Source: Clostridium sp.
GTDB lineage: Bacteria; Bacillota_I; Bacilli_A; RF39; UBA660
Assembly (NCBI GenBank): GCA_022010095.1
Contig: CP091739.1
Span: 1,426,001-1,490,000, forward strand
Direction: 5' to 3'
Length of the DNA: 64,000 nt
In this document: positions 1 through 64,000 of the stretch, in pieces
How the letters are laid out: each line of letters begins with the position of its first letter
Position numbering within the stretch: position 1 is the stretch's first letter
Notes under the pieces: model-generated
Told to the model about the DNA's origin: nothing
The model's database searches: none
The model's input: the letters and a program-made list of their open reading frames with translations, nothing else
Position numbers and translations under genes: made by a program

Positions 1-1
1 A

Positions 2-562
2 AGAGATTTAATTGATAGAAGTACTCCACTTAATGCAGCATTTAAAGAAGTTGATAATGTTCTTCGTTTAGGAGTTCAATCAATAAGCGACTTAATTAGT
101 GTTCCAGGACTTGTTAACCTAGATTTTGCTGATGTTAGAACTATCATGGAAGATAGAGGAGATGCACTTATTGGTATAGGTGTTGGATTTGGAGATAATA
201 GAGCAGTAGAAGCTGCTAAACAAGCAGTAAATAGTCCATTACTTGAACAAACTATCAATGGTGCAACAGATTGTATTGTTAATATAACTGGTGGTAATTC
301 CATGGGACTTTTTGAAGCAGAAGATGCTGTTGAAGTAGTAAGAGCAGTTGCTAATACAGATGTTAACATTATATTCGGTGCAGTTATCAATGAAGCACTT
401 ACTGATGAAATAGTAGTAACAGTAATTGCAACAGGATTTGAAGATTCAACTGAACCACTTTATCGTTCAATAGAAGGAGAAAAGAAATCAGTTCAAGAAA
501 TCAAAGATGATGACGATGATGAATTAGAAATGCCAGCATTCCTAAGAAATAGAGATTTCTAA
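2..562 (+). CDS. ftsZ: Cell division protein FtsZ, C-terminal part (5' end outside window)
   Basis: Tubulin-like GTPase that forms the cytokinetic Z ring under the membrane. The visible 186 residues cover the end of the GTPase domain and the C-terminal domain: [11 protein letters not shown], then the motif [12 protein letters not shown] near the synergy region, then the activation-domain strands. It ends with an acidic linker (DDDDDEL) and the conserved tail [10 protein letters not shown], the peptide that binds FtsA/SepF-type partners. The frame is open from the window edge and unbroken. A hairpin terminator follows 35 bp downstream. Seen directly: the reading frame and tail motif; role from the family. 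Confidence 0.97.
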
Positions 563-596
563 AAACAATAAAAAAAGTAGAATCAAAATAATGAAG

Positions 597-619
597 GTAC
601 TAGAAATAGTACTTTTTTT
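597..619 (+). terminator. Rho-independent terminator after ftsZ
   Basis: Perfect 6-bp stem GTACTA/TAGTAC with a GAAA tetraloop followed by seven T. It lies 35 bp after the ftsZ stop. The same loop and similar stem recur at 58,469. Confidence 0.9.
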
Positions 620-750
620 ATGTTGTTTAATTTTTTTATAGAATAGGAAGTGTAATATGAAGAAATATATGATTCTTGGTCAAATGATGTATATAGCGTT
701 TCACCAGCATTTAGAATTGGCTAAGTATGTAAACTAAATTGTAAAAAAAG
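620..750. other. Intergenic stretch without a supported gene
   Basis: No convincing gene between the two terminators. A 26-codon frame starts at 657 but has no ribosome binding site. In another frame, 680-712 reads VYSVSPAFRIG, which resembles the end of a DUF6273-type surface domain, so this could be a decayed remnant. That is only a weak resemblance from memory. Confidence 0.4.
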
Positions 751-779
751 ATGGCATTGAAAAAAATGCTATTTTTTTA
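751..779 (+). terminator. Second hairpin terminator before the surface-protein promoter
   Basis: Stem ATGGCATT/AATGCTAT (one G-T pair) with a six-base loop, followed by seven T. It isolates the downstream promoter from ftsZ read-through. Confidence 0.8.
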
Positions 780-804
780 ATTTACATATAATTTACATTA
801 CATA

Positions 805-833
805 TTGATTTACATAATAAAAATATATATAAT
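805..833 (+). promoter_or_regulatory. Sigma-70-type promoter for the surface-protein gene
   Basis: TTGATT at 805-810 and a perfect TATAAT at 828-833 with a 17-bp spacer, 47 bp before the start codon. Confidence 0.85.
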
Positions 834-842
834 GAGTTTAAG

Positions 843-872
843 AGTAGTAAAGATATTACTACTATAGGAGGG
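843..872 (+). promoter_or_regulatory. 5' UTR hairpin and strong ribosome binding site
   Basis: An 8-bp perfect inverted repeat AGTAGTAA/TTACTACT (843-850 and 856-863) lies just after the -10 box and directly before AGGAGGG (866-872). It could be a protein-binding site or could modulate access to the ribosome binding site. The function is inferred. Confidence 0.55.
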
Positions 873-879
873 TTATAAT

Positions 880-2409
880 ATGAAGAAAGGAAAGAACAAT
901 ACTAAAAAAGTAATAGACGTAAAAGATAACTTCATGGAAGAAGAAGACAACGACAAAAGAGTTATCGTTTTTGTAGCTATTGCTATATTAGTAATTGTTG
1001 GTACAATAATTGGTCTTCTAGTTGGTTGCGAAAAGAAAGAGGAAGATGATCCTGTTAAACCAGATAACAACAAGACAACAACACCAATTAAAAGAGAAGA
1101 TGACAAAAAAGACGAAGATGTTGAACCAACAACAAAGAAAGTAGTTGTTAAAAAATTATCAACTAAAACTAAAGATACAACTAAGACTGACACAAAGAAA
1201 CTTACTGTTACATTCTTCATGATTGATGAAAAATATTCATACATGACTGAAATAGAAAACAACAGTAAAGTTAAAGCACATGAAGTATCAGGTTATGAAA
1301 ATTGTAAATACTATACTGATGAAACAAGTGACATTGAATTTGATTTTACAAAGAATATAACTAAAGATACTAATATCTATATGACTTGTTCATTAACAAC
1401 ATATACTATTAAATATGATAGAGCTAGCAATAATGTAACTAGTTATACCGTTGAAGATGGTAATGTTGAACTATTTGATGGTTATGATGCTGATATGATA
1501 TTTGATGGCTGGTATACAGATACTGCTTATACAAATAAAGTTACATCATTAAGTCCAAGTATAATTAAATATGCTGATAGTGAAAACATTATCAATTTAT
1601 ATGCTAAATTTGTAGAATATTATACAGTTAGTTATTATGATGAAGATAATACATTAATTAGATCAGAAGATTTAGCTAAAGCTAATTTAAGTAACTATAC
1701 GCTTATTGCTGATTATAGTTGTCCTAATGGAGCTAAATTACTAGGATATACAAGTTCACTTGGAAGTTCAGTAATTAAATATGCAAACAATGAGGTTATT
1801 GAAGTAACAGGAAACACTAATATATATACTAAGTGTGGTAAAGCAACAGTTATATATGTAAGTGAAGATGCTACAGTAACAATTGGTTATAACGAAGAAG
1901 AAATAGAAAAATATGAGGTTCCAAAACCAAGTGATGTAGGACTTGAAACACCAACTTACTTCGTAAAAGTTGATGAGAAAACTGAAACAAGTATGGAAGT
2001 AATTCCAGATGAAGCTTTAGAAGTGATTGAAAATCAAATCAAGTTAAGCGAAGCTAAAAAGAAAGCTGGAAGTAATACTGAAATATTAGTTGGAGACAGC
2101 GTAGAAGAAAAAGAAAAAGTATTTGAAGGATGGGTTACTAAAGAAGAAAATCCAGAAGAACCTGAAAACCCAATAATTACTCCAGTTGATGAGAATTATA
2201 AGCCAACAGAAGATGTTGAAAATAAACTTGAAGCTGTATGGAAAGAACAAGATGAAGATAAAACTGAAGTTCCATCAGGTGAAACAGAAGTAGAAGGTGA
2301 AACTACTAATGAAACAGTAGAACCACCAACTACAGAAGAACCGCCAGTACAAGAAACAAAAGTTATAGAAGTACCAACTATAGAAGAAGTACCAAATATA
2401 ACAATGTAA
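880..2409 (+). CDS. Membrane-anchored surface protein with InlB-type repeats
   Basis: A 509-residue protein with an intact frame. Residues 1-26 are charged and cytoplasmic; about 27-49 form one membrane helix ending LLVGC; a Lys/Thr-rich stalk follows. Two or three beta-rich repeats then span roughly 105-310, with the signature FDGWYTD and LYAKF typical of Listeria-Bacteroides (InlB B) repeats, plus paired cysteines (ENCKYY, MTCSL, SCPNG, TKCG). The C-terminal 190 residues are acidic and rich in Glu/Pro/Thr. The orientation implies an extracellular C terminus without LPXTG sorting. Role in adhesion or wall association is inferred from the repeats. It is a single-gene unit with its own promoter, UTR hairpin and terminator. 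Confidence 0.75.
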   Translation: MKKGKNNTKKVIDVKDNFMEEEDNDKRVIVFVAIAILVIVGTIIGLLVGCEKKEEDDPVKPDNNKTTTPIKREDDKKDEDVEPTTKKVVVKKLSTKTKDTTKTDTKKLTVTFFMIDEKYSYMTEIENNSKVKAHEVSGYENCKYYTDETSDIEFDFTKNITKDTNIYMTCSLTTYTIKYDRASNNVTSYTVEDGNVELFDGYDADMIFDGWYTDTAYTNKVTSLSPSIIKYADSENIINLYAKFVEYYTVSYYDEDNTLIRSEDLAKANLSNYTLIADYSCPNGAKLLGYTSSLGSSVIKYANNEVIEVTGNTNIYTKCGKATVIYVSEDATVTIGYNEEEIEKYEVPKPSDVGLETPTYFVKVDEKTETSMEVIPDEALEVIENQIKLSEAKKKAGSNTEILVGDSVEEKEKVFEGWVTKEENPEEPENPIITPVDENYKPTEDVENKLEAVWKEQDEDKTEVPSGETEVEGETTNETVEPPTTEEPPVQETKVIEVPTIEEVPNITM

Positions 2410-2413
2410 CAAT

Positions 2414-2440
2414 AAGCATTCTTAAACGAATGCTTTTTAT
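2414..2440 (+). terminator. Terminator after the surface-protein gene
   Basis: 8-bp stem AAGCATTC/GAATGCTT with a 6-base loop, followed by T-rich sequence, 5 bp after the stop codon. Confidence 0.88.
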
Positions 2441-2480
2441 ATACGTAAAAAAACATGCTATAATTAGGAAGAGGTACATT

Positions 2481-3113
2481 ATGGAAATCACACTAGATAA
2501 TAAAACATTTAAAGTATTTATAGCTAAGAAAAAAACAATAAGAATATGTATTTAAGAGTTAAAAAAAGATGGAATATATATAACATGTAATTACTTTGTT
2601 ACTAAAGGACTAATTAAATCATTCATTGAAAAAAATAAAAAAATTCAATACTTGAAATGAATGAAAGAATACAAAAGAAAGAGCAAAAAGAAAGAAGAAT
2701 TCTTTTTATTTAGGAAATAAGTATGACGTTATAATATTAAATACAGTTTCTAAAATAGAATTCATAGATGATAAAGTTTATGTTAAAAAAACAAAACATA
2801 TTTAAATACATTTCTTAAAAAAGAAGCAGAAAGAATATTTAATGAAAGACTAGAAATATGTTATAATTTATTTGAAGAAGATATTCCATATCCAGAATTG
2901 TTAATAGGTAAAATGACTCGAAAGTGGGGCTACTGTAATAAAAAGTAAAAAAACTTATTAAATTAAATTTTTGAATTAATAAAATATAGTATTAATGAAA
3001 TAGATTATGTAATTATACACGAACTATCTCATTTAATAGAATTTAATCATTCAAAAGAATTTTTTTGGAATATTGTTAAGAAATATAAACCTGATTATAA
3101 AAGAAAGCACTAA
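2481..3113 (+). CDS. YgjP/SprT-like (M48-type) metallopeptidase, frame-broken
   Basis: Pieces in shifted frames join into one protein of about 205 residues. Family markers: the N-terminal block NMYLRVKK plus DGIYITCN, the RKWGYCNKK block (usually W-G-S-C), and a zinc-binding HELSH near IDYVIIHELSHL followed by NHSKEFFW. These are the marks of the DUF45/YgjP family of single-domain zinc peptidases. The breaks sit in A runs and read through if run lengths are adjusted, so I treat it as intact in the organism. The start is ATG at 2481 behind an AGGAAGAGG ribosome binding site. A -10-like TATAAT lies at 2459-2464. Substrate unknown. Confidence 0.8.
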
Positions 3114-3133
3114 AATACTAAAGGAGGAATAAC

Positions 3134-3873
3134 ATGCTTATTACATCTAAAGATAATAATAGAATCAAAAGAAATACGAAAAACCTTTTAAATAAAAAAA
3201 TATTCTATAGAAAAAAAGGATTATTTGTTATTGAAGGAGAAAAATTTAGTTGAAGAAGCTATTAAAAAAATAATTTACTTGTAGAATTATTTGTTCTTGA
3301 AAACTATGAATGTAATTATGATGTTCCTTATGATACAGTTACTCTTGATGTTATGAAAAGTATGAGTGATTTAAAGAGTACTCCAAGATTACTAGGTGTT
3401 GCGAAAAATTAAAAAATGATAATAAAATTGGTTCTAAAAATACTTATATTAGATGGAGTGCAAGACCCTGGTAATGCCGGTACTATTATAAGAAATTCAG
3501 TTGCATTTGATATAGACACTATTATATTTAGTAATGATTCAGTAAGTCCATATAATGAAAAAGTATTAAGAAGTACTGGTGGTATGATATTTAATACTAA
3601 TATAATAATAGGTGATATTGAAGAATTGATAGGTAAGATAAAGAGTAAAAAAATATTAAAGTAATAGGTACATCATTAAAATCTTCTATTTCACTTGAAA
3701 AACTTGAAAAAACTAGTGAATTTGCTATAATATTTGGAAATGAAGGAAATGGAGTAAAAGATAATATATTAAGTTTATGTGATGAAATAGTTAGAATAGA
3801 TATGAATCCTAAATGTGAAAGTTTAAATGTGGGAGTATCTACTGCTATAATATTATATTATTTATATAAGTGA
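3134..3873 (+). CDS. TrmH/SpoU-family RNA 2'-O-methyltransferase, frame-broken
   Basis: SPOUT-class methyltransferase acting on rRNA or tRNA ribose. An N-terminal substrate-binding part (LITSKDNNRIK, KKGLFVIEG) is followed by the catalytic knot: LDGVQDPGNAGTIIRN, then IIFGNEGNGV, then SLNVGVSTAIILYY, the three SpoU motifs in order. The length of about 245 residues suits the RlmB/TrmH-like group. Start ATG has an AAGGAGG site 6 bp upstream. Frame breaks lie around 3,240-3,280, 3,410 and 3,655. It is first in a cluster with rimM, trmD and hisS. The exact target nucleotide cannot be told from sequence. Confidence 0.9.
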
Positions 3874-3883
3874 AGAGGTTGTT

Positions 3884-4359
3884 ATGAAATATATATTTAT
3901 TGGAAGGATAGTTAATACACATGCCCTTAAGGGCGAAATAAGAATATTAAGTAATTTTGAATTTAAAAGATAGAATTTTTTTAAAGAAAAACACAATCCT
4001 TTATATTGGCGAAAATAAAGATAAAGAAATTATTGAAACTTATAGAAAAACATAAACAATTTGATATGGTTAAATTTAAAGGAATAGACTATATAAATGA
4101 TGTATTAAAATATAAAAGGTAGTAAAGTATATATTGATGAATCCATTCTTAATCTTAAAGATGATGAAATACTTATAAGTGAACTAATAAATATGGATGT
4201 GTATAATGATAATAAATATGTTGGTAAAATAACTGAATATAGAAGTGATAATGGTAATAATATGTTAAGAGTTAATAATAAGTTAATACCATATAATAAA
4301 GATTTTTATTACTAAAATAGATAAAGAAAAATAAAAAGTATTTATTTTTCATGATATAG
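3884..4359 (+). CDS. rimM: 16S rRNA processing protein RimM, frame-broken
   Basis: Assembly factor for the head of the 30S subunit that binds protein S19. The N terminus MKYIFIGRIVNTHALKGEI is the diagnostic RimM start (G-x-I-x-x-x-H-G-x-K-G-E). The PRC-barrel half follows: DDEILISELINMDVYN, VGKITEYR and NKLIPYNKDFI. About 158 residues after correcting breaks near 3,970, 4,010, 4,115 and 4,310. It starts 10 bp after the methyltransferase and precedes trmD, the usual bacterial neighbour. Confidence 0.9.
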
Positions 4360-4371
4360 GAGTGTTTTTTT

Positions 4372-5036
4372 ATGAGAATAGATATATTAACATTATTTCC
4401 TAGTATGTTTGATGGCTTTAAGACAGAAAGTATTATGAAAAAGAGCTATTGAAAAAAAGGAAAAGTAGAAATAAATATAATAGATATTAGAGATTATACA
4501 CCATATAAAAATAATCAAGTTGATGATTATCAATTTGGTGGTGGTGGTGGTATGATAATGATGTGTGAACCTGTATTTAATGCAGTAGAAAGTATTAGAA
4601 CAGAAGATTCAACTGTTATCTTACTTACTCCAAGAGGTGAAACTTATAATGAAAAAGAAAGCATATGAACTAAAAGATAAAAAAGCATTTAATAATAATA
4701 TGTGGGCATTATGAAGGATTTGATGAAAGAATATATACACTTGCTGATGAACTTGTTTCAATAGGTAACTTTATACTTACAGGTGGAGAATTACCAGCAA
4801 TGATGATAGCAGACTCAGTAGTAAGACTAATTGATGGAGTAATAACAAGTACAAGTCTTGAATATGAAAGTTTCAATGATAATTTACTTGATTATCCAGT
4901 TTATACTAAACCAAGAGAATTTAGAGGAATGGAAGTACCAGAAGTATTACTAAATGGTAACCATAAACTAATAAATGAATATAGAGAAAGTGAAAGAAAA
5001 AGAATAACAAAAGAATATAGAAAAGATTTATTATAG
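4372..5036 (+). CDS. trmD: tRNA (guanine37-N1)-methyltransferase TrmD, frame-broken
   Basis: SAM-dependent SPOUT enzyme that methylates G37 next to the anticodon and prevents frameshifting. It starts [15 protein letters not shown], followed by [33 protein letters not shown] split over a break, and [16 protein letters not shown], all TrmD motifs that line the trefoil knot. It ends near [16 protein letters not shown]. Length about 221 residues, normal for the family. Breaks lie near 4,440, 4,655 and 4,700. Start ATG is preceded by AGGAG at 4358-4362 overlapping the rimM stop. Confidence 0.95.
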
Positions 5037-5045
5037 GTGATATGT

Positions 5046-5506
5046 ATGAGATATGTAATAGAACATAAAGGAGAAGAAAAAAAATTAACTTATCATAACG
5101 TTAAGATAGTTGGACTATCTGTTACTCCTAAAAACAATGTAAAAGATTTAACTATCAAAGCTGATAAAATTATTTTAATAGACCCAAATTTATGCGAAGC
5201 ATACATACGTAGAAGAATAAATAAAAAAATAGATAAAGTAATAAAATTTATGATAAAAATACTAAATGATGAAGATACAACTGATGGAGATGCAGGGCTT
5301 GTATTAGATGAAGTAAATAAATTAAAAAGGAATAATTATTAACAAATATAAAGAATATATGTTAGAAAGTGAATATAAAGCATTACTTACCAAGCTTATA
5401 TTAATTGAAGAAGAATTCAAAAAGAAATTATAATAATAAATTATATAATACTTATGGTAATAACATATATTATGAAGAAGAATATAGTGAAGGAAGAAGT
5501 AGATAA
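5046..5506 (+). CDS. Conserved hypothetical protein between trmD and hisS
   Basis: I do not recognise the family. After one break near 5,330 it is about 152 residues: a charged beta-rich first half (MRYVIEHKGEEKKLTY), a Lys/Arg patch (RRRINKKIDKV), then a helical segment (EYKALLTKLILIEEEFKKK) and an acidic tail ending EEEYSEGRSR. A GTG at 5037 is also in frame, but the ATG at 5046 has a better spaced AGGTGAT site. No membrane helix. Its position inside a tRNA/ribosome cluster suggests a translation-linked role, which is inference only. Confidence 0.65.
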
Positions 5507-6813
5507 TGAAAGAAGATTTTTAAATTAATGAATTTAAAAGGTACTAGTGATTTCTTACCTGAAGAGCAAATTATTAGAAATAGAATTACTGATACCTTAA
5601 AGAAAAAAAGTTTGAACTATATGGATTTTTTTACCACTTGAAACACCTATATTATGCTACTACGATTTACTTGCGAGTAAGTATGCAGGTGGAGCTGAAA
5701 TATTAAAGGAAGTTTATAAGTTTAAAGACCAAGGCATGAGAGATATAGGTCTTCGTTATGATTTAACAGTACCATTTTCTAAAGTAATTGGTATGAATAA
5801 AGGACTTATATTACCATTTAAGAGATATGAAATAGGTAAGGTATTTAGAGATGGCCCAGTTAAATTAGGAAGAGCACGTGAATTCTATCAATGTGATGTA
5901 GATGCTTGTGGAGTAGAATCTCCTTATGCTGAAATAGAATATTTCATGATGAGTAAAGAAGTATTTAAAGAATTTAATCTTGATGTTGAAATAAGATATA
6001 ACAATAGAAAATTCTTAAGTGGATTACTTGAATATGTAAGTGTTCCTAAAGAAAATATTGGAGCATTCATTACATTAATTGATAAATTAGATAAACTTAC
6101 TAGAGATGATATTGAAAGCGAACTTGAAGCATTATCTTCAAAAAGAAATAGTAGATAAAGTATTTAAATATTTTTGAATATGATTTAGAAATGTTAACAA
6201 GTGAACTAGAAAAATACGAATATAGAATTATTAACAGAAGGAATAAATGAACTTAATAGTTTAGATAAACTTATTAAAGATTTGAATTTAGACATATGTA
6301 AGTTCACACCTTTCTTAGCAAGAGGTCTTGAAATATATACTGGATGTGTCTGGGAAGTATTTGATAGAACTGGAGAATTTAAGTCAGCTCTAGGTGGCGG
6401 AGGAAGATATGATAAAATAATCACTAACTTCTTACACAATGGTGAAGAGTATCCAGCAATAGGTATGTCATTTGGACTAGAGCCAATATACACATTACTT
6501 AAAGAGAAAGAATCAAAAGATTTAAAGAAATATGACGCGTATGTTTATTCATTTAATAATGATAAATACTTATTTGAAATATCTAATATGTTAAGACAAA
6601 AATAATATAAAAAGTATTAACAGAGCTTAACAATATAAAATTAAAAAAAAGCAATGAATAATGCTAATCGTGAAAAAAATAGATAAAGTTATCATAATAG
6701 GTGAAGATGAACTTAAAAAAATAATTCAGTTACATTAAAAGATATGATAATCGGGTAATCAAGAATTAGTAAAAAAATAGAAAATATAGTTTCAAAAATA
6801 AAAAGAGATGTAA
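5507..6813 (+). CDS. hisS: Histidyl-tRNA synthetase, frame-broken
   Basis: Class II synthetase that charges tRNA-His. Motif 2 is clear (FKRYEIGKVFRDGP and GRAREFYQCDVD), as are the histidine-specific block RGLEIYTGCVWEV and motif 3 (GGGGRYDKI, AIGMSFGLEPIY). The C-terminal anticodon-binding domain is present in pieces (YDAYVYSF, NANREKIDKVIIIGEDELK). Two starts are possible: ATG 5507, overlapping the previous stop (MKEDFKLMNLKGT after removing one T), or ATG 5528. The likely stop is TAA 6811-6813 inside the terminator stem if one A is removed. Breaks occur at about 5,515, 5,605, 5,625, 6,140, 6,220, 6,603 and several after 6,640. Confidence 0.95.
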
Positions 6814-6838
6814 AGAATATACTGCTTTACATCTTTTT
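6807..6838 (+). terminator. Terminator after hisS
   Basis: 9-bp perfect stem GATGTAAAG/CTTTACATC with a nine-base loop and five T. It ends the trmH-like/rimM/trmD/hisS cluster. Confidence 0.92.
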
Positions 6839-6840
6839 AT

Positions 6841-6868
6841 TTGAATAAATATTTTAATGTGATAAAAT
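6841..6868 (+). promoter_or_regulatory. Promoter for the prepilin gene
   Basis: TTGAAT at 6841-6846 and TAAAAT at 6863-6868 with a 16-bp spacer, 26 bp before the ATG. Confidence 0.6.
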
Positions 6869-6893
6869 ATATATGAAAGATAGGATGATTGTT

Positions 6894-7286
6894 ATGAATA
6901 AAAAAGGTTTTACATTAATTGAGTTACTTGCAGTAATTGCTATTTTAGCAGTACTTGTATCTTTAGCAGTACCAAAAAAATATTAGAATATTATAATAAA
7001 TCAAAAAAAGATGCATTCTTAATTGAGGTAGGTAAACTATATACTGAAACAAAAACAAGAAATTGATTCAGCAAAGCAATAAGAAATCAAAAGTTTACTG
7101 GTGCTAATACTGTAAAAGGGCCTAAACTTGATTTATTATTAGAAAATCTTGATTATTGTATTGAAGTAAAAAAATGGAATAATCACATCAGTAAAAGCGT
7201 ATAATGATGAGTATTATATAGAAACTAATGCATCATATGATACATTTAAAAAAACAGTAACAATTGATGATATAAAAAGAACATAG
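6894..7286 (+). CDS. Type IV prepilin-like protein, frame-broken
   Basis: The N terminus MNKKGFTLIELLAVIAILA is the class III signal peptide of prepilins: short basic leader, cleavage after Gly, Phe+1, Glu+5, and a long hydrophobic helix. It needs a prepilin peptidase and a ComG/Pil-type assembly system, none of which is in the window. The rest (about 130 residues) is broken at several A runs and ends YDTFKKTVTIDDIKRT. It is a single gene with its own promoter and terminator. Competence-type pseudopilin or a surface pilin are both possible. Confidence 0.75.
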
Positions 7287-7307
7287 TAAAAACATATACT
7301 TGTGACT

Positions 7308-7331
7308 AGAAAGAGAAATCTTTCTTTTTAT
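7308..7331 (+). terminator. Terminator after the prepilin gene
   Basis: 7-bp stem AGAAAGA/TCTTTCT with a GAAA loop, followed by a T-rich tract. Confidence 0.85.
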
Positions 7332-7360
7332 TTTACCTGCATTTATGGCTTTAAAGGCAA

Positions 7361-7384
7361 TAAAAAACTTCCTAAATAGGAAGT
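7361..7384 (-). terminator. Original terminator of the tRNA-Glu operon, stranded at the left prophage end
   Basis: Stem ACTTCCTA/TAGGAAGT at 7367-7384; read on the minus strand it is followed by six T. It lies right outside attL, in the position where the minus-strand tRNA-Glu would have ended before integration. The tRNA is now 35 kb away and uses a prophage-borne hairpin instead (42,881). Orientation and spacing are seen; the history is inferred. Confidence 0.7.
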
Positions 7385-7392
7385 ATATATTT

Positions 7393-7409
7393 AATATGGT
7401 GACCCGCAT
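7393..7409 (+). repeat. attL core (17-bp direct repeat)
   Basis: AATATGGTGACCCGCAT, identical to 42,913-42,929 in the 3' end of the tRNA-Glu gene. Beyond the core, a partly matching CGGGA follows on both sides after one or two differing bases. Confidence 0.92.
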
Positions 7410-7481
7410 ACGGGAAACATCGTTTTTTTAAATTTTAACCCTTATTTTACTTAAAAAAAGAATTTTATTACCATAAAAAAA

Positions 7482-8635
7482 TTACCACGAAATATATTTA
7501 TCGGTAGTTTTTGCTATCTCCTTTCTTACTTTATTTTCTAGGTGTCCATATTTATTAACAGTTGTTGAATAATTAGAATGTCCAAGCCTTTTTTTGATAT
7601 ATGATATAATTCCCAACCATCAGTCATCATCAAGGCTACATAAGTATGCCTAAGATCATACATTCTAATTTTTGGTACTTTTGCTAATTCACAGTATTTG
7701 TGAAATGCTTTTCTCAATGTAACATCACTATATGGTCTATTAGTATTATAATTATAGAATATTAAATCTTTTTACATTTATTTGTTTATTAATTAAGTAA
7801 TCTTTATACTTATTTAATTCTATTATTAGTTTTTCTGAAACATCTACAATTCGATCCGAGGAATAAGTTTTTGTTGTTGATAAAAAAAATCACTAGATTT
7901 AGTATCGTAATTAATTGAATGAGAAATTTGGATTGTACAATGTGATTCATTAATTGAATTCCAAGTTAGAGCTCTTGATTCACCGATTCTATCACCTAAA
8001 TATAAGCCAAGCAATACTAATATCTTAGTTCTACGACCTATTTCAGATGTGTCTTTTTCAATGTAAGAAATAAATTTAGAGAACTCTTCAATAGTCCAGT
8101 ATTTCATTTCTACCTTTTGGAACTTTGATATATTTAATATTTTTTTGTTGGATTCTTAACTATTATTTCTTTTATTATTTTCGCACCAATTAAAGAATGC
8201 TCTTAAATGCTTTAATATTTCATTTTTTTGCTTATTTGTTGTATCTTCTGAATTGATAAAATCAATTACATCATTTTTTTAGAAATATTGTTTACTTTTT
8301 TTCATTTTCTAAATCCTTGTAATAACAATTATAAAAAAACTTTTTTTCTCTTTTTCAATGTATTGAAAGATAACTTCATTATATCGTTACAATATTTTTA
8401 TATATTCATTCCACAGATCTTTAAATAGATATGAGTTACTTGATTGTTCTATCTTTTTTTAATGTTTAATTCAAGTTTTTGCTATATAATCTCTTGCAGC
8501 CTTAATGTCATATATTTTTTTACCATTTATTTTTAGATACTGTAGTATTTTTTTGTATCTTATCATATAATTTCCATTTTTTTACCATGTTTATATATAT
8601 TTAAATATCTAGTTCTTTTCATATATTTTATCCAT
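7482..8635 (-). CDS. int: Prophage integrase (tyrosine recombinase), frame-broken
   Basis: Site-specific recombinase for integration at tRNA-Glu. Reading right to left: an N-terminal arm-binding part (MDKIYEKTRYLNIYKHGKKW), a core-binding SAM-like domain (KDLWNEYIK), then the catalytic domain starting MKYWTIEEFSKFI. Catalytic features seen: Arg in YLGDRIGESRALTW, the H-x-x-R box MYDLRHTYVAL, and GHSNYSTTVNKYGH with the Tyr nucleophile. About 380 residues, normal for phage integrases. It ends 73 bp inside attL and points toward it. Multiple A/T-run breaks, the worst between 8,140 and 8,560. Confidence 0.93.
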
Positions 8636-8757
8636 TTTTTTAATTTCCTTTCTTGATTTTTATAAATTTGATTGTTATAATGTAATAGAAAAAAACATTT
8701 AAAAAAACTCAATTCTATTAGCGTGGATATTGATATTTAAAGTTTTTTTCTATATTG

Positions 8758-8789
8758 ATAGTACCTGTTGGCGCAGGTGCTATTTTTTA
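8758..8789 (+). other. Hairpin between integrase and the membrane-protein gene
   Basis: 10-bp stem ATAGTACCTG/CAGGTGCTAT (one G-T) with a 6-base loop; the T run lies on the plus strand. As a terminator it faces plus-strand transcription, so it may insulate the minus-strand lysogeny genes, or it may work as a bidirectional structure. Role inferred. Confidence 0.6.
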
Positions 8790-9046
8790 TTTATGTGCAA
8801 AGAAATAGTTTATTAACCCATTTACACCGACACACAAGAAGAGTGGACTGAATGTTACAATTCCATCGGGTAAAAAAACTGGTAAACCCATTACTGTTAA
8901 CAAAAACGAACCAAAACCATAAAAGAGAGATTTCTTTTTTAATTTGCCTTCTTTTTTCTTTTCTAAATTTCTATCTAATGTAATTCCAGTCACCATAACG
9001 AATATACCAATAAAAAAATCACAAATAAAGAATTAATTTCTTCCAT
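8787..9046 (-). CDS. Small prophage membrane protein beside the repressor
   Basis: About 86 residues after removing two T from a T7 run near 9,010. It has an N-terminal hydrophobic segment (SLFVIFIGIFVMVTG), a basic linker (DRNLEKKKEGKLKKK) and two further hydrophobic stretches (FGSFLLTVMGLPVFL and FLCVGVNGLINYFF). The start ATG at 9046 has GGAGAA upstream. It is transcribed with the repressor, so it is expressed in the lysogen; superinfection exclusion or another lysogenic role is plausible but unproven. Confidence 0.6.
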
Positions 9047-9078
9047 TTTATTTATTCTCCTTTATCAAAATTATTTAT

Positions 9079-9743
9079 TCATAACCTTGTTCTCTTTTCT
9101 CTAGCAATCCCTACAATTTTAACTGGCAAACTATTAATTTGTTCATTATCATAAAATGTAGGTTGATAGTTATCACTATTATTAATGTTAAGTGGAACAA
9201 GTGTGATTCCATTTTCTGTTATTGTTACATTCTTAAATGTGGCATCAAACCCATTTACCATGACAGCACAATCTTTTTTTTGCGCTGATACAAAGTCCTC
9301 TATATGTTCAAATATAACAATATCATTTTCATTATATTTAGGATACATACTATCACCGCTAATTTTTAGCCCATAGTATAATTTTCCACCTTTGGTCCAT
9401 TCTGTTGGTATATCAACATACTCTAATATATCTTCTTGTGCTTCTATTGGAGTTCCTGCTTTAATAGAACCAAGCACTGGGATTTGTATAGTATTATCAC
9501 TAGATATATCTGCGATAGAAGCATTATCAAAAGATAATGGTGGAAAAAAATCATTAATAGATACTTTGAAGTATTCAGCTAATTTAAATAAAATATCTTG
9601 ATTAGTTTTTTTCTATCTCCTATTTCGTACCTTGATATAGTTTGAGGAGTAGTGTTTAGATATTCAGCAATTTCTTCTTGGGTAAGATTTCTTTGCTCTC
9701 TTAAATTTCTTATTTTATTGCCAATATATTTATTAATATCCAT
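9079..9743 (-). CDS. CI/LexA-like phage repressor (HTH + S24 peptidase), frame-broken
   Basis: Maintains lysogeny by binding operators at 9,783-10,094. Residues 1-60 form an XRE helix-turn-helix (IRNLREQRNLTQEEIAEYLN, TTPQTISRYE). One break near 9,610 leads into the linker and the self-cleaving S24 domain: scissile Ala-Gly in GSIKAGTP, nucleophile Ser in ISGDSMYPKY, and a lysine in ATFKNV as the likely general base. Length about 220 residues. The start ATG 9743 has GGAGAA upstream. Intact cleavage residues suggest RecA-dependent induction, from family knowledge. Confidence 0.92.
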
Positions 9744-9782
9744 ATACAATTCTCCTTTCCACATACATAATATCACACTTTA

Positions 9783-9795
9783 CACCAAAATGGAA
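9783..9795. promoter_or_regulatory. Operator O1 (imperfect half)
   Basis: CACCAAAATGGAA, one strong half of the palindrome seen at O2 and O3. It lies 40 bp upstream of the repressor start, where the repressor promoter should be, so autoregulation is likely. Confidence 0.65.
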
Positions 9796-9824
9796 CAAAA
9801 AGTTATAAATTAGTAAAAAAAGTA

Positions 9825-9853
9825 TTGACCACACACCATAATGGTGATATTAT
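9825..9853 (+). promoter_or_regulatory. Early (cro-side) promoter
   Basis: TTGACC at 9825-9830 and TATTAT at 9848-9853 with a 17-bp spacer that is almost filled by operator O2. Repressor bound at O2 would block RNA polymerase directly. Confidence 0.85.
9834..9846. promoter_or_regulatory. Operator O2 (perfect palindrome)
   Basis: CACCATAATGGTG: perfect half sites CACCAT and ATGGTG around one central base, between the -35 and -10 boxes of the early promoter. Confidence 0.85.
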
Positions 9854-9887
9854 TAAAGTGCAATAGGAAGGAGAGTGAAATAAACTG

Positions 9888-10159
9888 ATGCAAAGTAAAT
9901 TATTATTATTAAGAAAAGATAATAAGGTTACTCAAACAGATTTAGCCAATGTTTTAGGCATTACCACAAAACAATATGGGGCTAAAGAGTTAGGTAAAGT
10001 TAAATTTAACTGGAGATGAAATGTTTAAAATTGCCGAATATTTTTAACATGAAAGTCGATGATATTTTTTTACCCACAACTCACCAAAATGGTGAATTAA
10101 GTAAAGAAAATAATGAAAAAAAGAAAAAAATAAGAAAAAAACATCAATATCCATGCTAA
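9888..10159 (+). CDS. Cro-like regulator, frame-broken
   Basis: XRE-type helix-turn-helix protein of about 88 residues: LLLLRKDNKVTQTDLANVLG, TTKQYGAKELGKVKFT, DEMFKIAEYFNMKVDDIF. Start ATG 9888 follows AGGAAGGAG. Breaks near 10,010 and 10,045 read through when single bases are removed. The third operator copy lies inside its coding end (10,082). A lysine-rich tail follows. It is divergent from cI across the operator region, the classic lysis/lysogeny switch. Confidence 0.82.
10082..10094. promoter_or_regulatory. Operator O3 inside the cro coding region
   Basis: CACCAAAATGGTG, extended to a 15-bp palindrome by flanking T and A. It shares the half sites of O1 and O2 and sits about 250 bp from O2, a distance that would allow looping. 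The match is seen; looping is inferred. Confidence 0.7.
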
Positions 10160-10184
10160 ATCAAAAAAAGAAAGGAGTAAAAAA

Positions 10185-10388
10185 ATGGAATTTTTACGAT
10201 ACAAAAAGAAATCATGAAATTAACAGGTCTTGGAAAATCATCAAGCTATAAATTAATTGATGATTTAAATAAAAAAATGAAAAAGAGAATATCCAGGAGC
10301 GAATATCATAAAAAGGCAAAGTTCCAAAATGGTACTTTGAAAAAAAGATATTAATAAAAGATCCTAAAAAAAGGAAGAACCGCAATAG
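10185..10388 (+). CDS. Excisionase-like small DNA-binding protein, frame-broken
   Basis: About 67 residues: FTIQKEIMKLTGLGKSSSYK (helix-turn-helix), then LIDDLNKKMKKEYPGANII and GKVPKWYFEKKILIKDPKK. The pattern HTH plus a short wing ending in W-Y-F-E is that of AlpA/Xis-like winged proteins that select and bend DNA. Start ATG 10185 has AAAGGAG upstream. Correct stop likely TAG 10386 after trimming an A7 run to A5. Position right after cro fits a role in excision or early regulation. Confidence 0.65.
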
Positions 10389-10396
10389 TATAATTG

Positions 10397-10428
10397 TTCT
10401 TCACTTATATTATAGCAAAAGTGAAGAA
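10397..10428 (+). other. Hairpin after the excisionase-like gene
   Basis: 10-bp perfect stem TTCTTCACTT/AAGTGAAGAA with a 12-base loop and no T run. It is possibly an RNA-processing or protein-binding site. Confidence 0.5.
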
Positions 10429-10480
10429 TAAAATCAATTTTTCAGTGAAGGTTTTGGTTAAAAAAATATAAGGAGAATAT

Positions 10481-10743
10481 ATGAATAAAGAAAAAAAGAA
10501 CCAGAATTTATTGTGAGCCCAGAAGAGCTTAAAAAAAGAATCAAGATAGATCGTATGCTAGAGTATATTATGAAAAAGAAAGAAGTAAGAGAAAGAAGGT
10601 ATGAAAAAGCTTATTTTTTTATATTAAGCATTGTAATGGTAATAATGATAATAATTGCTTTAAATGCGCAGTTCAAGAAAGGTGTAGAAGAATGTGTTAA
10701 TGCAGGACACGATAGAACCTTCTGCGAAGTGGGGCTTAGTTAA
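10481..10743 (+). CDS. Small single-pass membrane protein (early region)
   Basis: About 87 residues with one break at 10,493-10,499, repaired by A7 to A5. Charged N-terminal half (SPEELKKRIKIDRML, KKKEVRERR), a membrane helix (AYFFILSIVMVIMIIIAL), then a short outside tail with two cysteines (VEECVNAGHDRTFCEVG). Good AAGGAGAA site. Function unknown. Confidence 0.65.
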
Positions 10744-10744
10744 T

Positions 10745-11056
10745 ATGAAAATAAACAAGTCAATAAAAAAAATTACTTCAAAAATATTAAAAAAATTATA
10801 AGAAAGTTTTTAAAAAGAAAAATATTTCAATGAAAAAAAGGATATAAATAAAATGTTATCCACAATAGAAGAACTAAATAATAAGATAGATGAATATGAA
10901 ATTCTACTAGATAAAGATTCATCAATTAAGAAGATTGAAGAATTGGAATATTTGTTAAATCAGTATCGTGACAACAAAAGAGAATTACAAAAAGAAAATA
11001 AACAGCTTAGAAGAGAAAATCTTGCATACTATATTGAATTAAATAAAGAGAAATAA
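10745..11056 (+). CDS. Small coiled-coil protein (early region)
   Basis: A clean frame runs 10,853-11,056 (MLSTIEELNNKIDEYEILL then KELQKENKQLRREN), strongly heptad-like. The same frame also starts at ATG 10745 with a basic segment (MKINKSIKKITSKIL) but is interrupted at a run of A, so one protein of about 100 residues is likely. The motif ENKQL recurs in several neighbours. Function unknown. Confidence 0.55.
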
Positions 11057-11109
11057 TTCTAATACGAAGATTAAATGCCTTATAAACTACAATCCTTCTA
11101 AAAATATAA

Positions 11110-11150
11110 AAAAAGTACTTATTTTTGAGGGCATTTAGTAAGTACTTTTT
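11110..11150 (+). terminator. Terminator/attenuator before the replication gene
   Basis: 12-bp stem AAAAAGTACTTA/TAAGTACTTTTT with a 17-base loop. Part of the loop (GGCATTTAG) is complementary to TTAAATGCC at 11,079-11,087, so a competing antiterminator pairing is possible. Stem seen; switching inferred. Confidence 0.7.
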
Positions 11151-11176
11151 AAACTAATAAAAAAAGGAGAATCATA

Positions 11177-11986
11177 ATGGAAAGAAAAAAAGGTTTTGTA
11201 TTTTATGCCAGTTTTTTTATAATTCAATAAAAAAAATAAAAGATAAATCACTTAGATGTGATATATATGAAGCCATATTTGAATTAGCTTTAAATGGCAA
11301 CAATATAACAATTAATAATGAACTTGCTATTCTAGCGCTTGACTTGATAATGCCCCAAATAACAGCCAATAATACTAAATATGAGAATGGAAAAAAGGGG
11401 CGGCAGACCATCTAAAAAAACAAAGACGAAAAATGAGGAAAAAAATCAAGAAAATAGTGTAAATAGTGAAATCAAAAAAATGTGGTTATTGAAAAATGAA
11501 AAACCCAAAATTTTGAGAGCGAAAACCAAGTTTTTTTAAAAAAATAAAAAAATCAAAAAGGAAAATAGGTTATTTAATTCAAAACCCAATGATAATGTAA
11601 ATGTAAATGATAATGTTAATGTAAATGTTATATATAAAAAAAGAAATTAATAAAGAAAAAAAGGAAAATGAACTAGTAAAAATTTATAACAGAAAAAGGC
11701 AATAAATATAACACCATATGAATATTCAGTTCTGGAATTATATTTAAAGGATTTCTCAATTGAAGAAATTAAACATGCTCTTCTTTTTAGGAAAGGGTAA
11801 ATCAGTTAGTTATTCATTAACTATTCTAAAAAAATTGGTTCATAAAGAAAAAAAGGAACCAAAAGAAAAAAAGTAAGAAAAATAATACCAGAATGGTTCA
11901 ATAAATGTATAGAAACTGAAAGTTTAGAAGAATCAGATGTAGAAAGTTTTTAAAAAAAGTTCATTGAGGAATTTAGAAAGGAATAA
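11177..11986 (+). CDS. DnaD-like phage replication protein, frame-broken
   Basis: The N-terminal domain (MERKKGFVFYASFFNSIKK, IYEAIFELALNG, ALDLIMPQITANN, ENGKKGGRPSKK) matches the DUF6291-type start of phage replication proteins, from memory. After a Lys/Asn-rich linker broken at many A runs, the C-terminal domain reads TPYEYSVLELYLKDFSIEEI then KALFLGKGKSVSYSLTILK-type text, as in DnaD/replisome-organiser domains. It ends EEFRKE. Start ATG 11177 follows AAAAGGAGA. Likely loads host helicase at the phage origin; the function is inferred from the domain pair. Confidence 0.72.
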
Positions 11987-11993
11987 AGAAAGA

Positions 11994-12480
11994 ATGTTTT
12001 TTTAGGAAAAAGAAATAAAATCAGGGAGTTAGAGAAAAAAATTAGAAGAATGTAACGATATAATAGAAACTTTAAAAAGATAAAGTAAGTGAAAAAAATC
12101 AGATTATGCAGAAGCATTAAAAGATGAAATTCAAGAAAAAAAGTAAAAAGACATGAAATCTCAACAAGATAAAATTAAGTTTTTTTAGAGAATGAAAAAT
12201 TGTAAAGGTCTATCAGAAACTAAAAAGATCGTAAAGAAATTAGAAGCAAAAAGAACAATCTAGAAAAAAATTAGCTTGTGAAAAAAAGGCGGATATACAC
12301 TTTACATAAAAGAGATTAAATAAGCAAATAGACGATTTAGAAATGCTAATTAGAAAAAAAGAACTAGATTATTTATTTGCATTAAAAAAATAATTTTTTT
12401 AGAAAAATCTAAACTAACTGGTGATACAAAGGCATTCTTAGGTCAAAGATTAAAAGAGTTACAAGGTAAATTTGAAAGTA
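11994..12480 (+). CDS. Coiled-coil early protein, heavily frame-broken
   Basis: Joining frames at A7 runs gives about 160 residues: FLGKRNKIRELEKKLEECND, IIETLKDKV, KDMKSQQDKIKFLENEK, KKIVKKLEAKKNNLEKKLA, then KQIDDLEMLIRKKELDYLF and KLTGDTKAFLGQRLKEL. It is almost entirely heptad repeats, resembling phage proteins of the recombination/nuclease-associated (gp157-like) type, though that is a weak guess. The C-terminal limit is uncertain and may overlap the next gene. Confidence 0.5.
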
Positions 12481-12495
12481 ATAGAGGTGATAAAA

Positions 12496-12687
12496 GTGCT
12501 AGTAATATCAGATACAAAGAGAATAATAAAGAATGTTAATGAACTTATTATTGTGCCAAGCAGTGAAGTGTGGGATATAAAAGCAATTGATTCAATAGTC
12601 GCACTTGGCACTTATGGAACATTAGAAAGAGCAAAAAAAGTATTAGATGAGTTTGCAGAAGCATACAAACAAAAATTTTTTTGTTAA
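12496..12687 (+). CDS. Small phage protein, paralogue of the gene at 15,445
   Basis: 63 residues from GTG 12496 (site AGAGGTGAT): VISDTKRIIKNVNELII, then IVALGTYGTLERAKKVLDEF. The ending pattern (value, G-x-Y, then E-R-A-x-x-V-L-D-E) is shared with the gene at 15,445. This is a common small family next to phage early genes; function unknown to me. An upstream TTG at 12472 is also in frame but has no site. Confidence 0.65.
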   Translation: MLVISDTKRIIKNVNELIIVPSSEVWDIKAIDSIVALGTYGTLERAKKVLDEFAEAYKQKFFC

Positions 12688-12789
12688 TAAATTGTTCACA
12701 AAAAAAATTAACAGAAGAAGAATTTAAAAAAAATATTCGCAAAAATATAATATTTATATTTCGGAAAGATAATAAATAAAGAAGAAAGG

Positions 12790-13084
12790 AAAAAAAATAT
12801 AATATTAATAAAAAAATGTAGAACAACATTTAGACGAACTAATTGAGTACTATAAAGATACAAGTATTGATGACGCTAGTTATTTAAAAAAACTGTTTGT
12901 TAGAAATTTAGGTGATGTAAAAAAAGAAGATATGTAAAAATATGACAAGCCTAAATTTGATAATTTAGAAAAAAATTAAAAAGAAAAAAAGTTAATAAAT
13001 TAGAAATGTTAATAGAAAAATTTAAAATTAGGAGTTACTTTAAATCAAGAACAAGAAGATTTATTAGATGAGATTTTTATTTAG
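12790..13084 (+). CDS. Small early protein, frame-broken (start uncertain)
   Basis: Coherent peptide text: HLDELIEYYKDTSIDDASYL, KKLFVRNLGDVKEEDM, YDKPKFDNLEKLKEKVN, KLEMLIEKFKLGVTL, NQEQEDLLDEIFI. About 90-100 residues, helical. The 5' end lies in an A-rich stretch (12,690-12,790) where I can support no start. Unknown function. Confidence 0.45.
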
Positions 13085-13096
13085 AGGAAACAAGAG

Positions 13097-13321
13097 ATGA
13101 GTAAAACCATTAATATATGATAAACCAATGACCAAAGCTCAAAAATGTAGAAGATATAAAAAAACAAAATGAAAGATTGGAAAGATAGAAACTATTTAAC
13201 ATTTTGTTTTCATCTTCCGAAAGATTTAGTTGAAAAATTTAGAGAAAAAACTAAAGAAAACGGAGATGTTCAAAGACAACTTGTGGTAAATATGTTAGAA
13301 GAATATATAAAAAGGAAATAA
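13097..13321 (+). CDS. Small basic protein with a ribbon-helix-helix-like C terminus
   Basis: About 74 residues: MSKTINIYDKPMTKAQKCRR, KMKDWKDRNYLTFCFHLPKD, LVEKFREKTKENGD, QRQLVVNMLEEYIKRK. One beta strand (YLTFCFHLP) followed by two helices is the Arc/CopG layout, so DNA binding is plausible. Breaks at about 13,100 and 13,163. Start ATG 13097. Confidence 0.5.
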
Positions 13322-13322
13322 T

Positions 13323-13889
13323 ATGAACAAAAAAAGTAATAAAAAGAATATTTGAAAAAGAGTGGATGATTTAAACACTAGATTAGTTGGAAAAGACAAA
13401 GAAACTTTTGGTTGGCTAATTTATGGTTACAATCAGTGTGCAAAATTATTGCATGAAAAAGAAGAACAAATCAAAGAACAAAAAAAGAGATAATAGACAA
13501 AAATCCATAAAATATTACTACGAGAACAAAGCCCTGTTTTTAACAGAATTTCATTACGATATAGTAGTTCTGATTCATGAATTATTAAGTATATTAAAAA
13601 AAGGTATCAGAATGAAAAAAATAAATTTGAATATAGAATTGAAAATGATTCATTGATTATAGATAATTATTTTTAATAACTTAAAAAAAATAGGTTCTAT
13701 TAATGGTGGTAGTGTAGAAAAATATATTAAATAAATGTAAATTATATGATGAAGAATATGAAACATTGTTAAAAGAAAATGAATATATGATACACATTGC
13801 AAAAAGATTTTTGAACAATTATAACAAGAAAAACAAACAACTAAAAAGATAAACTATCTAAAAATAGAAACATTAATAATAAACCATAA
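13323..13889 (+). CDS. Early-region protein(s), heavily frame-broken
   Basis: Coherent stretches: RLVGKDKETFGWLIYGYNQC (13,380-13,440), KEIIDKIHKILLREQS, RIENDSLIIDNYF, LKKIGSINGGSVEK, then LYDEEYETLLKENEYMIHIA and NKKNKQLKDKLSKN ending at TAA 13,887. They may be one protein of about 185 residues or two. The first part resembles phage proteins with a W-x-I/L-Y core; the second is coiled-coil. Function unknown. Confidence 0.4.
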
Positions 13890-13891
13890 TT

Positions 13892-13979
13892 GTGATACTG
13901 GTGATATTTATTATAAGTATAATAGCAAATTTTTTTAAAAAGTGAATTAAAAACAAAGAATATTAGAGATAGTATATGA
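13892..13979 (+). CDS. Tiny membrane protein (about 28 residues)
   Basis: GTG start; after removing one T from a T7 run it reads VILVIFIISIIANFLK followed by a charged tail ending TKNIRDSI. One membrane helix plus a basic cytoplasmic tail. There is no strong ribosome binding site; it may be coupled to the preceding gene. Confidence 0.4.
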
Positions 13980-13988
13980 GGTGTCAGA

Positions 13989-14157
13989 ATGAATTATTTA
14001 TATAAATTAGTAACAACCAAAAAAATGTTGAAATAAACTATGATGCATTTAAGAAAAAAAAGAATTTATTGAATGTTTGGCTACTATGAGAGATATTTAT
14101 TTTAGCTTAAAACAAGAAAACAAGCAACTAAAAGAACAATTACAAAAATATCAGTAA
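13989..14157 (+). CDS. Small coiled-coil early protein
   Basis: About 55 residues: EINYDAFKKKEFIECLATM, RDIYFSLKQENKQLKEQLQK. Start ATG 13989 after GAGGTGTC; stop TAA overlaps the next ATG (TAATGA). The C-terminal leucine heptads (QENKQLKEQL) repeat the motif seen at 11,000, 13,840 and 14,410. Confidence 0.5.
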
Positions 14158-14256
14158 TGAATTTTTTTAAAGTATGATTGGAAAAAAATGCAACACAAGA
14201 ACAAGTTTATAATCAATTAAAAAGGTTTGTATGAGAGTATATTTAAGGAGGTGTAG
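14157..14256 (+). CDS. Tiny early protein (about 32 residues)
   Basis: With one A restored it reads MNFFKSMIGKNATQEQVYNQ then LKGLYESIFKEV. It starts inside the preceding stop codon and ends at TAG 14,254, two bases before the next ATG, so spacing supports translation. Function unknown. Confidence 0.4.
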
Positions 14257-14257
14257 A

Positions 14258-14461
14258 ATGAAACCAATAGGAAATATATTTGGCTTTGATTGTGCTACTT
14301 GTGAACATAATAGACATTGCTACGGTGGTAATATGGGCAACCAGTTTAGATATTGTCAAAAGGCAGGTGAAAAAAATAAAAAATTTAGATATTTTAGAAA
14401 AAAACAAAATAAACAACTAAAAAGATAATTGGAATAAGTTAAAAAGAAGATTTGATAAATG
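14258..14461 (+). CDS. Cysteine-rich small protein, possible zinc ribbon
   Basis: MKPIGNIFGFDCATCEHNRH carries C-x2-C, followed by HCYGGN and RYCQKAGEKNK, giving four cysteines able to bind zinc. The read frame stops at 14,428; trimming one A extends it through DNWNKLKRRFDK to a TGA at 14,459 overlapping the next ATG. AAGGAGG site at 14,245. Probably a nucleic-acid-binding or structural zinc module; inferred. Confidence 0.55.
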
Positions 14462-14748
14462 ATATAAAAAGAACTACAATATAATGCTTTTAGAACAGCA
14501 AAAAGTTTAATGATCTTTTGAAAGAAAATGAAGAATTAAAGAAAAAAAACTTGAAGAAAGAACAAAAATGTATCAAAATGCTTATAAATATGGTCAAAGA
14601 ATGGAAGATGTAACAATTACATTAAAAGCTGAACAAAAAGAGTTTATAAAATATTTAGAAGATATGCTAGATGATGAAAATGATATATTCTCAGTAGTCA
14701 GAGTCAAAGATATTTTTATCAAAATATAAAGAAATAGCAGGAGAATAG
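14458..14748 (+). CDS. Coiled-coil early protein
   Basis: About 95 residues: KFNDLLKENEELKKKLEERT, KMYQNAYKYGQRMEDVTITL, KAEQKEFIKYLEDMLDDEND, SVVRVKDILSKYKEIAGE. Helical and acidic. Small breaks near 14,467, 14,500 and 14,715. The ending V-x-D-I-L-x-K-Y-K-E-I is common in phage proteins of this kind. Unknown role. Confidence 0.6.
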
Positions 14749-14750
14749 AT

Positions 14751-15072
14751 ATGTTTAATTATTATGAAGAAAAAAATGGTATATAACTATATTAAAATGG
14801 CTAGGTTTAATGTTCTTAGCATTTATATGTTTAATAATTTTAGGGCTAATAATAAATTGTTTTTCCACAGACACAATATCATTATGAATATATTGATTTA
14901 GATAATAATAAAGGCGTTGCTAAAGAATGTTCATATAAATTTAAAGAAATGCGTAGAGGTGGACAAGGTAGTCCTGTGTGTGAGTTAGAAGATGGAACAA
15001 TTAAGCAAGTAAAAAGAATACAAATATATTTATGATGGTAAATATATACCAATTAAAGAAATATTTGAATAG
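14751..15072 (+). CDS. Single-pass membrane protein (early region), frame-broken
   Basis: About 106 residues: a short N terminus, a membrane helix (WLGLMFLAFICLIILGLIIN), then an outside domain starting CFSTDTQYHYEYIDLDNN with AKECSYKF, GSPVCELEDG and KYIPIKEIFE. A cysteine sits at the membrane exit. Start ATG 14751 follows AGGAGAATAG. Unknown function; host-envelope modification or exclusion are possibilities only. Confidence 0.55.
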
Positions 15073-15085
15073 GAGATGATAAATA

Positions 15086-15445
15086 ATGAAAAATAATAGA
15101 TATTTTTTTAACAAAAATAGCAAATGGAAAAAGATGTTCCTAGAAAAAAATTAAATACTGGCGGAAAAAAATATGGGAATGTAAAGTCCCTGCGTGTGAT
15201 TATTGTCTGCGAAGATGGTGGGCGATGGCTTTTTACATACTTGTTTGACACCACACACATAAAAAAATTTTATAAATAGCAAAGTAAAAAAATAATAGAA
15301 GAAGATAAGAAGATAAGTTTTTGGAAAAAATAGAAGAATTGACTTGTGGCACTTATAATTTTGAAACACAAACTATTAATTTACTAATAAAAAAATCAAA
15401 AAGAGATTAATTGATGAAATAAATAAAATAAAGGAGAATAGATAA
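15086..15445 (+). CDS. Hypothetical early protein, frame-broken
   Basis: Joined frames give about 118 residues: MKNNRYFLTKIANGKDVPRK, KKYGNVKSLRVIIVCEDG, RWLFTYLFDTTHIKKFYK, KISFLEKIEELTCGTYNFET, INLLIKKIKKRLIDEINKIK. Start ATG 15086 behind AGGAGATGAT; the stop overlaps the next start (TAATG). Family not recognised. Confidence 0.5.
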
Positions 15446-15777
15446 TGGAATTATGGATTAGAAGTCAAGATAAAAACTAGATTAATAAAAAGTAAGTAAT
15501 GTTCAATACACATATAGAAAAAGGTGATTTGTATAGTGATGTAAGAGGCAAACATTATATAGGAACATATTATGACAATTTAGAAATATTAGGTGAGTAT
15601 GCTTCAAAAGAAAGAGCCATTGAAGTATTAGATGAAATAGAAGAAAGAATAATGCTAATTAATACTATAAATATAGCAAAAAGATACAGATAGTTTAATT
15701 GCGTGTAAAAAAATGCTTTTACCAAAAAGAAAAGATAAAAAGGATTAAATTATCCATATCAAATGCCTGCCGAATGA
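15445..15777 (+). CDS. Small phage protein, paralogue of the gene at 12,496
   Basis: About 110 residues after correction: MELWIRSQDKTRLIKVSN, YTHIEKGDLYSDVRGKHYIG, TYYDNLEILGEYASKERA, IEVLDEIEERI, then a tail ending LNYPYQMPAE. The core (value-L-G-x-Y-x-x-K-E-R-A-x-x-V-L-D-E-I) is a widespread phage family whose role I do not know. Starts inside the previous stop codon; RBS AAAGGAGAA. Confidence 0.65.
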
Positions 15778-15786
15778 GGTGATTAA

Positions 15787-16128
15787 ATGAAATTTAAAAT
15801 GAATAATAGAGAATGGGAAGTAATAGAACTTTCTCAAGAAGAAATAAGAGAAAAAAATTTAGAGAATATAAATATGATGGTGAGCCAAAAAGAGGGTAAA
15901 TATTTTTGGATTAACATATTTAGACAATAGTAAAATTTACATTGATAAAGATTTATGCTTAGACCAAAAAGAAACAAACACTAAAAACACGAACTTATGC
16001 ACTGCTATATAGGTTGTTATTTATTTAATGCTGAAAAAGAATATACAGAAGAAGATTTATGCAATATAAGTTCTAACAGTCATGATATTATACATGAAAT
16101 AGTAAATGATTATTTTGGAGGAAAATAA
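15787..16128 (+). CDS. HExxH metallopeptidase-like phage protein, frame-broken
   Basis: About 112 residues: MKFKMNNREWEVIELSQEE, FREYKYDGEPKEGKYFGLTY, NSKIYIDKDL, then LKHELMHCYIGCYLFNAE with a H-E-L-M-H zinc motif, and EDLCNISSNSHDIIHEIVND. The layout (strand, D-x-x-L, HExxH, D-I-I-H-E) resembles ImmA/IrrE-type or YgjP-like phage metalloproteins. An ImmA-like protein could cleave a repressor, but here the repressor is of the self-cleaving type, so the role is open. Breaks at 15,855 and 15,905-15,990. Confidence 0.65.
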
Positions 16129-16134
16129 AAAATA

Positions 16135-16209
16135 ATGTTAATATTAGGAACAGTGTTATGTTTAACAGGATGTAATCGTGAAATTATAGATTTAGATATT
16201 CAAAGGTGA
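16135..16209 (+). CDS. Short lipoprotein-like gene, probably frame-truncated
   Basis: Only 24 residues as read: MLILGTVLCLTGCNREIIDL then DIQR. L-T-G-C is a lipobox, so the peptide would be lipidated at Cys13. The full protein may be longer if a base is missing near 16,200. The location among early genes suggests a surface or exclusion role in infection; inferred. Confidence 0.4.
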   Translation: MLILGTVLCLTGCNREIIDLDIQR

Positions 16210-16214
16210 AAATA

Positions 16215-16394
16215 ATGAATAAGAGAAGCTTATATGAAGTAAGAAGAGAACTTATAAAATATTATGATAATTTAAGAGAAATAAACAGGTTAATGGTTTC
16301 AAAACCATCAAAAACATTAGTAAATAACAAGAAAAATTAAAAAAATAAAATAAACGAAATAGAAGAAGAATATAAAAAAATAAAAAGAAAATAA
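16215..16394 (+). CDS. Small basic coiled-coil protein
   Basis: About 58 residues: RSLYEVRRELIKYYDNLREI, NRLMVSKPSKTLVN, KINEIEEEYKKIKRK. Helical and highly charged. One break at about 16,340. Function unknown. Confidence 0.5.
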
Positions 16395-16529
16395 TAACAC
16401 TCAAAAAAATATAAAAAAACTATTTGAATGAAAAAAATTAACAATAAGTCTTATAAAAACAATAAAAACAAATGTAATGGTGTCGCAATATAATATTAAG
16501 ATTATCTTGTTAGAAAAAGGTAGGTGTAA

Positions 16530-17384
16530 ATGAAGGATAAAAAGATTAGAACAATTAGATGAATTTATTTATGATTTAAGATTTAATGAAAAGCATAAAA
16601 AGACAATCGTGACATACAAGAATCAACTAATTAAATTTATTGATTGGTTAGGGGAGAAAGAAATAAATAAAGAGATATTATTAGATTATAAAGATTATTT
16701 GGAAACATTATTAAATTCAAAATATAAGATAACATCACTGAATTTAAATATCGTGGTTGTAAATAAATTCGTTCGTTTTATAGGTATAGAAAATTGTAAA
16801 ATAAAGAAATTTAAGACTCAAATGCAAACTTCTGTGATAGATCAAATATATGAACAGGAACATAAAAGAATTCTTAAATGGGCAAAGAAACTGAATAAAG
16901 AAAATATGTATTTGATTATTAAGATATTTGCATTATGTGGAATAAGGGTCATAGAACTAAAAGACTTTACTGTTGAAAATGTTAAGAAGGGCTACTTCAA
17001 AACATACAATAAAGGAAAAGTAAGAGATATACTTATTAGAAAAGATTTAAGAACTGAAATACTACATTATTGTAAATCAAATAAAATAGAAACTGGATTG
17101 ATCTTTCATCAAAAAAATAACAAAGATAAATTAATAGATCCATCCACGATATGGAGAAACTGTAAAAAAATCGCGGGAGCAGCAAGAGTAAATAAAAGCA
17201 AGATTCATCCTCATGCCTGGAGACATTTATATGCAATTGAATTACATAGAATTGGTACACCTTTAACAGAAATATCTGATATGTTAGGACATCAAAGTGT
17301 TGAAACTACTAGAATATATTTAAGAACTTCATTAGAAACAAAAAAAGAGTTTATTGGAAAAAAATGTATAAGAAGGAGGCATAA
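16530..17384 (+). CDS. Second tyrosine recombinase (XerC/D-like) in the prophage
   Basis: About 285 residues. Core-binding part LEQLDEFIYDLRFNEKHK, TYKNQLIKFIDWLGEKEINK; catalytic part CGIRVIELKDF (Arg), KGKVRDILI (Lys), HPHAWRHLYA (H-x-x-R), MLGHQSVETTRIY (His and Tyr). All catalytic residues are present. Start ATG 16530 (one A too many 13 bp in); the likely stop TAA 17,382 is just before the next ATG, with AAGGAGG between. It is unlike the minus-strand integrase and sits just before the late genes, suggesting multimer resolution, DNA inversion or regulation rather than integration. Confidence 0.88.
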
Positions 17385-17865
17385 ATGGAAGAATTAAATA
17401 TAAAAAGAAGCAAAAAAACAGAAGAAAGAAATTATATAATGATTTGGATGTATATCTTACACAGAAAAAAATTAATTTTATAAAGACACAACCTGCTAGT
17501 CCTATAATGAGAGATATAATCACAGGAAAGAATGATGGAAAAAAAATGATATTTGATAAATTCAATCATTATGTGATAAAAAGATGAGAAATATGATGCA
17601 AAAAAAATATATTCAATTCAGGAAGAAATTAATTCATTAGAAAAAAATATATCGTAAATGAGATGAAAAGAGTAGCAACAATGGGCGGTAATGAACTTAT
17701 AAAAATATTATCGTGATATAGAAAAAAATGAAATGGAAAGACATTTCAAAAAAATTACTCATTATAGTATAAGACAGTGCCAAAATTTGTACAAAAAAAT
17801 AGTAAAAAAATATAGAAAAAAAATAAAGATTGCATACTTTTTTGCACATTTTTTTCGTGCTATAA
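17385..17865 (+). CDS. Probable late-gene transcription regulator (ArpU-like), frame-broken
   Basis: About 160 residues after correction: IKTQPASPIMRDIITGKNDG, KFNHYVIKDEKYDA, SIQEEINSLEKYIV, EMKRVATMGGNELIKYY, then THYSIRQCQNLYKKIVKKY, a sigma-70 region 4-like helix-turn-helix, and an ending KIAYFLHIFFVL. The position directly before terS matches ArpU-type late activators. Regulation by this protein is inferred from position and the HTH. Confidence 0.6.
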
Positions 17866-17912
17866 TTGCTATAATAGGAATAATAATAAGTGAGGTTAAT
17901 ATTATTCGATTT

Positions 17913-17939
17913 AAGGGCAAGAAATTGCTCTTTTATTTT
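17913..17939 (+). terminator. Terminator between early and late regions
   Basis: Stem AAGGGCAA/TTGCTCTT (one G-T) with a GAAA loop followed by a T-rich run. It separates the regulator from terS, so late expression needs read-through or a new promoter. Confidence 0.75.
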
Positions 17940-17961
17940 GAGATAAACGGAGGTGGTTTAT

Positions 17962-18407
17962 ATGCTCACGGCAAAAGAAGAAAAGTTTGTAGCAGGGCTT
18001 ATAAAAGGTCTTTCACAAAGGCAAGCATATAAGAAAGCATTTGCAGTAAAATGGAAAGATAGTACAATAGATTCCAAAGCAAGTACACTGTTTAAATCTG
18101 ATAAGGTCCAGGAAAGGTACAAAGAACTTCTTCAAGAAGTAAACAAAAGAACTGATGAAGAAGCTATAATGTCTGCACAAGAAAGACTTGTATTTTTTTA
18201 TCAGAAGTTGTAAGAGAAAAAAACAACTTGAAGATAAATATTATGAGAGTTCAAGTGGAAAATTTAAAAAAAGTAAGAAAGTTCCAGCAGATATAATGAC
18301 TAAAAATTAAGTCAATTGATACTATGAATAAAATGACAGGAGAATATAAGACTATTTTTATCTGGTAATGTAAATATCGATCAAAAAAATTAGAAGATTT
18401 AATATGA
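17962..18407 (+). CDS. terS: Terminase small subunit
   Basis: About 148 residues after correction at 18,198-18,230 and 18,380. The N-terminal helix-turn-helix MLTAKEEKFVAGLIKGLSQR then AYKKAFAVKW matches the Terminase_2 family that recognises phage DNA ends. The C-terminal part (ERLVFLSEVV, YYESSSGKF, MTKIKSIDTMNKMTGEYKT) ends GNVNIDQKLEDLI, the segment that contacts TerL. ATG 17962 has a GGAGGTGG site. Stop overlaps the terL start (ATGA). Confidence 0.9.
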
Positions 18408-20247
18408 AATTTAGTGCAAACTTTTTAATCCAAAAAGCGAAAAAGAGAAAAATGGAATGAAGAACATGACATAGAATTTGATAGAAAAATTGAGAAATGC
18501 AATAGCAAAAAAAGAATCTTAGAAGATTCAGAACTAAGAGAAGAAATCACTAAGAATCCTGAAAAAAAGTTATTGAATTGTTATTTGTAGTAGTAGATAA
18601 GAATCAAAACTACAATGCCATTTTTTTCTTAAATGAAGTTCAAAAGAGAATTTATAGACATATTAAATGATGCAATAGATAAATTCAACAATGGTTTAAT
18701 AAGCGATGTTTCATTATTGATTTTTAAAAAGGTCGTCAACAAGGATTTACAACACTTGTAACTGCTTATCAAGAAGCATGTAGTATTACAAAGAGAAACT
18801 TTCAAGGATTTACTCTTGCTGATAAAGCTGAAAAATGCAGAAACTATATTTGAGAATAAAGCAAAGTTTACATTTAATCAGTTGCCTGAAATAATAAAGC
18901 CAACTGAAAAGTTTAACAACAAAAGACAGTTTTTATTTGATAAATTAAATAGTTCTTGGTCAGTAGATACTGCTACAAAAGATGTAGGTCGTTCAAGAAC
19001 AATTAATTTCTTTCATGGAAGTGAATGTGCGTTCTGGAGAGATGGAATAGCAACAATTCAAGCAGGGCTTGGAGAAGCATTCACACTTAATTGTATCAAG
19101 ATATATGAATCAACCGCAAATGGATATAATGATTGGCAAGAGATGTGGAGTAGTGGTTCTCATATTAATTGTTTCTTTGCATGGTGGAAAACAAGTGAAT
19201 ATAGAATACATCTTCCATCTAAACAGATAGAAGATGAATTTATAAGTGACATTGAAAAAAAGCAAGATTGGATCTATGAAAGGTTAAAATGGTTAAGAGA
19301 TGTAAAAAAATTAGATAATGAACAATTATACTGGTATTATAAAAAAAGTATGAGAAATACATTGATAAAGAATTAATTAAAACAAGAATATCCTTGTAGC
19401 CCAGAAGAAGCATTTCTATTACCAGGACAAAATGCATTTAATACAACTAACATTATGAATAGATTAGATGTATTAAAGAAACCATTAAAAGTAGGATATT
19501 TCACTTATAATTATGATGATACTAAACCAGAAGGAAAGAAAATATCAAGTATAAAATGGGTAAATGATCCTAATGGATATATTCAAATATATAAAGTACC
19601 ACAAAGTCCTAAGATAACCAAATATTGCATCGGTGGAGATACAGCTGGCGATGGAAGTGATTTCTACACAGGACATGTATTAGATGCAAGAACAGGGGAA
19701 CAAGTAGCACACTTAAAACACAAATTAGGAGCACATCAATATGTTAGACAAATGTATTGCTTAGGTAAATACTATTCATACCATCTGGGTAACATAAATG
19801 AAGATGCACTAATTGGTATAGAAACGAATTTTGATACATTTCCTATCATGGAACTTCAAAGATTAGGATACACTAATCAATATATAAGAGAGAAATTTGA
19901 TGAATATACAGGTAAAAAAAGAGAAAAGATTTGGATTTAGAACAACATCACTAACAAGACCTGTTATTATTTCACAACTACAACAAATAGTTGATGAAGA
20001 AATAGAAAAAAATAAATGATGAAAGTACATTAAAAAGAACTACTAAAAATAATCAAGAATAAGGATGGAAGAGTAGAAGCACCTAGTGGTGGACATGACG
20101 ATGATATGATGGGATTATCTATTGCACATCATATCAGATTACAAGTATGCTTTACAGAAGATATATTCTCACCATATCCAGAATTTAGAGAATTTAATGT
20201 AGAAGATTCAAGAAAAGATTACGGAGAAAAAAATTGTAATTGTATAG
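18404..20247 (+). CDS. terL: Terminase large subunit, frame-broken
   Basis: DNA-packaging motor with ATPase and nuclease domains, about 610 residues. An N-terminal linker precedes the Walker A-like GRQQGFTT (18,735); the Walker B region is HGSECAFW; coupling segment YESTANGYNDWQEMW. The RNase H-type nuclease has its first Asp in CIGGDTAGDGSDFYTG, IGIETNFDTF in the middle, and a final GGHDDDMMGLSIAHHI acidic cluster. These are standard TerL landmarks. Breaks at many A/T runs, the densest between 18,420 and 18,740. Co-translated with terS. Confidence 0.95.
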
Positions 20248-20264
20248 GAGGAAAAAAAATAATT

Positions 20265-20538
20265 ATGAATTTAATAGAAACAATAACATTAATGATAAGT
20301 GACTCATATAAAGATAGATTTTTTTAGCGAATATAAGCAAACCAAGATAAGATATGAAAAGTTAAAAAAATTAAATAATCAAATTGAGGCTTATTATTGT
20401 TCTCGTGATGTAGGATTACCTATTAAAAAACCTTTTTATAATGGTTCAAGAGAATTGTTAAGACAACAACAACATATAATGGGTGAGTATCTTCATACAT
20501 TAGAGGTAAGGGCTGAAATGGAAGGAATAGAATTATAG
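20265..20538 (+). CDS. Conserved small phage protein after terL
   Basis: About 90 residues: MNLIETITLMISDSYKDRF, SEYKQTKIRYEKLKKLNNQI, then RELLRQQQHIMGEYLHTLEV and RAEMEGIEL. One T-run break at 20,322. Helical, with pattern E-Y-x-Q-x-K-I-R-x-x-K-L and a C-terminal R-A-x-x-E-G-I-x-L that is common in phages at this place. Its role is not known to me. Confidence 0.7.
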
Positions 20539-20546
20539 GAGGAAAT

Positions 20547-20887
20547 ATGCCAAAAAGTGATTTTATCGCAATATGTAAAAAAGGGATAGTTGATTATTAT
20601 ATAAATCATAACAAAAAAATAGATGAAGAAAAAAATCTATGTTGTATGGTTGTGTAAAAGTGCTTCAAAATAATAAAGCATTATTGAGTACACCAATATT
20701 AGATGGAATGTACTTTGAATGTACATATAATGGTGACAAGAAAGAATTATATATAGATGCATATTCAAAAGAGCAAAATATAGTTTATAGATGGAGAGAG
20801 TATGAAGAAAAAAAGTATTTAGAGAAAGAAATAAACAAAAAAAGTATTAGAACAAGAAAAAAATTAAGAATAAGAAAAAAAGAGTGA
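20547..20887 (+). CDS. Conserved phage protein (DUF6275-like)
   Basis: About 113 residues: MPKSDFIAICKKGIVDYYIN, VVWLCKVLQNNKALLSTPIL, DGMYFECTYNGDKKELYIDA, YSKEQNIVYRW, and a Lys/Arg-rich coiled tail. W-x-C-K-x-L-Q-N-x-K-A-L-L-S and Y-F/Y-E-x-T-Y-N-G-D-K are the family signatures (DUF6275, by memory). Breaks at 20,634 and 20,657. Lies in the packaging block; function unknown. Confidence 0.7.
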
Positions 20888-20893
20888 AAAGAA

Positions 20894-21159
20894 ATGAAGG
20901 AAACTTTAATTCTGATAGGGATAATAAGCATACTAAATCTAGTATGTTTTTTTATATTGGAGCAGTAATAGGACAAAAAGGTTACGAACAAAGAAAAGTT
21001 AACTCCAACATTTAAAACTCCAACAGAACTTATCCAAAAACCATAGCTCTCAAAAAAAGAATATAAAAAAATCAAAATGAAAAAAATATAAAATAATTGA
21101 ATCAAACATTGATTCATATGATGGAACTTCAAAAAAATCAAAAAAAGTTAGGAGGATAA
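20894..21159 (+). CDS. Small membrane protein before the portal gene
   Basis: About 88 residues after correction: MKETLILIGIISILNLVCFF then IGAVIGQKV as membrane helix, a linker (NKEKLTPTFKTPTEL) and a tail EKKYKIIESNIDSYDGTSKN. The D-x-Y-D-G-T-S ending is a recurrent feature of these small phage proteins. Stop TAA one base before the portal ATG, with AGGAGG between. Confidence 0.6.
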
Positions 21160-21160
21160 T

Positions 21161-22892
21161 ATGCCTGAGATACTAGATATAGATGACATTAAAAACAACT
21201 GATATATGGGATTTGTTTGAAAAAGGTAGAGATTATCATAGAAGAACAAATGTATATTCAGATACTGACTTAAATTATAGAATGTACAAACCGGGAATCA
21301 GTGGGAAGGTGCAATAATAGATGGTATAGAAAAAAAGCACAATATAATTTCATAGAAACCATTGTTAATTACAAAGTAAGTACAATTAATAGTAATTTAT
21401 ATGCTATTCATTTTTTTCTAGTGAAAACTTTGAAGAAGCAAAGTTTAGAGCAGTTGCAAAAAAAGGTATGTGAATTATTAGACAAAAAGGCAGCAAAAGT
21501 TTGGGAAAACGACCAGATGGATACAAAGGTTAGAGATGTTTCAGAAGATGCAGCTATAAACGATGAGGGAATAATGTATGTGTGGTTCAATGAAACAACA
21601 CAGTCACCAGTTAATGAAATTCTTTCAAAAAATGATGTATATTATGGAAATGAACAATCATCTGAAATACAATCACAACCATATATAATAGTTGCAAGAC
21701 GAAGAAGTATTGTAGAAGTTAAAAAGATGGCAGCAATAAATGGTGCAACACCAGAAACATTAAAATATATAGTTGGCGATAATGATTATCAAGATCAAGC
21801 AGGCGATGATGCAAAATACGAAAAAGAACCAATGTGTACATATCTAATAAAACTTTGGAAAGATGAAAATGGTAAAGTCTGGTATCAACCAGCCGTTAAG
21901 TATATAAATATATCTGAGGCGAAAAATACTAACTTATCATTATATCCATTAGCACACTTCTTGTGGAAAAATAAACGAGGTTCTTCAAGGGGTGAAGGAG
22001 AAGTAAGAAATTTAATTCCAAATCAATTGGAACTAAATAAAACATTAGCAAGATATTTATTAGCAATAAAACAATGTGCATACACTCAAAAGGTAATTGA
22101 TGTAAATAAAATATCTAATCCAGATGCAGTAAATACAATAGGTGGAATAATAAAAAAATTAAGAATGGTGCTCAAATAGATGATGTATCTAAAATATTTA
22201 CTTATATACAACCTGCATCAATGAGTGGGGATGTAAATAGAGTAATAAGCGATTTAATATCTATAACTCGTGAACTAAAAAATGCTGGTGATATTGCCAC
22301 AGGTGGAGCAAATCCAGAAAAAGCAAGTGGAAAAGCAATATTAGCAATTCAGCAAGCCAGTCAACAACCTATGAGTAAGCAAGCAATCGCATTAAAGAAA
22401 TTTATAGAAGACCTTGCAAGAATATGGCTTGACATGTGGACGATATATACTCCTAATGGAATGCAGTTAGAAGCAAAAGAAATAGATGAAACAACAAATA
22501 TAGAATATACAAAATTAGTAACTATTCCATCAGCAGTCTTAAAGAAACTAAAAGGAACTGTAAAAATAGATATAACACCTGATAGTCCATATGATAAATA
22601 TGCAAGAGAATTATCTATTGAGAATTTGTTTAAAAATGGTATGTTCAATGTACAAAGATTATCAGAATTAAAAAAATATATGCTCAATTATTGCCTGATA
22701 ATTCAACTATGCCAAAAACAAGAAATATTAGAAGCTATTAAGTTGATGGAAGAAGAACAACAAAAAATAGCACAAATAGAAGCACAAGCACAAATAATGC
22801 AACAAAGAGCAAATCAATTTATTAGTGGAGATGCAGAAAGTCAGTCTCAACAAATAATGGATGCATTAAATCAACAAAGTAATATGAAATAA
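21161..22892 (+). CDS. Phage portal protein, frame-broken
   Basis: About 575 residues forming the dodecameric DNA gate at the capsid vertex. N terminus MPEILDIDDIKTTDIWDLFE, crown/wing part (FIETIVNYKVSTINSNLYAI, VREVSEDAAINDEG-like text), YPLAHFLWKNKRGSSRGEGE and NQLELNKTLARYLLAIKQCA as stem, and GGANPEKASGKAILAIQQAS typical of podovirus-type portals. A Gln-rich C-terminal coil ends NQQSNMK. Breaks near 21,195, 21,290, 21,410-21,460, 22,155 and 22,675. The fold assignment rests on motifs plus position between terL and scaffold. Confidence 0.9.
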
Positions 22893-22894
22893 GG

Positions 22895-22939
22895 ACACTA
22901 AAAAAAGTGTTTTTTTATTTGGTCTAAGCATTGCAGACC
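22895..22939 (+). terminator. Hairpin leader between portal and scaffold genes
   Basis: First a small terminator, ACACT/AGTGT with six A in the loop and seven T. Then a second hairpin, GGTCT/AGACC (22,921-22,939). Another 65 bp without a frame follow before AGGAGG of the scaffold gene. It could set the ratio of portal to scaffold/coat; structure seen, role inferred. Confidence 0.65.
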
Positions 22940-23004
22940 TTACCAAAAACTCACATGGAATAAGTGGAAGCAAACCATACCAAAAATAGGAGGGAGAAAA
23001 AGTT

Positions 23005-23855
23005 ATGGAAAATAATGAAGAACTTGTAGTAAATACAGATACTACTGAAAATGTTGTGGAACAAGCAACAGAAGAAATTGTTGATGGTAATAATACCACT
23101 GAGGATGTAACAGAAAATCAAAGTCCAGAAGAAAAAAATTATATACTGAATCTGAATTTAATCAGAAACTTGATGAGGTAATTCCAAAAAAAGATTGCTA
23201 GAAGAGAAGAAAAAAATAAGAAAAGAGTATGAAAGAAAACTTAAAGATTATGAGTATGCAGAACAAGTATTAAATGCTGGAATGGGCACAAGTAATATTA
23301 AAGAAGCAATTAATAACCTTAAAGAATTTTATACTCAAAAAGGAATAGAAATGCCTCAATATCAAGATAGACCAAATCAATATGATATGGAAGCAGGAGC
23401 TGAGAAAGAAGCACAAGCAATTATAGATTTAGGGTATGAAGATATAGTTGAAGAAACTGATAGATTAGCTTCAATTGGAGTAGATAAGATGACTCCAAGA
23501 GATAAAATCATGTTTAAAAAAATTAGCCGTTGAAAGAAAAATTGAACAATTAAAAAGAAATAAATGATTTAGGAATTACTATGGAAGACATTGATTCAAA
23601 AAGAATTTAAAGACTTTTTCCAAAATATCTTGATCCATCAATGAGTCTAAAAAGAGAAAAATATGAATTTTATCAAAAAAAATAAAACCAAAAAGGAAAA
23701 AATAGAAAGTATAGGAAGTATGAAAAAAATGAAAGCCCAAGTGTTGTAAAAAGATTTCTATACGCAAGAAGAAATAGCACAATTAAGTGAGGATGATTTA
23801 GATGATCCAAAAAGTGTGGAATGCAGTAAGAAATTCAATGACAAGGGGAAGATAA
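23005..23855 (+). CDS. Capsid scaffold protein
   Basis: About 280 residues, acidic N terminus (EELVVNTDTTENVVEQATEE), a long coiled coil (EEKIRKEYERKLKDYEYAEQ), then GMGTSNIKEAINNLKEFY, YEDIVEETDRLASIGVDKMT and DLGITMEDIDSKEFKDFSK; C terminus DDPKVWNAVRNSM then TRGR. Acidic, helical and directly before coat, as for phage scaffolds that direct procapsid assembly and then leave. Basic end fits a coat-binding tail. Breaks at A runs at 23,136, 23,190, 23,212, 23,520 and several near 23,600-23,750. Confidence 0.85.
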
Positions 23856-23895
23856 AAATAAATGCTCATACTTCAAAAGAAAGGAAAAATAAAAA

Positions 23896-24761
23896 ATGTC
23901 AGTAGCAAAATTTCAACAAACTATTTGGAGTAAAAGCAATCCAAAAAAAGAGTTAAAAAAACAATAACATCATTAAGAAATCACTGTGATTTTTCAATAT
24001 GAGAGAGAAACAAAAAATGCAAAAGAGTTAAAAAAATATTAAGTGTCACTAGACCAACTATTTCTAGATATGTTCCAGGAACAGATTTAACACTAGAAAG
24101 TTTAAGTGATTCTGAAAAAAAGTATTAAAGTTAGATCAATATTTCTATTTTTAATTATCAAGTAGAAGATATTGATAAGGCTCAAAGCGTTCCAGGATTA
24201 ATGGAAAATGCTGCAAGAGAAGCATCATTAGGATTAAAAGAAGAAGGAGATAAATATGTTGCTAAGTTAGTTAAAGCCGGTGTTGAAGCAACTACTAATC
24301 CACTAGCAAGTTCATCAGTAATTGCATTAACAAAAACAAATGCTGTTGAGAAAGCAGAATTAGGATTTGCAGAACTTTATAAGAATAATGTTCCAGTAAG
24401 TGAACCATTATATTTTGAAGTAGCACCAACTGTATTTACAATATACAGACAAGCACTAACAGAACTATCTACTAATAATCCAGAAATCTTAAAGAAAGGT
24501 GCAGTTGGTAAAATTAATAATTCATATGTATGTGTAGAAAATTTATTACCTACTGGTAAAAAGGCATCAACATCTACAACAGATGATGTAGTTTATAATA
24601 TCATAAGAACTAGTAAAGCAATTGCATTTGCAGAACAAATTGAGAAAGTAGAAGCATATAGACCAGAAAAAGCATTTCAAGATGCATTAAAGGGACTATA
24701 TGTATTTGGCGCTTTAATTACAAGACCAAAAGAAATTTATGTATTAAAAACAGAAATATAG
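23896..24761 (+). CDS. Major capsid (coat) protein, frame-broken
   Basis: About 287 residues: MSVAKFQQTIWSKAIQKEL, RPTISRYVPGTDLTLESL, DQYFYFNYQVEDIDKAQSVP then GLMENAAREASLGLKEEGDK. Later ALTKTNAVEKAELGFAEL, APTVFTIYRQALTELSTNNP and YNIIRTSKAIAFAEQIEKVE. The arrangement (E-spine-like helix with D-K-A-Q, then A-x-x-L-x-x-E-x-D) matches P22-type HK97-fold coats, from family knowledge. Breaks only in the first third (23,940-24,160). Ends 5 bp before a terminator. Confidence 0.88.
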
Positions 24762-24765
24762 TATT

Positions 24766-24790
24766 AAAAGAGGAGTAATCCTCTTTTTTA
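24766..24790 (+). terminator. Terminator after the coat gene
   Basis: 9-bp stem AAAAGAGGA/TCCTCTTTT with a GTAA loop and T run, directly before the tRNA. Confidence 0.88.
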
Positions 24791-24791
24791 T

Positions 24792-24868
24792 TGCCTCGTA
24801 GCCAAAGTGGTAAGGCACAAGACTTTGACTCTTGCATTTTGCTGGTTCGAATCCAGCCGAGGCAACCA
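24792..24868 (+). tRNA. Prophage tRNA-Gln (anticodon TTG), CCA encoded
   Basis: 77 bases. Acceptor TGCCTCG/CGAGGCA, anticodon stem CAAGA/TCTTG with loop CTTTGAC giving anticodon TTG (reads CAA), T arm GCTGG/CCAGC with TTCGAAT, encoded CCA. The variable loop has one T more than usual (in a T4 run). It lies between coat and connector genes on the coding strand, so it is phage cargo in the late operon. Confidence 0.93.
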
Positions 24869-24883
24869 AAAATAGGAGGAAAT

Positions 24884-25114
24884 ATGAATAACGAATTATT
24901 TACGATAAGACCAACATTAAAACAATATTATGGAAGGACTATAACAAAAGATACAAAGTTTGATGAATTTACAGACGACAAAACAATACATCAAACATTA
25001 GAGAATTTAGTTTTTAACAACTACTATAACAAGAGAGTCACAATATGGCGAATAAAAAAAGTAAGGAAAAAAAGTATATTAACGCAAGAATTAAAAAGAA
25101 AATATGGTTTTTAA
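24884..25114 (+). CDS. Small head-region protein after coat
   Basis: MNNELFTIRPTLKQYYGRTI, TKDTKFDEFTDDKTIHQTLE, NLVFNNYYNKRVTIWRIKK, then a basic tail whose reading is uncertain because the next gene's ATG (25,045) lies inside it. About 60-76 residues. Position suggests a head-completion role, but I do not recognise the family. Confidence 0.5.
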   Translation: MNNELFTIRPTLKQYYGRTITKDTKFDEFTDDKTIHQTLENLVFNNYYNKRVTIWRIKKVRKKSILTQELKRKYGF

Positions 25115-25228
25115 TATGGAATGAATCAGATGGATATATAATTCCTAATCGTGAAGTCTATAAATTAAAAAGATTTAGAGAAAGAAATAGAAGAAGTAAA
25201 AAAATATATGAAGATAATACGGATATAA
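25045..25228 (+). CDS. Small basic head-region protein
   Basis: MANKKSKEKKYINARIKKKI, WFLIWNESDGYIIPNREVYK, then LKDLEKEIEEVKK after trimming one A. In this frame it stops at TAA 25,226; in the unshifted frame it runs into the next gene's ATG. A good GGGAGG site before that ATG favours separate genes. Function unknown. Confidence 0.45.
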
Positions 25229-25251
25229 ATCCAAAAATAGTGGGAGGTAAT

Positions 25252-25803
25252 ATGACATTAAAGGAATTAAAGAAAAAAAGTTTTAACTTTAATAGAGGAA
25301 TCAAAAAAAGTGGAGTGCTTTCTGAAACAGATGATCCTGATATAAAAAGCAAAACTTCCATTTGTAATAAATGAGATTTTTATTTGAGTTAGCAAGATAT
25401 AAAAAAATTCCAGCATATAAAGAAGAAGAGGTCACAAAAAAATCAAATATATGATTTAAGTAAGCTAGACAACTTCTATCAATTAAAAAAATATAAAAAA
25501 ATATTCAGTATGAAGATATAAATGAATTAAATATTCAGTTTATGGAAGCAGGAAAAAGCACTAATAACATATTACAAATATCCAACTATTATTGATGAAA
25601 CAACATCAGATGATTTCAAGTTAGAATTATCACTAGACGCATTAGAGATTGCACCATTAGGAATTGCAGCTGATTTATTAAAAGCAGATGTATCCAATCA
25701 ATATGGACAAATATATTCAAATAGATATAGAGAATTAATTCAAACACTTGATTCAAGATATGCAACAGGCAGCGTTGAAATAACAGGTGGAATTAACATA
25801 TAG
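25252..25803 (+). CDS. Probable head-tail connector protein, frame-broken
   Basis: About 183 residues: MTLKELKKKVLTLIEES, LPFVINEILFELARYKKIPA, YKEEEVTKNQIYDLSKLDNF, YQLKNIKNIQYEDI, then YYKYPTIIDETTSDDFKLEL, SLDALEIAPLGIAADLLKAD and YSNRYRELIQTLDSR. The all-helical fold ending in D-L-L-K-A-D-x-x-N-x-Y-G is typical of connector/adaptor proteins (P22 gp4-like, SPP1 gp15-like). Identification by pattern and position. Confidence 0.68.
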
Positions 25804-25811
25804 GAGGTAAA

Positions 25812-27534
25812 ATGTCAACAAGTGGATCATTAATAACAAGAAGATATGGTAACTTTAAAGGTATAGACTGCAGAGAAGGAGAAATATCTTTAAATCGTTG
25901 TGCTGATGCACTAAATCTTTATAAAAAAACTATAAATCATCAAATATGATAGAAACTCGCCCAGATTTAGAATTGTATCAAGGTTTTGATAATTCTATCT
26001 TTGGGCATTTTTTTTATGAAATAAATGACAAGACAATAGAAATAGTACATTCAGGAACAAAACTATACAAGATTGAAGATGGAACTGTAACGCAATTATT
26101 TGCAGGAATGAAACCTTTTAAAAAGTAATTTCTTTGTTTTTTTAATAACATTCTTTATATAAAAAGATGGAATCAATTATTTACAATATGATGGAACTGA
26201 ATTAAAGGAAGTAGTCGGATATGTACCTACAACTTCAATAAGTAGAAGTCCAAAGGGTGGAGGAACTATTTATGAAGATGTAAATATGCTATCAAAATAC
26301 AGAAAAAACACCTTTTGTGCAGATGGAGAGTCAACAGATTATTATTTGGATACTCAAAATATAACAGGTGTAACAAATGTAAAAGTAAATGATATAGTCC
26401 AAATACCTGATACCGATTATACAGTAAATATGACAAAAGGAATGATAACATTTACAACGGCTCCTGAAAGTCCAGATACAGTTGGGAAAGATAATGTAGA
26501 AATAACATATATAAAAAGAAGTTCAAGGATATGCTGACAGAATAAAAGAAATGTACTCTATTAAAGGTATTTGATAATAGAGTATTTTTTTAGTGGGAAT
26601 ATAAACTATCCAAATGTATTATGGCATTCAAGTTTAAATGATCCTACATATATAAGTGATTTAGACTACTATGACGAAGGTTTAGACTTATCACCAATAA
26701 AATGTATGGTAACAGGTAATAATGCTTTGTGGGTATTTAAAAAGCCATCACAAGCAAATAATACAATCTATTATCATACCCCTACAATAGATTCTACATA
26801 TGGAAAAATATATCCTAATTCACATTCAAATATATCTACTGGTTGTATAGCAACTGGAATTAATTTTTAATGATGATATTGTATTCTTTTTCTGATAGAG
26901 GAATGGAAGGAATAACAAGCGATATTACAACTGAACAAGTTATATCACATAGAAGTTCATTTATTGATAACAAATTATTAAGTGAAAAAAATTATGAAGA
27001 TATGATCTTAGAAGAATGGAAAGGATATTTACTAGTTGCAATAGATAATAAGATTTATCTAGCAGATTCAAGATCAATTACAAAGTTAAATGGTAATTAT
27101 GAATATGATTGGTATTATTGGGAATTTAATAAAAAAATAACTAATATGACAGTTAAAAAAATGGAACTTTATATATAGGTAGTGAAGACGGAATTTATTC
27201 ATTAACAAATACAACAAATGATGTAAGCAGTTATTGGCTAACGCCAAAGGATACTTTCAGTTATGGAAATTATCAAAAAACGACTAATAAAAAGGGCTGT
27301 ATTGTAGAAGCAGAAGGTAAAAACATAAAGATTTTAGTTAAAACAAACAAAGATAATGAAGAACAACTAATAAGTGAATATGAAGAAGTTAATGATTATA
27401 TAGTTCCAAGAATAAAAAAATGAAAAAAATTTAAAGATATTCAATTAAGGATAAGTTCTACAAAGAAAATGAAACTTGAATCAATAATGATAGAAGCATT
27501 TATTGGTTCTTATATAAAAACGATAGGAGGTTAA
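25812..27534 (+). CDS. Packaged-DNA stabilisation/tail-hub protein (P22 gp10-like), frame-broken
   Basis: About 570 residues, nearly all beta: TSGSLITRRYGNFKGIDCRE, MIETRPDLELYQGF, GTKLYKIEDGTVTQLFAGM, FNNILYIKDGINYLQYDG, RVFFSGNINYPNVLWHSS, ALWVFKKPSQANNTIYYH, SDRGMEGITSDITTE, NKIYLADSRS. Repeating blade-like segments, each with an F/Y-x-D-G turn, fit the beta-propeller seen in gp10-type plugs. Its place after the connector supports this. Breaks near 25,926, 26,120-26,160, 26,520-26,590, 26,868, 27,163 and 27,415. Confidence 0.72.
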
Positions 27535-27539
27535 ATTTA

Positions 27540-28539
27540 TGGCTACAAATTATAGTGTTAATTATGAAGATGAAAGATTTAAAAAAATGTTGAAGCAGAA
27601 AAAAAGGAAAATAAAATAAATGAAATTGATAATAAATATAATAACATGATTAATGAATCAGATAATTTCTATCAAAAAAACAAATAGATGCGACAAAAAG
27701 ATTATTCTAATAAACAACAAGAATTGCAAAATGAGCAAACACAACTTGCAATAGATGAAATAAATCAGCAAAAAGATAAATTAGAGAAAGACTATATTAA
27801 AGAACAAAAAAAGGTTCATATAGCGATTGGCAAAAAAAGAATCTAATAGATATGGAGCAAATGCCGAGAAGGAAGCAAGCAGTGGGCTTAGAAATACAGG
27901 ATATAGCGAATCATCACAAGTAAGTATGTATAACCAATATCAAAATAGAGTATCTACTGCAAGAGAAGTATATATAAATGCTACTAAAAATTATGATAGA
28001 AGTATTACACAAGCTAGAATAACTAATAATAGTAAATTAGCAGAAATAGCATATGATGCATTACAAAAAGAACTAGAATTAGGATTAAATGGATTTCAAA
28101 ATAAAAAAATCAATTAATTTTTAAGTCAAATATCTGCAAAAACAAAATATTGATAATATTTATAATGAGCGTTGGAATAATGTACTTTCTCAAATTAATG
28201 CCGAAAACTCACTGGCAGAACAAATAAGACAATATAACGAAACATTAGCATTCCAAAAATCAGAAGCAAAAAGACAACAAAAAAATTGGGAGAAGGAATA
28301 TGCTCTTTCAAAAAAAAAATTAACTAGTAGTAGTGGAAGTGCTAGCGCATACTCATTAACAAATACTGAAACTAAGAAAAAGTGATACAAGTAAAAAGTA
28401 ACACGGGCAAAAATAATGTAAAAGATTATGGAGAACAATTTGGTCCAACAAGAGAAGTGTATGAAAAAAACAAACCTAAATGGTGGACAAATTTATTAAC
28501 TATATTAAGTAAAAAAATTAATGTGGAGGTAACAGATGA
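27540..28539 (+). CDS. Coiled-coil virion protein (probable ejection/internal protein), frame-broken
   Basis: About 330 residues of helix: EIDNKYNNMINESDNFYQKQ, KQQELQNEQTQLAIDEINQQ, then YGANAEKEASSGLRNTGYSE, REVYINATKNYDRSITQARI, NAENSLAEQIRQYNETLAFQ, then a Ser-rich linker and a C-terminal KPKWWTNL. The block S-G-L-x-x-T-G-Y-S-E-S is common in siphophage and podophage internal proteins. Stop overlaps the start of the giant gene (ATGA). Function inferred from position. Confidence 0.6.
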
Positions 28540-31500
28540 TAATTAATAAGAAACTTTTTAGATGATCTAGCGCCAGTAAAAGAAGATAATAGTGGTAGTT
28601 GGTTTAAATCTACAAGTAAGACAAAAAAGATAAAAAAACTATGGGAAGATGGCTACGATGTAGGTGATGTTACTAAAACAATATTAAATGTAGGAGATAC
28701 CATATTATCTTCAACAGCAGATGCTTTAACAAATGTTGGGAAAGGATTTATGAGTACAGTTGAAGGTACTGTTGATGCAGGTAGATATTTTTTGGGCGAT
28801 GCAATGAAAAAAAGTGCTAATCTGCAAGCAGATATCTGGAATAAATTAGGCAATAAATCCTATGCAGATAGTTTAAGAAAAAAAGCGGACAACAATTATT
28901 TGATTTTGAAAAGAAAAATGCCAAGATAGATGTAACCGGTGCATTGCTTGGTGAAACAAATGATATTTTTAAAGAAAATTGGTCAAAAAAAGTAGATGAG
29001 AAATCAATTTTTGCTGAAAAATCTGATTCTGTTGCACAAGGTGTTGGTAATGTAGGAGCTTTTTGTAGGAATGTCAAATATTGCGCCAGTACTTGGTGGA
29101 AATGAAATAGGTACTGTTGGAAGTTTTTTTAAATTCATTTAGTAGTTCTTATGGAAATAGTAGAACGGAAGCATATAAAAATGGTGCTGATGATGAAACT
29201 GCAAACAAAGCAGGATTAATAAATGGTTTTGCAGAAGCAATTAGTGAGCAATTCTTTGACGGAATGCCTGGTATGAAAAGTGCTGGATGGGGAGATAAAT
29301 TAGTAGGAAAAATAGGTGAATCAGTATCTAAGTATTTTAATGGAAATGTTGGAAAAAATGTAATGAAAATACTTGATGCATCTGGTGAAGGCTTTGAAGA
29401 AATAATATCAAATGCATTAGTAACAACTGGGAATAATATAGCTCATTATTTTGATAAAAAAATTATACTTATGGTATGGAAAAATCAAAGCGGAAATGTT
29501 ATAAAAGACATAGGTGATTCTATAACATCGCAAGAGTCATGGGATGCATTTATTTCAGCAATGCTAACATCAGCTATTACAAATGGTAGTGCAAAATTAA
29601 TAAATCAAACTCAAAACAATCATATTATAAAAGAATATGCAAAAAGGAAAATAATATGACAGTTGATGAAGTAAAAAGCACAATTTAATGATATTGCAAA
29701 TAGAACATTAAATCAGAAAATCACTGATAACTATAAAGATAAAAGCAGAATTAGAAGAACAAATAAAAAAAGAATCTTGCAAGTAATATAAAAGATGATA
29801 TAAAAATCAGGGCAAAAATAATATAAATTCAAGAGAAGTCTAACAGGGATTAATGTCAGGAGGAAATCACATAAAAAGCAGTACGACGTAAAGCAACTGA
29901 TGCCAATGGAAAACAAGTATATACTACTTCAAGTGAAGGACTTAATTTAATTGAATCTTATAGAGCATACAATGGGGATGAAGGCAAAATATCTGAAATA
30001 AATAATATTCAAAAATTTTATGAATAAAAAGAAATTTAGAAGCAAGATTTGATGCAACAAAATTTGATAGTGAAAAAAACCAAAATGCAATTTGGCAAAC
30101 AAAAGATGGAAAAACATCTGTTATATTTAATCCACACGCTACGCAAGATCAAATCATAGAAGAGATAGCAACACATGAAATGACACATGATATAATAAAT
30201 CAAAATACTGAAACAGGTACTAATCTATTTAGTGATGTATTAGAATATGCAAAAACAACTGAAAACTATGAAAACATGAGAAAAGATTTAGAAAAATCAT
30301 ATTCTAAGTATTATGATACTACTTCTAAAGACTTCTCACGCAAAATAGATGAAGAAATTGTTGCAAATACATTAGGCAAACAATTAGGTACTCAAGAATA
30401 TATAAATAGAATTGTAAATAATAATCCAAACATAGCACAAAAAATATACAGATGGGTAGTAGATAAATTACAAACATCTAATACAATAAAAGATAATAAC
30501 AATAATGTAATTGGATTTAAAAGTGAAAGGCTTTATTGGGAGGGCGTTAAGAATAGGTTTGAGAAGGCTTATAATGAGAGAAATGCTAGTTCTTCTGATG
30601 ATAGTACAAGATATTCAATAGTTGGTTATGAAGGAATAAATAATTTACCAAATAGCCCATTAAAAAGATGTGATGACAGAAAAATACAAAAAAGCAAAAG
30701 AAATGCTTAAAAAAATAACGAAAGTAATGATTCAATTTTTTAAAAAAACAAAATTTTTATGTGGGAACAGATGGAAAAACTTAAAACTGAAATTAGCGAT
30801 GAAATGTTTGACTTAAAGATAAAAAGATAATATAAAAATCAGGGCAAGTATATAAAATGGAAGATTTTATAGATGATGATTATTTGTTTGCATTTTATCC
30901 AGAGTTGAAAAAAATTATGAAATAAAAATTACAAATTATGATGAAGGATTTATGATTAATACAATCAAATATGTTATAAATGGTTTTTAAAAAAATCAAA
31001 TCCAAATGGTTCATATGATAGTACAACAAAAAAACAGTATTTTTTTAAATGAAAATAGAAATACTGAAAAAAAGCTTTGAAGCAAACTCTAATTCATGAA
31101 ATACAACACGCAATACAAGATATAGAAGGATTTGAAAGTGGCGCATCTTCTTTGTTAAGTAAAGAAAAAAATACATTAAATCAAATGGAGAAAAATGAAG
31201 CAAAAGTTAACTTCAAAAAGATTAGAATATGATAAAGAAGATAGAAAGGCTGATCCATTTTATGCAATTCAAGAAAAAAACAAACAAAAGAAAGACTTGC
31301 CCATATTACAAAAAAATAGAAAGATAATTGATAAATTTAAAGATAAATTATATAATTGTCTTGAAAGGAAGATTAGTCATGAAAATCCTGAAAAAAAGAT
31401 AATTTTTAAAATTGAAACAGAAAAAAGAGGAATTAAAGATAGTGCTTCGAAGAGTAGACTAAGCAAATACGAATATTCAAAAAGACGATAGTGGTGAGTT

Positions 31501-34500
31501 TGAATATTCGCTAAATTCAAAGGAAGAACCTGAAAGTGGTTCTTTTTTTCTTTGGAACAAAGAGTATCTGGCGATGAATTATTGGATGCACAAGATCTAA
31601 TTAAAGAAATAAAAGCAGTAGGTGCAAATGTAGATAAAAATGGATATGTAACTTTATATCATCAAACTACAAATGAAAATGCAGATAAAATAAAACAAAC
31701 TGGTAAAATGATAGCGAAAGAACCATATGTTTATTTCAGTACTTCGAAAGATGCTAGTCAATCTGATGGAAGAGGAAATACAAAATTAGAATTTAAAATT
31801 CCAGCTGAAAAACTTATTTTAGATGATATTTTTTCAGATAATGCTGATGTAAAAATAAAATTAAATGGTAATAAAGAATTAGATGTATCTAATTATATCA
31901 AAAAAGAAAAATCAAAAGATGTATTGTTTGCAGGTGATGATATTAATGAATTTGGTTATTTTCCAACTAAAACAAGAAATTCTTTAACCACCAAAGAATT
32001 AAAGACTAAATTAAAAGTTAAAGGAACAAAAACGAAATTTGGTGAATTATTTAACAATGAAATATCACCAATAAAAGAAGAAATAAAGAATGTTTCTGAT
32101 AAACTAGATAATTTATCTAGCCAAATAAGTAATATTCAAAAATCAAACTCAAAAACAATACTATAAAAAGATGATATAGCACCAGTGAAGAATGAAACTG
32201 AATCAATAAATGAAGATACTCATAATGAAAATAATACAACTATTGAAAATAATAAATCAAGTGCTTATATAGAAACACCTAAAAAAATTTAAATTTTGAT
32301 AGACAAAAAGTATACACCACTAACTGAAAAATGACTCAAATCTTTTAACAGATGCTTTAATGAATGATAAGAATTACTTAAAAATCATTATCTGATGAAG
32401 ATAGTAACCATTATGATAATGAGAAACTTGTTAATAATCTATCAAAGAATGTAAGTTCAAATTTAGGATTAGGAAAAAAAATCAAAGAGAAGAACTTAAA
32501 AAAACATTATTAAGGAAACAATAGATTATGATTATACAACAGATGAATTAGCAGATATTTTAGAAAAAAAGTTTACGAGAGTAGAAAACAAAATAGTTAA
32601 TGAAGAAGCAAGAGAAATTAAGTCATTAATAAGAACTATTCGATAAAAAGTATCAGATGGAATAAAAAAATGGATATACCAGATTATAATGATTTTAGCC
32701 GAAGAAATTTTGGAAAGATACGATTTACAAGAGATGGAGTATCAGTTGATGTTGCATATAAAGCATTAAATGAAAGATTGCCAAATTATTTTCCTGATAA
32801 TATAGTAAATCCTAGTGATCAATTATTAAAAATAGCAGAGGTTGCAAAATATTGCTAACGAAGTTGTTGAGAGTGTTGAAATACCAAAAGAAGCAATAGA
32901 TAATATAGCTGACTATATAACAGATTCAATAATACAAGATAAATATAATAGTAACTTAGAAAAAAATTCTACTTTATTAAAAAGATATACAATTTGATTT
33001 TTACTGGATGATATTTTTACCTACTACAATTAGAACACAAGAATCAATAGATAACTACATTGATAGTAGAGATATAACTCCTTTACGAAAAGAAGTTAAA
33101 AAAACGAGAATTGAAAGAACAAAAAAAGGAAAAAATGAGTAGAATACTAAAAAGAAGCTTTTTATAAATAAAAAAATTACATAATAGATCAGACAGCATT
33201 AGCAACAGGAAACAAAGAAATTACATTTACTGCTGATATGTTAAATAATGTTGTAGGTGAAGTTCAATATAATATCAATGGTAAAACAAACTGATATTAA
33301 TGGTAATACGATTGGTAAAGGAATTAAAGAAATATTTGCCCCAGCAAAAAAAGCAGGGATGTATGAGATATTTAATGATTATTTAATTCAAAAAAATCTA
33401 ATATTGAAAGACATGCAATTGGAAAAAGGTAGTAGAGTTCCACTTGAAATTTCAAAACAAATTGTAAATGCTTATGAAAGCAAATATCCTGTATTGAAAG
33501 AATGGACAAAAAGATGTATATAAGTATTTTTGATAATATATTACTAGAACAATATAAATCAGGAATAGTTTCAAAAGACCAATATGAAAATTTCAGAGGA
33601 GAAAATGGAATTTATAGAAGTTATGTACCATTTTATGAAAATACAGTAGAAGAAAGTAAATATTATGATGAAGAAGGTAATGTAAAACCATTCTCAACAT
33701 TATTGAAGGCAAAAGGTAATGCACAAGATACTTCTGGTCTTTTATCTGTTGAAGATGCAATGGTAAAACAAACTTATAAATATAAATCAGCAATAAGAGC
33801 AAATGAGTTATATAAAGAAATTGTTCCATATTTAGGAAAATATGAAAGTGAACTTCCAGCAGATAGTAGAAAGAATCCAACAGAATTAGATAGTCTTTTT
33901 CACAGATGTAGATGGAACAAAAGTATTAAGTGCATATGTTGATGGTAAAAAAATGTCTGCACAAATAAGTGAAGAATTATATAATGAACTTTCTAACACA
34001 TATGAAAATAAGATAAAAGAATTAGAAAAAGATTTCTCCATAATAACAAACCCAATACAAAAAAAGTAAGTAATATAAGAAGAAATTTAATTACAACTTG
34101 GAATCCAATATTTTTTTGGTTAGAAATGCTATCAAAGATATACAAGATGCACCAATCAACTCAAAGCATACTAAGGACATGTTAAAGACTTATTTTGGAG
34201 TTGGCGAAAAGGCAGCAATTATGGAATTAAAAAGCAGACAAAAAAACCAAAAGAAGCGCAACAGTTTTTAGCATTATATGGTAGTGAAAATACATATGGA
34301 GACTATTCTGAACTAGATAGCAAATCAAAAAATGTTATATCAAAATTTGGAAAGAAATTAGTAGAATTAAATGAATTAATAGAACTTGCTCCAAGATATG
34401 CAGAATTTAAAGCAAGCTTGAAAAATGGTGATTCATTACAAGAAGCAATTTATAATGCAAGAGAGGTAACAACTAATTTTGGTCGTGGTGGTTATATAAC

Positions 34501-36140
34501 AAAAGCATTAAATAGAAATGGATTCACATTCTTAAATGCAAGCGTACAAGGATTAGATAAAGCAATAAGAAATATAACAGGTCAAAATGGAGCAAAAGGT
34601 GTTACATCTGTTATATTAAAAGGAGCATTACTTTCTGTCGCCCCAGCAATTATAAATGAACTTCTATTTGGAGTCGGTGATGATAAAGATGAAGACTATG
34701 AAGCACTTCCTAACTATATAAAAGATAATTATTATCTAATAAAAGTTGGTAATAATTTTATAAGAATACCAAAAGGAAGAATTAACTCAGTATTTGGAAG
34801 TTTAGCAAGAAGAACAATAGAAGGTATAGAGGGTGAAGAGAATCCATTTAAAGGATATTTAGATAATTCTTGGAGTCAAATAGGTGTTGGTGATCCAAGC
34901 TCAAATAACATCTTAGCGCCTATTAAACAAGTTAAAGAAAACAAAGCATGGCATGGTGGAGATATTGTTCCAACAAGATTACAAAATAAGCCAGCTAGTG
35001 AGCAAACAGATGCCAAGATTGATTCAATAAGTAACTTCATTGGAAAAACTTTTAATGTTAGTCCTTATAAAGTTAATTATCTATTAGATCAATATAGTGG
35101 TGGAATCGGAGATGTACTTTTTACCTATGCTTTCACAAGAAACAAAGAATGGTGCAGATAATATATTTGAATATTTAATTTCACCTCTTAGTGATTCATT
35201 TGTAGTAAATTCAACAGATGATAATAAATATCCTGGAAATTTCTTTGAAAAAGAAAGAAGAACTACAAATTCAATCTAATAGTGATTATGCAACAGATGA
35301 AGATATATTAAAATATAAATATTTTTTTCAGATGTTTCAAAAAGAGTTGAGCGATTTATATAAAGAAAGAAGAGAGGTTCAATCAGATACTACAATCACT
35401 CAAAAAGAAAAAAATATCTAAAAAGTTCAAAAGATTCAAAAAGGAAATTAATTCAATTTCTAAAAAAATGGATTGACTAATTATAATGGTGTAAATATTA
35501 CAGGAAATTATGCAAGAGTAGATGATAAAAGAATATTACAAAGATACTCAAAATGAATGGAAAAAAAAGTAAATAATTCTGATAGTGAATTTATTGCAGG
35601 CATGAGGAGCAATGAAAAAAATCATCTTACTTTGTAGCAAAAAAATGAAATAAGTAAGATTACAAAAAAATTATAAAGAAAAAAATTGAAAAAAACAAGA
35701 AAAATGGTGCAAAAAGAAGTTCAAGAACAATTAAAAAAAGAGAAAAAGCAAAAAAATATTACAAATGTCATTATTAATTCAAATCTTGAAAATTATAGTA
35801 AAAGCAATGTTATATGCTAAATACTATTCTAGTGAAAAGGCAATGAATAATGTATATAATGCTGGATATGATATTGATACTTATATTGATGCTTTATATA
35901 ACATCAGTGAAATTCAAGAAAAAAATACAGCAAAGAAAAATGGATATAAATCAGCAACTAGAAAAAAAAGCAATTTATAGTTATATAAATTCTTTAAATA
36001 TGAACATTCCACAAAAAGGCAATGTTGATAAAAAAATATTATTCATCATTTAAAAACATATAACAAGCAAATAGTTGATTATATATCAGAATTAGATATT
36101 AGTTATGAAGAAAAAAATGAATCTTATAGAACAAAAATAA
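28536..36140 (+). CDS. Giant phage polyvalent protein (about 2,500 residues), frame-broken
   Basis: No convincing gene boundary (new ribosome site plus start) was seen across 7.6 kb, so I read one protein. Order: (1) Gly/Ala-rich amphipathic helices with long hydrophobic patches (28,640-29,650), able to act on membranes; (2) a zinc-protease motif H-E-M-T-H at 30,174-30,188; (3) a second, LIHEIQHAIQDIEGF, at 31,092-31,136; (4) an ADP-ribosyltransferase-like stretch YVTLYHQTTNENADKIKQTG at 31,648-31,707, then VYFSTSKDASQSD; (5) a coiled, badly broken middle (32,160-33,250); (6) GKGIKEIFAPAKKAGMYEIF; (7) TWNPIFLVRNAIKDIQDA at 34,094-34,148 through GRGGYITKALNRNGFTFLNA to about 35,130, resembling the LPD38 domain; (8) coiled C terminus. 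Such polyvalent proteins enter the host with phage DNA. Domain names are from memory. Confidence 0.75.
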
Positions 36141-36175
36141 GATGAAAAATTAAAAAAATGGTAGAGTTTATTGGT

Positions 36176-36202
36176 AAGAGAGGAGAAATCCTCTCTTTTT
36201 TT
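36176..36202 (+). terminator. Terminator after the giant gene
   Basis: 9-bp stem AAGAGAGGA/TCCTCTCTT, GAAA loop, seven-T run. Confidence 0.9.
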
Positions 36203-36220
36203 CAATAGAAAGGAGTAACA

Positions 36221-37255
36221 ATGAGTGTAAAAAGGTGATATACCACAAGTAAGAACACCACAGGATTTAGAAAGAAAGTATGACTTAACAGCAATATCAG
36301 AGTTAAAAAGAAACAAAGATTAATAGTAACAGTTTAAATCAAACACAGAAAGAATTAAAGAATTTTGTAAAATCAGCTACAAAAGATTTAGAGGACATAA
36401 GAAAAGATGTTGCAGATAAAGTGGAAATATGGTTTGGTTCAGGTCAACCGACAATAGAGGGCTATCCAACAAATCAATGGGAAGAAAAAAAGAATATGAA
36501 AAAAACACACTAGTGATTTATATTATGATACGAATACTGGTTATGCTTATAAATTCAGTTTTAAGGATAATGCTTATCTTTGGGAAGAAATTAAAGATAA
36601 AGATGTAATAGAAGCGCTATCGGTTGCAAATGCTGCAAAAGATACAGCAGATGGAAAGAGAAGAATTTTTACATCCGCTCCAATTCCACCATATGATAAT
36701 GGAGACTTATGGTTAAAAGATGGTGAAATTCTTGTATGTCAAATTTCAAAAGATAATGAAGGTGAATTTGAACAAAGTGATTTTATTAATGCAACTGACT
36801 ATGAAACATCTACAAGTGCAAAAAAGACAAAAAATGAAATAAATGCAAAGTTAGAAATAATCTCTGGAAAAGTAACAACAGTAGAATCAAACACTTATAA
36901 AAAAACAGAAATAGAACAGATACTAGAAGGTACTTATGTAGATGAAAATGGAAACGAAATAGTTACTAAAACAGTAAAAACTATATCAGGAACATTTGAT
37001 GAGAATGGAATGCATTATGAAAAAACTGGAGCAAGAACAAGTAGTACTATAAATGAAGCTGGATTATCAGTAGATGACATTGAAAATCATGATGAATTAT
37101 TGTTTGCTGGATATGATAAGGATACAAAAGAATCAGTTGTTAGAACAGAAAATTTAAAAAGTTAAAAAAAATACTTTGTTTGTGGAACATACTCACGATT
37201 TGAAGATTATATACCTGATGATACTGATAATGGAACTGGGGTATATATATTATGA
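36221..37255 (+). CDS. Tail fibre/appendage protein, frame-broken
   Basis: About 343 residues. N terminus MSVKGDIPQVRTPQDLERKY, then a coiled coil (LNQTQKELKNFVKSATKDLE) and a beta part: FGSGQPTIEGYPTNQW, DLYYDTNTGYAYKF, FTSAPIPPYDNGDLWLKDGE, and ETSTSAKKTKNEINAKLE. The block T-S-x-P-x-P-P-Y-D-x-G-D-L-W is a hallmark of phage tail/baseplate proteins. The last 60 residues carry a T-I-N-E-A-G-L-S-V-D-D motif like fibre trimerisation ends. ATG 36221 follows AAAGGAG. Confidence 0.7.
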
Positions 37256-38627
37256 TGAAATTAGATATACAATTATTTGCGGGAACTTCCAGTGGTTCAG
37301 TCAATACAAATGGTTATGAAGGTAGAAGTGTAATATTTAATTGGAACATAACTAAACAAGATATAGAAAGCAATAAAACGACATTTAAATATACACTCAA
37401 AGGGTATGGAGATGCTGAATCTTCATATTATTATTCAGGTCCATTCTTATTAAAGATACAGGGTGAAGAAATTTATCAATCTTCAACCAGAATTAAACTT
37501 TATAATGGTACTTTAATTAAAGAAGGTACATATACAATAGAACACAATAATGATGGAAATAAGAGTTTTAGTGTTGAAATAAAAGCTGGGATTTATAAGT
37601 CATCATATAATTGTACTGCATCAAAAACATTTGAATTATTAACCATTCCAAGAGCAAGCGATGTTACTGCAAGCGATGGAGTAATAAATCAACCTATCTT
37701 GATTACCATTGATAAGAAAAAAAATAAGAATTATACAACTAAATTATTTTTATAAGTTTGAAGGTGGGGATTATACATCGATATTTGATTCTCCTATTGA
37801 AGAAACACAAATCAATTTTATATTGCCTCTTTCAACATATGATTTAATTCCAGATAAGAAAAGTATAAAAGGATATATAAAAGCAGATACTTATAATCAA
37901 ACAGTAAAAATAGGAGATTCAAAAGAAACTACATTTATAGCATATGCTAATGAAATTGCATGTTCTCCTGGAATAGAAGATACCAGTATCTTAGACACAA
38001 ATACAAAAACAATTGCTTTGACAGGCAGTAATCAAAGATTCATAAAATATGTTTCAAAGCCACAACTAAGTTGGAATGCAGTTGCAAAATATGAATCAAT
38101 AATAAAATTTGAAAAAATCAATGGGGTAATTGCCGAGAGTCCATTGATCACTGAATGGGCGGATTCATATAAGTTAGTGGTAACTGATTCAAGAGGTTTT
38201 ACAAATACTTATGATTTTCTAATGGAAAATATAGTACCATATTTTTTTACCTAAAAATTAAAAGCAAGTGGAAAAAGAGAGAAAAATCCTACTAGTTCAA
38301 AGATATTTATAACTTTAAAAGGCAAATATTATGTGGGAAGCTTTGATTCGGCGAATCAGAATCAGAACATAAAGAAATGTATTTGCAAATATAAAAAGAA
38401 AACAGATGAAGAATGGACACAAATAACATTAAATCCAAATGTTGATGAAGATGGAAATTTTGAATTAAATAACTATGATTTAGGGGAAATTTGTGATTAT
38501 TCATCAAGTTGGATGTTTGAAGTGTCAATAGAGGACTCTATTTCTTCAGATACATATTCATTTATTATAAATAAAAGGTATTCCTAACCATAATTGGTAT
38601 GAGAAGGGAGATGAAAATTATTTTTAA
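37252..38627 (+). CDS. Phage structural protein (DUF859-like), frame-broken
   Basis: About 455 residues. Starts MKLDIQLFAGTSSGSVNTNG, the K-L-x-x-Q-L-F-A N terminus common to phage minor structural proteins. Several Ig-like beta repeats follow: EGRSVIFNWNITKQDIESNK, YYYSGPFLLKIQGEEIYQS, GTYTIEHNNDGNKSFSVEI (the N-x-D-G-x-x-S-F turn), LTIPRASDVTASDG. It is usually part of the host-contact device. The start overlaps the previous stop (ATGATG). Breaks at 37,726, 38,246-38,260 and 38,576. Confidence 0.7.
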
Positions 38628-38716
38628 TGTTAACGGATATTTAACAATTAAAGAAAAATATGAATTGCCTTGGCTTTAATAAGTTGGGAACTTATGAAGA
38701 AACAGAAGAAACATAA
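38611..38716 (+). CDS. Short tail-region protein (about 35 residues)
   Basis: MKIIFNVNGYLTIKEKYELP then a broken end ...NKLGTYEETEET. It starts inside the end of the preceding gene behind AGAAGGGAG. Similar tiny proteins occur between structural genes in phages; function unknown. Confidence 0.45.
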
Positions 38717-38728
38717 AAGGAGGAAGAT

Positions 38729-38833
38729 ATGAAAAAGGTATTGACAAGCATTCACAAGAATGCGATGCTTATACATACATACATACATACATACATACAT
38801 ACATACATACATACAGGAAGGAGGGCTATGTAG
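38729..38833 (+). CDS. Leader ORF carrying the (ATAC)n repeat, possible phase switch
   Basis: ATG 38729 has a strong AGGAGG site 5 bp upstream. Codons: MKKVLTSIHKNAML, then the repeat encodes I-H-T-Y units. With 11 ATAC copies, as assembled, the frame ends at TAG 38,831. With one copy fewer (or two more) it would continue without a stop over the following hairpin and end at TAA 38,910-38,912, eight bases past the ATG of the next gene. With one copy more it would stop before that, inside the hairpin. This geometry is seen directly; switching by repeat slippage is inferred from known tetranucleotide-repeat contingency loci. Confidence 0.6.
   Translation: MKKVLTSIHKNAMLIHTYIHTYIHTYIHTGRRAM
38771..38815 (+). 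repeat. Tetranucleotide tandem repeat (ATAC)11
   Basis: Eleven perfect copies of ATAC plus one A. Period 4 in a reading frame means each gain or loss of a copy shifts the frame. It is the only long short-period repeat in the window. Confidence 0.95.
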
Positions 38834-38853
38834 CCACCTTCCTAACAAAGAAA

Positions 38854-38896
38854 AGAGGTGGAATAGCTATTTAACTATTTCACTTCTCTCGGGTGG
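38854..38896 (+). promoter_or_regulatory. Hairpin and weak ribosome site before the first receptor-binding gene
   Basis: 13-bp stem AGAGGTGGAATAG/CTATTTCACTTCT with two G-T pairs and an 8-base loop (38,854-38,887). It ends four bases before GGGTGG (38,891-38,896), a poor Shine-Dalgarno for ATG 38902. A smaller hairpin, GGAAGG/CCTTCC, lies at 38,816-38,842. Ribosomes translating the leader could melt these structures. Confidence 0.6.
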
Positions 38897-38901
38897 CTGC
38901 T

Positions 38902-39383
38902 ATGGCAATTAAATCAATTTATAAATTAAAAGATGAAAGAATCACATCTGATTCTATCGTACATAAAAAAATCAAATGAGTACATCAATCTAAAAAAATA
39001 TTTAGATAATTTAGAAAAATGGTATTGAAGATAAATTTAATTATCAAAAAAAGGTGATACTTACATTATTAGCGATAGATCTTACATTACAGTTGGTGGA
39101 AGTTTAACTGCTGCAAAAGGTCAAATAAGGTTTGGAATTTTTTTGTGCCAAAAAAATTAACTTTAATAAGTAAGATTACAATTAGTCTAGCAAAAAAATT
39201 ACTGTTAGAAATACTTCTGGAACATATATACTTGATTATGTTGATGTAACGAATAGCATTACTGCTAGTAAATCAGGAGATAATGCAATCTATTTATCAT
39301 ATGCACCAGGCAGTACAATGAGTGGAACAAACAATACACCAGTTTCAGTTGAAATTGGTGCTTTAACATTAACATTTAATTAA
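38902..39383 (+). CDS. Receptor-binding/tail fibre paralogue 1, frame-broken
   Basis: About 160 residues. Conserved N terminus MAIKSIYKLKDERITSDSIV (then H-K-x-S-N-E-Y-I-N-L-K), a short coil, then its own beta-rich tip: YIISDRSYITVGGSLTAAKG, IRFGIFVPKKL, TVRNTSGTYILDYVDVTNS, AIYLSYAPGSTMSGTNN. The N terminus is shared with the two following genes, as expected for an attachment module; the tip differs. Several A-run breaks (38,970, 38,995, 39,040, 39,140-39,200). Confidence 0.62.
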
Positions 39384-39403
39384 ATTGATTTAATTTGAAA
39401 ATA

Positions 39404-39880
39404 ATGGCAACAAATATATGAATTAAATAATGAGAGAATTACATCCAATTCAATAGTTCACAAAATTGGAACTAATAGTTATAAAAAAACTTATGTCTTT
39501 TTACTGAATGAAATAGACAGCAAATTAAATAAGTTATTAAATAATAAGGTGATATTATTTATAGGCAGTACAAATGGAGTGATAACACTAGAAAGAAGTT
39601 CGGAAGAATTTAAATATATTGAAATTTTTTTATGCTGACAATGATGAAACATATTCCAGTGTAAAAGTATTTGAGCCGAATAATAAATATGTGGATTTAA
39701 CTACTCTTGCAAGATGGGGTAGTACTTTTTATATTAAGCAAAAAAGAATTTTAATATCAGGTGAAAAAATAACAAATGGTAACACAACAGAAGCACAGTT
39801 TACAGCCACACCTAAAAATCACGATAAATACTACTGCTAATAATATAAATATAACTAAGATAATTGGATATATAGAATAG
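39404..39880 (+). CDS. Receptor-binding/tail fibre paralogue 2
   Basis: About 158 residues: N terminus MATNIYELNNERITSNSIV as in the neighbours, coil LLNEIDSKLNKLLNNKVILF, then a different tip: GSTNGVITLERSSEEFKYIE, SSVKVFEPNNKYVDLTTLAR, FTATPKNHDK. Breaks at 39,485, 39,627 and 39,825. Confidence 0.6.
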
Positions 39881-39896
39881 TTAAATAGTCGTTATT

Positions 39897-40402
39897 ATGG
39901 CGACTAAATTAATTTATAAATTAGATAACGAAAGAATTACATCAGATTCAATAGTTCACAAAGAATCAAATGAGTATATCAATTTAAAAAGAATACTTGA
40001 ATAAATTTAAAAAAATGATATAGAAAAATTCTATGAAGTATAAGCCAGGAGATACATTTGAAGCACTGAATACAAGCATGGATTTTTGCAGGATGTGTTA
40101 CCGGCTCTGCAAAAAAGGATTACATTTTACGATATTCACGCCAAAAAAATTTAGATAATATTGAAAATGTCCAAGTTGATATTCTAAAGGCAAATACCAG
40201 AATCAGTGGTGGTGGATATTTAGATAATAAATCATTTGTTGCAGGAGGATATGACTATAAATCTTTATATTCTTGCGCAGCAACAGTAAGATCAAGTAAT
40301 TCTATTAAATTAATAATAGAAAAAAATCATCTTCGTTTTTCAAATACAACTAATAATATACCTGTAACAGTTAGTGTTGAAGATATAAAATTATCTTTTT
40401 AG
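39897..40402 (+). CDS. Receptor-binding/tail fibre paralogue 3, frame-broken
   Basis: About 167 residues: MATKLIYKLDNERITSDSIV then H-K-E-S-N-E-Y-I-N-L-K, nearly identical to paralogue 1 at the start, then a new tip: GCVTGSAKRITFTIFTPKNL, NTRISGGGYLDNKSFVAGGY, SCAATVRSSNSIKLIIEKNH, IPVTVSVEDIKLSF. Several breaks between 40,000 and 40,155. The gene triplication is evidence for modular exchange of host-range tips. Confidence 0.6.
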
Positions 40403-40427
40403 TTAAGAAAGAAGAAAGGAGAGATAG

Positions 40428-40768
40428 ATGGAAGAATTAAAAAGAATTATCACATGTTATTTTTTTCAATACTGGTGGAACAGTTGTTATGGCTGTTCTT
40501 TTTATTGTATATCTGTTTTCGGATAGAAAAGATCGCAAGGAAAAAGAATTAGAAGAAAAAGAAGACAAGAGACAAGAAAGAGAAGCAAATAATGCAATTC
40601 TCAAAGAATTGTCCGTTAGCAATAGAAATATTGCTGAATCTTTTAAATTTACTTAAAACAAGCATGGATAATACAAATAACGAGTTCAAGCAACATGATG
40701 AAAGAGCAATTAAGAGCTTTCAAAAACATACACGAAGATTTGCTAATACTAAAAAGAAAGAAAAATAG
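40428..40768 (+). CDS. Single-pass membrane protein, possible holin or BhlA-like
   Basis: About 112 residues: a membrane helix (GGTVVMAVLFIVYLF) followed by a charged coiled coil (DRKDRKEKELEEKEDK then KELSVSNRNIAESLNLLKTS). The one-helix-plus-coil layout is that of BhlA/holin-related proteins found next to phage lysins. ATG 40428 has GGAGAGA upstream. Breaks at 40,470 and 40,650. Confidence 0.6.
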
Positions 40769-40789
40769 AAAGGAAAAAAATATAAAAAT

Positions 40790-41113
40790 ATGAATTTAGA
40801 AATAATAAAACAAATTTTAATAGTAAGTATAGGAGCATCAATAGTTAGTACTGCTACTATTCAAAAAAATCAAGGAACAGTTAAAGAGCAAAAAAATGGC
40901 TCTTTTTAGTTAGTTTTGTAATTAGTATAGGAATTGGTATTACATTTGCATTATCATTTACAGAATTGTCAAAAAATAACTCAATATGGGTTGGCTTTAT
41001 AACTTGGTTAGGTGCAGATGCAATTTATAGATCATTTGAGGATAAAATATTTAAGAAATATAGTGATATTGAAAATATTATAGAAATTAAAAAGAGATGA
41101 TTTAGATGAATAA
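40790..41113 (+). CDS. Holin, frame-broken
   Basis: About 107 residues with two to three membrane helices: EIIKQILIVSIGASIVSTA, LVSFVISIGIGITFALSF, IWVGFITWLGADAIYRSF, then a charged tail ending DLDE. Small size, helix count and the overlap with the endolysin start (GATGAATAA) support holin. It would time membrane permeabilisation in lysis. Confidence 0.72.
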
Positions 41114-42161
41114 TTTTTAGTATAAGAAGGGCAAAAACCAGGAGCAGATAATAAGCACTATATAAGAAGTGCTAATGGTGGATATAGCAATTGTATTAAG
41201 GGGAATCCTACTGATAAGAATTGTAATGTATTATCAAATTGCGTTGGATACGCAATAGGAAGATCAAGTGAAATATATTCTGAAATAACTGGCTATAAAG
41301 GAAATTACTTTAATTTTTTGCAAGGTGATGCAGAAAATTTTTATTCAAAAGCAAAAAAGAAGGGACTAACATTAACAAGTTATCCCGTTGCTGGAGGAAT
41401 AATGGTTTGGTCTAAGGGAAAAACTGGAGTAAATAAGGATGGTGCTGGTCATGTAGCCGTGGTAGAAATCGATTATGGAAAAGATGCAACCAAAGTATAT
41501 ACTTCGAATCAGCATACAACGGTTCAGCATTTTTTAATAAAACTCGCGAAAAAGGAAGCGGAAACTGGGGGATGAGTAGTTCTTATAAATATTTAGGATG
41601 CATTAATAATCCAGCAGTAAAGAATATATCAGTTGCAGAGTCAGTAAATAGAGACGAATTAAAAAATCAATTTAAAGTTATAGCCACAGAACTAAGAGTA
41701 AGAGTAGATCATAATACTACTTCAACAATTGTGGGAATAGTTAAGACAAATGCAATATATAACTATTTAGATATATACAAAGATAGTAAATATACTTGGT
41801 ATAAGATTGCTGCTGAACAATGGGTGGCTGATAATGGTAAATATTTAGAAATTTATTTAAAAAAGGAAGAGTCAAAAATGGAGAACGATGAAGCTGAAAA
41901 AATTCTAGAATTAGAAAAAAACTATTTCAAATTTAAATAATAAAATTGCAGATAAAGATGCCAAAAATAACTGATTTAGAAGAATCACTCCATGAGCAAG
42001 AAAAAGAAATGTGCGATTTTATTGATGAAATAAAAAAACTAAAAAAAGAATTAGAAAATAATACTTGCGAACATAAATTACTCTATACTGCACAAAGTGA
42101 TGCAAAACATTGGATTAGATTACGCAAAGGTGAAGCATTATATATTGAATATAGCAAATAA
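41106..42161 (+). CDS. Endolysin: CHAP domain + SH3-like + C-terminal coil, frame-broken
   Basis: About 350 residues. The CHAP domain has nucleophile Cys in VLSNCVGYAIGR and His in GAGHVAVVEIDY, followed by the typical GSAFFNKTREKGSGNWG block (two breaks around 41,505-41,545). An SH3b-like wall-binding domain follows: ATELRVRVDHNTTSTIVGIV, YTWYKIAAEQWVADNGKYL. The rest is an acidic coil ending HWIRLRKGEALYIEY. CHAP enzymes cut peptidoglycan stem or cross-bridge peptides. The start overlaps the holin stop. Confidence 0.85.
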
Positions 42162-42179
42162 CTAATCTATAATATAAGT

Positions 42180-42315
42180 ATGATTAGTAAAAGAAAGAAA
42201 AAAAATAGAAATACTAAAAAAATAAAATTAAATTTTTGTGATGAAAAAGAAGAAACACAAAAAGATAAAAGAATACTTAAAAAAAGAGAACTGGATAAGT
42301 TAGTTAATAACTAGC
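42180..42315 (+). CDS. Small basic ORF at the end of the late operon
   Basis: 44 residues: MISKRKKKNRNTKKIKLNFC then a Lys/Glu-rich end. Its last codons overlap the terminator stem and no clear ribosome site is seen, so it may not be a real gene. Confidence 0.3.
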
Positions 42316-42334
42316 GTCTAGTTCTCTTTTTTTA
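42285..42334 (+). terminator. Terminator of the prophage late operon
   Basis: Stem AGAGAACT/AGTTCTCT with a long loop and a seven-T run. Confidence 0.75.
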
Positions 42335-42353
42335 AATTTATATTAAATATAAT

Positions 42354-42788
42354 TAATTTTTAAATATATTCACAAATTCAAGTTCAGGATAATTACACAT
42401 AAATAATAATTGTCCTTTTTCTATGCAAAAGAAGCAATCATATCAGCATCATTATGACATCTTCTATGACACTTTTCACATACAGGTATAAATAATCCAT
42501 ACTTAATAGAATTACTTCTATTTCGTCCACAAAAAACTTCATGAAGATGTTCTTTTTTTGCGAGCCACACAAATAACATGCGTTTAGATTATCTGTAAAT
42601 AATGATTCATTTCTACTTTTGTCCAGTTTAGATTGCCTAGTGGTTCTATTATTAATTAATTTATATTGCTTGTATTCTTTACTATCACATTCTCTATAAC
42701 AGTTAAAGTATACTTCCTTTTTTAAGAGTGTACAATAACAATATTTTTTTATTTTTTTACTTCTAATTCTTAAATATTTGCAGTTCAT
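42354..42788 (-). CDS. HNH/NinG-like zinc protein near attR, frame-broken
   Basis: Minus strand, about 145 residues: MNCKYLRIRSKKIKKYCYC (Cys-rich N terminus), LNACYLCGSQKEHLHEVFCG, RNRSNSIKYGLFIPVCEKCH, RRCHNDADMIASF, then GQLLFMCNYPELEFVNIFKN. C-x2-C, H-x-H-E-V and C-x2-C-H fit a His-Me finger (HNH) nuclease of the NinG kind. Break at 42,556 and near 42,425. It is the only minus-strand gene at this end; it may be a nuclease moron or recombination helper. Confidence 0.65.
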
Positions 42789-42880
42789 TTTTTTCTACAA
42801 AAATTACCGTAAAATTATCAGGAATAGGTGGAAAAATATGGAAAATTACCATAATTTTGATGGAAAATTAATAATAAAAA

Positions 42881-42905
42881 AATCCCTTAAAAATAAGGGA
42901 TTTTT
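42881..42905. terminator. Bidirectional terminator at the right prophage end
   Basis: 9-bp stem AATCCCTTA/TAAGGGATT with four A in the loop; T runs on both strands (seven T on minus). It now ends the tRNA-Ile/tRNA-Glu transcript coming from the right, and stops plus-strand read-through from the prophage. Confidence 0.85.
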
Positions 42906-42912
42906 GTATCAA

Positions 42913-42929
42913 AATATGGTGACCCGCAT
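42913..42929 (-). repeat. attR core (17-bp direct repeat)
   Basis: Identical to 7,393-7,409. It covers the last 13 bases of tRNA-Glu including CCA plus four flanking bases. Confidence 0.92.
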
Positions 42930-42995
42930 TTCGGGATTTGAACCCATAAATGCACGCGTGAAAGGCGTGTGTGTTAACCGTTTCACCAACGGGCC
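42917..42995 (-). tRNA. tRNA-Glu (anticodon TTC), prophage attachment gene
   Basis: 79 bases with encoded CCA. Acceptor GGCCCGT/GCGGGTC, D arm GTG/CAC, anticodon stem CACGC/GCGTG with loop CTTTCAC giving TTC. The T loop TTCAAAT is normal, but three extra bases (TTC on plus, 42,930-42,932) separate the T stem from the acceptor stem. Without them, ATGGG/CCCAT would pair perfectly. The extra bases lie exactly at the edge of the att core. Confidence 0.88.
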
Positions 42996-43005
42996 ATTTT
43001 ATAAA

Positions 43006-43082
43006 TGGTGGGCCTGAATGGACTTGAACCATCGACCTTTCGCTTATCAGACGAACGCTCTAACCAGCTGAGCTACAAGCCC
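43006..43082 (-). tRNA. tRNA-Ile (anticodon GAT)
   Basis: 77 bases, acceptor GGGCTTG/CAGGCCC with wobble, anticodon stem TCGTC-type around CTGATAA giving GAT, T loop TTCAAGT, encoded CCA. It lies 10 bp upstream of tRNA-Glu in the same transcript. Confidence 0.95.
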
Positions 43083-43135
43083 ATCTGCTTAAATCTAACT
43101 CAAAATTAAGTCACAATTAAAGCTGACTACTTAAT

Positions 43136-43165
43136 ATTATACTATTTTTTTCATAAAAAAAGCAA
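43136..43165 (-). promoter_or_regulatory. Promoter of the tRNA-Ile/tRNA-Glu operon
   Basis: On the minus strand TTGCTT (43,165-43,160) and TATAAT (43,141-43,136), spacer 18, about 53 bp before tRNA-Ile. Confidence 0.65.
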
Positions 43166-43203
43166 CCATTTTTTTTAAAAAAGTGATATTTTTTTATAAA
43201 TTA

Positions 43204-43232
43204 TTGCAAAAAAATAAGTATTATTGTATGAT
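43204..43232 (+). promoter_or_regulatory. Promoter of the DUF5684-like gene
   Basis: TTGCAA at 43204-43209 and TATGAT at 43227-43232, spacer 17, 28 bp before ATG; AGGAGG site at 43,247. Confidence 0.75.
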
Positions 43233-43260
43233 ATATATAGAAAATAGGAGGAAAAAAATT

Positions 43261-43998
43261 ATGTCACCATCAACAATAAATACAATTGTAACAGTAGTTT
43301 TTTTATAGTACTTGGTATAACATTTACAAGATCAATCCTTATAATGTTAGGTGGGAAAAAATATATTTTTAAGAAGGCGCACAAAGGAGAAAAGACTGCA
43401 TATTATCCAATTATAAATTTATTTACTATGTTAGAAATAGTTGATATGTCTATTTTTTTATGGTATATTATTTTTTTCGTTCCTGGAATTAATTTAATAA
43501 TACTTGCGATAATGTCTTATAAACTTGGTACTGTATTTAATACAACATTTGGTTTTAAAATGGGACTTGTATTTTTACCTATATGTTTTTATCCATTATT
43601 ATTTATAAGCGATAAACAATATAAAATAAGTGATGAAGAATACTTTAAAGCACTTGATGATGCTAAAGATGAAAGTATAAATTTAATGACACAAGATGAA
43701 ATTAATGCTGAAAATAATGAAATAGTAGATGAAGGTCCAATAGTAGATTCAGTTTTTAAAAGTGATTTACAACTTATGGAAAAACCTGCCCCATATAAAA
43801 GCAGACTAAAAATAGATTTGCTTGGTATGGAAAAAAAGAGAAAAAGCTATGTCTAAAGAAGAAAATATATTTGAACCAATTGAAGTAAAAGAACCACCAA
43901 AACCTATAAAGGAAGAAGAAAGCGTGCCTATAGAAAGCACAAGTAAATTCACAACAGAACTTGATAAGAAAAAAGAAGTGGAATATGTAGACTTATAA
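43261..43998 (+). CDS. Membrane protein of the DUF5684 type
   Basis: About 245 residues. Helix 1 TVVFFIVLGITFTRSILIML, then K-A-x-x-G-E-K-x-A-Y-Y-P-I-I-N-L-F, then helices IVDMSIFLWYIIFFVPGINL and TTFGFKMGLVFLPICFYPLL, ending FISDKQYK. The acidic cytoplasmic tail (about 120 residues, Glu/Pro/Lys) ends KKEVEYVDL. G-E-K-A-Y-Y-P-I-I-N-x-F fits DUF5684-type proteins of unknown role (family name from memory). Breaks at 43,303 and 43,834. Confidence 0.68.
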
Positions 43999-44022
43999 AA
44001 AGTGTGTAAATATATTAACATC

Positions 44023-44056
44023 AAAAGTGTAAACCTTTTCTTTACACTTTTTTTAA
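44023..44056 (+). terminator. Terminator before parE
   Basis: 11-bp stem AAAAGTGTAAA/TTTACACTTTT with a 7-base loop and T run. Confidence 0.88.
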
Positions 44057-44069
44057 TTTTTTGTATAAT
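44041..44069 (+). promoter_or_regulatory. parE-parC promoter overlapping the terminator
   Basis: TTTACA (44,041-44,046) is part of the 3' arm of the terminator stem; TATAAT is at 44,064-44,069 with a spacer of exactly 17. Transcript start would be about 18 bp before the parE ATG. Confidence 0.75.
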
Positions 44070-44091
44070 GAGTACTGGAGATAAGGTGATT

Positions 44092-46005
44092 ATGGCAGAA
44101 TATAATGAAAAATCAATAAAAATATTAGAAGGTCTTGAAGCTGTACGTAAAAGACCTGGTATGTATATAGGTAGTACTGACAAAAGAGGACTACATCATT
44201 TAGTATGGGAAATTGTTGACAATGCGATAGATGAAGCCATAAATGGATATGGTAAAAAAATAACAGTTACTCTTACTAAAGTAGGAAGTGTAAGAGTTAG
44301 TGATGAAGGACGTGGCGTTCCAATTGGAAAACACTCTTCAGGTAAATCAACTCCGGAAGTAATCTATACTGTATTACACGCAGGTGGTAAATTCGAAACA
44401 GATGGTTACAAAGTATCTGGTGGATTACATGGTGTTGGTTCATCTGTTGTTAATGCATTATCTAAATGGATGAAAGTTACTATTTGTAGAGAAGGTAAGA
44501 TATGTGAAATATCATTTAAAAATGGTGGACATGTAGATAAAGAACTAAAACAAATAGGCACAACTAAACAAACAGGTACTACAGTTGAATTCTTCCCAGA
44601 TGAAGAAATATTTGGAAATGCTAGATTCAGCTACACTACTATATGTGAAAGAATGCAAGAAAGTGCTTTCCTTATAAATGGATTAACTATGGAAGTTATC
44701 GATGAAGAAGATGATAAACATAGTATATATTGTTATGATAATGGACTTGTATCTTTTGTAGAATATGTTAATGAAGGAAAAGACGTACTTCAAAAAGTAA
44801 TTAATTTTAGTGGTGAAAAGAATGGTATTGAAGTAGATATCGCTATGCAATATACTGATTCATATAACGAAAACATAATGTCATTTGTTAACAATGTTAA
44901 AACTGTTGATGGTGGTAGTCATGAAGTAGGATTTAAGACAGCACTTACTAAAGTATTTAATGAATATATTAGAGCTAATAATCTTCTTAAGAGTAAAGAA
45001 GGACTTGATGGTAGTGATACAAGAGAAGGATTAACAGCAATAATTAGTTTAAAAATACCTGAAAATCTACTTCAATTTGAAGGACAAACAAAGGGTAAAC
45101 TTGGTACACCACAAGCAAGAACAGTAGTAGAAAGTATAGTATATGAAAAGTTATCTTACTATTTAGAAGAAAATAAAGAATCAGCTACATCTATAATGGA
45201 TAAAGCATTAAAGAGTAAACTTGCTCGTGAAGCAGCTAGAAAAGCAAGAGCAGAAGCAAGGGCTGGAAAAGGTAAAGGTAAAAGTGAAAAAGTATTACTT
45301 GGTAAATTAACACCAGCGCAAAGTAAAGAGTATCATAAAAATGAACTATTTATAGTCGAAGGAAATAGTGCAGGTGGTACTGCTAAAAGTGGTAGAGATA
45401 AACGCCATCAAGCAATACTACCTTTAAGAGGTAAAATAATTAACTGTGAAAATCAACAGTAGCAGACCTTTTCAAAAATGAAGAAATTAATACAATAGTT
45501 CACGCAATAGGTGCTGGAGTGGGTGCTGACTTTGACTATACTGAATCAAACTATGGAAAAGTCATAATAATGACCGATGCCGATGATGACGGAGCACACA
45601 TTCAAACATTACTTCTTACATTCTTCTATAGATGGATGAGAGATTTAATAGAACATGGAATGCTTTATATAGCAGTACCACCTCTATACTTAGTTAAATA
45701 TAATAAAGATAAAAAAAGTATATAAATACAAATGAAGAATTAAATGAATTTAAAAAAATACATTTAAAGGTAAATATACAGTTCAACGTTATAAGGGACT
45801 TGGTGAAATGAATGCAGATCAATTATGGGAAACAACAATGGATCCATCAAGTAGAACTCTTGTAAAAGTAAGAATAGATGATAAAGCACTTGCTGAAAAA
45901 AGAGTTGGAGTTCTAATGGGAGATGACTCTGAAATTCGTAAAGAATGGATTGAAGAAAACGTAGAATTTACACTTGAAGATGATTATACGAAAGGAGCAA
46001 AATAA
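44092..46005 (+). CDS. parE: DNA topoisomerase IV subunit B
   Basis: ATPase subunit of topoisomerase IV, which decatenates daughter chromosomes. GHKL fold: [55 protein letters not shown]; transducer [42 protein letters not shown] and [29 protein letters not shown] (not DVDGAHIR) and [10 protein letters not shown] favour ParE over GyrB. About 637 residues. Breaks at 45,450, 45,714 and 45,752. The stop overlaps the parC start by one base (TAATG); RBS AAGGTGAT. Confidence 0.93.
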
Positions 46006-48581
46006 TGGCAAAAGAAAAAGAAACAACAATAATAGAAAAGATAAATGATTTTGCTCTTGAAGAAATCATGGGAGAACGTTTTGGTAGATATGCTAAATAT
46101 ATTATTCAAGATAGAGCACTTCCAGATGTTCGTGATGGACTAAAACCAGTACAAAGAAGAATTCTTTATTCAATGTACAAAGATAAAAAAATACATATGA
46201 TAAAGAAACAAGAAAATCTGCTAAAACAGTAGGTAATGTTATAGGTAACTACCATCCACATGGTGATACATCAGTATATGATGCGATGGTAAGACTTAGT
46301 CAAAAATGGAAACAAAGAGTAATACTTGTGGATATGCAAGGAAACAATGGTTCAATAGATGGTGATGGACCAGCCGCAATGCGTTATACTGAAGCAAGAC
46401 TAGCTAAAATAAGTAATGTACTTTTAGAAGATATAGAAAAAGATTCAGTAGAAATGGCTCTTACATTCGATGATTATAGTTATGAACCAACAGTACTTCC
46501 TGCATACTTTCCAAACTTTTAGTAAATGGTTCAACTGGTATTAGTGCAGGTTATGCAACTAATATTCCACCACATAATTTAGGTGAAGTAATAGACGCAA
46601 CAATTAAAAGAATAGATTCACCTAACTGTAGACTTGAAACAATACTAGATATAGTAAAAGGACCAGATTTTCCAACGGGAGGTATAGTTGAAGGAAAAGA
46701 TGCTCTTATAAAAGCATATACTACAGGAAAAGGAAAAGTAGTAGTAAAAAGCAAGATATGACTTTGATAATACAAAAAGGTAAAAAAATCAAATAATCAT
46801 AACAGAAATTCCATATGATACTATTAAGAAAAAAATATAATAAGTAAAATAGAAGAAATAAGACTTGATAAAAAAAATAGATGGAATACTTGAAGTAAGA
46901 GATGAATCAGATAGAAATGATGAACTTCGTATAGTAATAGAGCTTAAGAAGGACGCTAATAGAGATTTAATCATAAATTATTTACTTAAGAATACTGATT
47001 TACAAGTAAACTATGCATATAATATGGTCGCAATAGTAAATAAAACTCCAAAAAAACACTTGGAATACTTGATATATTAGATGCATTCATTGCTCATAAT
47101 AAAGAAGTAGTAACTAAAAGAACAAAATTTGATCTAGATGTAGACTTAAAAGGAAAATACATATTATTGAAGGTCTCATTAAAGCACTTGATATACTAGA
47201 TGAAGTAATTAAAACTATTCGTAAAAGTAAAAACAAAACAGACGCAATAGAAAACTTAATGCATGAATATGAATTCACTAAAGCACAAGCAGAAGCTATC
47301 GTAATGATGCAACTATATAAATTAACTAATACTGATGTAACTGAACTTAAAAAAAGAATTTGAAGAACTTACTAAAGAAATCGCATATTTTTAGAGAAAT
47401 ACTTTCTAGTGAAGAAAAATTATTATCTGTTATTAAAGATAAACTTAGAAGTATTAAGAAAGAATATGCTGATCCAAGACGTACTACTATTAAAGATGAA
47501 GTAAGTGAAATTAAGATAGATACACTTGATATGATAAGTAAAGAAGATTTTATCGTATGTATATCTAATAGTGGATATGTTAAAAAGGTATCAATGAAAT
47601 CATATAATGCTACACCAAATGAATATCCTGGAGTAAGAGAAAATGATTATATAACAGGTTTCTTTAAGATTAATAATGTTGATACAGTATTATTATTTAC
47701 TAATTTAGGTAACTATTTATATCTACCAGTAAGAGATATTAATGAATCAAAATATAAAGATATTGGTAGTCATATATCTAATTATATTAAAGTTAGTGAT
47801 GGAGAAAAGATAATTCAATCATTTGGGGTATCTAAATTTGATAAAACTATAATTACTGCATTTACTAAAAAAATGGTATGGTTAAAAGAATGACATTAAA
47901 AAGACTTTGAAGTATCAAGATACACTAAACCTATCACAATGTTTAAACTAAAAGATAATGATGAAGTAATTAGTGTAAGTAATAAAATGTATGAAGATAC
48001 AATTGTTGTTACTAAAGAAGGTTATGCATTAAAATATTCTACTAGTGAAATACCATTAGTTGGTCTTAGAACAAGTGGTGTTAAATCAATAAATCTAGGA
48101 AGTAATGATGAAGTAATTAGTTCATTTAATGTAAATCCTGATAAAGAATACATAACAGTATTCACAGATAGAAATACTGCTAAAAAGAATAAAAAGTAGA
48201 AGAAATTCAAAAAAACAACAAGAGCTAAAAAAAGGTTCATTAATTATTAAGAGCCCTAAAAACTAAACAATATAATTTATTTAGATGTTATAACACAAAT
48301 AGTAAAAACAATATTTGGCATTCTTGATGGTGATATAGGATATATGAAATCAAGTGATATAAACATTATGGATAAACTAAGTACAGGAAGTCAAATTACT
48401 AAAAAAAGAATATAGAAGATATATTTATCGTTAGTAGACTTAAAGATATTACTAAAATAGAAATACCAAAAGAAGAAACACAAGTAGAAGAAGTAAAAGA
48501 AGAGAAAAAAAGAAACACCTAAAAAAAGAGTCAAGAGAACAACTTACTATGAGTGATTTCTTTGAAGAATTTAAATTATAA
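46005..48581 (+). CDS. parC: DNA topoisomerase IV subunit A, frame-broken
   Basis: Breakage-reunion subunit. [56 protein letters not shown] (quinolone-determining region) and active Tyr in [20 protein letters not shown] and [11 protein letters not shown] resemble ParC rather than GyrA. The coiled-coil neck and C-terminal beta-pinwheel follow; it ends [13 protein letters not shown]. About 855 residues. Four breaks lie in A7 runs (46,185; 46,782; 46,829; 47,050) that all read through if cut to A5. Confidence 0.93.
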
Positions 48582-48588
48582 TATAAAA

Positions 48589-48623
48589 AAAGTTATTACG
48601 ATACATCGTAATAACTTTTTAAA
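48589..48623 (+). terminator. Terminator 1 after parC
   Basis: 14-bp inverted repeat AAAGTTATTACGAT/ATCGTAATAACTTT followed by T residues. Confidence 0.85.
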
Positions 48624-48634
48624 AATACTAAGAA

Positions 48635-48662
48635 TTATTACGATAGAGCGTAATAACTTTTT
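48635..48662 (+). terminator. Terminator 2 after parC (copy of the first)
   Basis: Stem TTATTACG/CGTAATAA with a six-base loop and five T. Its arms repeat those of terminator 1, so the pair looks like a tandem duplication. Confidence 0.75.
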
Positions 48663-48747
48663 GAATCAAAAATATTTAATTAATAATTACGTATGGTATT
48701 GATAACTGTCTTTTATTTAGCATATTTAAGTAATATATATTGAAGTA

Positions 48748-48780
48748 GGAATTGACAATTCCATATTTATCAACTATAAT
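48748..48780 (+). promoter_or_regulatory. Consensus promoter with palindrome over the -35
   Basis: TTGACA (48,752-48,757) and TATAAT (48,775-48,780), spacer 17. The -35 is embedded in GGAATT-GAC-AATTCC (48,748-48,762), a perfect palindrome that could be an operator. Confidence 0.8.
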
Positions 48781-48807
48781 ATACAACCAATTAGGGGAGA
48801 TAAATTT

Positions 48808-49135
48808 ATGGAAAAAGAATTTTTAAAAAAAGCAAGTAGATTTAGTAGATTCAAGTAATAATATTAATGATAAACTTTTATTGATTTCATTATATTATGA
48901 ATTTGATAATTATATTACTAGTGTGTTAGGTGATGATGAAGAAAGTAAGGGTTACATTCACGCTATAGAAAAAGGATTTGAATTTATAATAAAGTGTGTT
49001 AGTGATAGAAGAATAAATGTAAATAACAGTAGTTTTAGTGCTGTAGAGTTAATGGACAGTTATTTAAGTTCACTTTTAAAAGCTGATGCACCTGAAAATC
49101 TAAAAATTATGCATAGTATCATTTTAAAAAAATGA
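48808..49135 (+). CDS. Hypothetical protein, unknown family
   Basis: About 109 residues after one correction at 48,830: MEKEFLKKQVDLVDSSNNIN, LISLYYEFDNYITSVLGDDE, KGYIHAIEKGFEFIIKCVSD, AVELMDSYLSSLLKADAPEN. Entirely helical and acidic, no membrane helix. Good GGGGAGAT site. The end may extend a few codons if the A7 run at 49,127 is wrong. Function unknown; expressed from a consensus promoter. Confidence 0.6.
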
Positions 49136-49165
49136 ATTATATTTTTCTTATTAAAGGTATGAAAT

Positions 49166-49815
49166 ATGTTAAATATATTGAAAAAAACTTGATTCATTAT
49201 CTTTACAAGAACAAAAGCGATACTATGTTTGAATTTAGAAAAATTTATTAATAAAATATCTTTAACAACAATGGCATATTATGAAGACAATAAAAGTAGA
49301 GAAATAAATTCTTGGATGCTTAAAAAAATTTAGGACTAAAATTAAATGAATATTTAGAAGATTGTAAAAGCAAAAAAAATATTCCTTCAAATGAAATTAA
49401 AGATAACTTAAATAAAGTATTGAGAGAAACAGCAAAAAAATATTTATTAGAGCAAGTAAAAAGCTGGTAAACTTGGAATAGATGGATTAAAAAGAGGAAT
49501 ATCGAAAAATATATTTTTCTAGTTTTACTGATACAGAACAAAAAGTTATTGTTAATAGGAGTAGCATATGATATATCAGGATGTAAAAACAGCCTTTAAA
49601 GGACAAGAAGCTGAAAGAGAAAAAAAGAAATATGTGAAACAGCAGGTATTGATGAATTAGAATATTTAAAAAAACAACATATTCTATGGCAATACGTATA
49701 GCATTTGATAGATTTGAAGAAGGACTAAAAAAATATTGATAGTACTTCACCTGAAGAAGAAGGATACCCTAGAAAATTCAAATTTAATGATAAACAAGAT
49801 AAAGAAACAAAATAG
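49166..49815 (+). CDS. Hypothetical protein, unknown family, heavily frame-broken
   Basis: Coherent pieces: ILKKLDSLSLQEQKRYY, LEKFINKISLTTMAYYEDNK, WMLKNLGLKLNEYLEDCKSK, KDNLNKVLRETAKKYLLEQV, FTDTEQKVIVNR, KKEICETAGIDELEYLKKT, IAFDRFEEGLKNIDSTSPEE, ending FNDKQDKETK. Helical, charged, perhaps 210 residues or two proteins. Co-directional with the preceding gene (30 bp). No family recognised. Confidence 0.45.
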
Positions 49816-49817
49816 AT

Positions 49818-49846
49818 TTGACAAACTAATTTAATGAATGTATAAT
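49818..49846 (+). promoter_or_regulatory. Promoter of the asnS T-box operon
   Basis: Perfect TTGACA (49,818-49,823) and TATAAT (49,841-49,846) with a 17-bp spacer; the strongest promoter in the window. Confidence 0.92.
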
Positions 49847-49854
49847 TAGGTCAT

Positions 49855-50057
49855 AAATCTTTGATGTGGAGAAGTAATATATAGATGTTTTAAAGAGAGT
49901 TAGTGGAGGGTGTGAACTAATGAAACTATATATATGAATAACACCACTGAGTGGAATATTGAAGTAGTAGTAAGTATTCCCGGGAAACCGTTATAATAAT
50001 TAAGTTAAATAAGGGATGGTAATCGTCATTATGACTCCTTTTACCATCTCTTTTTAT
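49855..50057 (+). promoter_or_regulatory. T-box riboswitch, Asn-specific, before asnS
   Basis: Leader with AGAGAG at 49,895, GGTGTGAACTAATG stem I elements and a specifier region GAATAACACC containing AAC (Asn). A downstream T-box-like GGATGGTAATCGTC follows, and a terminator with stem GATGGTAA/TTACCATC (50,015-50,048) plus T run. Uncharged tRNA-Asn would stabilise the antiterminator. Identity rests on layout, similarity to the leader at 58.6 kb and the downstream asnS gene. Confidence 0.82.
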
Positions 50058-50071
50058 TTTAGGAAAGGAAG

Positions 50072-51458
50072 ATGAAATATATGGATGTAAAAGATTTATT
50101 TAAAAAAATAGAAGACTACGAAAATAAAGATGTAGTATTAGAAGGCTGGGTTCGTAATAATAGAAATCAATCTAATTTTGGATTCATTGATTTTAATGAT
50201 GGAACTTATTTTCAAAATTTACAACTTGTATATGATAAAGAATTATCTAATTTTGATATGATTAGTAAAATTAGAGTAGGTTCAGCTATAAGAGTTAATG
50301 GAACAATAATTAAATCACAAGGTAGTGGACAAAGTCATGAAATGAAAGTTAAAAATATTGAAGTATTAGGTGACTGTCCTGAAGATTATCCAATTCAACC
50401 AAAAAGACATACAAGAGAATTCTTAAGAGAACTTGCATACTTAAGACCAAGAACAAACTTATTTAATGCAGTTTTTAGAGTAAGAAGTGTAGCTGCTCAT
50501 GCTATACATGAATATTTTCAAAGCAATAACTATGTATATTTTCATAGTCCAATTATAACAGGAGCAGATTGTGAAGGTTCAGGACAAATGTTCAAAGTAA
50601 CAACTCTTGATATGAATAATCTTCCTTTAGGGGAAGATAAGAAAGTTGATTTTAAGAAAGATTTGTTTGGCAAACAAACATATATAACAGGCTCTGGTCA
50701 ACTTCATGGAGAAACTTTCGCTCTTGCATATAAAAAAATATATACATTTGGTCCAACAATGAGAACAGAAAACTCAAATACAAAAACACATGCTAATGAA
50801 TTTTGGATGATTGAACCTGAAATAGCATTTTGCGATATGAATGGAATAATGGATATAGAAGAAGAAATGTTGAAATTTATTATCAAGTATGTAATGGAAA
50901 GATGTCCACTTGAAATAGATTTCTTTGATAAATTTGTAGAGAAAGGACTTAAAGATAAATTAAATAAAGTATTAAATAGTAAATTCGTAAGAATTACTCA
51001 TCATGATGCTATAACTTTATTAAAGAAGCTAAAGTTGACTTTGAATTAAACCAGAATATGGCGAAGATATTGCCAAAGAACATGAAAAATATATTACAGA
51101 ACACTTTAATGGACCAGTATTTATTACTAATTGGCCAAAAGACATTAAAGCGTTCTATATGAAATTAAATGATGATAATGAAACAGTAGCAGCAGTAGAC
51201 TTAGAAGTACCAGGTTCTGGAGAATTAATTGGTGGAAGTCAAAGAGAAGATGATTATGATAAACTAATTAATAGAATGAAAGAAATGAATATACCACTAG
51301 AAAACTTAGATTGGTATACAAATCTTAGAAGATTTGGAGGCTGCTACCACGCAGGATTTGGTCTTGGATTTGAAAGATTAATAATGTACCTAACAGGTAT
51401 TGAAAACATAAGAGATGTAATACCATATCCAAGAACACCTAATAACTGCGACTACTAG
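50072..51458 (+). CDS. asnS: Asparaginyl-tRNA synthetase
   Basis: Class IIb synthetase, about 462 residues. OB-fold anticodon domain ([20 protein letters not shown]), motif 1 region [18 protein letters not shown], Asn-specific [20 protein letters not shown], motif 2 [19 protein letters not shown], motif 3 [20 protein letters not shown]. Ends RTPNNCDY. A single break at about 51,037. Direct charging of tRNA-Asn means GatCAB downstream is likely for tRNA-Gln. Confidence 0.97.
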
Positions 51459-51469
51459 AAGGAGGAATA

Positions 51470-53224
51470 ATGAAAACAAATAAATATCGTACAATTATGA
51501 TAAGCGACATAACAAACGATATGGTAGGAAAAGAAATAATAGTAAGCGGTTGGGTACAAAATATAAGAGATCATGGTGGAGTTTTATTCCTTGATTTAAG
51601 AGATACAAGTGGAGTATTACAAACTGTATCAAATGATGACTCTATATTTAAAGGCCTAGCTAAAGAAACAGTTATAAGATTAAAAGGTATACTTCGTAAA
51701 AGAGATGAAGATACTATAAATAAAAAAATTAAAAGTGGAGAAGTGGAATTATTAATAAGTGAACTTGATGTACTTGGAGAGTCACTTCATGAATTACCAT
51801 TTGAAATAATGTCTAGTAAGCAAGTAAGTGAAGATGTTAGACTTAAATATAGATACTTAGATATGAGAAATGAAAAAGTAAAAAGATAATATTTTACTTA
51901 GAAGTGAAATACTTCATTATTTAAGAAATAAAATGTATGATTTAAGTTTTACTGAAGTACAAACACCAATCTTTACTGCATCTAGTCCAGAAGGAGCAAG
52001 AGATTTTGTTGTTCCAAGTAGAAACTTTAAAGGTAAATTCTATGCTTTACCACAAGCTCCACAAATATATAAAGAATTATTAATGGTAGGTGGAATAGAT
52101 AAATATTTTCAAGTAGCACCTTGCTTTAGAGATGAAGATGCTAGAAGTGATAGAACATTAGAGTTTTACCAACTTGATCTTGAAATGAGTTTTGTTACTG
52201 AAGAAGATGTTCTTCTACTTGGAGAAGAAATATTTCATTCAGTATTCACAAAGTATAGTGATAAAAAAAGTTTCACCTAAACCATTTAGAAGAATTAGTT
52301 ACATTGATTCAATGGAAATGTATGGAACAGATAAGCCAGATTTAAGAAACCCACTAATAATAAAAAGATATAAGTAAGATACTTGAAAATACTACATTTG
52401 GTCCATTTAAAAATTCAATTATAAAAGCAATAGTTGCAGATGATATAGGAGATAAATCTAACTCATGGTTCAATGAAATAGTGGATTATGCGTCATCTAT
52501 TGGAATGCCAGGTATAGGATATTTAACACTTACTAAAGATAAAACATTTAAAGGACCTATAGATAAATTCTTAAATGATACAGAAAGACAGAATCTAATT
52601 GAATTTCTATCTATGAAGGAAAATTCAGTAGTATTCTTTATTGCTAATAAAAATAGAAAAGTAGCTCAAAAGTTCTCAGGTCAAATAAGAACATATCTTG
52701 GAAAGAAACTTGATTTAATAGATGAAAATAGAATAGAATTATGTATTATCAATGACTTTCCAATGTTTGAATATGATGAGAAACTTAGAAAATATGAATT
52801 TTGTCATAACCCATTTAGTCTTCCACATGAAAGCAATATAGAGTATAATAAAGATAACATGGATGAAATACTAGCTTATCAATATGACTTTGTATGTAAT
52901 GGTAATGAGATGGCAAGTGGTGCGATAAGAAATAGTAATGTTGAATCACTTATAAAAGGATTTGAAGCAGTAGGCTATAAAAGGGATGAAGTTGAACGTA
53001 AATTTCAGTCATTAATAACTGCATTTAAATATGGATGTCCACCTCATGGAGGAATGGCTCTTGGAATAGATAGAATTATTATGATAATAAAAGATGAATC
53101 AAACTTAAGAGAAGTTCAAGCATTTCCAGTAAGTACTAGTGGACAAGACCTTATGATGGGAAGCCCTAGTACATTAGAACCAAAGCAATTAGAGGAGCTC
53201 GGTATTAAGATAAAGGAGGAATAA
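51470..53224 (+). CDS. aspS: Aspartyl-tRNA synthetase, frame-broken
   Basis: Class IIb, about 584 residues, bacterial type with GAD insertion. OB fold [20 protein letters not shown], motif 1 [35 protein letters not shown], motif 2 [20 protein letters not shown], motif 3 [20 protein letters not shown]-terminal [16 protein letters not shown]. Breaks at 51,880, 52,265 and 52,370. Starts 11 bp after asnS with GGAGGAA. Confidence 0.97.
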
Positions 53225-53226
53225 TA

Positions 53227-53527
53227 ATGAGTAATTTCACAAAAAGAAATGATAGATGATTATGCTGATAAATTACTTATAGGATTAACAGAAGAAGAAA
53301 GAACTAATATACAAGAAGAATTTGATGAAATAGAAAGAAATATGGACTTAATAAATGAAATACCAAATATTAAAGACACAGAACCACTTAGTTATCCATA
53401 TGATTCTTATGTAGAAGAATTAAGAAGTGATGATGATGTACTTGAAGAAATACCTATTGAAGATTTACTTAAGAATTGTGACCAATATGAAGGTAGAGAA
53501 GTAGAAGTACCAAAGGTGGTGGGATAA
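53227..53527 (+). CDS. gatC: Asp/Glu-tRNA amidotransferase subunit C
   Basis: About 100 residues after trimming one A near 53,245: IDDYADKLLIGLTEEERTNI, EFDEIERNMDLINEIPNIKD, TEPLSYPYDSYVEELRSDDD. The T-E-P-L/M-x-Y-P signature is GatC. The stop overlaps the gatA start (TAATG). Small clamp subunit linking A and B. Confidence 0.9.
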
Positions 53528-54990
53528 TGATAACTAAAAAAATATTAAAGAATTACATGAAGATTTATTAAATAAGAAAATTACTTCAAAAGAACTAGTA
53601 GACGAATCATTAAAAAAATGTCATGGTATACAAGATGCAACTAATTCATTTGTAACTATAATTGATGATGCTAAAGAAAGAGAAATAACAGAAGAACTTG
53701 TAAGTGGTATACCATTTGGAGTAAAAAGATAACTTTTCTACTAAAGATATATTATCAACTGGAAGTTCTAACACATTAAAAGATTATGTTCCATTCTTTG
53801 ATGCAACTGCTGTACTTAATCTTAAAAATAAAGGTGCAGTTCCAGTTTCAAAAACTGTTCTTGATGAACTTGGAATGGGCGGAACAGGTACTACAGGACA
53901 TACAGGTATTGTACATAATCCCTGGGATACTAGTAGAATGACAGCAGGAAGTTCAGCAGGAAGTGCAGCATCTGTCGCATGTGGATGTTATCCATTCGCT
54001 CTTGGTAGTGATACAGGAGACTCAATACGTAAACCAGCTGCATACTGTGGAATAGTAGGATACAAACCTACATATGGAATGATTTCAAGATATGGACTTT
54101 TCCCATTTGCTTGTTCACTTGATACAGTAGGAGTATTATCAAGAAGTGTAGAAGATGCAGCTATCGCAGTTGATGCTATGAAAGGAAAAGATCCTAAAGA
54201 TATGACATCTTGGGATTCAAGTAATATTGAACTTTATAAAAGCTTAAATAAAGACGTTAAAGGTAAAAAATTATTCTATATTAAAGAAATAACTGATATA
54301 GATAATTATAAAAAAATCCTAGTGAAGAATTAAAAAAAATCATTTAGAAAATTTTTAATAAAAACAATAGAACTTTGTAAAAAAACTTGGTATGGAAGTA
54401 TATGAAGAAAGTGTTGATAAAAAGTTATTAGATGCAGTTCCATCAGTTTATGTAGTGTTATCTTGTGCAGAAGCAACAAGTAATATGTCTAACTTAACTG
54501 GAATTATTTTTGGTCCAAGAGGTGAAGGTGAAACTCCATTTGAAATAATGAAAGATCACAGAACTAAAGGATTTAGTCCACTTATTAAAAGAAGATTTGT
54601 AATTGGTTCTTACGTACTTCAAAAAGAAAACCAAGAAAAGTATTTCATAAATGCTAAAAGAGTAAGAAGACTTATTGTTAACAAAATGAACGAATTATTT
54701 AGTAAATATGATGGTCTTATCTTACCTGTAGGTAGTGGTCCTGCTAAGCCTATAGAAGACTCTAAAAATAAATTATCTAGTTCAAATAACATTTTAGAAG
54801 ACCACTTACAAATAGGTAACTTTGGTGGATATCCATCAATAACAATACCAAATGGATTTGTAAATAATCTTCCAGTTGGAGTAAACATAACAGGTAAAGT
54901 AAAAGATGATATAAACGTTTTAAATATTGCATACTCTCTTGAAAGTAATATGGAATATAAAAAAATCAAATTGCAAAGGAGGTGTTATAA
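53527..54990 (+). CDS. gatA: Asp/Glu-tRNA amidotransferase subunit A, frame-broken
   Basis: Amidase-signature subunit that frees ammonia from glutamine. About 487 residues. First Lys near GIPFGVKDNFSTKD, the Ser-rich loop AGSSAGSAASVACGCYPFAL and SDTGDSIRKPAAYCGIVGYK, later PVGSGPAKPIEDS and GGYPSITIPNGF. Here the catalytic triad serine motif is S-D-T-G-D-S, with D in place of the usual G. Breaks at 53,540, 53,729 and 54,312-54,385. The stop overlaps gatB (TAATG). Confidence 0.95.
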
Positions 54991-56450
54991 TGTCATATAA
55001 AAGCAGTAATAGGACTAGAATTTCACTGTGAAATGAAGTCAAATACAAAAGTATTTTTCACCATCAAGCAATAGTTTTTAGTAAAAGAGCTAACTCAAAT
55101 GTAGCACCACTTGATATGGCTTTTCCAGGAACACTACCAGTAGTAAATAAAACATGTGTTAAAAAAAAGCAATAATGATGGCTTCAATATTGAATTGTAA
55201 AAATACCTGAATATATGGAGTTTGATAGAAAAGAATTATTATTATCCAGACCTTCCCAAAAGGATATCAATTAACACAATTCTTTAATCCAGTTGGAGTA
55301 AATGGCAAAATAACTATTGATGTAAAAGGTACTAAAAAAAGAAGTATTAATTCATGATATACATTTAGAAGAAGATGCTGCTTCACTTGATCACTATTAT
55401 AATACTTCAACAATAGATTATAATAGAGCAGGTGTTCCACTTTTAGAACTAGTAACAGAGCCATGTTTACATAGTGCAGATGAAGCACTAGCATTCTTAG
55501 AACATGTTAAAAGTATTTATGAATATACTGATATATCTGATTGTGATACTAAAAAAGGACAAATAAGAGCCGATGTAAACGTATCAATAATGAATGAAGA
55601 TGATACTTGCTTTGGTACAAAAGTTGAAGTTAAAAACGTAAATAGTTTTGATGCGATTAGAAAAACAATAGAATATGAAATTAAAAGACAATCAGAACTA
55701 AAAGATGCAGGTCGATATGATGAAGTAGTACAAGAAACAAGAAGATGGGATGACGAAAGTGGTACTACTATTCATATGAGAAGTAAAGCTGATGCGATAG
55801 ATTATAAATACTTCACAGAACCAAATATTCCAAGATATAAAATATCAAAAGAATTAATAGAAGAAATAAAAATCACAAGTACCAATGCTAGGGTGTGAAA
55901 GAAAAAGAAAAAATATATGAATGAGTATGGACTTTCAGAATATGATGCAAACGTACTTACTAAAAATAAAAAAGTATCAGATTACTTTGAAGAATGCATT
56001 AAAGATAAATGTGATCCTAAAATGGCATGTAACTGGATAACAACAAGATTACTTGGTGAAATAAATAAGAGTGAAGACATAACAATAGACAATATATTCA
56101 TAAGACCAAACATGATAGTAGAACTAGTTACACTTGTTAATGATAAAAAGATATCATCAGACCAAGCTAAAAAAAGTATTTACTAAAATGTTAGAAGAAA
56201 AAAACTAACTCCAAAAAGAAATAGTTAAAAAAATATGATATGGAAGTTATAGAAGATGCATCATTTATAGAATCATTAGTAAATGAAGTAATAAGTGAAA
56301 ACGCAAAAGCTATCGAAGACTACCATAACGGAAGAACTAATATGTTAGATTATCTAGTTGGTCAAGTAATGAAAAAAATCAAAAAGGGAAAAGCGAATCC
56401 AGTAGAAGCAAAAATCTAAAAATGTTAGAAAAAAAATTAAATAATATAAT
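54990..56450 (+). CDS. gatB: Asp/Glu-tRNA amidotransferase subunit B, frame-broken
   Basis: Kinase-like subunit that activates the misacylated Glu/Asp-tRNA. AVIGLEFHCEMKSNTK, YYYPDLPKGYQLTQFF, HLEEDAASLDHYYNTSTID, YNRAGVPLLELVTEP, KKGQIRADVNVSI, TKVEVKNVNSFDAIRK and RYFTEPNIP-like text, then the YqeY-like tail ending in GQVMKKSKGKANPVEAK. About 480 residues; the exact stop is uncertain because of a break near 56,415. Last gene of the operon. Confidence 0.94.
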
Positions 56451-56480
56451 ACCTAGTCATATGATTAGGTATTTTTTTAA
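56448..56480 (+). terminator. Terminator of the asnS-gatB operon
   Basis: Inverted repeat AATACCTAGTCAT/ATGATTAGGTATT (one G-T) followed by T7. Confidence 0.85.
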
Positions 56481-56534
56481 TGTAAAATTTACATATAATT
56501 GTAATAAATAATATTCAATATAAAAACAATATGA

Positions 56535-56540
56535 TATAAT
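56535..56540 (+). promoter_or_regulatory. -10 box before the DUF3048-like gene
   Basis: TATAAT at 56535-56540, 18 bp before the start codon. No good -35 at correct spacing was seen; nearby run lengths are unreliable. Confidence 0.5.
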
Positions 56541-56557
56541 TTAGATGGAGAATGTAT

Positions 56558-57627
56558 ATGAAAAAAAGAAAAAAAGTAAAAATATTAAGAAATTTATTAT
56601 TTTTTTGTGATATTCGCTGGTATTTCAGTAATAGCATTTAATTATTTTTAATGTGTATGACAAGATATTAGAATATACTATGGAAAACGGAATCAATATT
56701 GGTAATATTTATGTGGTTAAACCTAAGGTTAAGATAATTGATGAAGATTCTAAAAACTAGACCTATTGCAGTATCAATTAATAATAATCATGATGCTTAT
56801 CCACATGCTGGACTACAAGATGCATATCTTGCATACGAACTTATTGCAGAAGGCGGAATCACAAGAATAATCGCACTTTTCAAAGATCAAACAACTGAAA
56901 AGATTGGCTCTGTTAGAAGCGCAAGACATTATTTTTTAGATTATGCTCTTGAAAAATGATGCTATATTTGTTCATTATGGGCATTCACCACAAGCATTAA
57001 GTGATATAAAAAGTTTAAAGATTAACAATATAAATGGTATGTATGATGCTAAAGGATTTTTTAGAGATACTTCACTTCATAGAGCATATGAACATACTGC
57101 ATTTACATCAATGGATAGAATTAATAAGTTAATAAAATCAAAAGGATATAGAAATACCACTGAAGAACAGTTACTCAAATATAGTCCTATCAAAGTAGAA
57201 TATAAAACTGAAAAATAAAAAAAGAAGCAAATACAGTTGAAATAGTATATTCATCATATCAAACAACAAAAATATGTTTATGATCCTGAAAAATATGAAT
57301 TATAAAATGTACATGGGAGGCAAAAGAACATACTGATCTTATCACTAAAAAAACAATATACTGTTAAAAAAATATAATAACTTATCAAGTGCAAAATTCT
57401 AGTATACAAAGTGATAGAAAAGGTAGACAAGATTTATATAATGTTGGTAATGGAGAAGGATATTATATTTCAAATGGTGAAGCTATAAAGATAAAATGGA
57501 GTAAAAAAAAGATAGAGCAAGTAAAACTATTTATACTTTAGAAGATGGAAGTGAACTAAAAAGTAAATGATGGAAATACTTGGATTCATATACAACCAAA
57601 AGGTAAAAAAAATTAAATATTTCTTAA
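56558..57627 (+). CDS. DUF3048 (YerB-like) membrane-anchored protein, frame-broken
   Basis: About 350 residues. N-terminal basic part and one membrane helix (NLLFFVIFAGISVIAFNYF), then the DUF3048 N domain: TRPIAVSINNNHDAYPHAGL, QDAYLAYELIAEGGITRIIA, EKIGSVRSARHYFLDYAL, AIFVHYGHSPQAL. The C domain is in pieces (YDPEKY, RQDLYNVGNGEGYYI, LKVNDGNTWIHIQPKGK). P-I-A-V-x-I-N-N and G-S-V-R-S-A-R are family signatures. The protein is extracellular; role in envelope homeostasis is suspected but unproven. Confidence 0.85.
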
Positions 57628-57707
57628 TATCAAAAATTTTATATTGAAATATTAAATATTAAATGTTAAAAATAATACTATGAGAATAAGGAGGAAATGA
57701 TACTCAT

Positions 57708-58454
57708 ATGAAAGATACAATATTAAATTTTTTTAGCAGATAATTATTTAATTTTTTTATGATAGTGGCAGTGATTCTACTATTTGCATTAATAGGATTT
57801 ATTGTTGATGGTAAAAAGAAAAAACAAAAAGATGTGGAGGCGGTTCCAAAAGTTTCTGTTCCACCACAACCAACTCCAGCAGTTGCAAATCCTAATGTTG
57901 CACCACAAGCTGAAACTGTTACACCAGCGCCAACTATGGCATCAGCAAGCGAACCAAGTTTAAGTGGACTTGAAGCAACTGCAAACGATGTTACTATTAA
58001 TACAAGTGTACCTGTAACACCAGTTACTCCAGTTCCTGAACAACCAAATGTTACACCAGCACAAAGTGAAGTAGTTCCTGAAAGTATTTTTAATACTCCA
58101 GCTGTTGAAACTTCAGCACCTGTGATGACAACACCAGGTCAAGAACCTGTACAACAAGCACAGCCAACACTTGTTATTGAAGAACCAACTATAAATGTAG
58201 CACCACAAGAGTCAACAACTGCAATGCCTGCTACACCTACACCTGAAGTAGCACCTGCGCCTATGGTAGGAGAAATGCCTTTTGTAAGTGAAACACCTCA
58301 AACTCCAGTTGCACCAACACCAGTTTTAGGTGAGACACCAACTATAGGAGAAACACCAAGTGTTCCAACAACACCAACTATAGGAGAAACACCAAGTGTT
58401 CCAGCGACACCAACTACTGAAATACCACAATCACCAGGAACACCACTTCAATAA
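57708..58454 (+). CDS. Single-pass membrane protein with long Pro/Thr-rich tail
   Basis: About 248 residues. MKDTILNFFADNYLIFMIVA starts the membrane segment; the helix continues VILLFALIGFIVDGKKKKQK. The rest is low complexity, Pro/Thr/Val/Glu-rich, with a near-repeat GETPTIGETPSVP about three times near the C terminus and many P-x-P and T-P pairs. The basic stop-transfer signal after the helix implies a cytoplasmic tail. Two starts are near (57,697 and 57,708); the second has proper AAGGAGG spacing. Possible scaffold and a likely substrate of the Ser/Thr kinase encoded at 63.6 kb (inference). Confidence 0.65.
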
Positions 58455-58468
58455 AATTATGAAATTCG

Positions 58469-58492
58469 AGCGCTAGAAATAGTGCTTTTTTT
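58469..58492 (+). terminator. Terminator before the alaS leader
   Basis: Stem AGCGCTA/TAGTGCT with GAAA loop and seven T, like the hairpin at 597. Confidence 0.85.
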
Positions 58493-58559
58493 ATATGAAT
58501 TATTTTATAATTATTGATTTCTTAAAAAAATATTTGTTAAAAATATGTTTATTGAAAGA

Positions 58560-58738
58560 CGAGTAGGATAAACTAATATTCTATAGAGAGTTAGTGTTTG
58601 GTGAAAACTAATGATATTGTTATTTGAAGCTACTTTCATTTATGAGTTAATCACTCACGTGTAAATACGTTACATTAATTAAGCTTAATTAAAGGATGGT
58701 ACCAGTCATTATGACTCCTTATGTACTATTCTTTTTTA
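58560..58738 (+). promoter_or_regulatory. T-box riboswitch, Ala-specific, before alaS
   Basis: AGAGAGTTAGTG (58,585) and AAAACTAATG stem I elements as in the 49.9-kb leader, specifier GAA-GCT-AC with GCT (Ala) at 58,629-58,631, T-box sequence AGGATGGTACC at 58,693, and terminator GGATGGTAC/GTACTATTC followed by six T (58,694-58,738). Specifier matches the downstream gene. No clear -35/-10 pair could be fixed. Confidence 0.85.
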
Positions 58739-58759
58739 TTTAAGAAGGAGATATAAAAT

Positions 58760-60517
58760 ATGAAGATTAAAGACTTGTTTATTAATTTTTTTGTAAGTAA
58801 AGGACACAAACAAATACCTAGTGCACCAGTTGTACCAGAAAACGATCCAAGTGTATTATTTAATACAGCTGGTATGCAACCACTAATACCATATTTAATG
58901 GGAGAACCACATCCATACGGAACAAGGTTATGTGATTATCAAAAATGTATTAGAACAAATGATTTAGATAATATAGGAGACACTTATCATCATACATTCT
59001 TTGAAATGTTAGGAAACTGGTCACTAGGTGATTACTTTAAAGATGAAGCAATAGAATGGAGTTTTGAATTTTTAACAAAAGTACTTAATATACCTGTAGA
59101 AAGATTAGCTGTTACTGTTTATGCTGGTAAAGATAATATTCCATTTGATAAAAACCGCTCATGATAAATGGTTAAGCCTTGGCATAAAAGAAGAAAGAAT
59201 CGCAAGAACTGTTGATGATAATTTCTGGATTGCTGGAGAAACTGGACCTTGTGGACCTGATACTGAAATGTTTTATTGGAGAAGTAATGAACCTGTTCCT
59301 GAAAAGTTTGATCCGGAAGATGAAAGATGGGTAGAAATATGGAATGATGTATTCATGCAATATAAAAAGAATAGTGATGGAAGTATTGAAGAACTACCTA
59401 TAAAAAGAATGTCGACACAGGTATGGGATTAGAGAGAGTAACAGCAGTACTTGAAGGCGTAAACGATAACTATATGTCTAGTATATGGAAAGATGTTATT
59501 GAACTAATTTCTAAAATATCTAATCTTCCATATGAAAGTAACGAAGTAAGTATGAGAATAATTGCTGATCACCTAAGAACAGCTGTATTTATTAGTGCTG
59601 ACCCTGCTGGTATTAAGCCTAGTAATGTAGGACAAGGTTATATTTTAAGAAGATTAATTAGAAGAGCAATTAGACATGCTAAAAAATTAAATATTGATGT
59701 TAATAGTGACTGGGAAAGTCAAATCGCATCACTTATAATGAATAAATATGAAACATATTATAGTGAACTTAAGGATAACAAAAAAACATTGTTTTAGAAG
59801 TACTTAAGAATGAAAAAGAAAAAAATTCAATAGAACTCTCGAAAAAGGGCTTCGTGAATTTGAAAAAAATTAACTAAAAGATAATAAAGATTTAGATGCT
59901 TCTACTTCATTTAGATTATATGATACTTATGGATTTCCAATTGAATTAACAGTTGAACTTGCAAAAGAAAGAAAGGTTTAAATGTTGATGAAGAAGGATT
60001 TAAAGAAAAAGTTTTAAAGCTCATCAAGAATTATCAAGAACTGCATCTGCTGGTCAATTTAAAGGCGGACTTTCAGGTAATAATGAAATAGAAACAAAGT
60101 ATCATACAGCAACTCATTTACTTAATGCCGCTTTAAAACAAGTAGTAAGTAAAGATGTTCATCAAAAGGGAAGTAACATAACAGATGAAAGAATGAGATT
60201 TGATTTTAGTTGTGATCATAAACTTACTGACGAAGAAAAGAAACAAACAGAAGATTTAGTTAATAAATGGATAAATGAAGGACTTCCTGTAAGCGTAGAA
60301 GAAATGAAAAAAGAAGATGCTATCGCATCTGGTGCTGAATGCATGTTTATTGAAAAATATCCTGATATTGTAACTGTTTATACAATAGGTGATAATGTTT
60401 CAAAGGAACTTTGTGGTGGTCCTCATGTTAAAAATACAAAAGAACTTGGACACTAAAATAGTAAAAGAAGAAGCATCATCTGCAGGAGTAAGAAGAATAA
60501 AAGCAATATTAGAATAA
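58760..60517 (+). CDS. alaS: Alanyl-tRNA synthetase, minimal form, frame-broken
   Basis: Class II. Catalytic part: FVSKGHKQIPSAPVVPENDP, LFNTAGMQPLIPYLMGEPHP, GNWSLGDYFKDEAIEWSFEF, WNDVFMQY, GYILRRLIRRAIRHAKKLN. Then FRLYDTYGFPIELTVELAKE runs within about 45 residues into KYHTATHLLNAAL (editing H-x3-H) and LCGGPHVKNTKEL, ending AGVRRIKAILE. Length about 585 versus about 870 in typical bacteria: the beta-barrel piece before the editing core and the whole C-Ala/DHHA1 end are missing. Breaks near 59,150, 59,410, 59,785, 59,830, 59,970, 60,015 and 60,447. Confidence 0.93.
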
Positions 60518-60549
60518 AAAAAGTACTACTAAAAAAAGTATTTTTTTAT
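60516..60549 (+). terminator. Terminator after alaS
   Basis: AAAAAGTACT pairs with AGTATTTTTT (one G-T), followed by T run. Confidence 0.65.
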
Positions 60550-60632
60550 ATTTTCCTATAAAAGTTATTCTAAATATTGAAAAAAATAACTATGAAATGT
60601 GTTAATATTAAGTAGAAAGATAGGAGATAAAT

Positions 60633-61114
60633 ATGAATAAAAAAATATTATTAAGTATATTAGGCATATTAATGTTATTTACATTTTCAGCATGTAAGAA
60701 AAGAAGAAGAAACTAGAAAACCAATTACATCTGATTCATTTGAAACAGTAGCTGAAAGCATAGATTACGAAACAAAAGATGTAACAAAAACTTTAAGTAG
60801 CAATAAAGGCATAACAAAAGCAATGGTTGCTAGAGTTGAAAATAAATATCAAATTGAATACTACACTTTAGACGATGCAGAAGTTGCACAAAAAATGTAT
60901 AATAGAAATAAAAAAAGATTCGAAACACAAAAAAAGAATCAAAAGATAAAGCAGAAGAAATTAATTCAAATAATTATTCTGAATATAAATTAACAACAAA
61001 TGGTAAGTATAAATTATTAAGTAAAATAGATAATACACTTTTTTATATGCTGATGTTGATGAACAATATAAAGATAATGTAATTAATTTTTGCAAAAACA
61101 ACTTGATATCTTAA
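60633..61114 (+). CDS. Lipoprotein of unknown function, frame-broken
   Basis: About 158 residues. Signal peptide MNKKILLSILGILMLFTFSA with a lipobox F-S-A-C, then Lys/Glu-rich linker, DSFETVAESIDYETKDVTK, RVENKYQIEYYTLDDAEVAQ, KMYNRNKKRFETQ, SEYKLTTNGKYKLLSKIDNT, ending NFCKNNLIS. A small alpha/beta domain anchored outside the membrane. Breaks near 60,700, 60,930 and 61,042. RBS TAGGAGA. Confidence 0.75.
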
Positions 61115-61116
61115 AT

Positions 61117-61146
61117 AACTATACGTTTTATGTATAGTTTTTTTAA
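61117..61146 (+). terminator. Terminator after the lipoprotein gene
   Basis: 8-bp stem AACTATAC/GTATAGTT with a seven-base loop and T7. Confidence 0.9.
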
Positions 61147-61147
61147 T

Positions 61148-61177
61148 TTTACAACTTGGTTATATTAATGATATAAT
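61148..61177 (+). promoter_or_regulatory. Promoter of rlmN
   Basis: TTTACA at 61148-61153, TATAAT at 61172-61177, spacer 18. Confidence 0.7.
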
Positions 61178-61193
61178 TTAATGGGTGTTTAAA

Positions 61194-62231
61194 ATGAATA
61201 TATATGATTTTTACATTAGATGAACTTGAAAATTATTTAGTAGCTAATGGATTTAAAAAAATACAATGCTACTCAAATTTTTTTGAAGGTATATATAAAA
61301 AGAGAGTTTCTTCTTTTTGATGAAATAACAAATATTAGTAAAGAATTAAAAGACATTTTTTTAAATAATAATTTTGAAATAGAATATTTAAAAGTTTTTA
61401 GATGAATTAAAAAAAGTGAAGACACAAATAAATATTTACTTGAAGTAAAAGATTCTAGTATTGAAGTAGTACTTATGAAACATGATTATGGAAATAGTAT
61501 ATGTATAAGTACTCAAATTGGATGCAATATGGCTTGTGCTTTTTGTGAAAGTGGTAAGTTAAAAAGAGTTAGAAATCTAACTACTGCTGAAATTATATTA
61601 GAAGTTCTAACTATAGAAAAACTAGAAAATATTAAAGTAGATAATATAGTTGTAATGGGAATAGGTGAACCATTCGATAACTTTACAAATTTAGTAAAGG
61701 CTATTAAGATATTGAATTGTCCTAAAGGAATTGATTTAGGTTCTAGAAGAATTACAGTAAGTACTTGTGGAATAGTACCAAAAATAAAAGAATTTGCAGA
61801 TTTAGACACTCAAGTGAATTTAGCAATAAGTTTACACGCTCCAAATCAAAGAATTAGAGAAACTTTAATGCCTATTAGTAAAGCATATAAAATGGATGAA
61901 TTAATGGATGCGGTTGACTATTATATTTCTAAAAACTAATAGAAAAAGTGACAATGGAATATATTTTATTAGAAGGAATTAATGATAGTATAGAAGACGC
62001 TAAGGAACTTGCTAGTCTTTTTAAAAAGGAAAAATTAGTTTATGTGAACTTAATACCATATAATAGTACTAGTAGTAACTTTTAAAAAGAAGTTCTAAAG
62101 AAAGAATAAATGCTTTTTATGATGAACTAGTAGAAAATAAAATAAATGTTCAAATGAGAAGAGAGATGGGCAAAGGTATTAAAGGTGCCTGTGGGCAATT
62201 AAAAGCGAGTCATGAAAGCAATAACATTTAA
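61194..62231 (+). CDS. rlmN: Dual-specificity RNA (adenine C2) methyltransferase RlmN, frame-broken
   Basis: Radical-SAM enzyme that methylates C2 of A2503 in 23S rRNA and A37 in some tRNAs. N-terminal [20 protein letters not shown], then [20 protein letters not shown] with the C-x3-C-x2-C cluster site, [48 protein letters not shown], and the C-terminal Cys region [15 protein letters not shown] that forms the resolving cysteine. About 345 residues. Breaks at 61,207, 61,256, 61,300, 61,395, 61,937 and 62,082. Confidence 0.94.
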
Positions 62232-62254
62232 TATATAAGAAAGGAAAGATTATA

Positions 62255-62452
62255 ATGTTTAAAGAAATAAAAGGCATTGCTGGTAAACCAAATCAAATTA
62301 AAGATCAATTGGCATTAAGAAAGATGGCAGAGGACGCCAAAGTTGACAGAACTGAAACTTGTTTTAGAGGTAAAAGTAGACAAACAAGAAATGATTATAT
62401 AGAGAGTATTGAACGAATAAAAAAATACTACAAAGAAAAATATCCTTATTAA
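62255..62452 (+). CDS. Small basic protein, first copy of a tandem pair
   Basis: 65 residues, intact: MFKEIKGIAGKPNQIKDQLA, LRKMAEDAKVDRTETCFRG, KSRQTRNDYIESIERIKKYY. Basic, helical, one cysteine. RBS AAGGAAAG. Family unknown. The next 240 bases hold a diverged copy with the same upstream 20 bases. Confidence 0.65.
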   Translation: MFKEIKGIAGKPNQIKDQLALRKMAEDAKVDRTETCFRGKSRQTRNDYIESIERIKKYYKEKYPY

Positions 62453-62476
62453 AAATTAAGAAAGGAAAGATTATAA

Positions 62477-62697
62477 TATTTAAAGAAGTTAAAAAAATTT
62501 CTAGTAATCCAAACAAAATTAAAAAAATCAAATAAAAATTAAATACGATTGCTAAAAAAATAGTAAATGACAGAACAAAAACCTGTTTTAGAAGAAGTAG
62601 CAGGCAAACACAAGAAGAATATATGAAAAGTGTAGAAAAAAAGCAAAAAAACACGAGCATTAAGATTTTTATTAGGTATAATTTTTCTTTTAATGTA
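62477..62697 (+). pseudogene. Second, degenerate copy of the small basic gene
   Basis: Upstream sequence AAGAAAGGAAAGATTATAAT is repeated, but the start codon ATG has become ATA or ATT. The text FKEVKKISSNPNKIK, then IVNDRTKTCFRRSSRQTQEE and YMKSVEKK parallels copy 1 (DRT-T-CFR, SRQT are shared). A run-length break lies near 62,530. Loss of the start may be real or an error; I call it a probable pseudogene. Confidence 0.5.
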
Positions 62698-62801
62698 ACA
62701 TCTAATTTACAATGAATAAAAAGTAATGACTTTAAAATTAAAAAGTTTTTTTATGATATACTTAAATCAAATAAAAATAAATATAATAATAAGAAAGAGA
62801 T

Positions 62802-62823
62802 AGGTAGTAATTAGATACTACCT
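62802..62823 (+). promoter_or_regulatory. 5' UTR hairpin before prpC
   Basis: 8-bp perfect stem AGGTAGTA/TACTACCT with a six-base loop, no T run, 34 bp before the prpC start. It resembles the UTR hairpin at 843-863. Role unknown. Confidence 0.5.
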
Positions 62824-62856
62824 CTTAGTAATTAATATAAAAAGAAGGTGAAAAAA

Positions 62857-63602
62857 ATGAAAAACTTGTTATCAAACTGATCCAGGAAAAGTAAGAAGTC
62901 ATAATGAAGATTCAGTTACAATCGTAAAAAATCTTAAAGGTGAATACTTACTTGTAGTTGCTGATGGTATGGGAGGACATAAGGCTGGTGAAATAGCTAG
63001 TTCTCTTGTTGTAACAGAACTTGGAAAACGTTTTAGTGAACTATCTAGTATAGGAACTAAGGAAGATGCAGTTATATGGCTAAAAGAAATAATAGATGAA
63101 ATAAATATAAAAATACTTAAATATGCAGAGGAACATATTGATGCAAATGGTCTTGGCACAACATGTGTGTGTTCAATTCTAACAGATGATTTCTTATTAT
63201 TTGGTAATGTTGGTGATTCAAGTGGCTTTGTAGAGAAAAAAAGGAAAGCTTTATAAAGTAACAAAAGATCATACACTTGTAAATATATTACTTGAAAATG
63301 GAGAACTTACTGAAGAAGAAGCAAAAAAATCATCCTCAAAAAGAATGTTCTTATGAAAGCACTTGGTGCTGCCGAAATAATAGACATGGACATTTTTGAT
63401 GTTGAAAGAACTGTTGATGGAATATTCCTATGTAGTGATGGACTTACTAATATGTTAACAGTAGAACAAATGGAAAAAAAGTTCTAAATGATAAAGAATT
63501 GGAAATAGAAGAAAAAAAGTGGATAAATTAATAATGAAAGCGAATACTCGTGGGGGCAATGATAATATTACAATAGCATATATGAGAATGAGTGGTGAAT
63601 AG
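62857..63602 (+). CDS. prpC: PP2C-type Ser/Thr protein phosphatase
   Basis: Metal-dependent phosphatase that reverses PrkC phosphorylation. About 246 residues: [14 protein letters not shown] (motif 1), [20 protein letters not shown] (motif 2, metal-binding Asp), [28 protein letters not shown] (usually G-D-S-R), [33 protein letters not shown], and [14 protein letters not shown]. Breaks near 62,866, 63,240, 63,330 and 63,480. RBS AAGGTG. The stop overlaps the kinase start. Confidence 0.95.
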
Positions 63603-63603
63603 T

Positions 63604-64000
63604 GTGATAATAAAAGGTACTAAGATAAATGACAGATATCAAATAATTAAAACACTTGGTGAAGGTGGAATGGCTAATGTTTATTTAGCACACGATACTT
63701 ATTTAGATAGAAATGTTGCAGTTAAAGTACTTCGTGGAGACCTTGCTAATGATGAAAAATTTGTAAGAAGATTTCAAAGAGAAGCATTATCAGCAACAAG
63801 TCTTTCACATCCTAATATAGTTGAAATATATGATGTTGGTGAAGATGATGGCCAATATTATATAGTAATGGAATATGTAGATGGTAAAACATTAAAACAA
63901 GTATTAAAACAAAGAGGACATTTATCAGTAACAGAAGTGGTTGATATTATGTTACAAGTTACAGATGGTATGGCACATGCACACGATGCATACATAATCC
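63604..64000 (+). CDS. prkC: PrkC/Stk1-type Ser/Thr kinase, N-terminal part (runs off window)
   Basis: The first 132 residues of a Hanks-type kinase: [20 protein letters not shown] (Gly loop), [15 protein letters not shown] (ATP-binding Lys), [20 protein letters not shown] (helix C Glu), [23 protein letters not shown] start at 63604, one base after the prpC stop. The membrane segment and PASTA repeats expected for PrkC lie beyond the window. Regulates growth and envelope processes by phosphorylation. Confidence 0.93.

Follow-up and report, generated by a model that had tools for sequence, protein, structure and literature searches.

Within one phage genome, alternative receptor-binding proteins can be obtained from invertible tail-fibre segments, such as those of Mu gin and P1 cin, or from diversity-generating retroelements. 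In Streptococcus gallolyticus, the number of repeats in a leader ORF of pil1 and pil3 sets the position of the stop codon relative to a hairpin (Danne et al. 2014, PMC3894217). The excerpts of that paper on pil1 describe 5-nt GCAGA units and a single hairpin, which acts as a transcription terminator, the outcome being a low or high output of one operon. In excerpts on phage T4 genes 38 and 25, an RNA helix is described as shortening the distance between the Shine-Dalgarno (SD) sequence and the AUG from 22 to 5 nt and from 27 to 11 nt (PMC3014915). In those on Haemophilus lic1A, CAAT is present in 6–41 copies with initiation codons in two frames (PMC4019658), which shows, as far as these excerpts go, that a CAAT array can be relevant in more than one frame.

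Here, we describe a prophage element that, compared with the excerpts on pil1, likewise combines tandem repeats in a leader-peptide ORF, a frame set by the number of units, and adhesin-type genes downstream. As in pil1-type systems, the repeats lie inside a predicted leader ORF, mostly with a ribosome-binding site.

Leader, repeat array and hairpins in the prophage

The window is the whole stretch of DNA analysed (64,000 nt). It is a chromosome segment of an uncultured Bacilli-type bacterium with an integrated prophage (7396–42929), with ATGGTGACCCGCAT present at both prophage ends (7396 and 42916), next to a tRNA-Glu gene. The prophage is absent from the relative L005 (MAG Tenericutes SUG767), whose gyrase-B-type protein is 97% identical to that of the window; there, DNA matching 699–7,415 joins directly to that matching 42,917 onward. 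A tRNA-Gln (TTG) gene is located within the prophage (24792–24868). A piece of a giant LPD38-domain protein carried by the phage lies at 34418–35161; the protein is intact (2,545 aa) in the viral relative L001, which has an upstream phage protein in common with the window but in which no tetranucleotide array was seen.

The element is preceded by a tail-protein gene and followed by small tandem paralogues. Its features, all on the + strand, are as follows (S1, S2, and S3 designate the stop codons of the three exit frames; L050 is the twin of the window element described below):

37252–38587, +: upstream tail-protein gene (DUF859), in frame-broken pieces in the window
38718–38723, +: leader SD, AGGAGG (SD energy −11.8 in L050)
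38729–38833, +: leader ORF, MKKVLTSIHKNAMLIHTY..., from ATG 38729 to stop S1 with 11 units, frame read base by base
38741–38769, +: promoter-like TTGACA (38741–38746), 17 nt, GATGCT (38764–38769), inside the leader
38748–38763, +: dyad GCATTC/GAATGC within the promoter-like spacer
38771–38814, +: ATAC array, 11.0 units (6 units in L050)
38815–38843, +: hairpin 1 from the predicted fold, 5′ arm AAGGAGG, with S1 (TAG 38831–38833) at the loop
38854–38887, +: hairpin 2 (13 bp), 5′ arm GAGGTGG, with S2 (TAA 38872–38874) in the loop
38891–38896, +: SD-like GGGTGG of gene 1, preceding ATG 38902
38902–39382, +: paralogue 1 (gene 1), receptor-binding type, frame-broken, end approximate (repeat family D1)
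38910–38912, +: stop S3 (TAA), which closes the third exit frame 8 nt downstream of the A of ATG 38902
39381–39395, +: 15 nt antisense to the gene 1 start (38907–38921, which includes S3), 8 nt before the gene 2 ATG
39404–39890, +: paralogue 2 (gene 2), no SD, frame-broken, end approximate, homologue in L050
39876–39888, +: 13 nt antisense to the loop (S2) and 3′ arm of hairpin 2, 8 nt before the gene 3 ATG
39897–40400, +: paralogue 3 (gene 3), no SD, frame-broken, end approximate, homologue in L050

The paralogues are followed by a holin-like ORF, which by eye resembles gene 4 of L098 (a weak holin match), and then by a CHAP-domain gene. The array is the top-scoring period-4 array in the window. 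A first-pass annotation had proposed a leader frame with AGGAGG, ATG 38729, and 11 ATAC units, and reading the sequence base by base gave the same result. As assembled, the frame ends at TAG 38831–38833, which places the window in phase S1; one unit fewer leads to TAA 38910–38912 (S3) and one more to TAA 38872–38874 (S2), as had been predicted. The 13-bp hairpin at 38854–38887 and ATG 38902 after GGGTGG were also correctly described, as was the overlap with the first paralogue; however, that annotation had overlooked hairpin 1 (38815–38843), the site of the 38831 stop, as well as the antisense sequences ahead of two additional paralogues.

The region 38690–38930 folded better than all of its 200 shuffles (z −4.66). 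Just before the gene 1 ATG, GGTGGCT is complementary to AGCCACC in hairpin 1, and this pairing is used in the lowest-energy fold of the window, but not in that of L050. No Rfam family was found at the element's position in the window.

The window is indel-noisy: in an alignment of parE/parC with L005 (4,586 aligned columns), 27 of the 29 gaps were not multiples of 3. This noise, which consists mostly of +1 or +2 A insertions in A-runs, breaks parE/parC (44006–48580) and other genes; arguments based on reading frames therefore required an independent copy. In the L005 genome (G001), a copy of the element, L050, lies on a different contig, where it is likewise flanked by a DUF859 gene and three paralogues. 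The two elements are identical over the 66 nt before and the 69 nt after the array, with 6 units in L050 versus 11 in the window; further upstream, the L050 DNA is much less like the window. As L050 comes from another assembly, its identical flanks make the element sequence trustworthy, and indicate that the leader is real, that its A-run is correct, and that array length varies between kin. The window's count of 11 units is itself uncertain. The DUF859 homologue of L050 is intact (485 aa), with phrog_372 assigned in the relatives L050, L098, and L111, and its three paralogues are intact as well (157, about 160, and 165 aa).

Related elements and their exit frames

Searches covering 4-nt repeat units gave a total of 19 elements, including the window and L050, with ATAC, CAAT, AAGC, or ACGA as the unit. 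A DNA search of 386 family genomes, 74 of which had some match, mostly short, yielded two further copies among the six loci inspected besides G001: L054 and L055, which are the same as L116 and L117, respectively. With L073, identified by a script run over 30 loci, at least three further elements were thus obtained in the family-wide scan, whereas a class-wide scan (395 genomes, exact TTGACA) returned G001 alone. In IMG/VR, TATAC(ATAC)4, searched with no promoter or leader required, was found at 29 loci, of which 12 have the anatomy, as judged by eye, and 17 do not; the former represent 10 distinct elements, as L086 and L100 duplicate L085 and L098. Scans for other 4-nt arrays, either behind TTGA[C/T] or, in IMG/VR, with TTGACA required, added L084 (AAGC)8, L085 (CAAT)16, L118 (CATA)18 and (CAAT)13, and L073 (ACGA)8, the end of which is cut off. 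L084, L085, and L118 each have two elements in series (A and B), with different units and each with its own two or three tail genes. Candidates L119–L126 had CAAT-type or AAGC-type arrays but, by eye, lacked the element anatomy, and L113–L115 matched the short pattern only; all of these were discarded. Cultured phages, searched with both DNA and protein, yielded neither the element nor its genes, and at most distant matches of neighbouring phage proteins; the window's exact hairpin was not found in the IMG/VR scan.

The downstream side is available for 17 of the 19 elements (L111 and L073 are without it), and L092 is almost without its upstream part. In L092, L100, L111, and L073, the sequence ends at the array or ≤20 nt from it, which would be the outcome of mixed array lengths in a sample or of arrays that short reads fail to resolve.

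A neutral microsatellite or an assembly artefact, with the anatomy arising by chance, could be suggested by the noisy window and by the 17 of 29 IMG/VR loci that have an array without the anatomy. However, the element flanks are identical in an independent assembly and the 19 elements share one anatomy in unrelated contigs. Based on these flanks and the shuffle statistics given below, we rejected chance and artefact, to which we attach almost no probability.

Three tandem genes of receptor-binding type follow 13 of the 17 elements. There are two after L116 and after the AAGC element of L084, and one after L117; in L087, the available DNA ends after two genes. Where the sequence past the tandem genes is readable, it contains either a second element or a holin-like gene that has an SD of its own. 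The paralogues of L050, L098, and L083 have a common N-terminus (SIYKLKDERITSDSIVH-like) and diverge beyond it; elsewhere, kinship was assessed by eye. Among the individual genes, gene 2 of L083 and gene 1 of L092 matched Gp10_C and gene 1 of L095 matched a tail-fibre family, while a domain scan gave no match for genes 1 and 3 of L050 or gene 1 of L054. A structure model of the L050 gene 1 homologue (pLDDT 79.5) was beta-rich, and nothing in the PDB matched it at E ≤ 0.001. By their look, the tandem paralogues are thus putative receptor-binding modules.

The leader frame was conserved. Of 14 elements tested, all 14 have an ATG, ≤50 nt upstream of the TTGA motif, from which a reading frame runs open through the array; composition shuffles would give 2.75 (P 2.3e-11; the window was left out as the twin of L050). 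An SD with an energy of −6 or better precedes the leader in 11 of these 14 elements, those of L084B, L087, and L088 being almost without one. Whatever the frame, the array units are read as stop-free 4-residue repeats (IHTY, SINQ, SKQA).

In addition, one exit frame is open from the array to gene 1, with a stop 0–10 nt from its start, at 11 of 12 loci when L050 is excluded, against an expectation of 1.18 (P about 1e-11, the loci being partly related). Over the 17 complete elements, S1 was located in a hairpin in 16, S2 in a hairpin in 14, and S3 at the gene 1 start in 16. The exceptions were L117, which has a single gene and misfits all three stop rules, and L087 and L116, which misfit on S2; in L092, the two hairpin stops fall within the same predicted hairpin. 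The starts assigned to the first genes are in part our choice: an earlier in-frame GTG or TTG exists in 7 of 15 elements, in which the ATG was taken, and counted from that codon the S3 stop lies 16–19 nt on. The leader start and the overlap with gene 1, the two features that the first-pass annotation had singled out for comparison among relatives, are therefore both kept beyond chance. Moreover, S3, with its stop within a few nt of the downstream start, has the arrangement expected of coupling by overlap (16 of 17).

The leader ORF has its frame set by a repeat unit that is not a multiple of 3, and unit number differs between relatives, giving different frames, as in SSR contingency loci. Among close kin, the number of units was 11 versus 6 for the window and L050 (the count of 11 coming from the noisy assembly). 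It was about 6, 7, and 24 for P0002 and P0023, kin of the L095 leader, and this leader itself (phases S3, S2, and S3). Predicted leader proteins also occur in a set of 5.8 billion proteins, among many unrelated repeat proteins. Among the kin of the window leader, P0165, P0166, and L050 are in S2 and P0167–P0170 in S3, the phases of P0165–P0170 having been read by eye from the protein ends; these S3 proteins correspond to the read-through product that the first-pass annotation had predicted. The occurrence of S1 in this family is uncertain, as it rests on the window's own unit count; S1 products, being short, may escape gene prediction. Leaving out L055/L117, the leader was readable in 15 elements, of which 5 were in S1, 4 in S2, and 6 in S3, with phases counted from the upstream, mostly SD-bearing ATG; choosing the last ATG alters L085B and L118B. 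Overall, the exit frame of the leader is very probably a selected feature.

Before the ATAC arrays, TTGAC[A/T]-N16–18-TATGCT resembles a promoter (spacing by eye). In the TTGACA part, the nine distinct loci of the unbiased IMG/VR set exhibit TTGACA (4), TTGACT (3), TTGATT (1), and TTGCAA (1). In the window, as well as in L098, L084, L085, and L118, we also observed a dyad of changing sequence before the array, in the promoter-like spacer; it is strong in several loci and weak or absent in others. Control could then be transcriptional, with a TTGACA...TATGCT promoter starting RNA in the array, the leader ORF being a by-product, repeat number tuning the 5′ UTR, and the AAGGAGG hairpins near the 5′ end stabilising or regulating the mRNA. 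The motif is retained in L054, L055, and L085 although it falls in different codon frames there; its spacing, by eye, is 16–18 nt, and a generic promoter scan called the L095 copy. The same scan did not call the window's motif, and this explanation, which we consider improbable, leaves the 14 open leaders and the three-frame stop pattern unaccounted for. The motif is nevertheless the weakest point of a leader-based account: RNA begun there would lack the leader start, which counts against a leader-based selector. It may give a leader-less RNA or pause the polymerase.

Shine-Dalgarno sites and predicted antisense pairing

SD energies, calculated in 15 elements as those of the duplex with a presumed 16S tail sequence, averaged −12.8 before S1 (−10 or better in 15 of 15) and −10.8 before S2 (14 of 15). 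Gene 1 was preceded by an average of −8.1, gene 2 by +0.3, gene 3 by +0.55 (12 elements), and gene 4 by −6.4 (7 elements). The strongest SDs thus precede stop codons, while two genes of three have none. The sole S2 without an SD belongs to the two-gene locus L116, which fits a model with one site per gene. In contrast to this model, the two-gene locus L084A retains SDs at both hairpin stops; this SD site without a gene lowered our confidence in a three-way selector.

The 40 nt preceding each of these two genes, 2 and 3, were predicted to pair with the stop regions beyond shuffles, with p < 0.05 at 8 of 10 loci for gene 2 (Fisher 1.5e-9) and at 8 of 9 loci for gene 3 (Fisher 2.5e-9); gene 4, used as a control, showed such pairing at none of 7 loci (p 0.83). 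In L050, the gene 3 pairing, equivalent to the 13-nt site of the window, had p 0.003, and the gene 2 start was placed 3 nt too far downstream in this test. Pairing was not significant for gene 2 of L083 (p 0.13), gene 2 of L092 (0.10), and gene 3 of L097 (0.21).

When own leaders were compared with swapped ones, p was 5e-5 for both genes (15 and 12 elements), the least that 20,000 permutations can show, and a locus's own leader came out on top in 8 of 15 cases for gene 2 and 7 of 12 for gene 3. In a non-redundant set (<68% identity, with a median of 57% over all pairs, the loci being partly related), p was 1e-5 for gene 2 (best pairing with the own leader at 6 of 9 loci) and 0.0014 for gene 3 (at 5 of 6 loci), in both cases the least the test could show. 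Both the shuffle and the swap tests rest on folding energies, that is, on predicted pairing. The antisense match was longer than the sense match in 25 of 27 cases, with two ties, which argues that the pairing does not stem from shared ancestry of the repeats.

The polarity is bridge-like: an SD, a few nt, the helix, a few nt, and the AUG. The antisense mostly ends 5–15 nt before the AUG, which itself is free. An SD and a helix were found together at a hairpin stop for 19 of the 27 genes, our script having found none for the other 8. Through the best-spaced helix, the effective SD-helix-AUG spacing, as read from sequence with the helix excised, was 8–13 nt in 15 of these 19 and 16–21 nt in 4; when the longest helix was taken instead, 14 genes were at 8–13 nt and five beyond. 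A second antisense stretch, 16–24 nt before the AUG and directed against the gene 1 start, was observed in L084B, L085A, L085B, L088, and L095; L097, L116, L118A, and L118B also have one against this start. In L117, no frame reaches the gene and there is no clear bridge, and in L116 the observed phase leads to a stop site to which no gene corresponds.

The first-pass annotation had proposed a one-in-three switch. A frame set by the count, with one frame reaching the gene 1 start, was borne out; however, neither of the remaining phases is likely to be 'off', since their stops follow the strongest SDs and lie within sequence antisense to the starts of the SD-less paralogues 2 and 3. A coupled gene 1, with the two other phases plainly OFF, genes 2 and 3 expressed by some other route, and the antisense incidental or repressive, has in its favour the position of S3 at the gene 1 start in 16 of 17 complete elements and the precedent of pil1, whose leader also bears repeats. 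It accounts neither for SDs being present at S1 and S2 and missing from genes 2 and 3, nor for antisense that leaves the AUG free, nor for pairing specific to the own leader. We thus regard it as unlikely, though the least so of the alternatives, and an on/off switch for one gene looks like too small a reading of the finding.

The order of leader ORF, repeats, hairpin, and gene also matches that expected of pil1-type attenuation, in which translation of a long leader would melt a transcription terminator ahead of the genes. No intrinsic terminator was found at hairpin 1 or 2 in the four loci scanned: the window, L095, and L097 had no terminator-like site, and the one match in L098, a 5-bp stem-T, was located past hairpin 2 and ahead of gene 1. 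An intrinsic-terminator model is disfavoured by these scans and would leave the SD-less genes 2 and 3 and the antisense unaccounted for; we consider it very improbable.

A putative three-way selector and known systems

The observations are probably best explained by a phase-variable, three-way translational selector. In such a device, slipped-strand changes in the tetranucleotide count would give leader ribosomes a new exit frame, and the three frames would bring them to three first stops, at hairpin 1, hairpin 2, and the gene 1 start. The leader would have to be translated, and to lie on RNA begun further upstream. At the hairpin stops, the strong SD a few nt before the stop would be available to the SD-less genes 2 and 3, whose upstream bases are statistically complementary to the stop-site region. 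Pairing would loop out the intervening gene or genes and place the leader SD about 8–13 nt from the distant AUG. A ribosome ending at a given site would then re-initiate on one paralogue, locally at the gene 1 overlap and otherwise through an RNA bridge, and the extra antisense between some gene 2 and 3 upstream regions and the gene 1 start could make the choice exclusive. A three-way choice among paralogues is likely in our view, the bridging step somewhat less so.

In the window, the predicted pairings suggest that S1 goes with gene 1, S2 with gene 3, and S3 with gene 2, or with gene 1 by overlap. Each gene would thus have a site of its own, but in an assignment unlike that of most other loci, in which the overlap ties gene 1 to S3. 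In the window's family, the 38910 phase may serve either gene 1, by overlap, or gene 2, by the 15-nt pairing.

As a general statement, we think it somewhat probable that gut-type Bacillota phages count repeats modulo 3 and route terminating ribosomes, via SD-lending RNA bridges, to one of three receptor-binding genes, some with two selectors in series. If this is true, a single phage genome would encode three mutually exclusive receptor-binding proteins without a recombinase or retroelement, and polymerase slippage would pick the tail tip, at contingency-locus rates, through a three-state reading-frame device. Long-range SD lending by RNA bridges would be an additional mode of bacterial translation initiation. 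Moreover, the adhesin made would be predictable from sequence, as repeat number modulo 3, so that metagenomic reads would directly report the choice of tail tip.

Mu gin and P1 cin use DNA inversion and retroelements use mutagenesis, whereas here repeat number alone would change. In the excerpts on lic1A, CAAT units are common to both systems, but in lic1A the repeat is part of the coding sequence itself, without a leader or a choice of genes. Among the matches listed from open PMC papers, we found no repeat-counting choice among genes. The parts have precedents, in the pil1 leader and in T4 bridging; the combination was absent from those matches.

As in the excerpts on T4 genes 38 and 25, a helix between the SD and the AUG would give a working distance. 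The T4 structure is local and confined to a single leader, whereas the helix proposed here would bridge hundreds of nt, leaving whole genes in the loop, with one SD site for each distant gene. In contrast to what the excerpts describe for pil1, the units here are tetranucleotides, usually followed by two SD-bearing hairpins and an overlap, with up to three genes downstream, and the carrier is a phage. On the basis of these excerpts, pil1 is the closest known switch, and T4 genes 38 and 25 are the closest known bridge.
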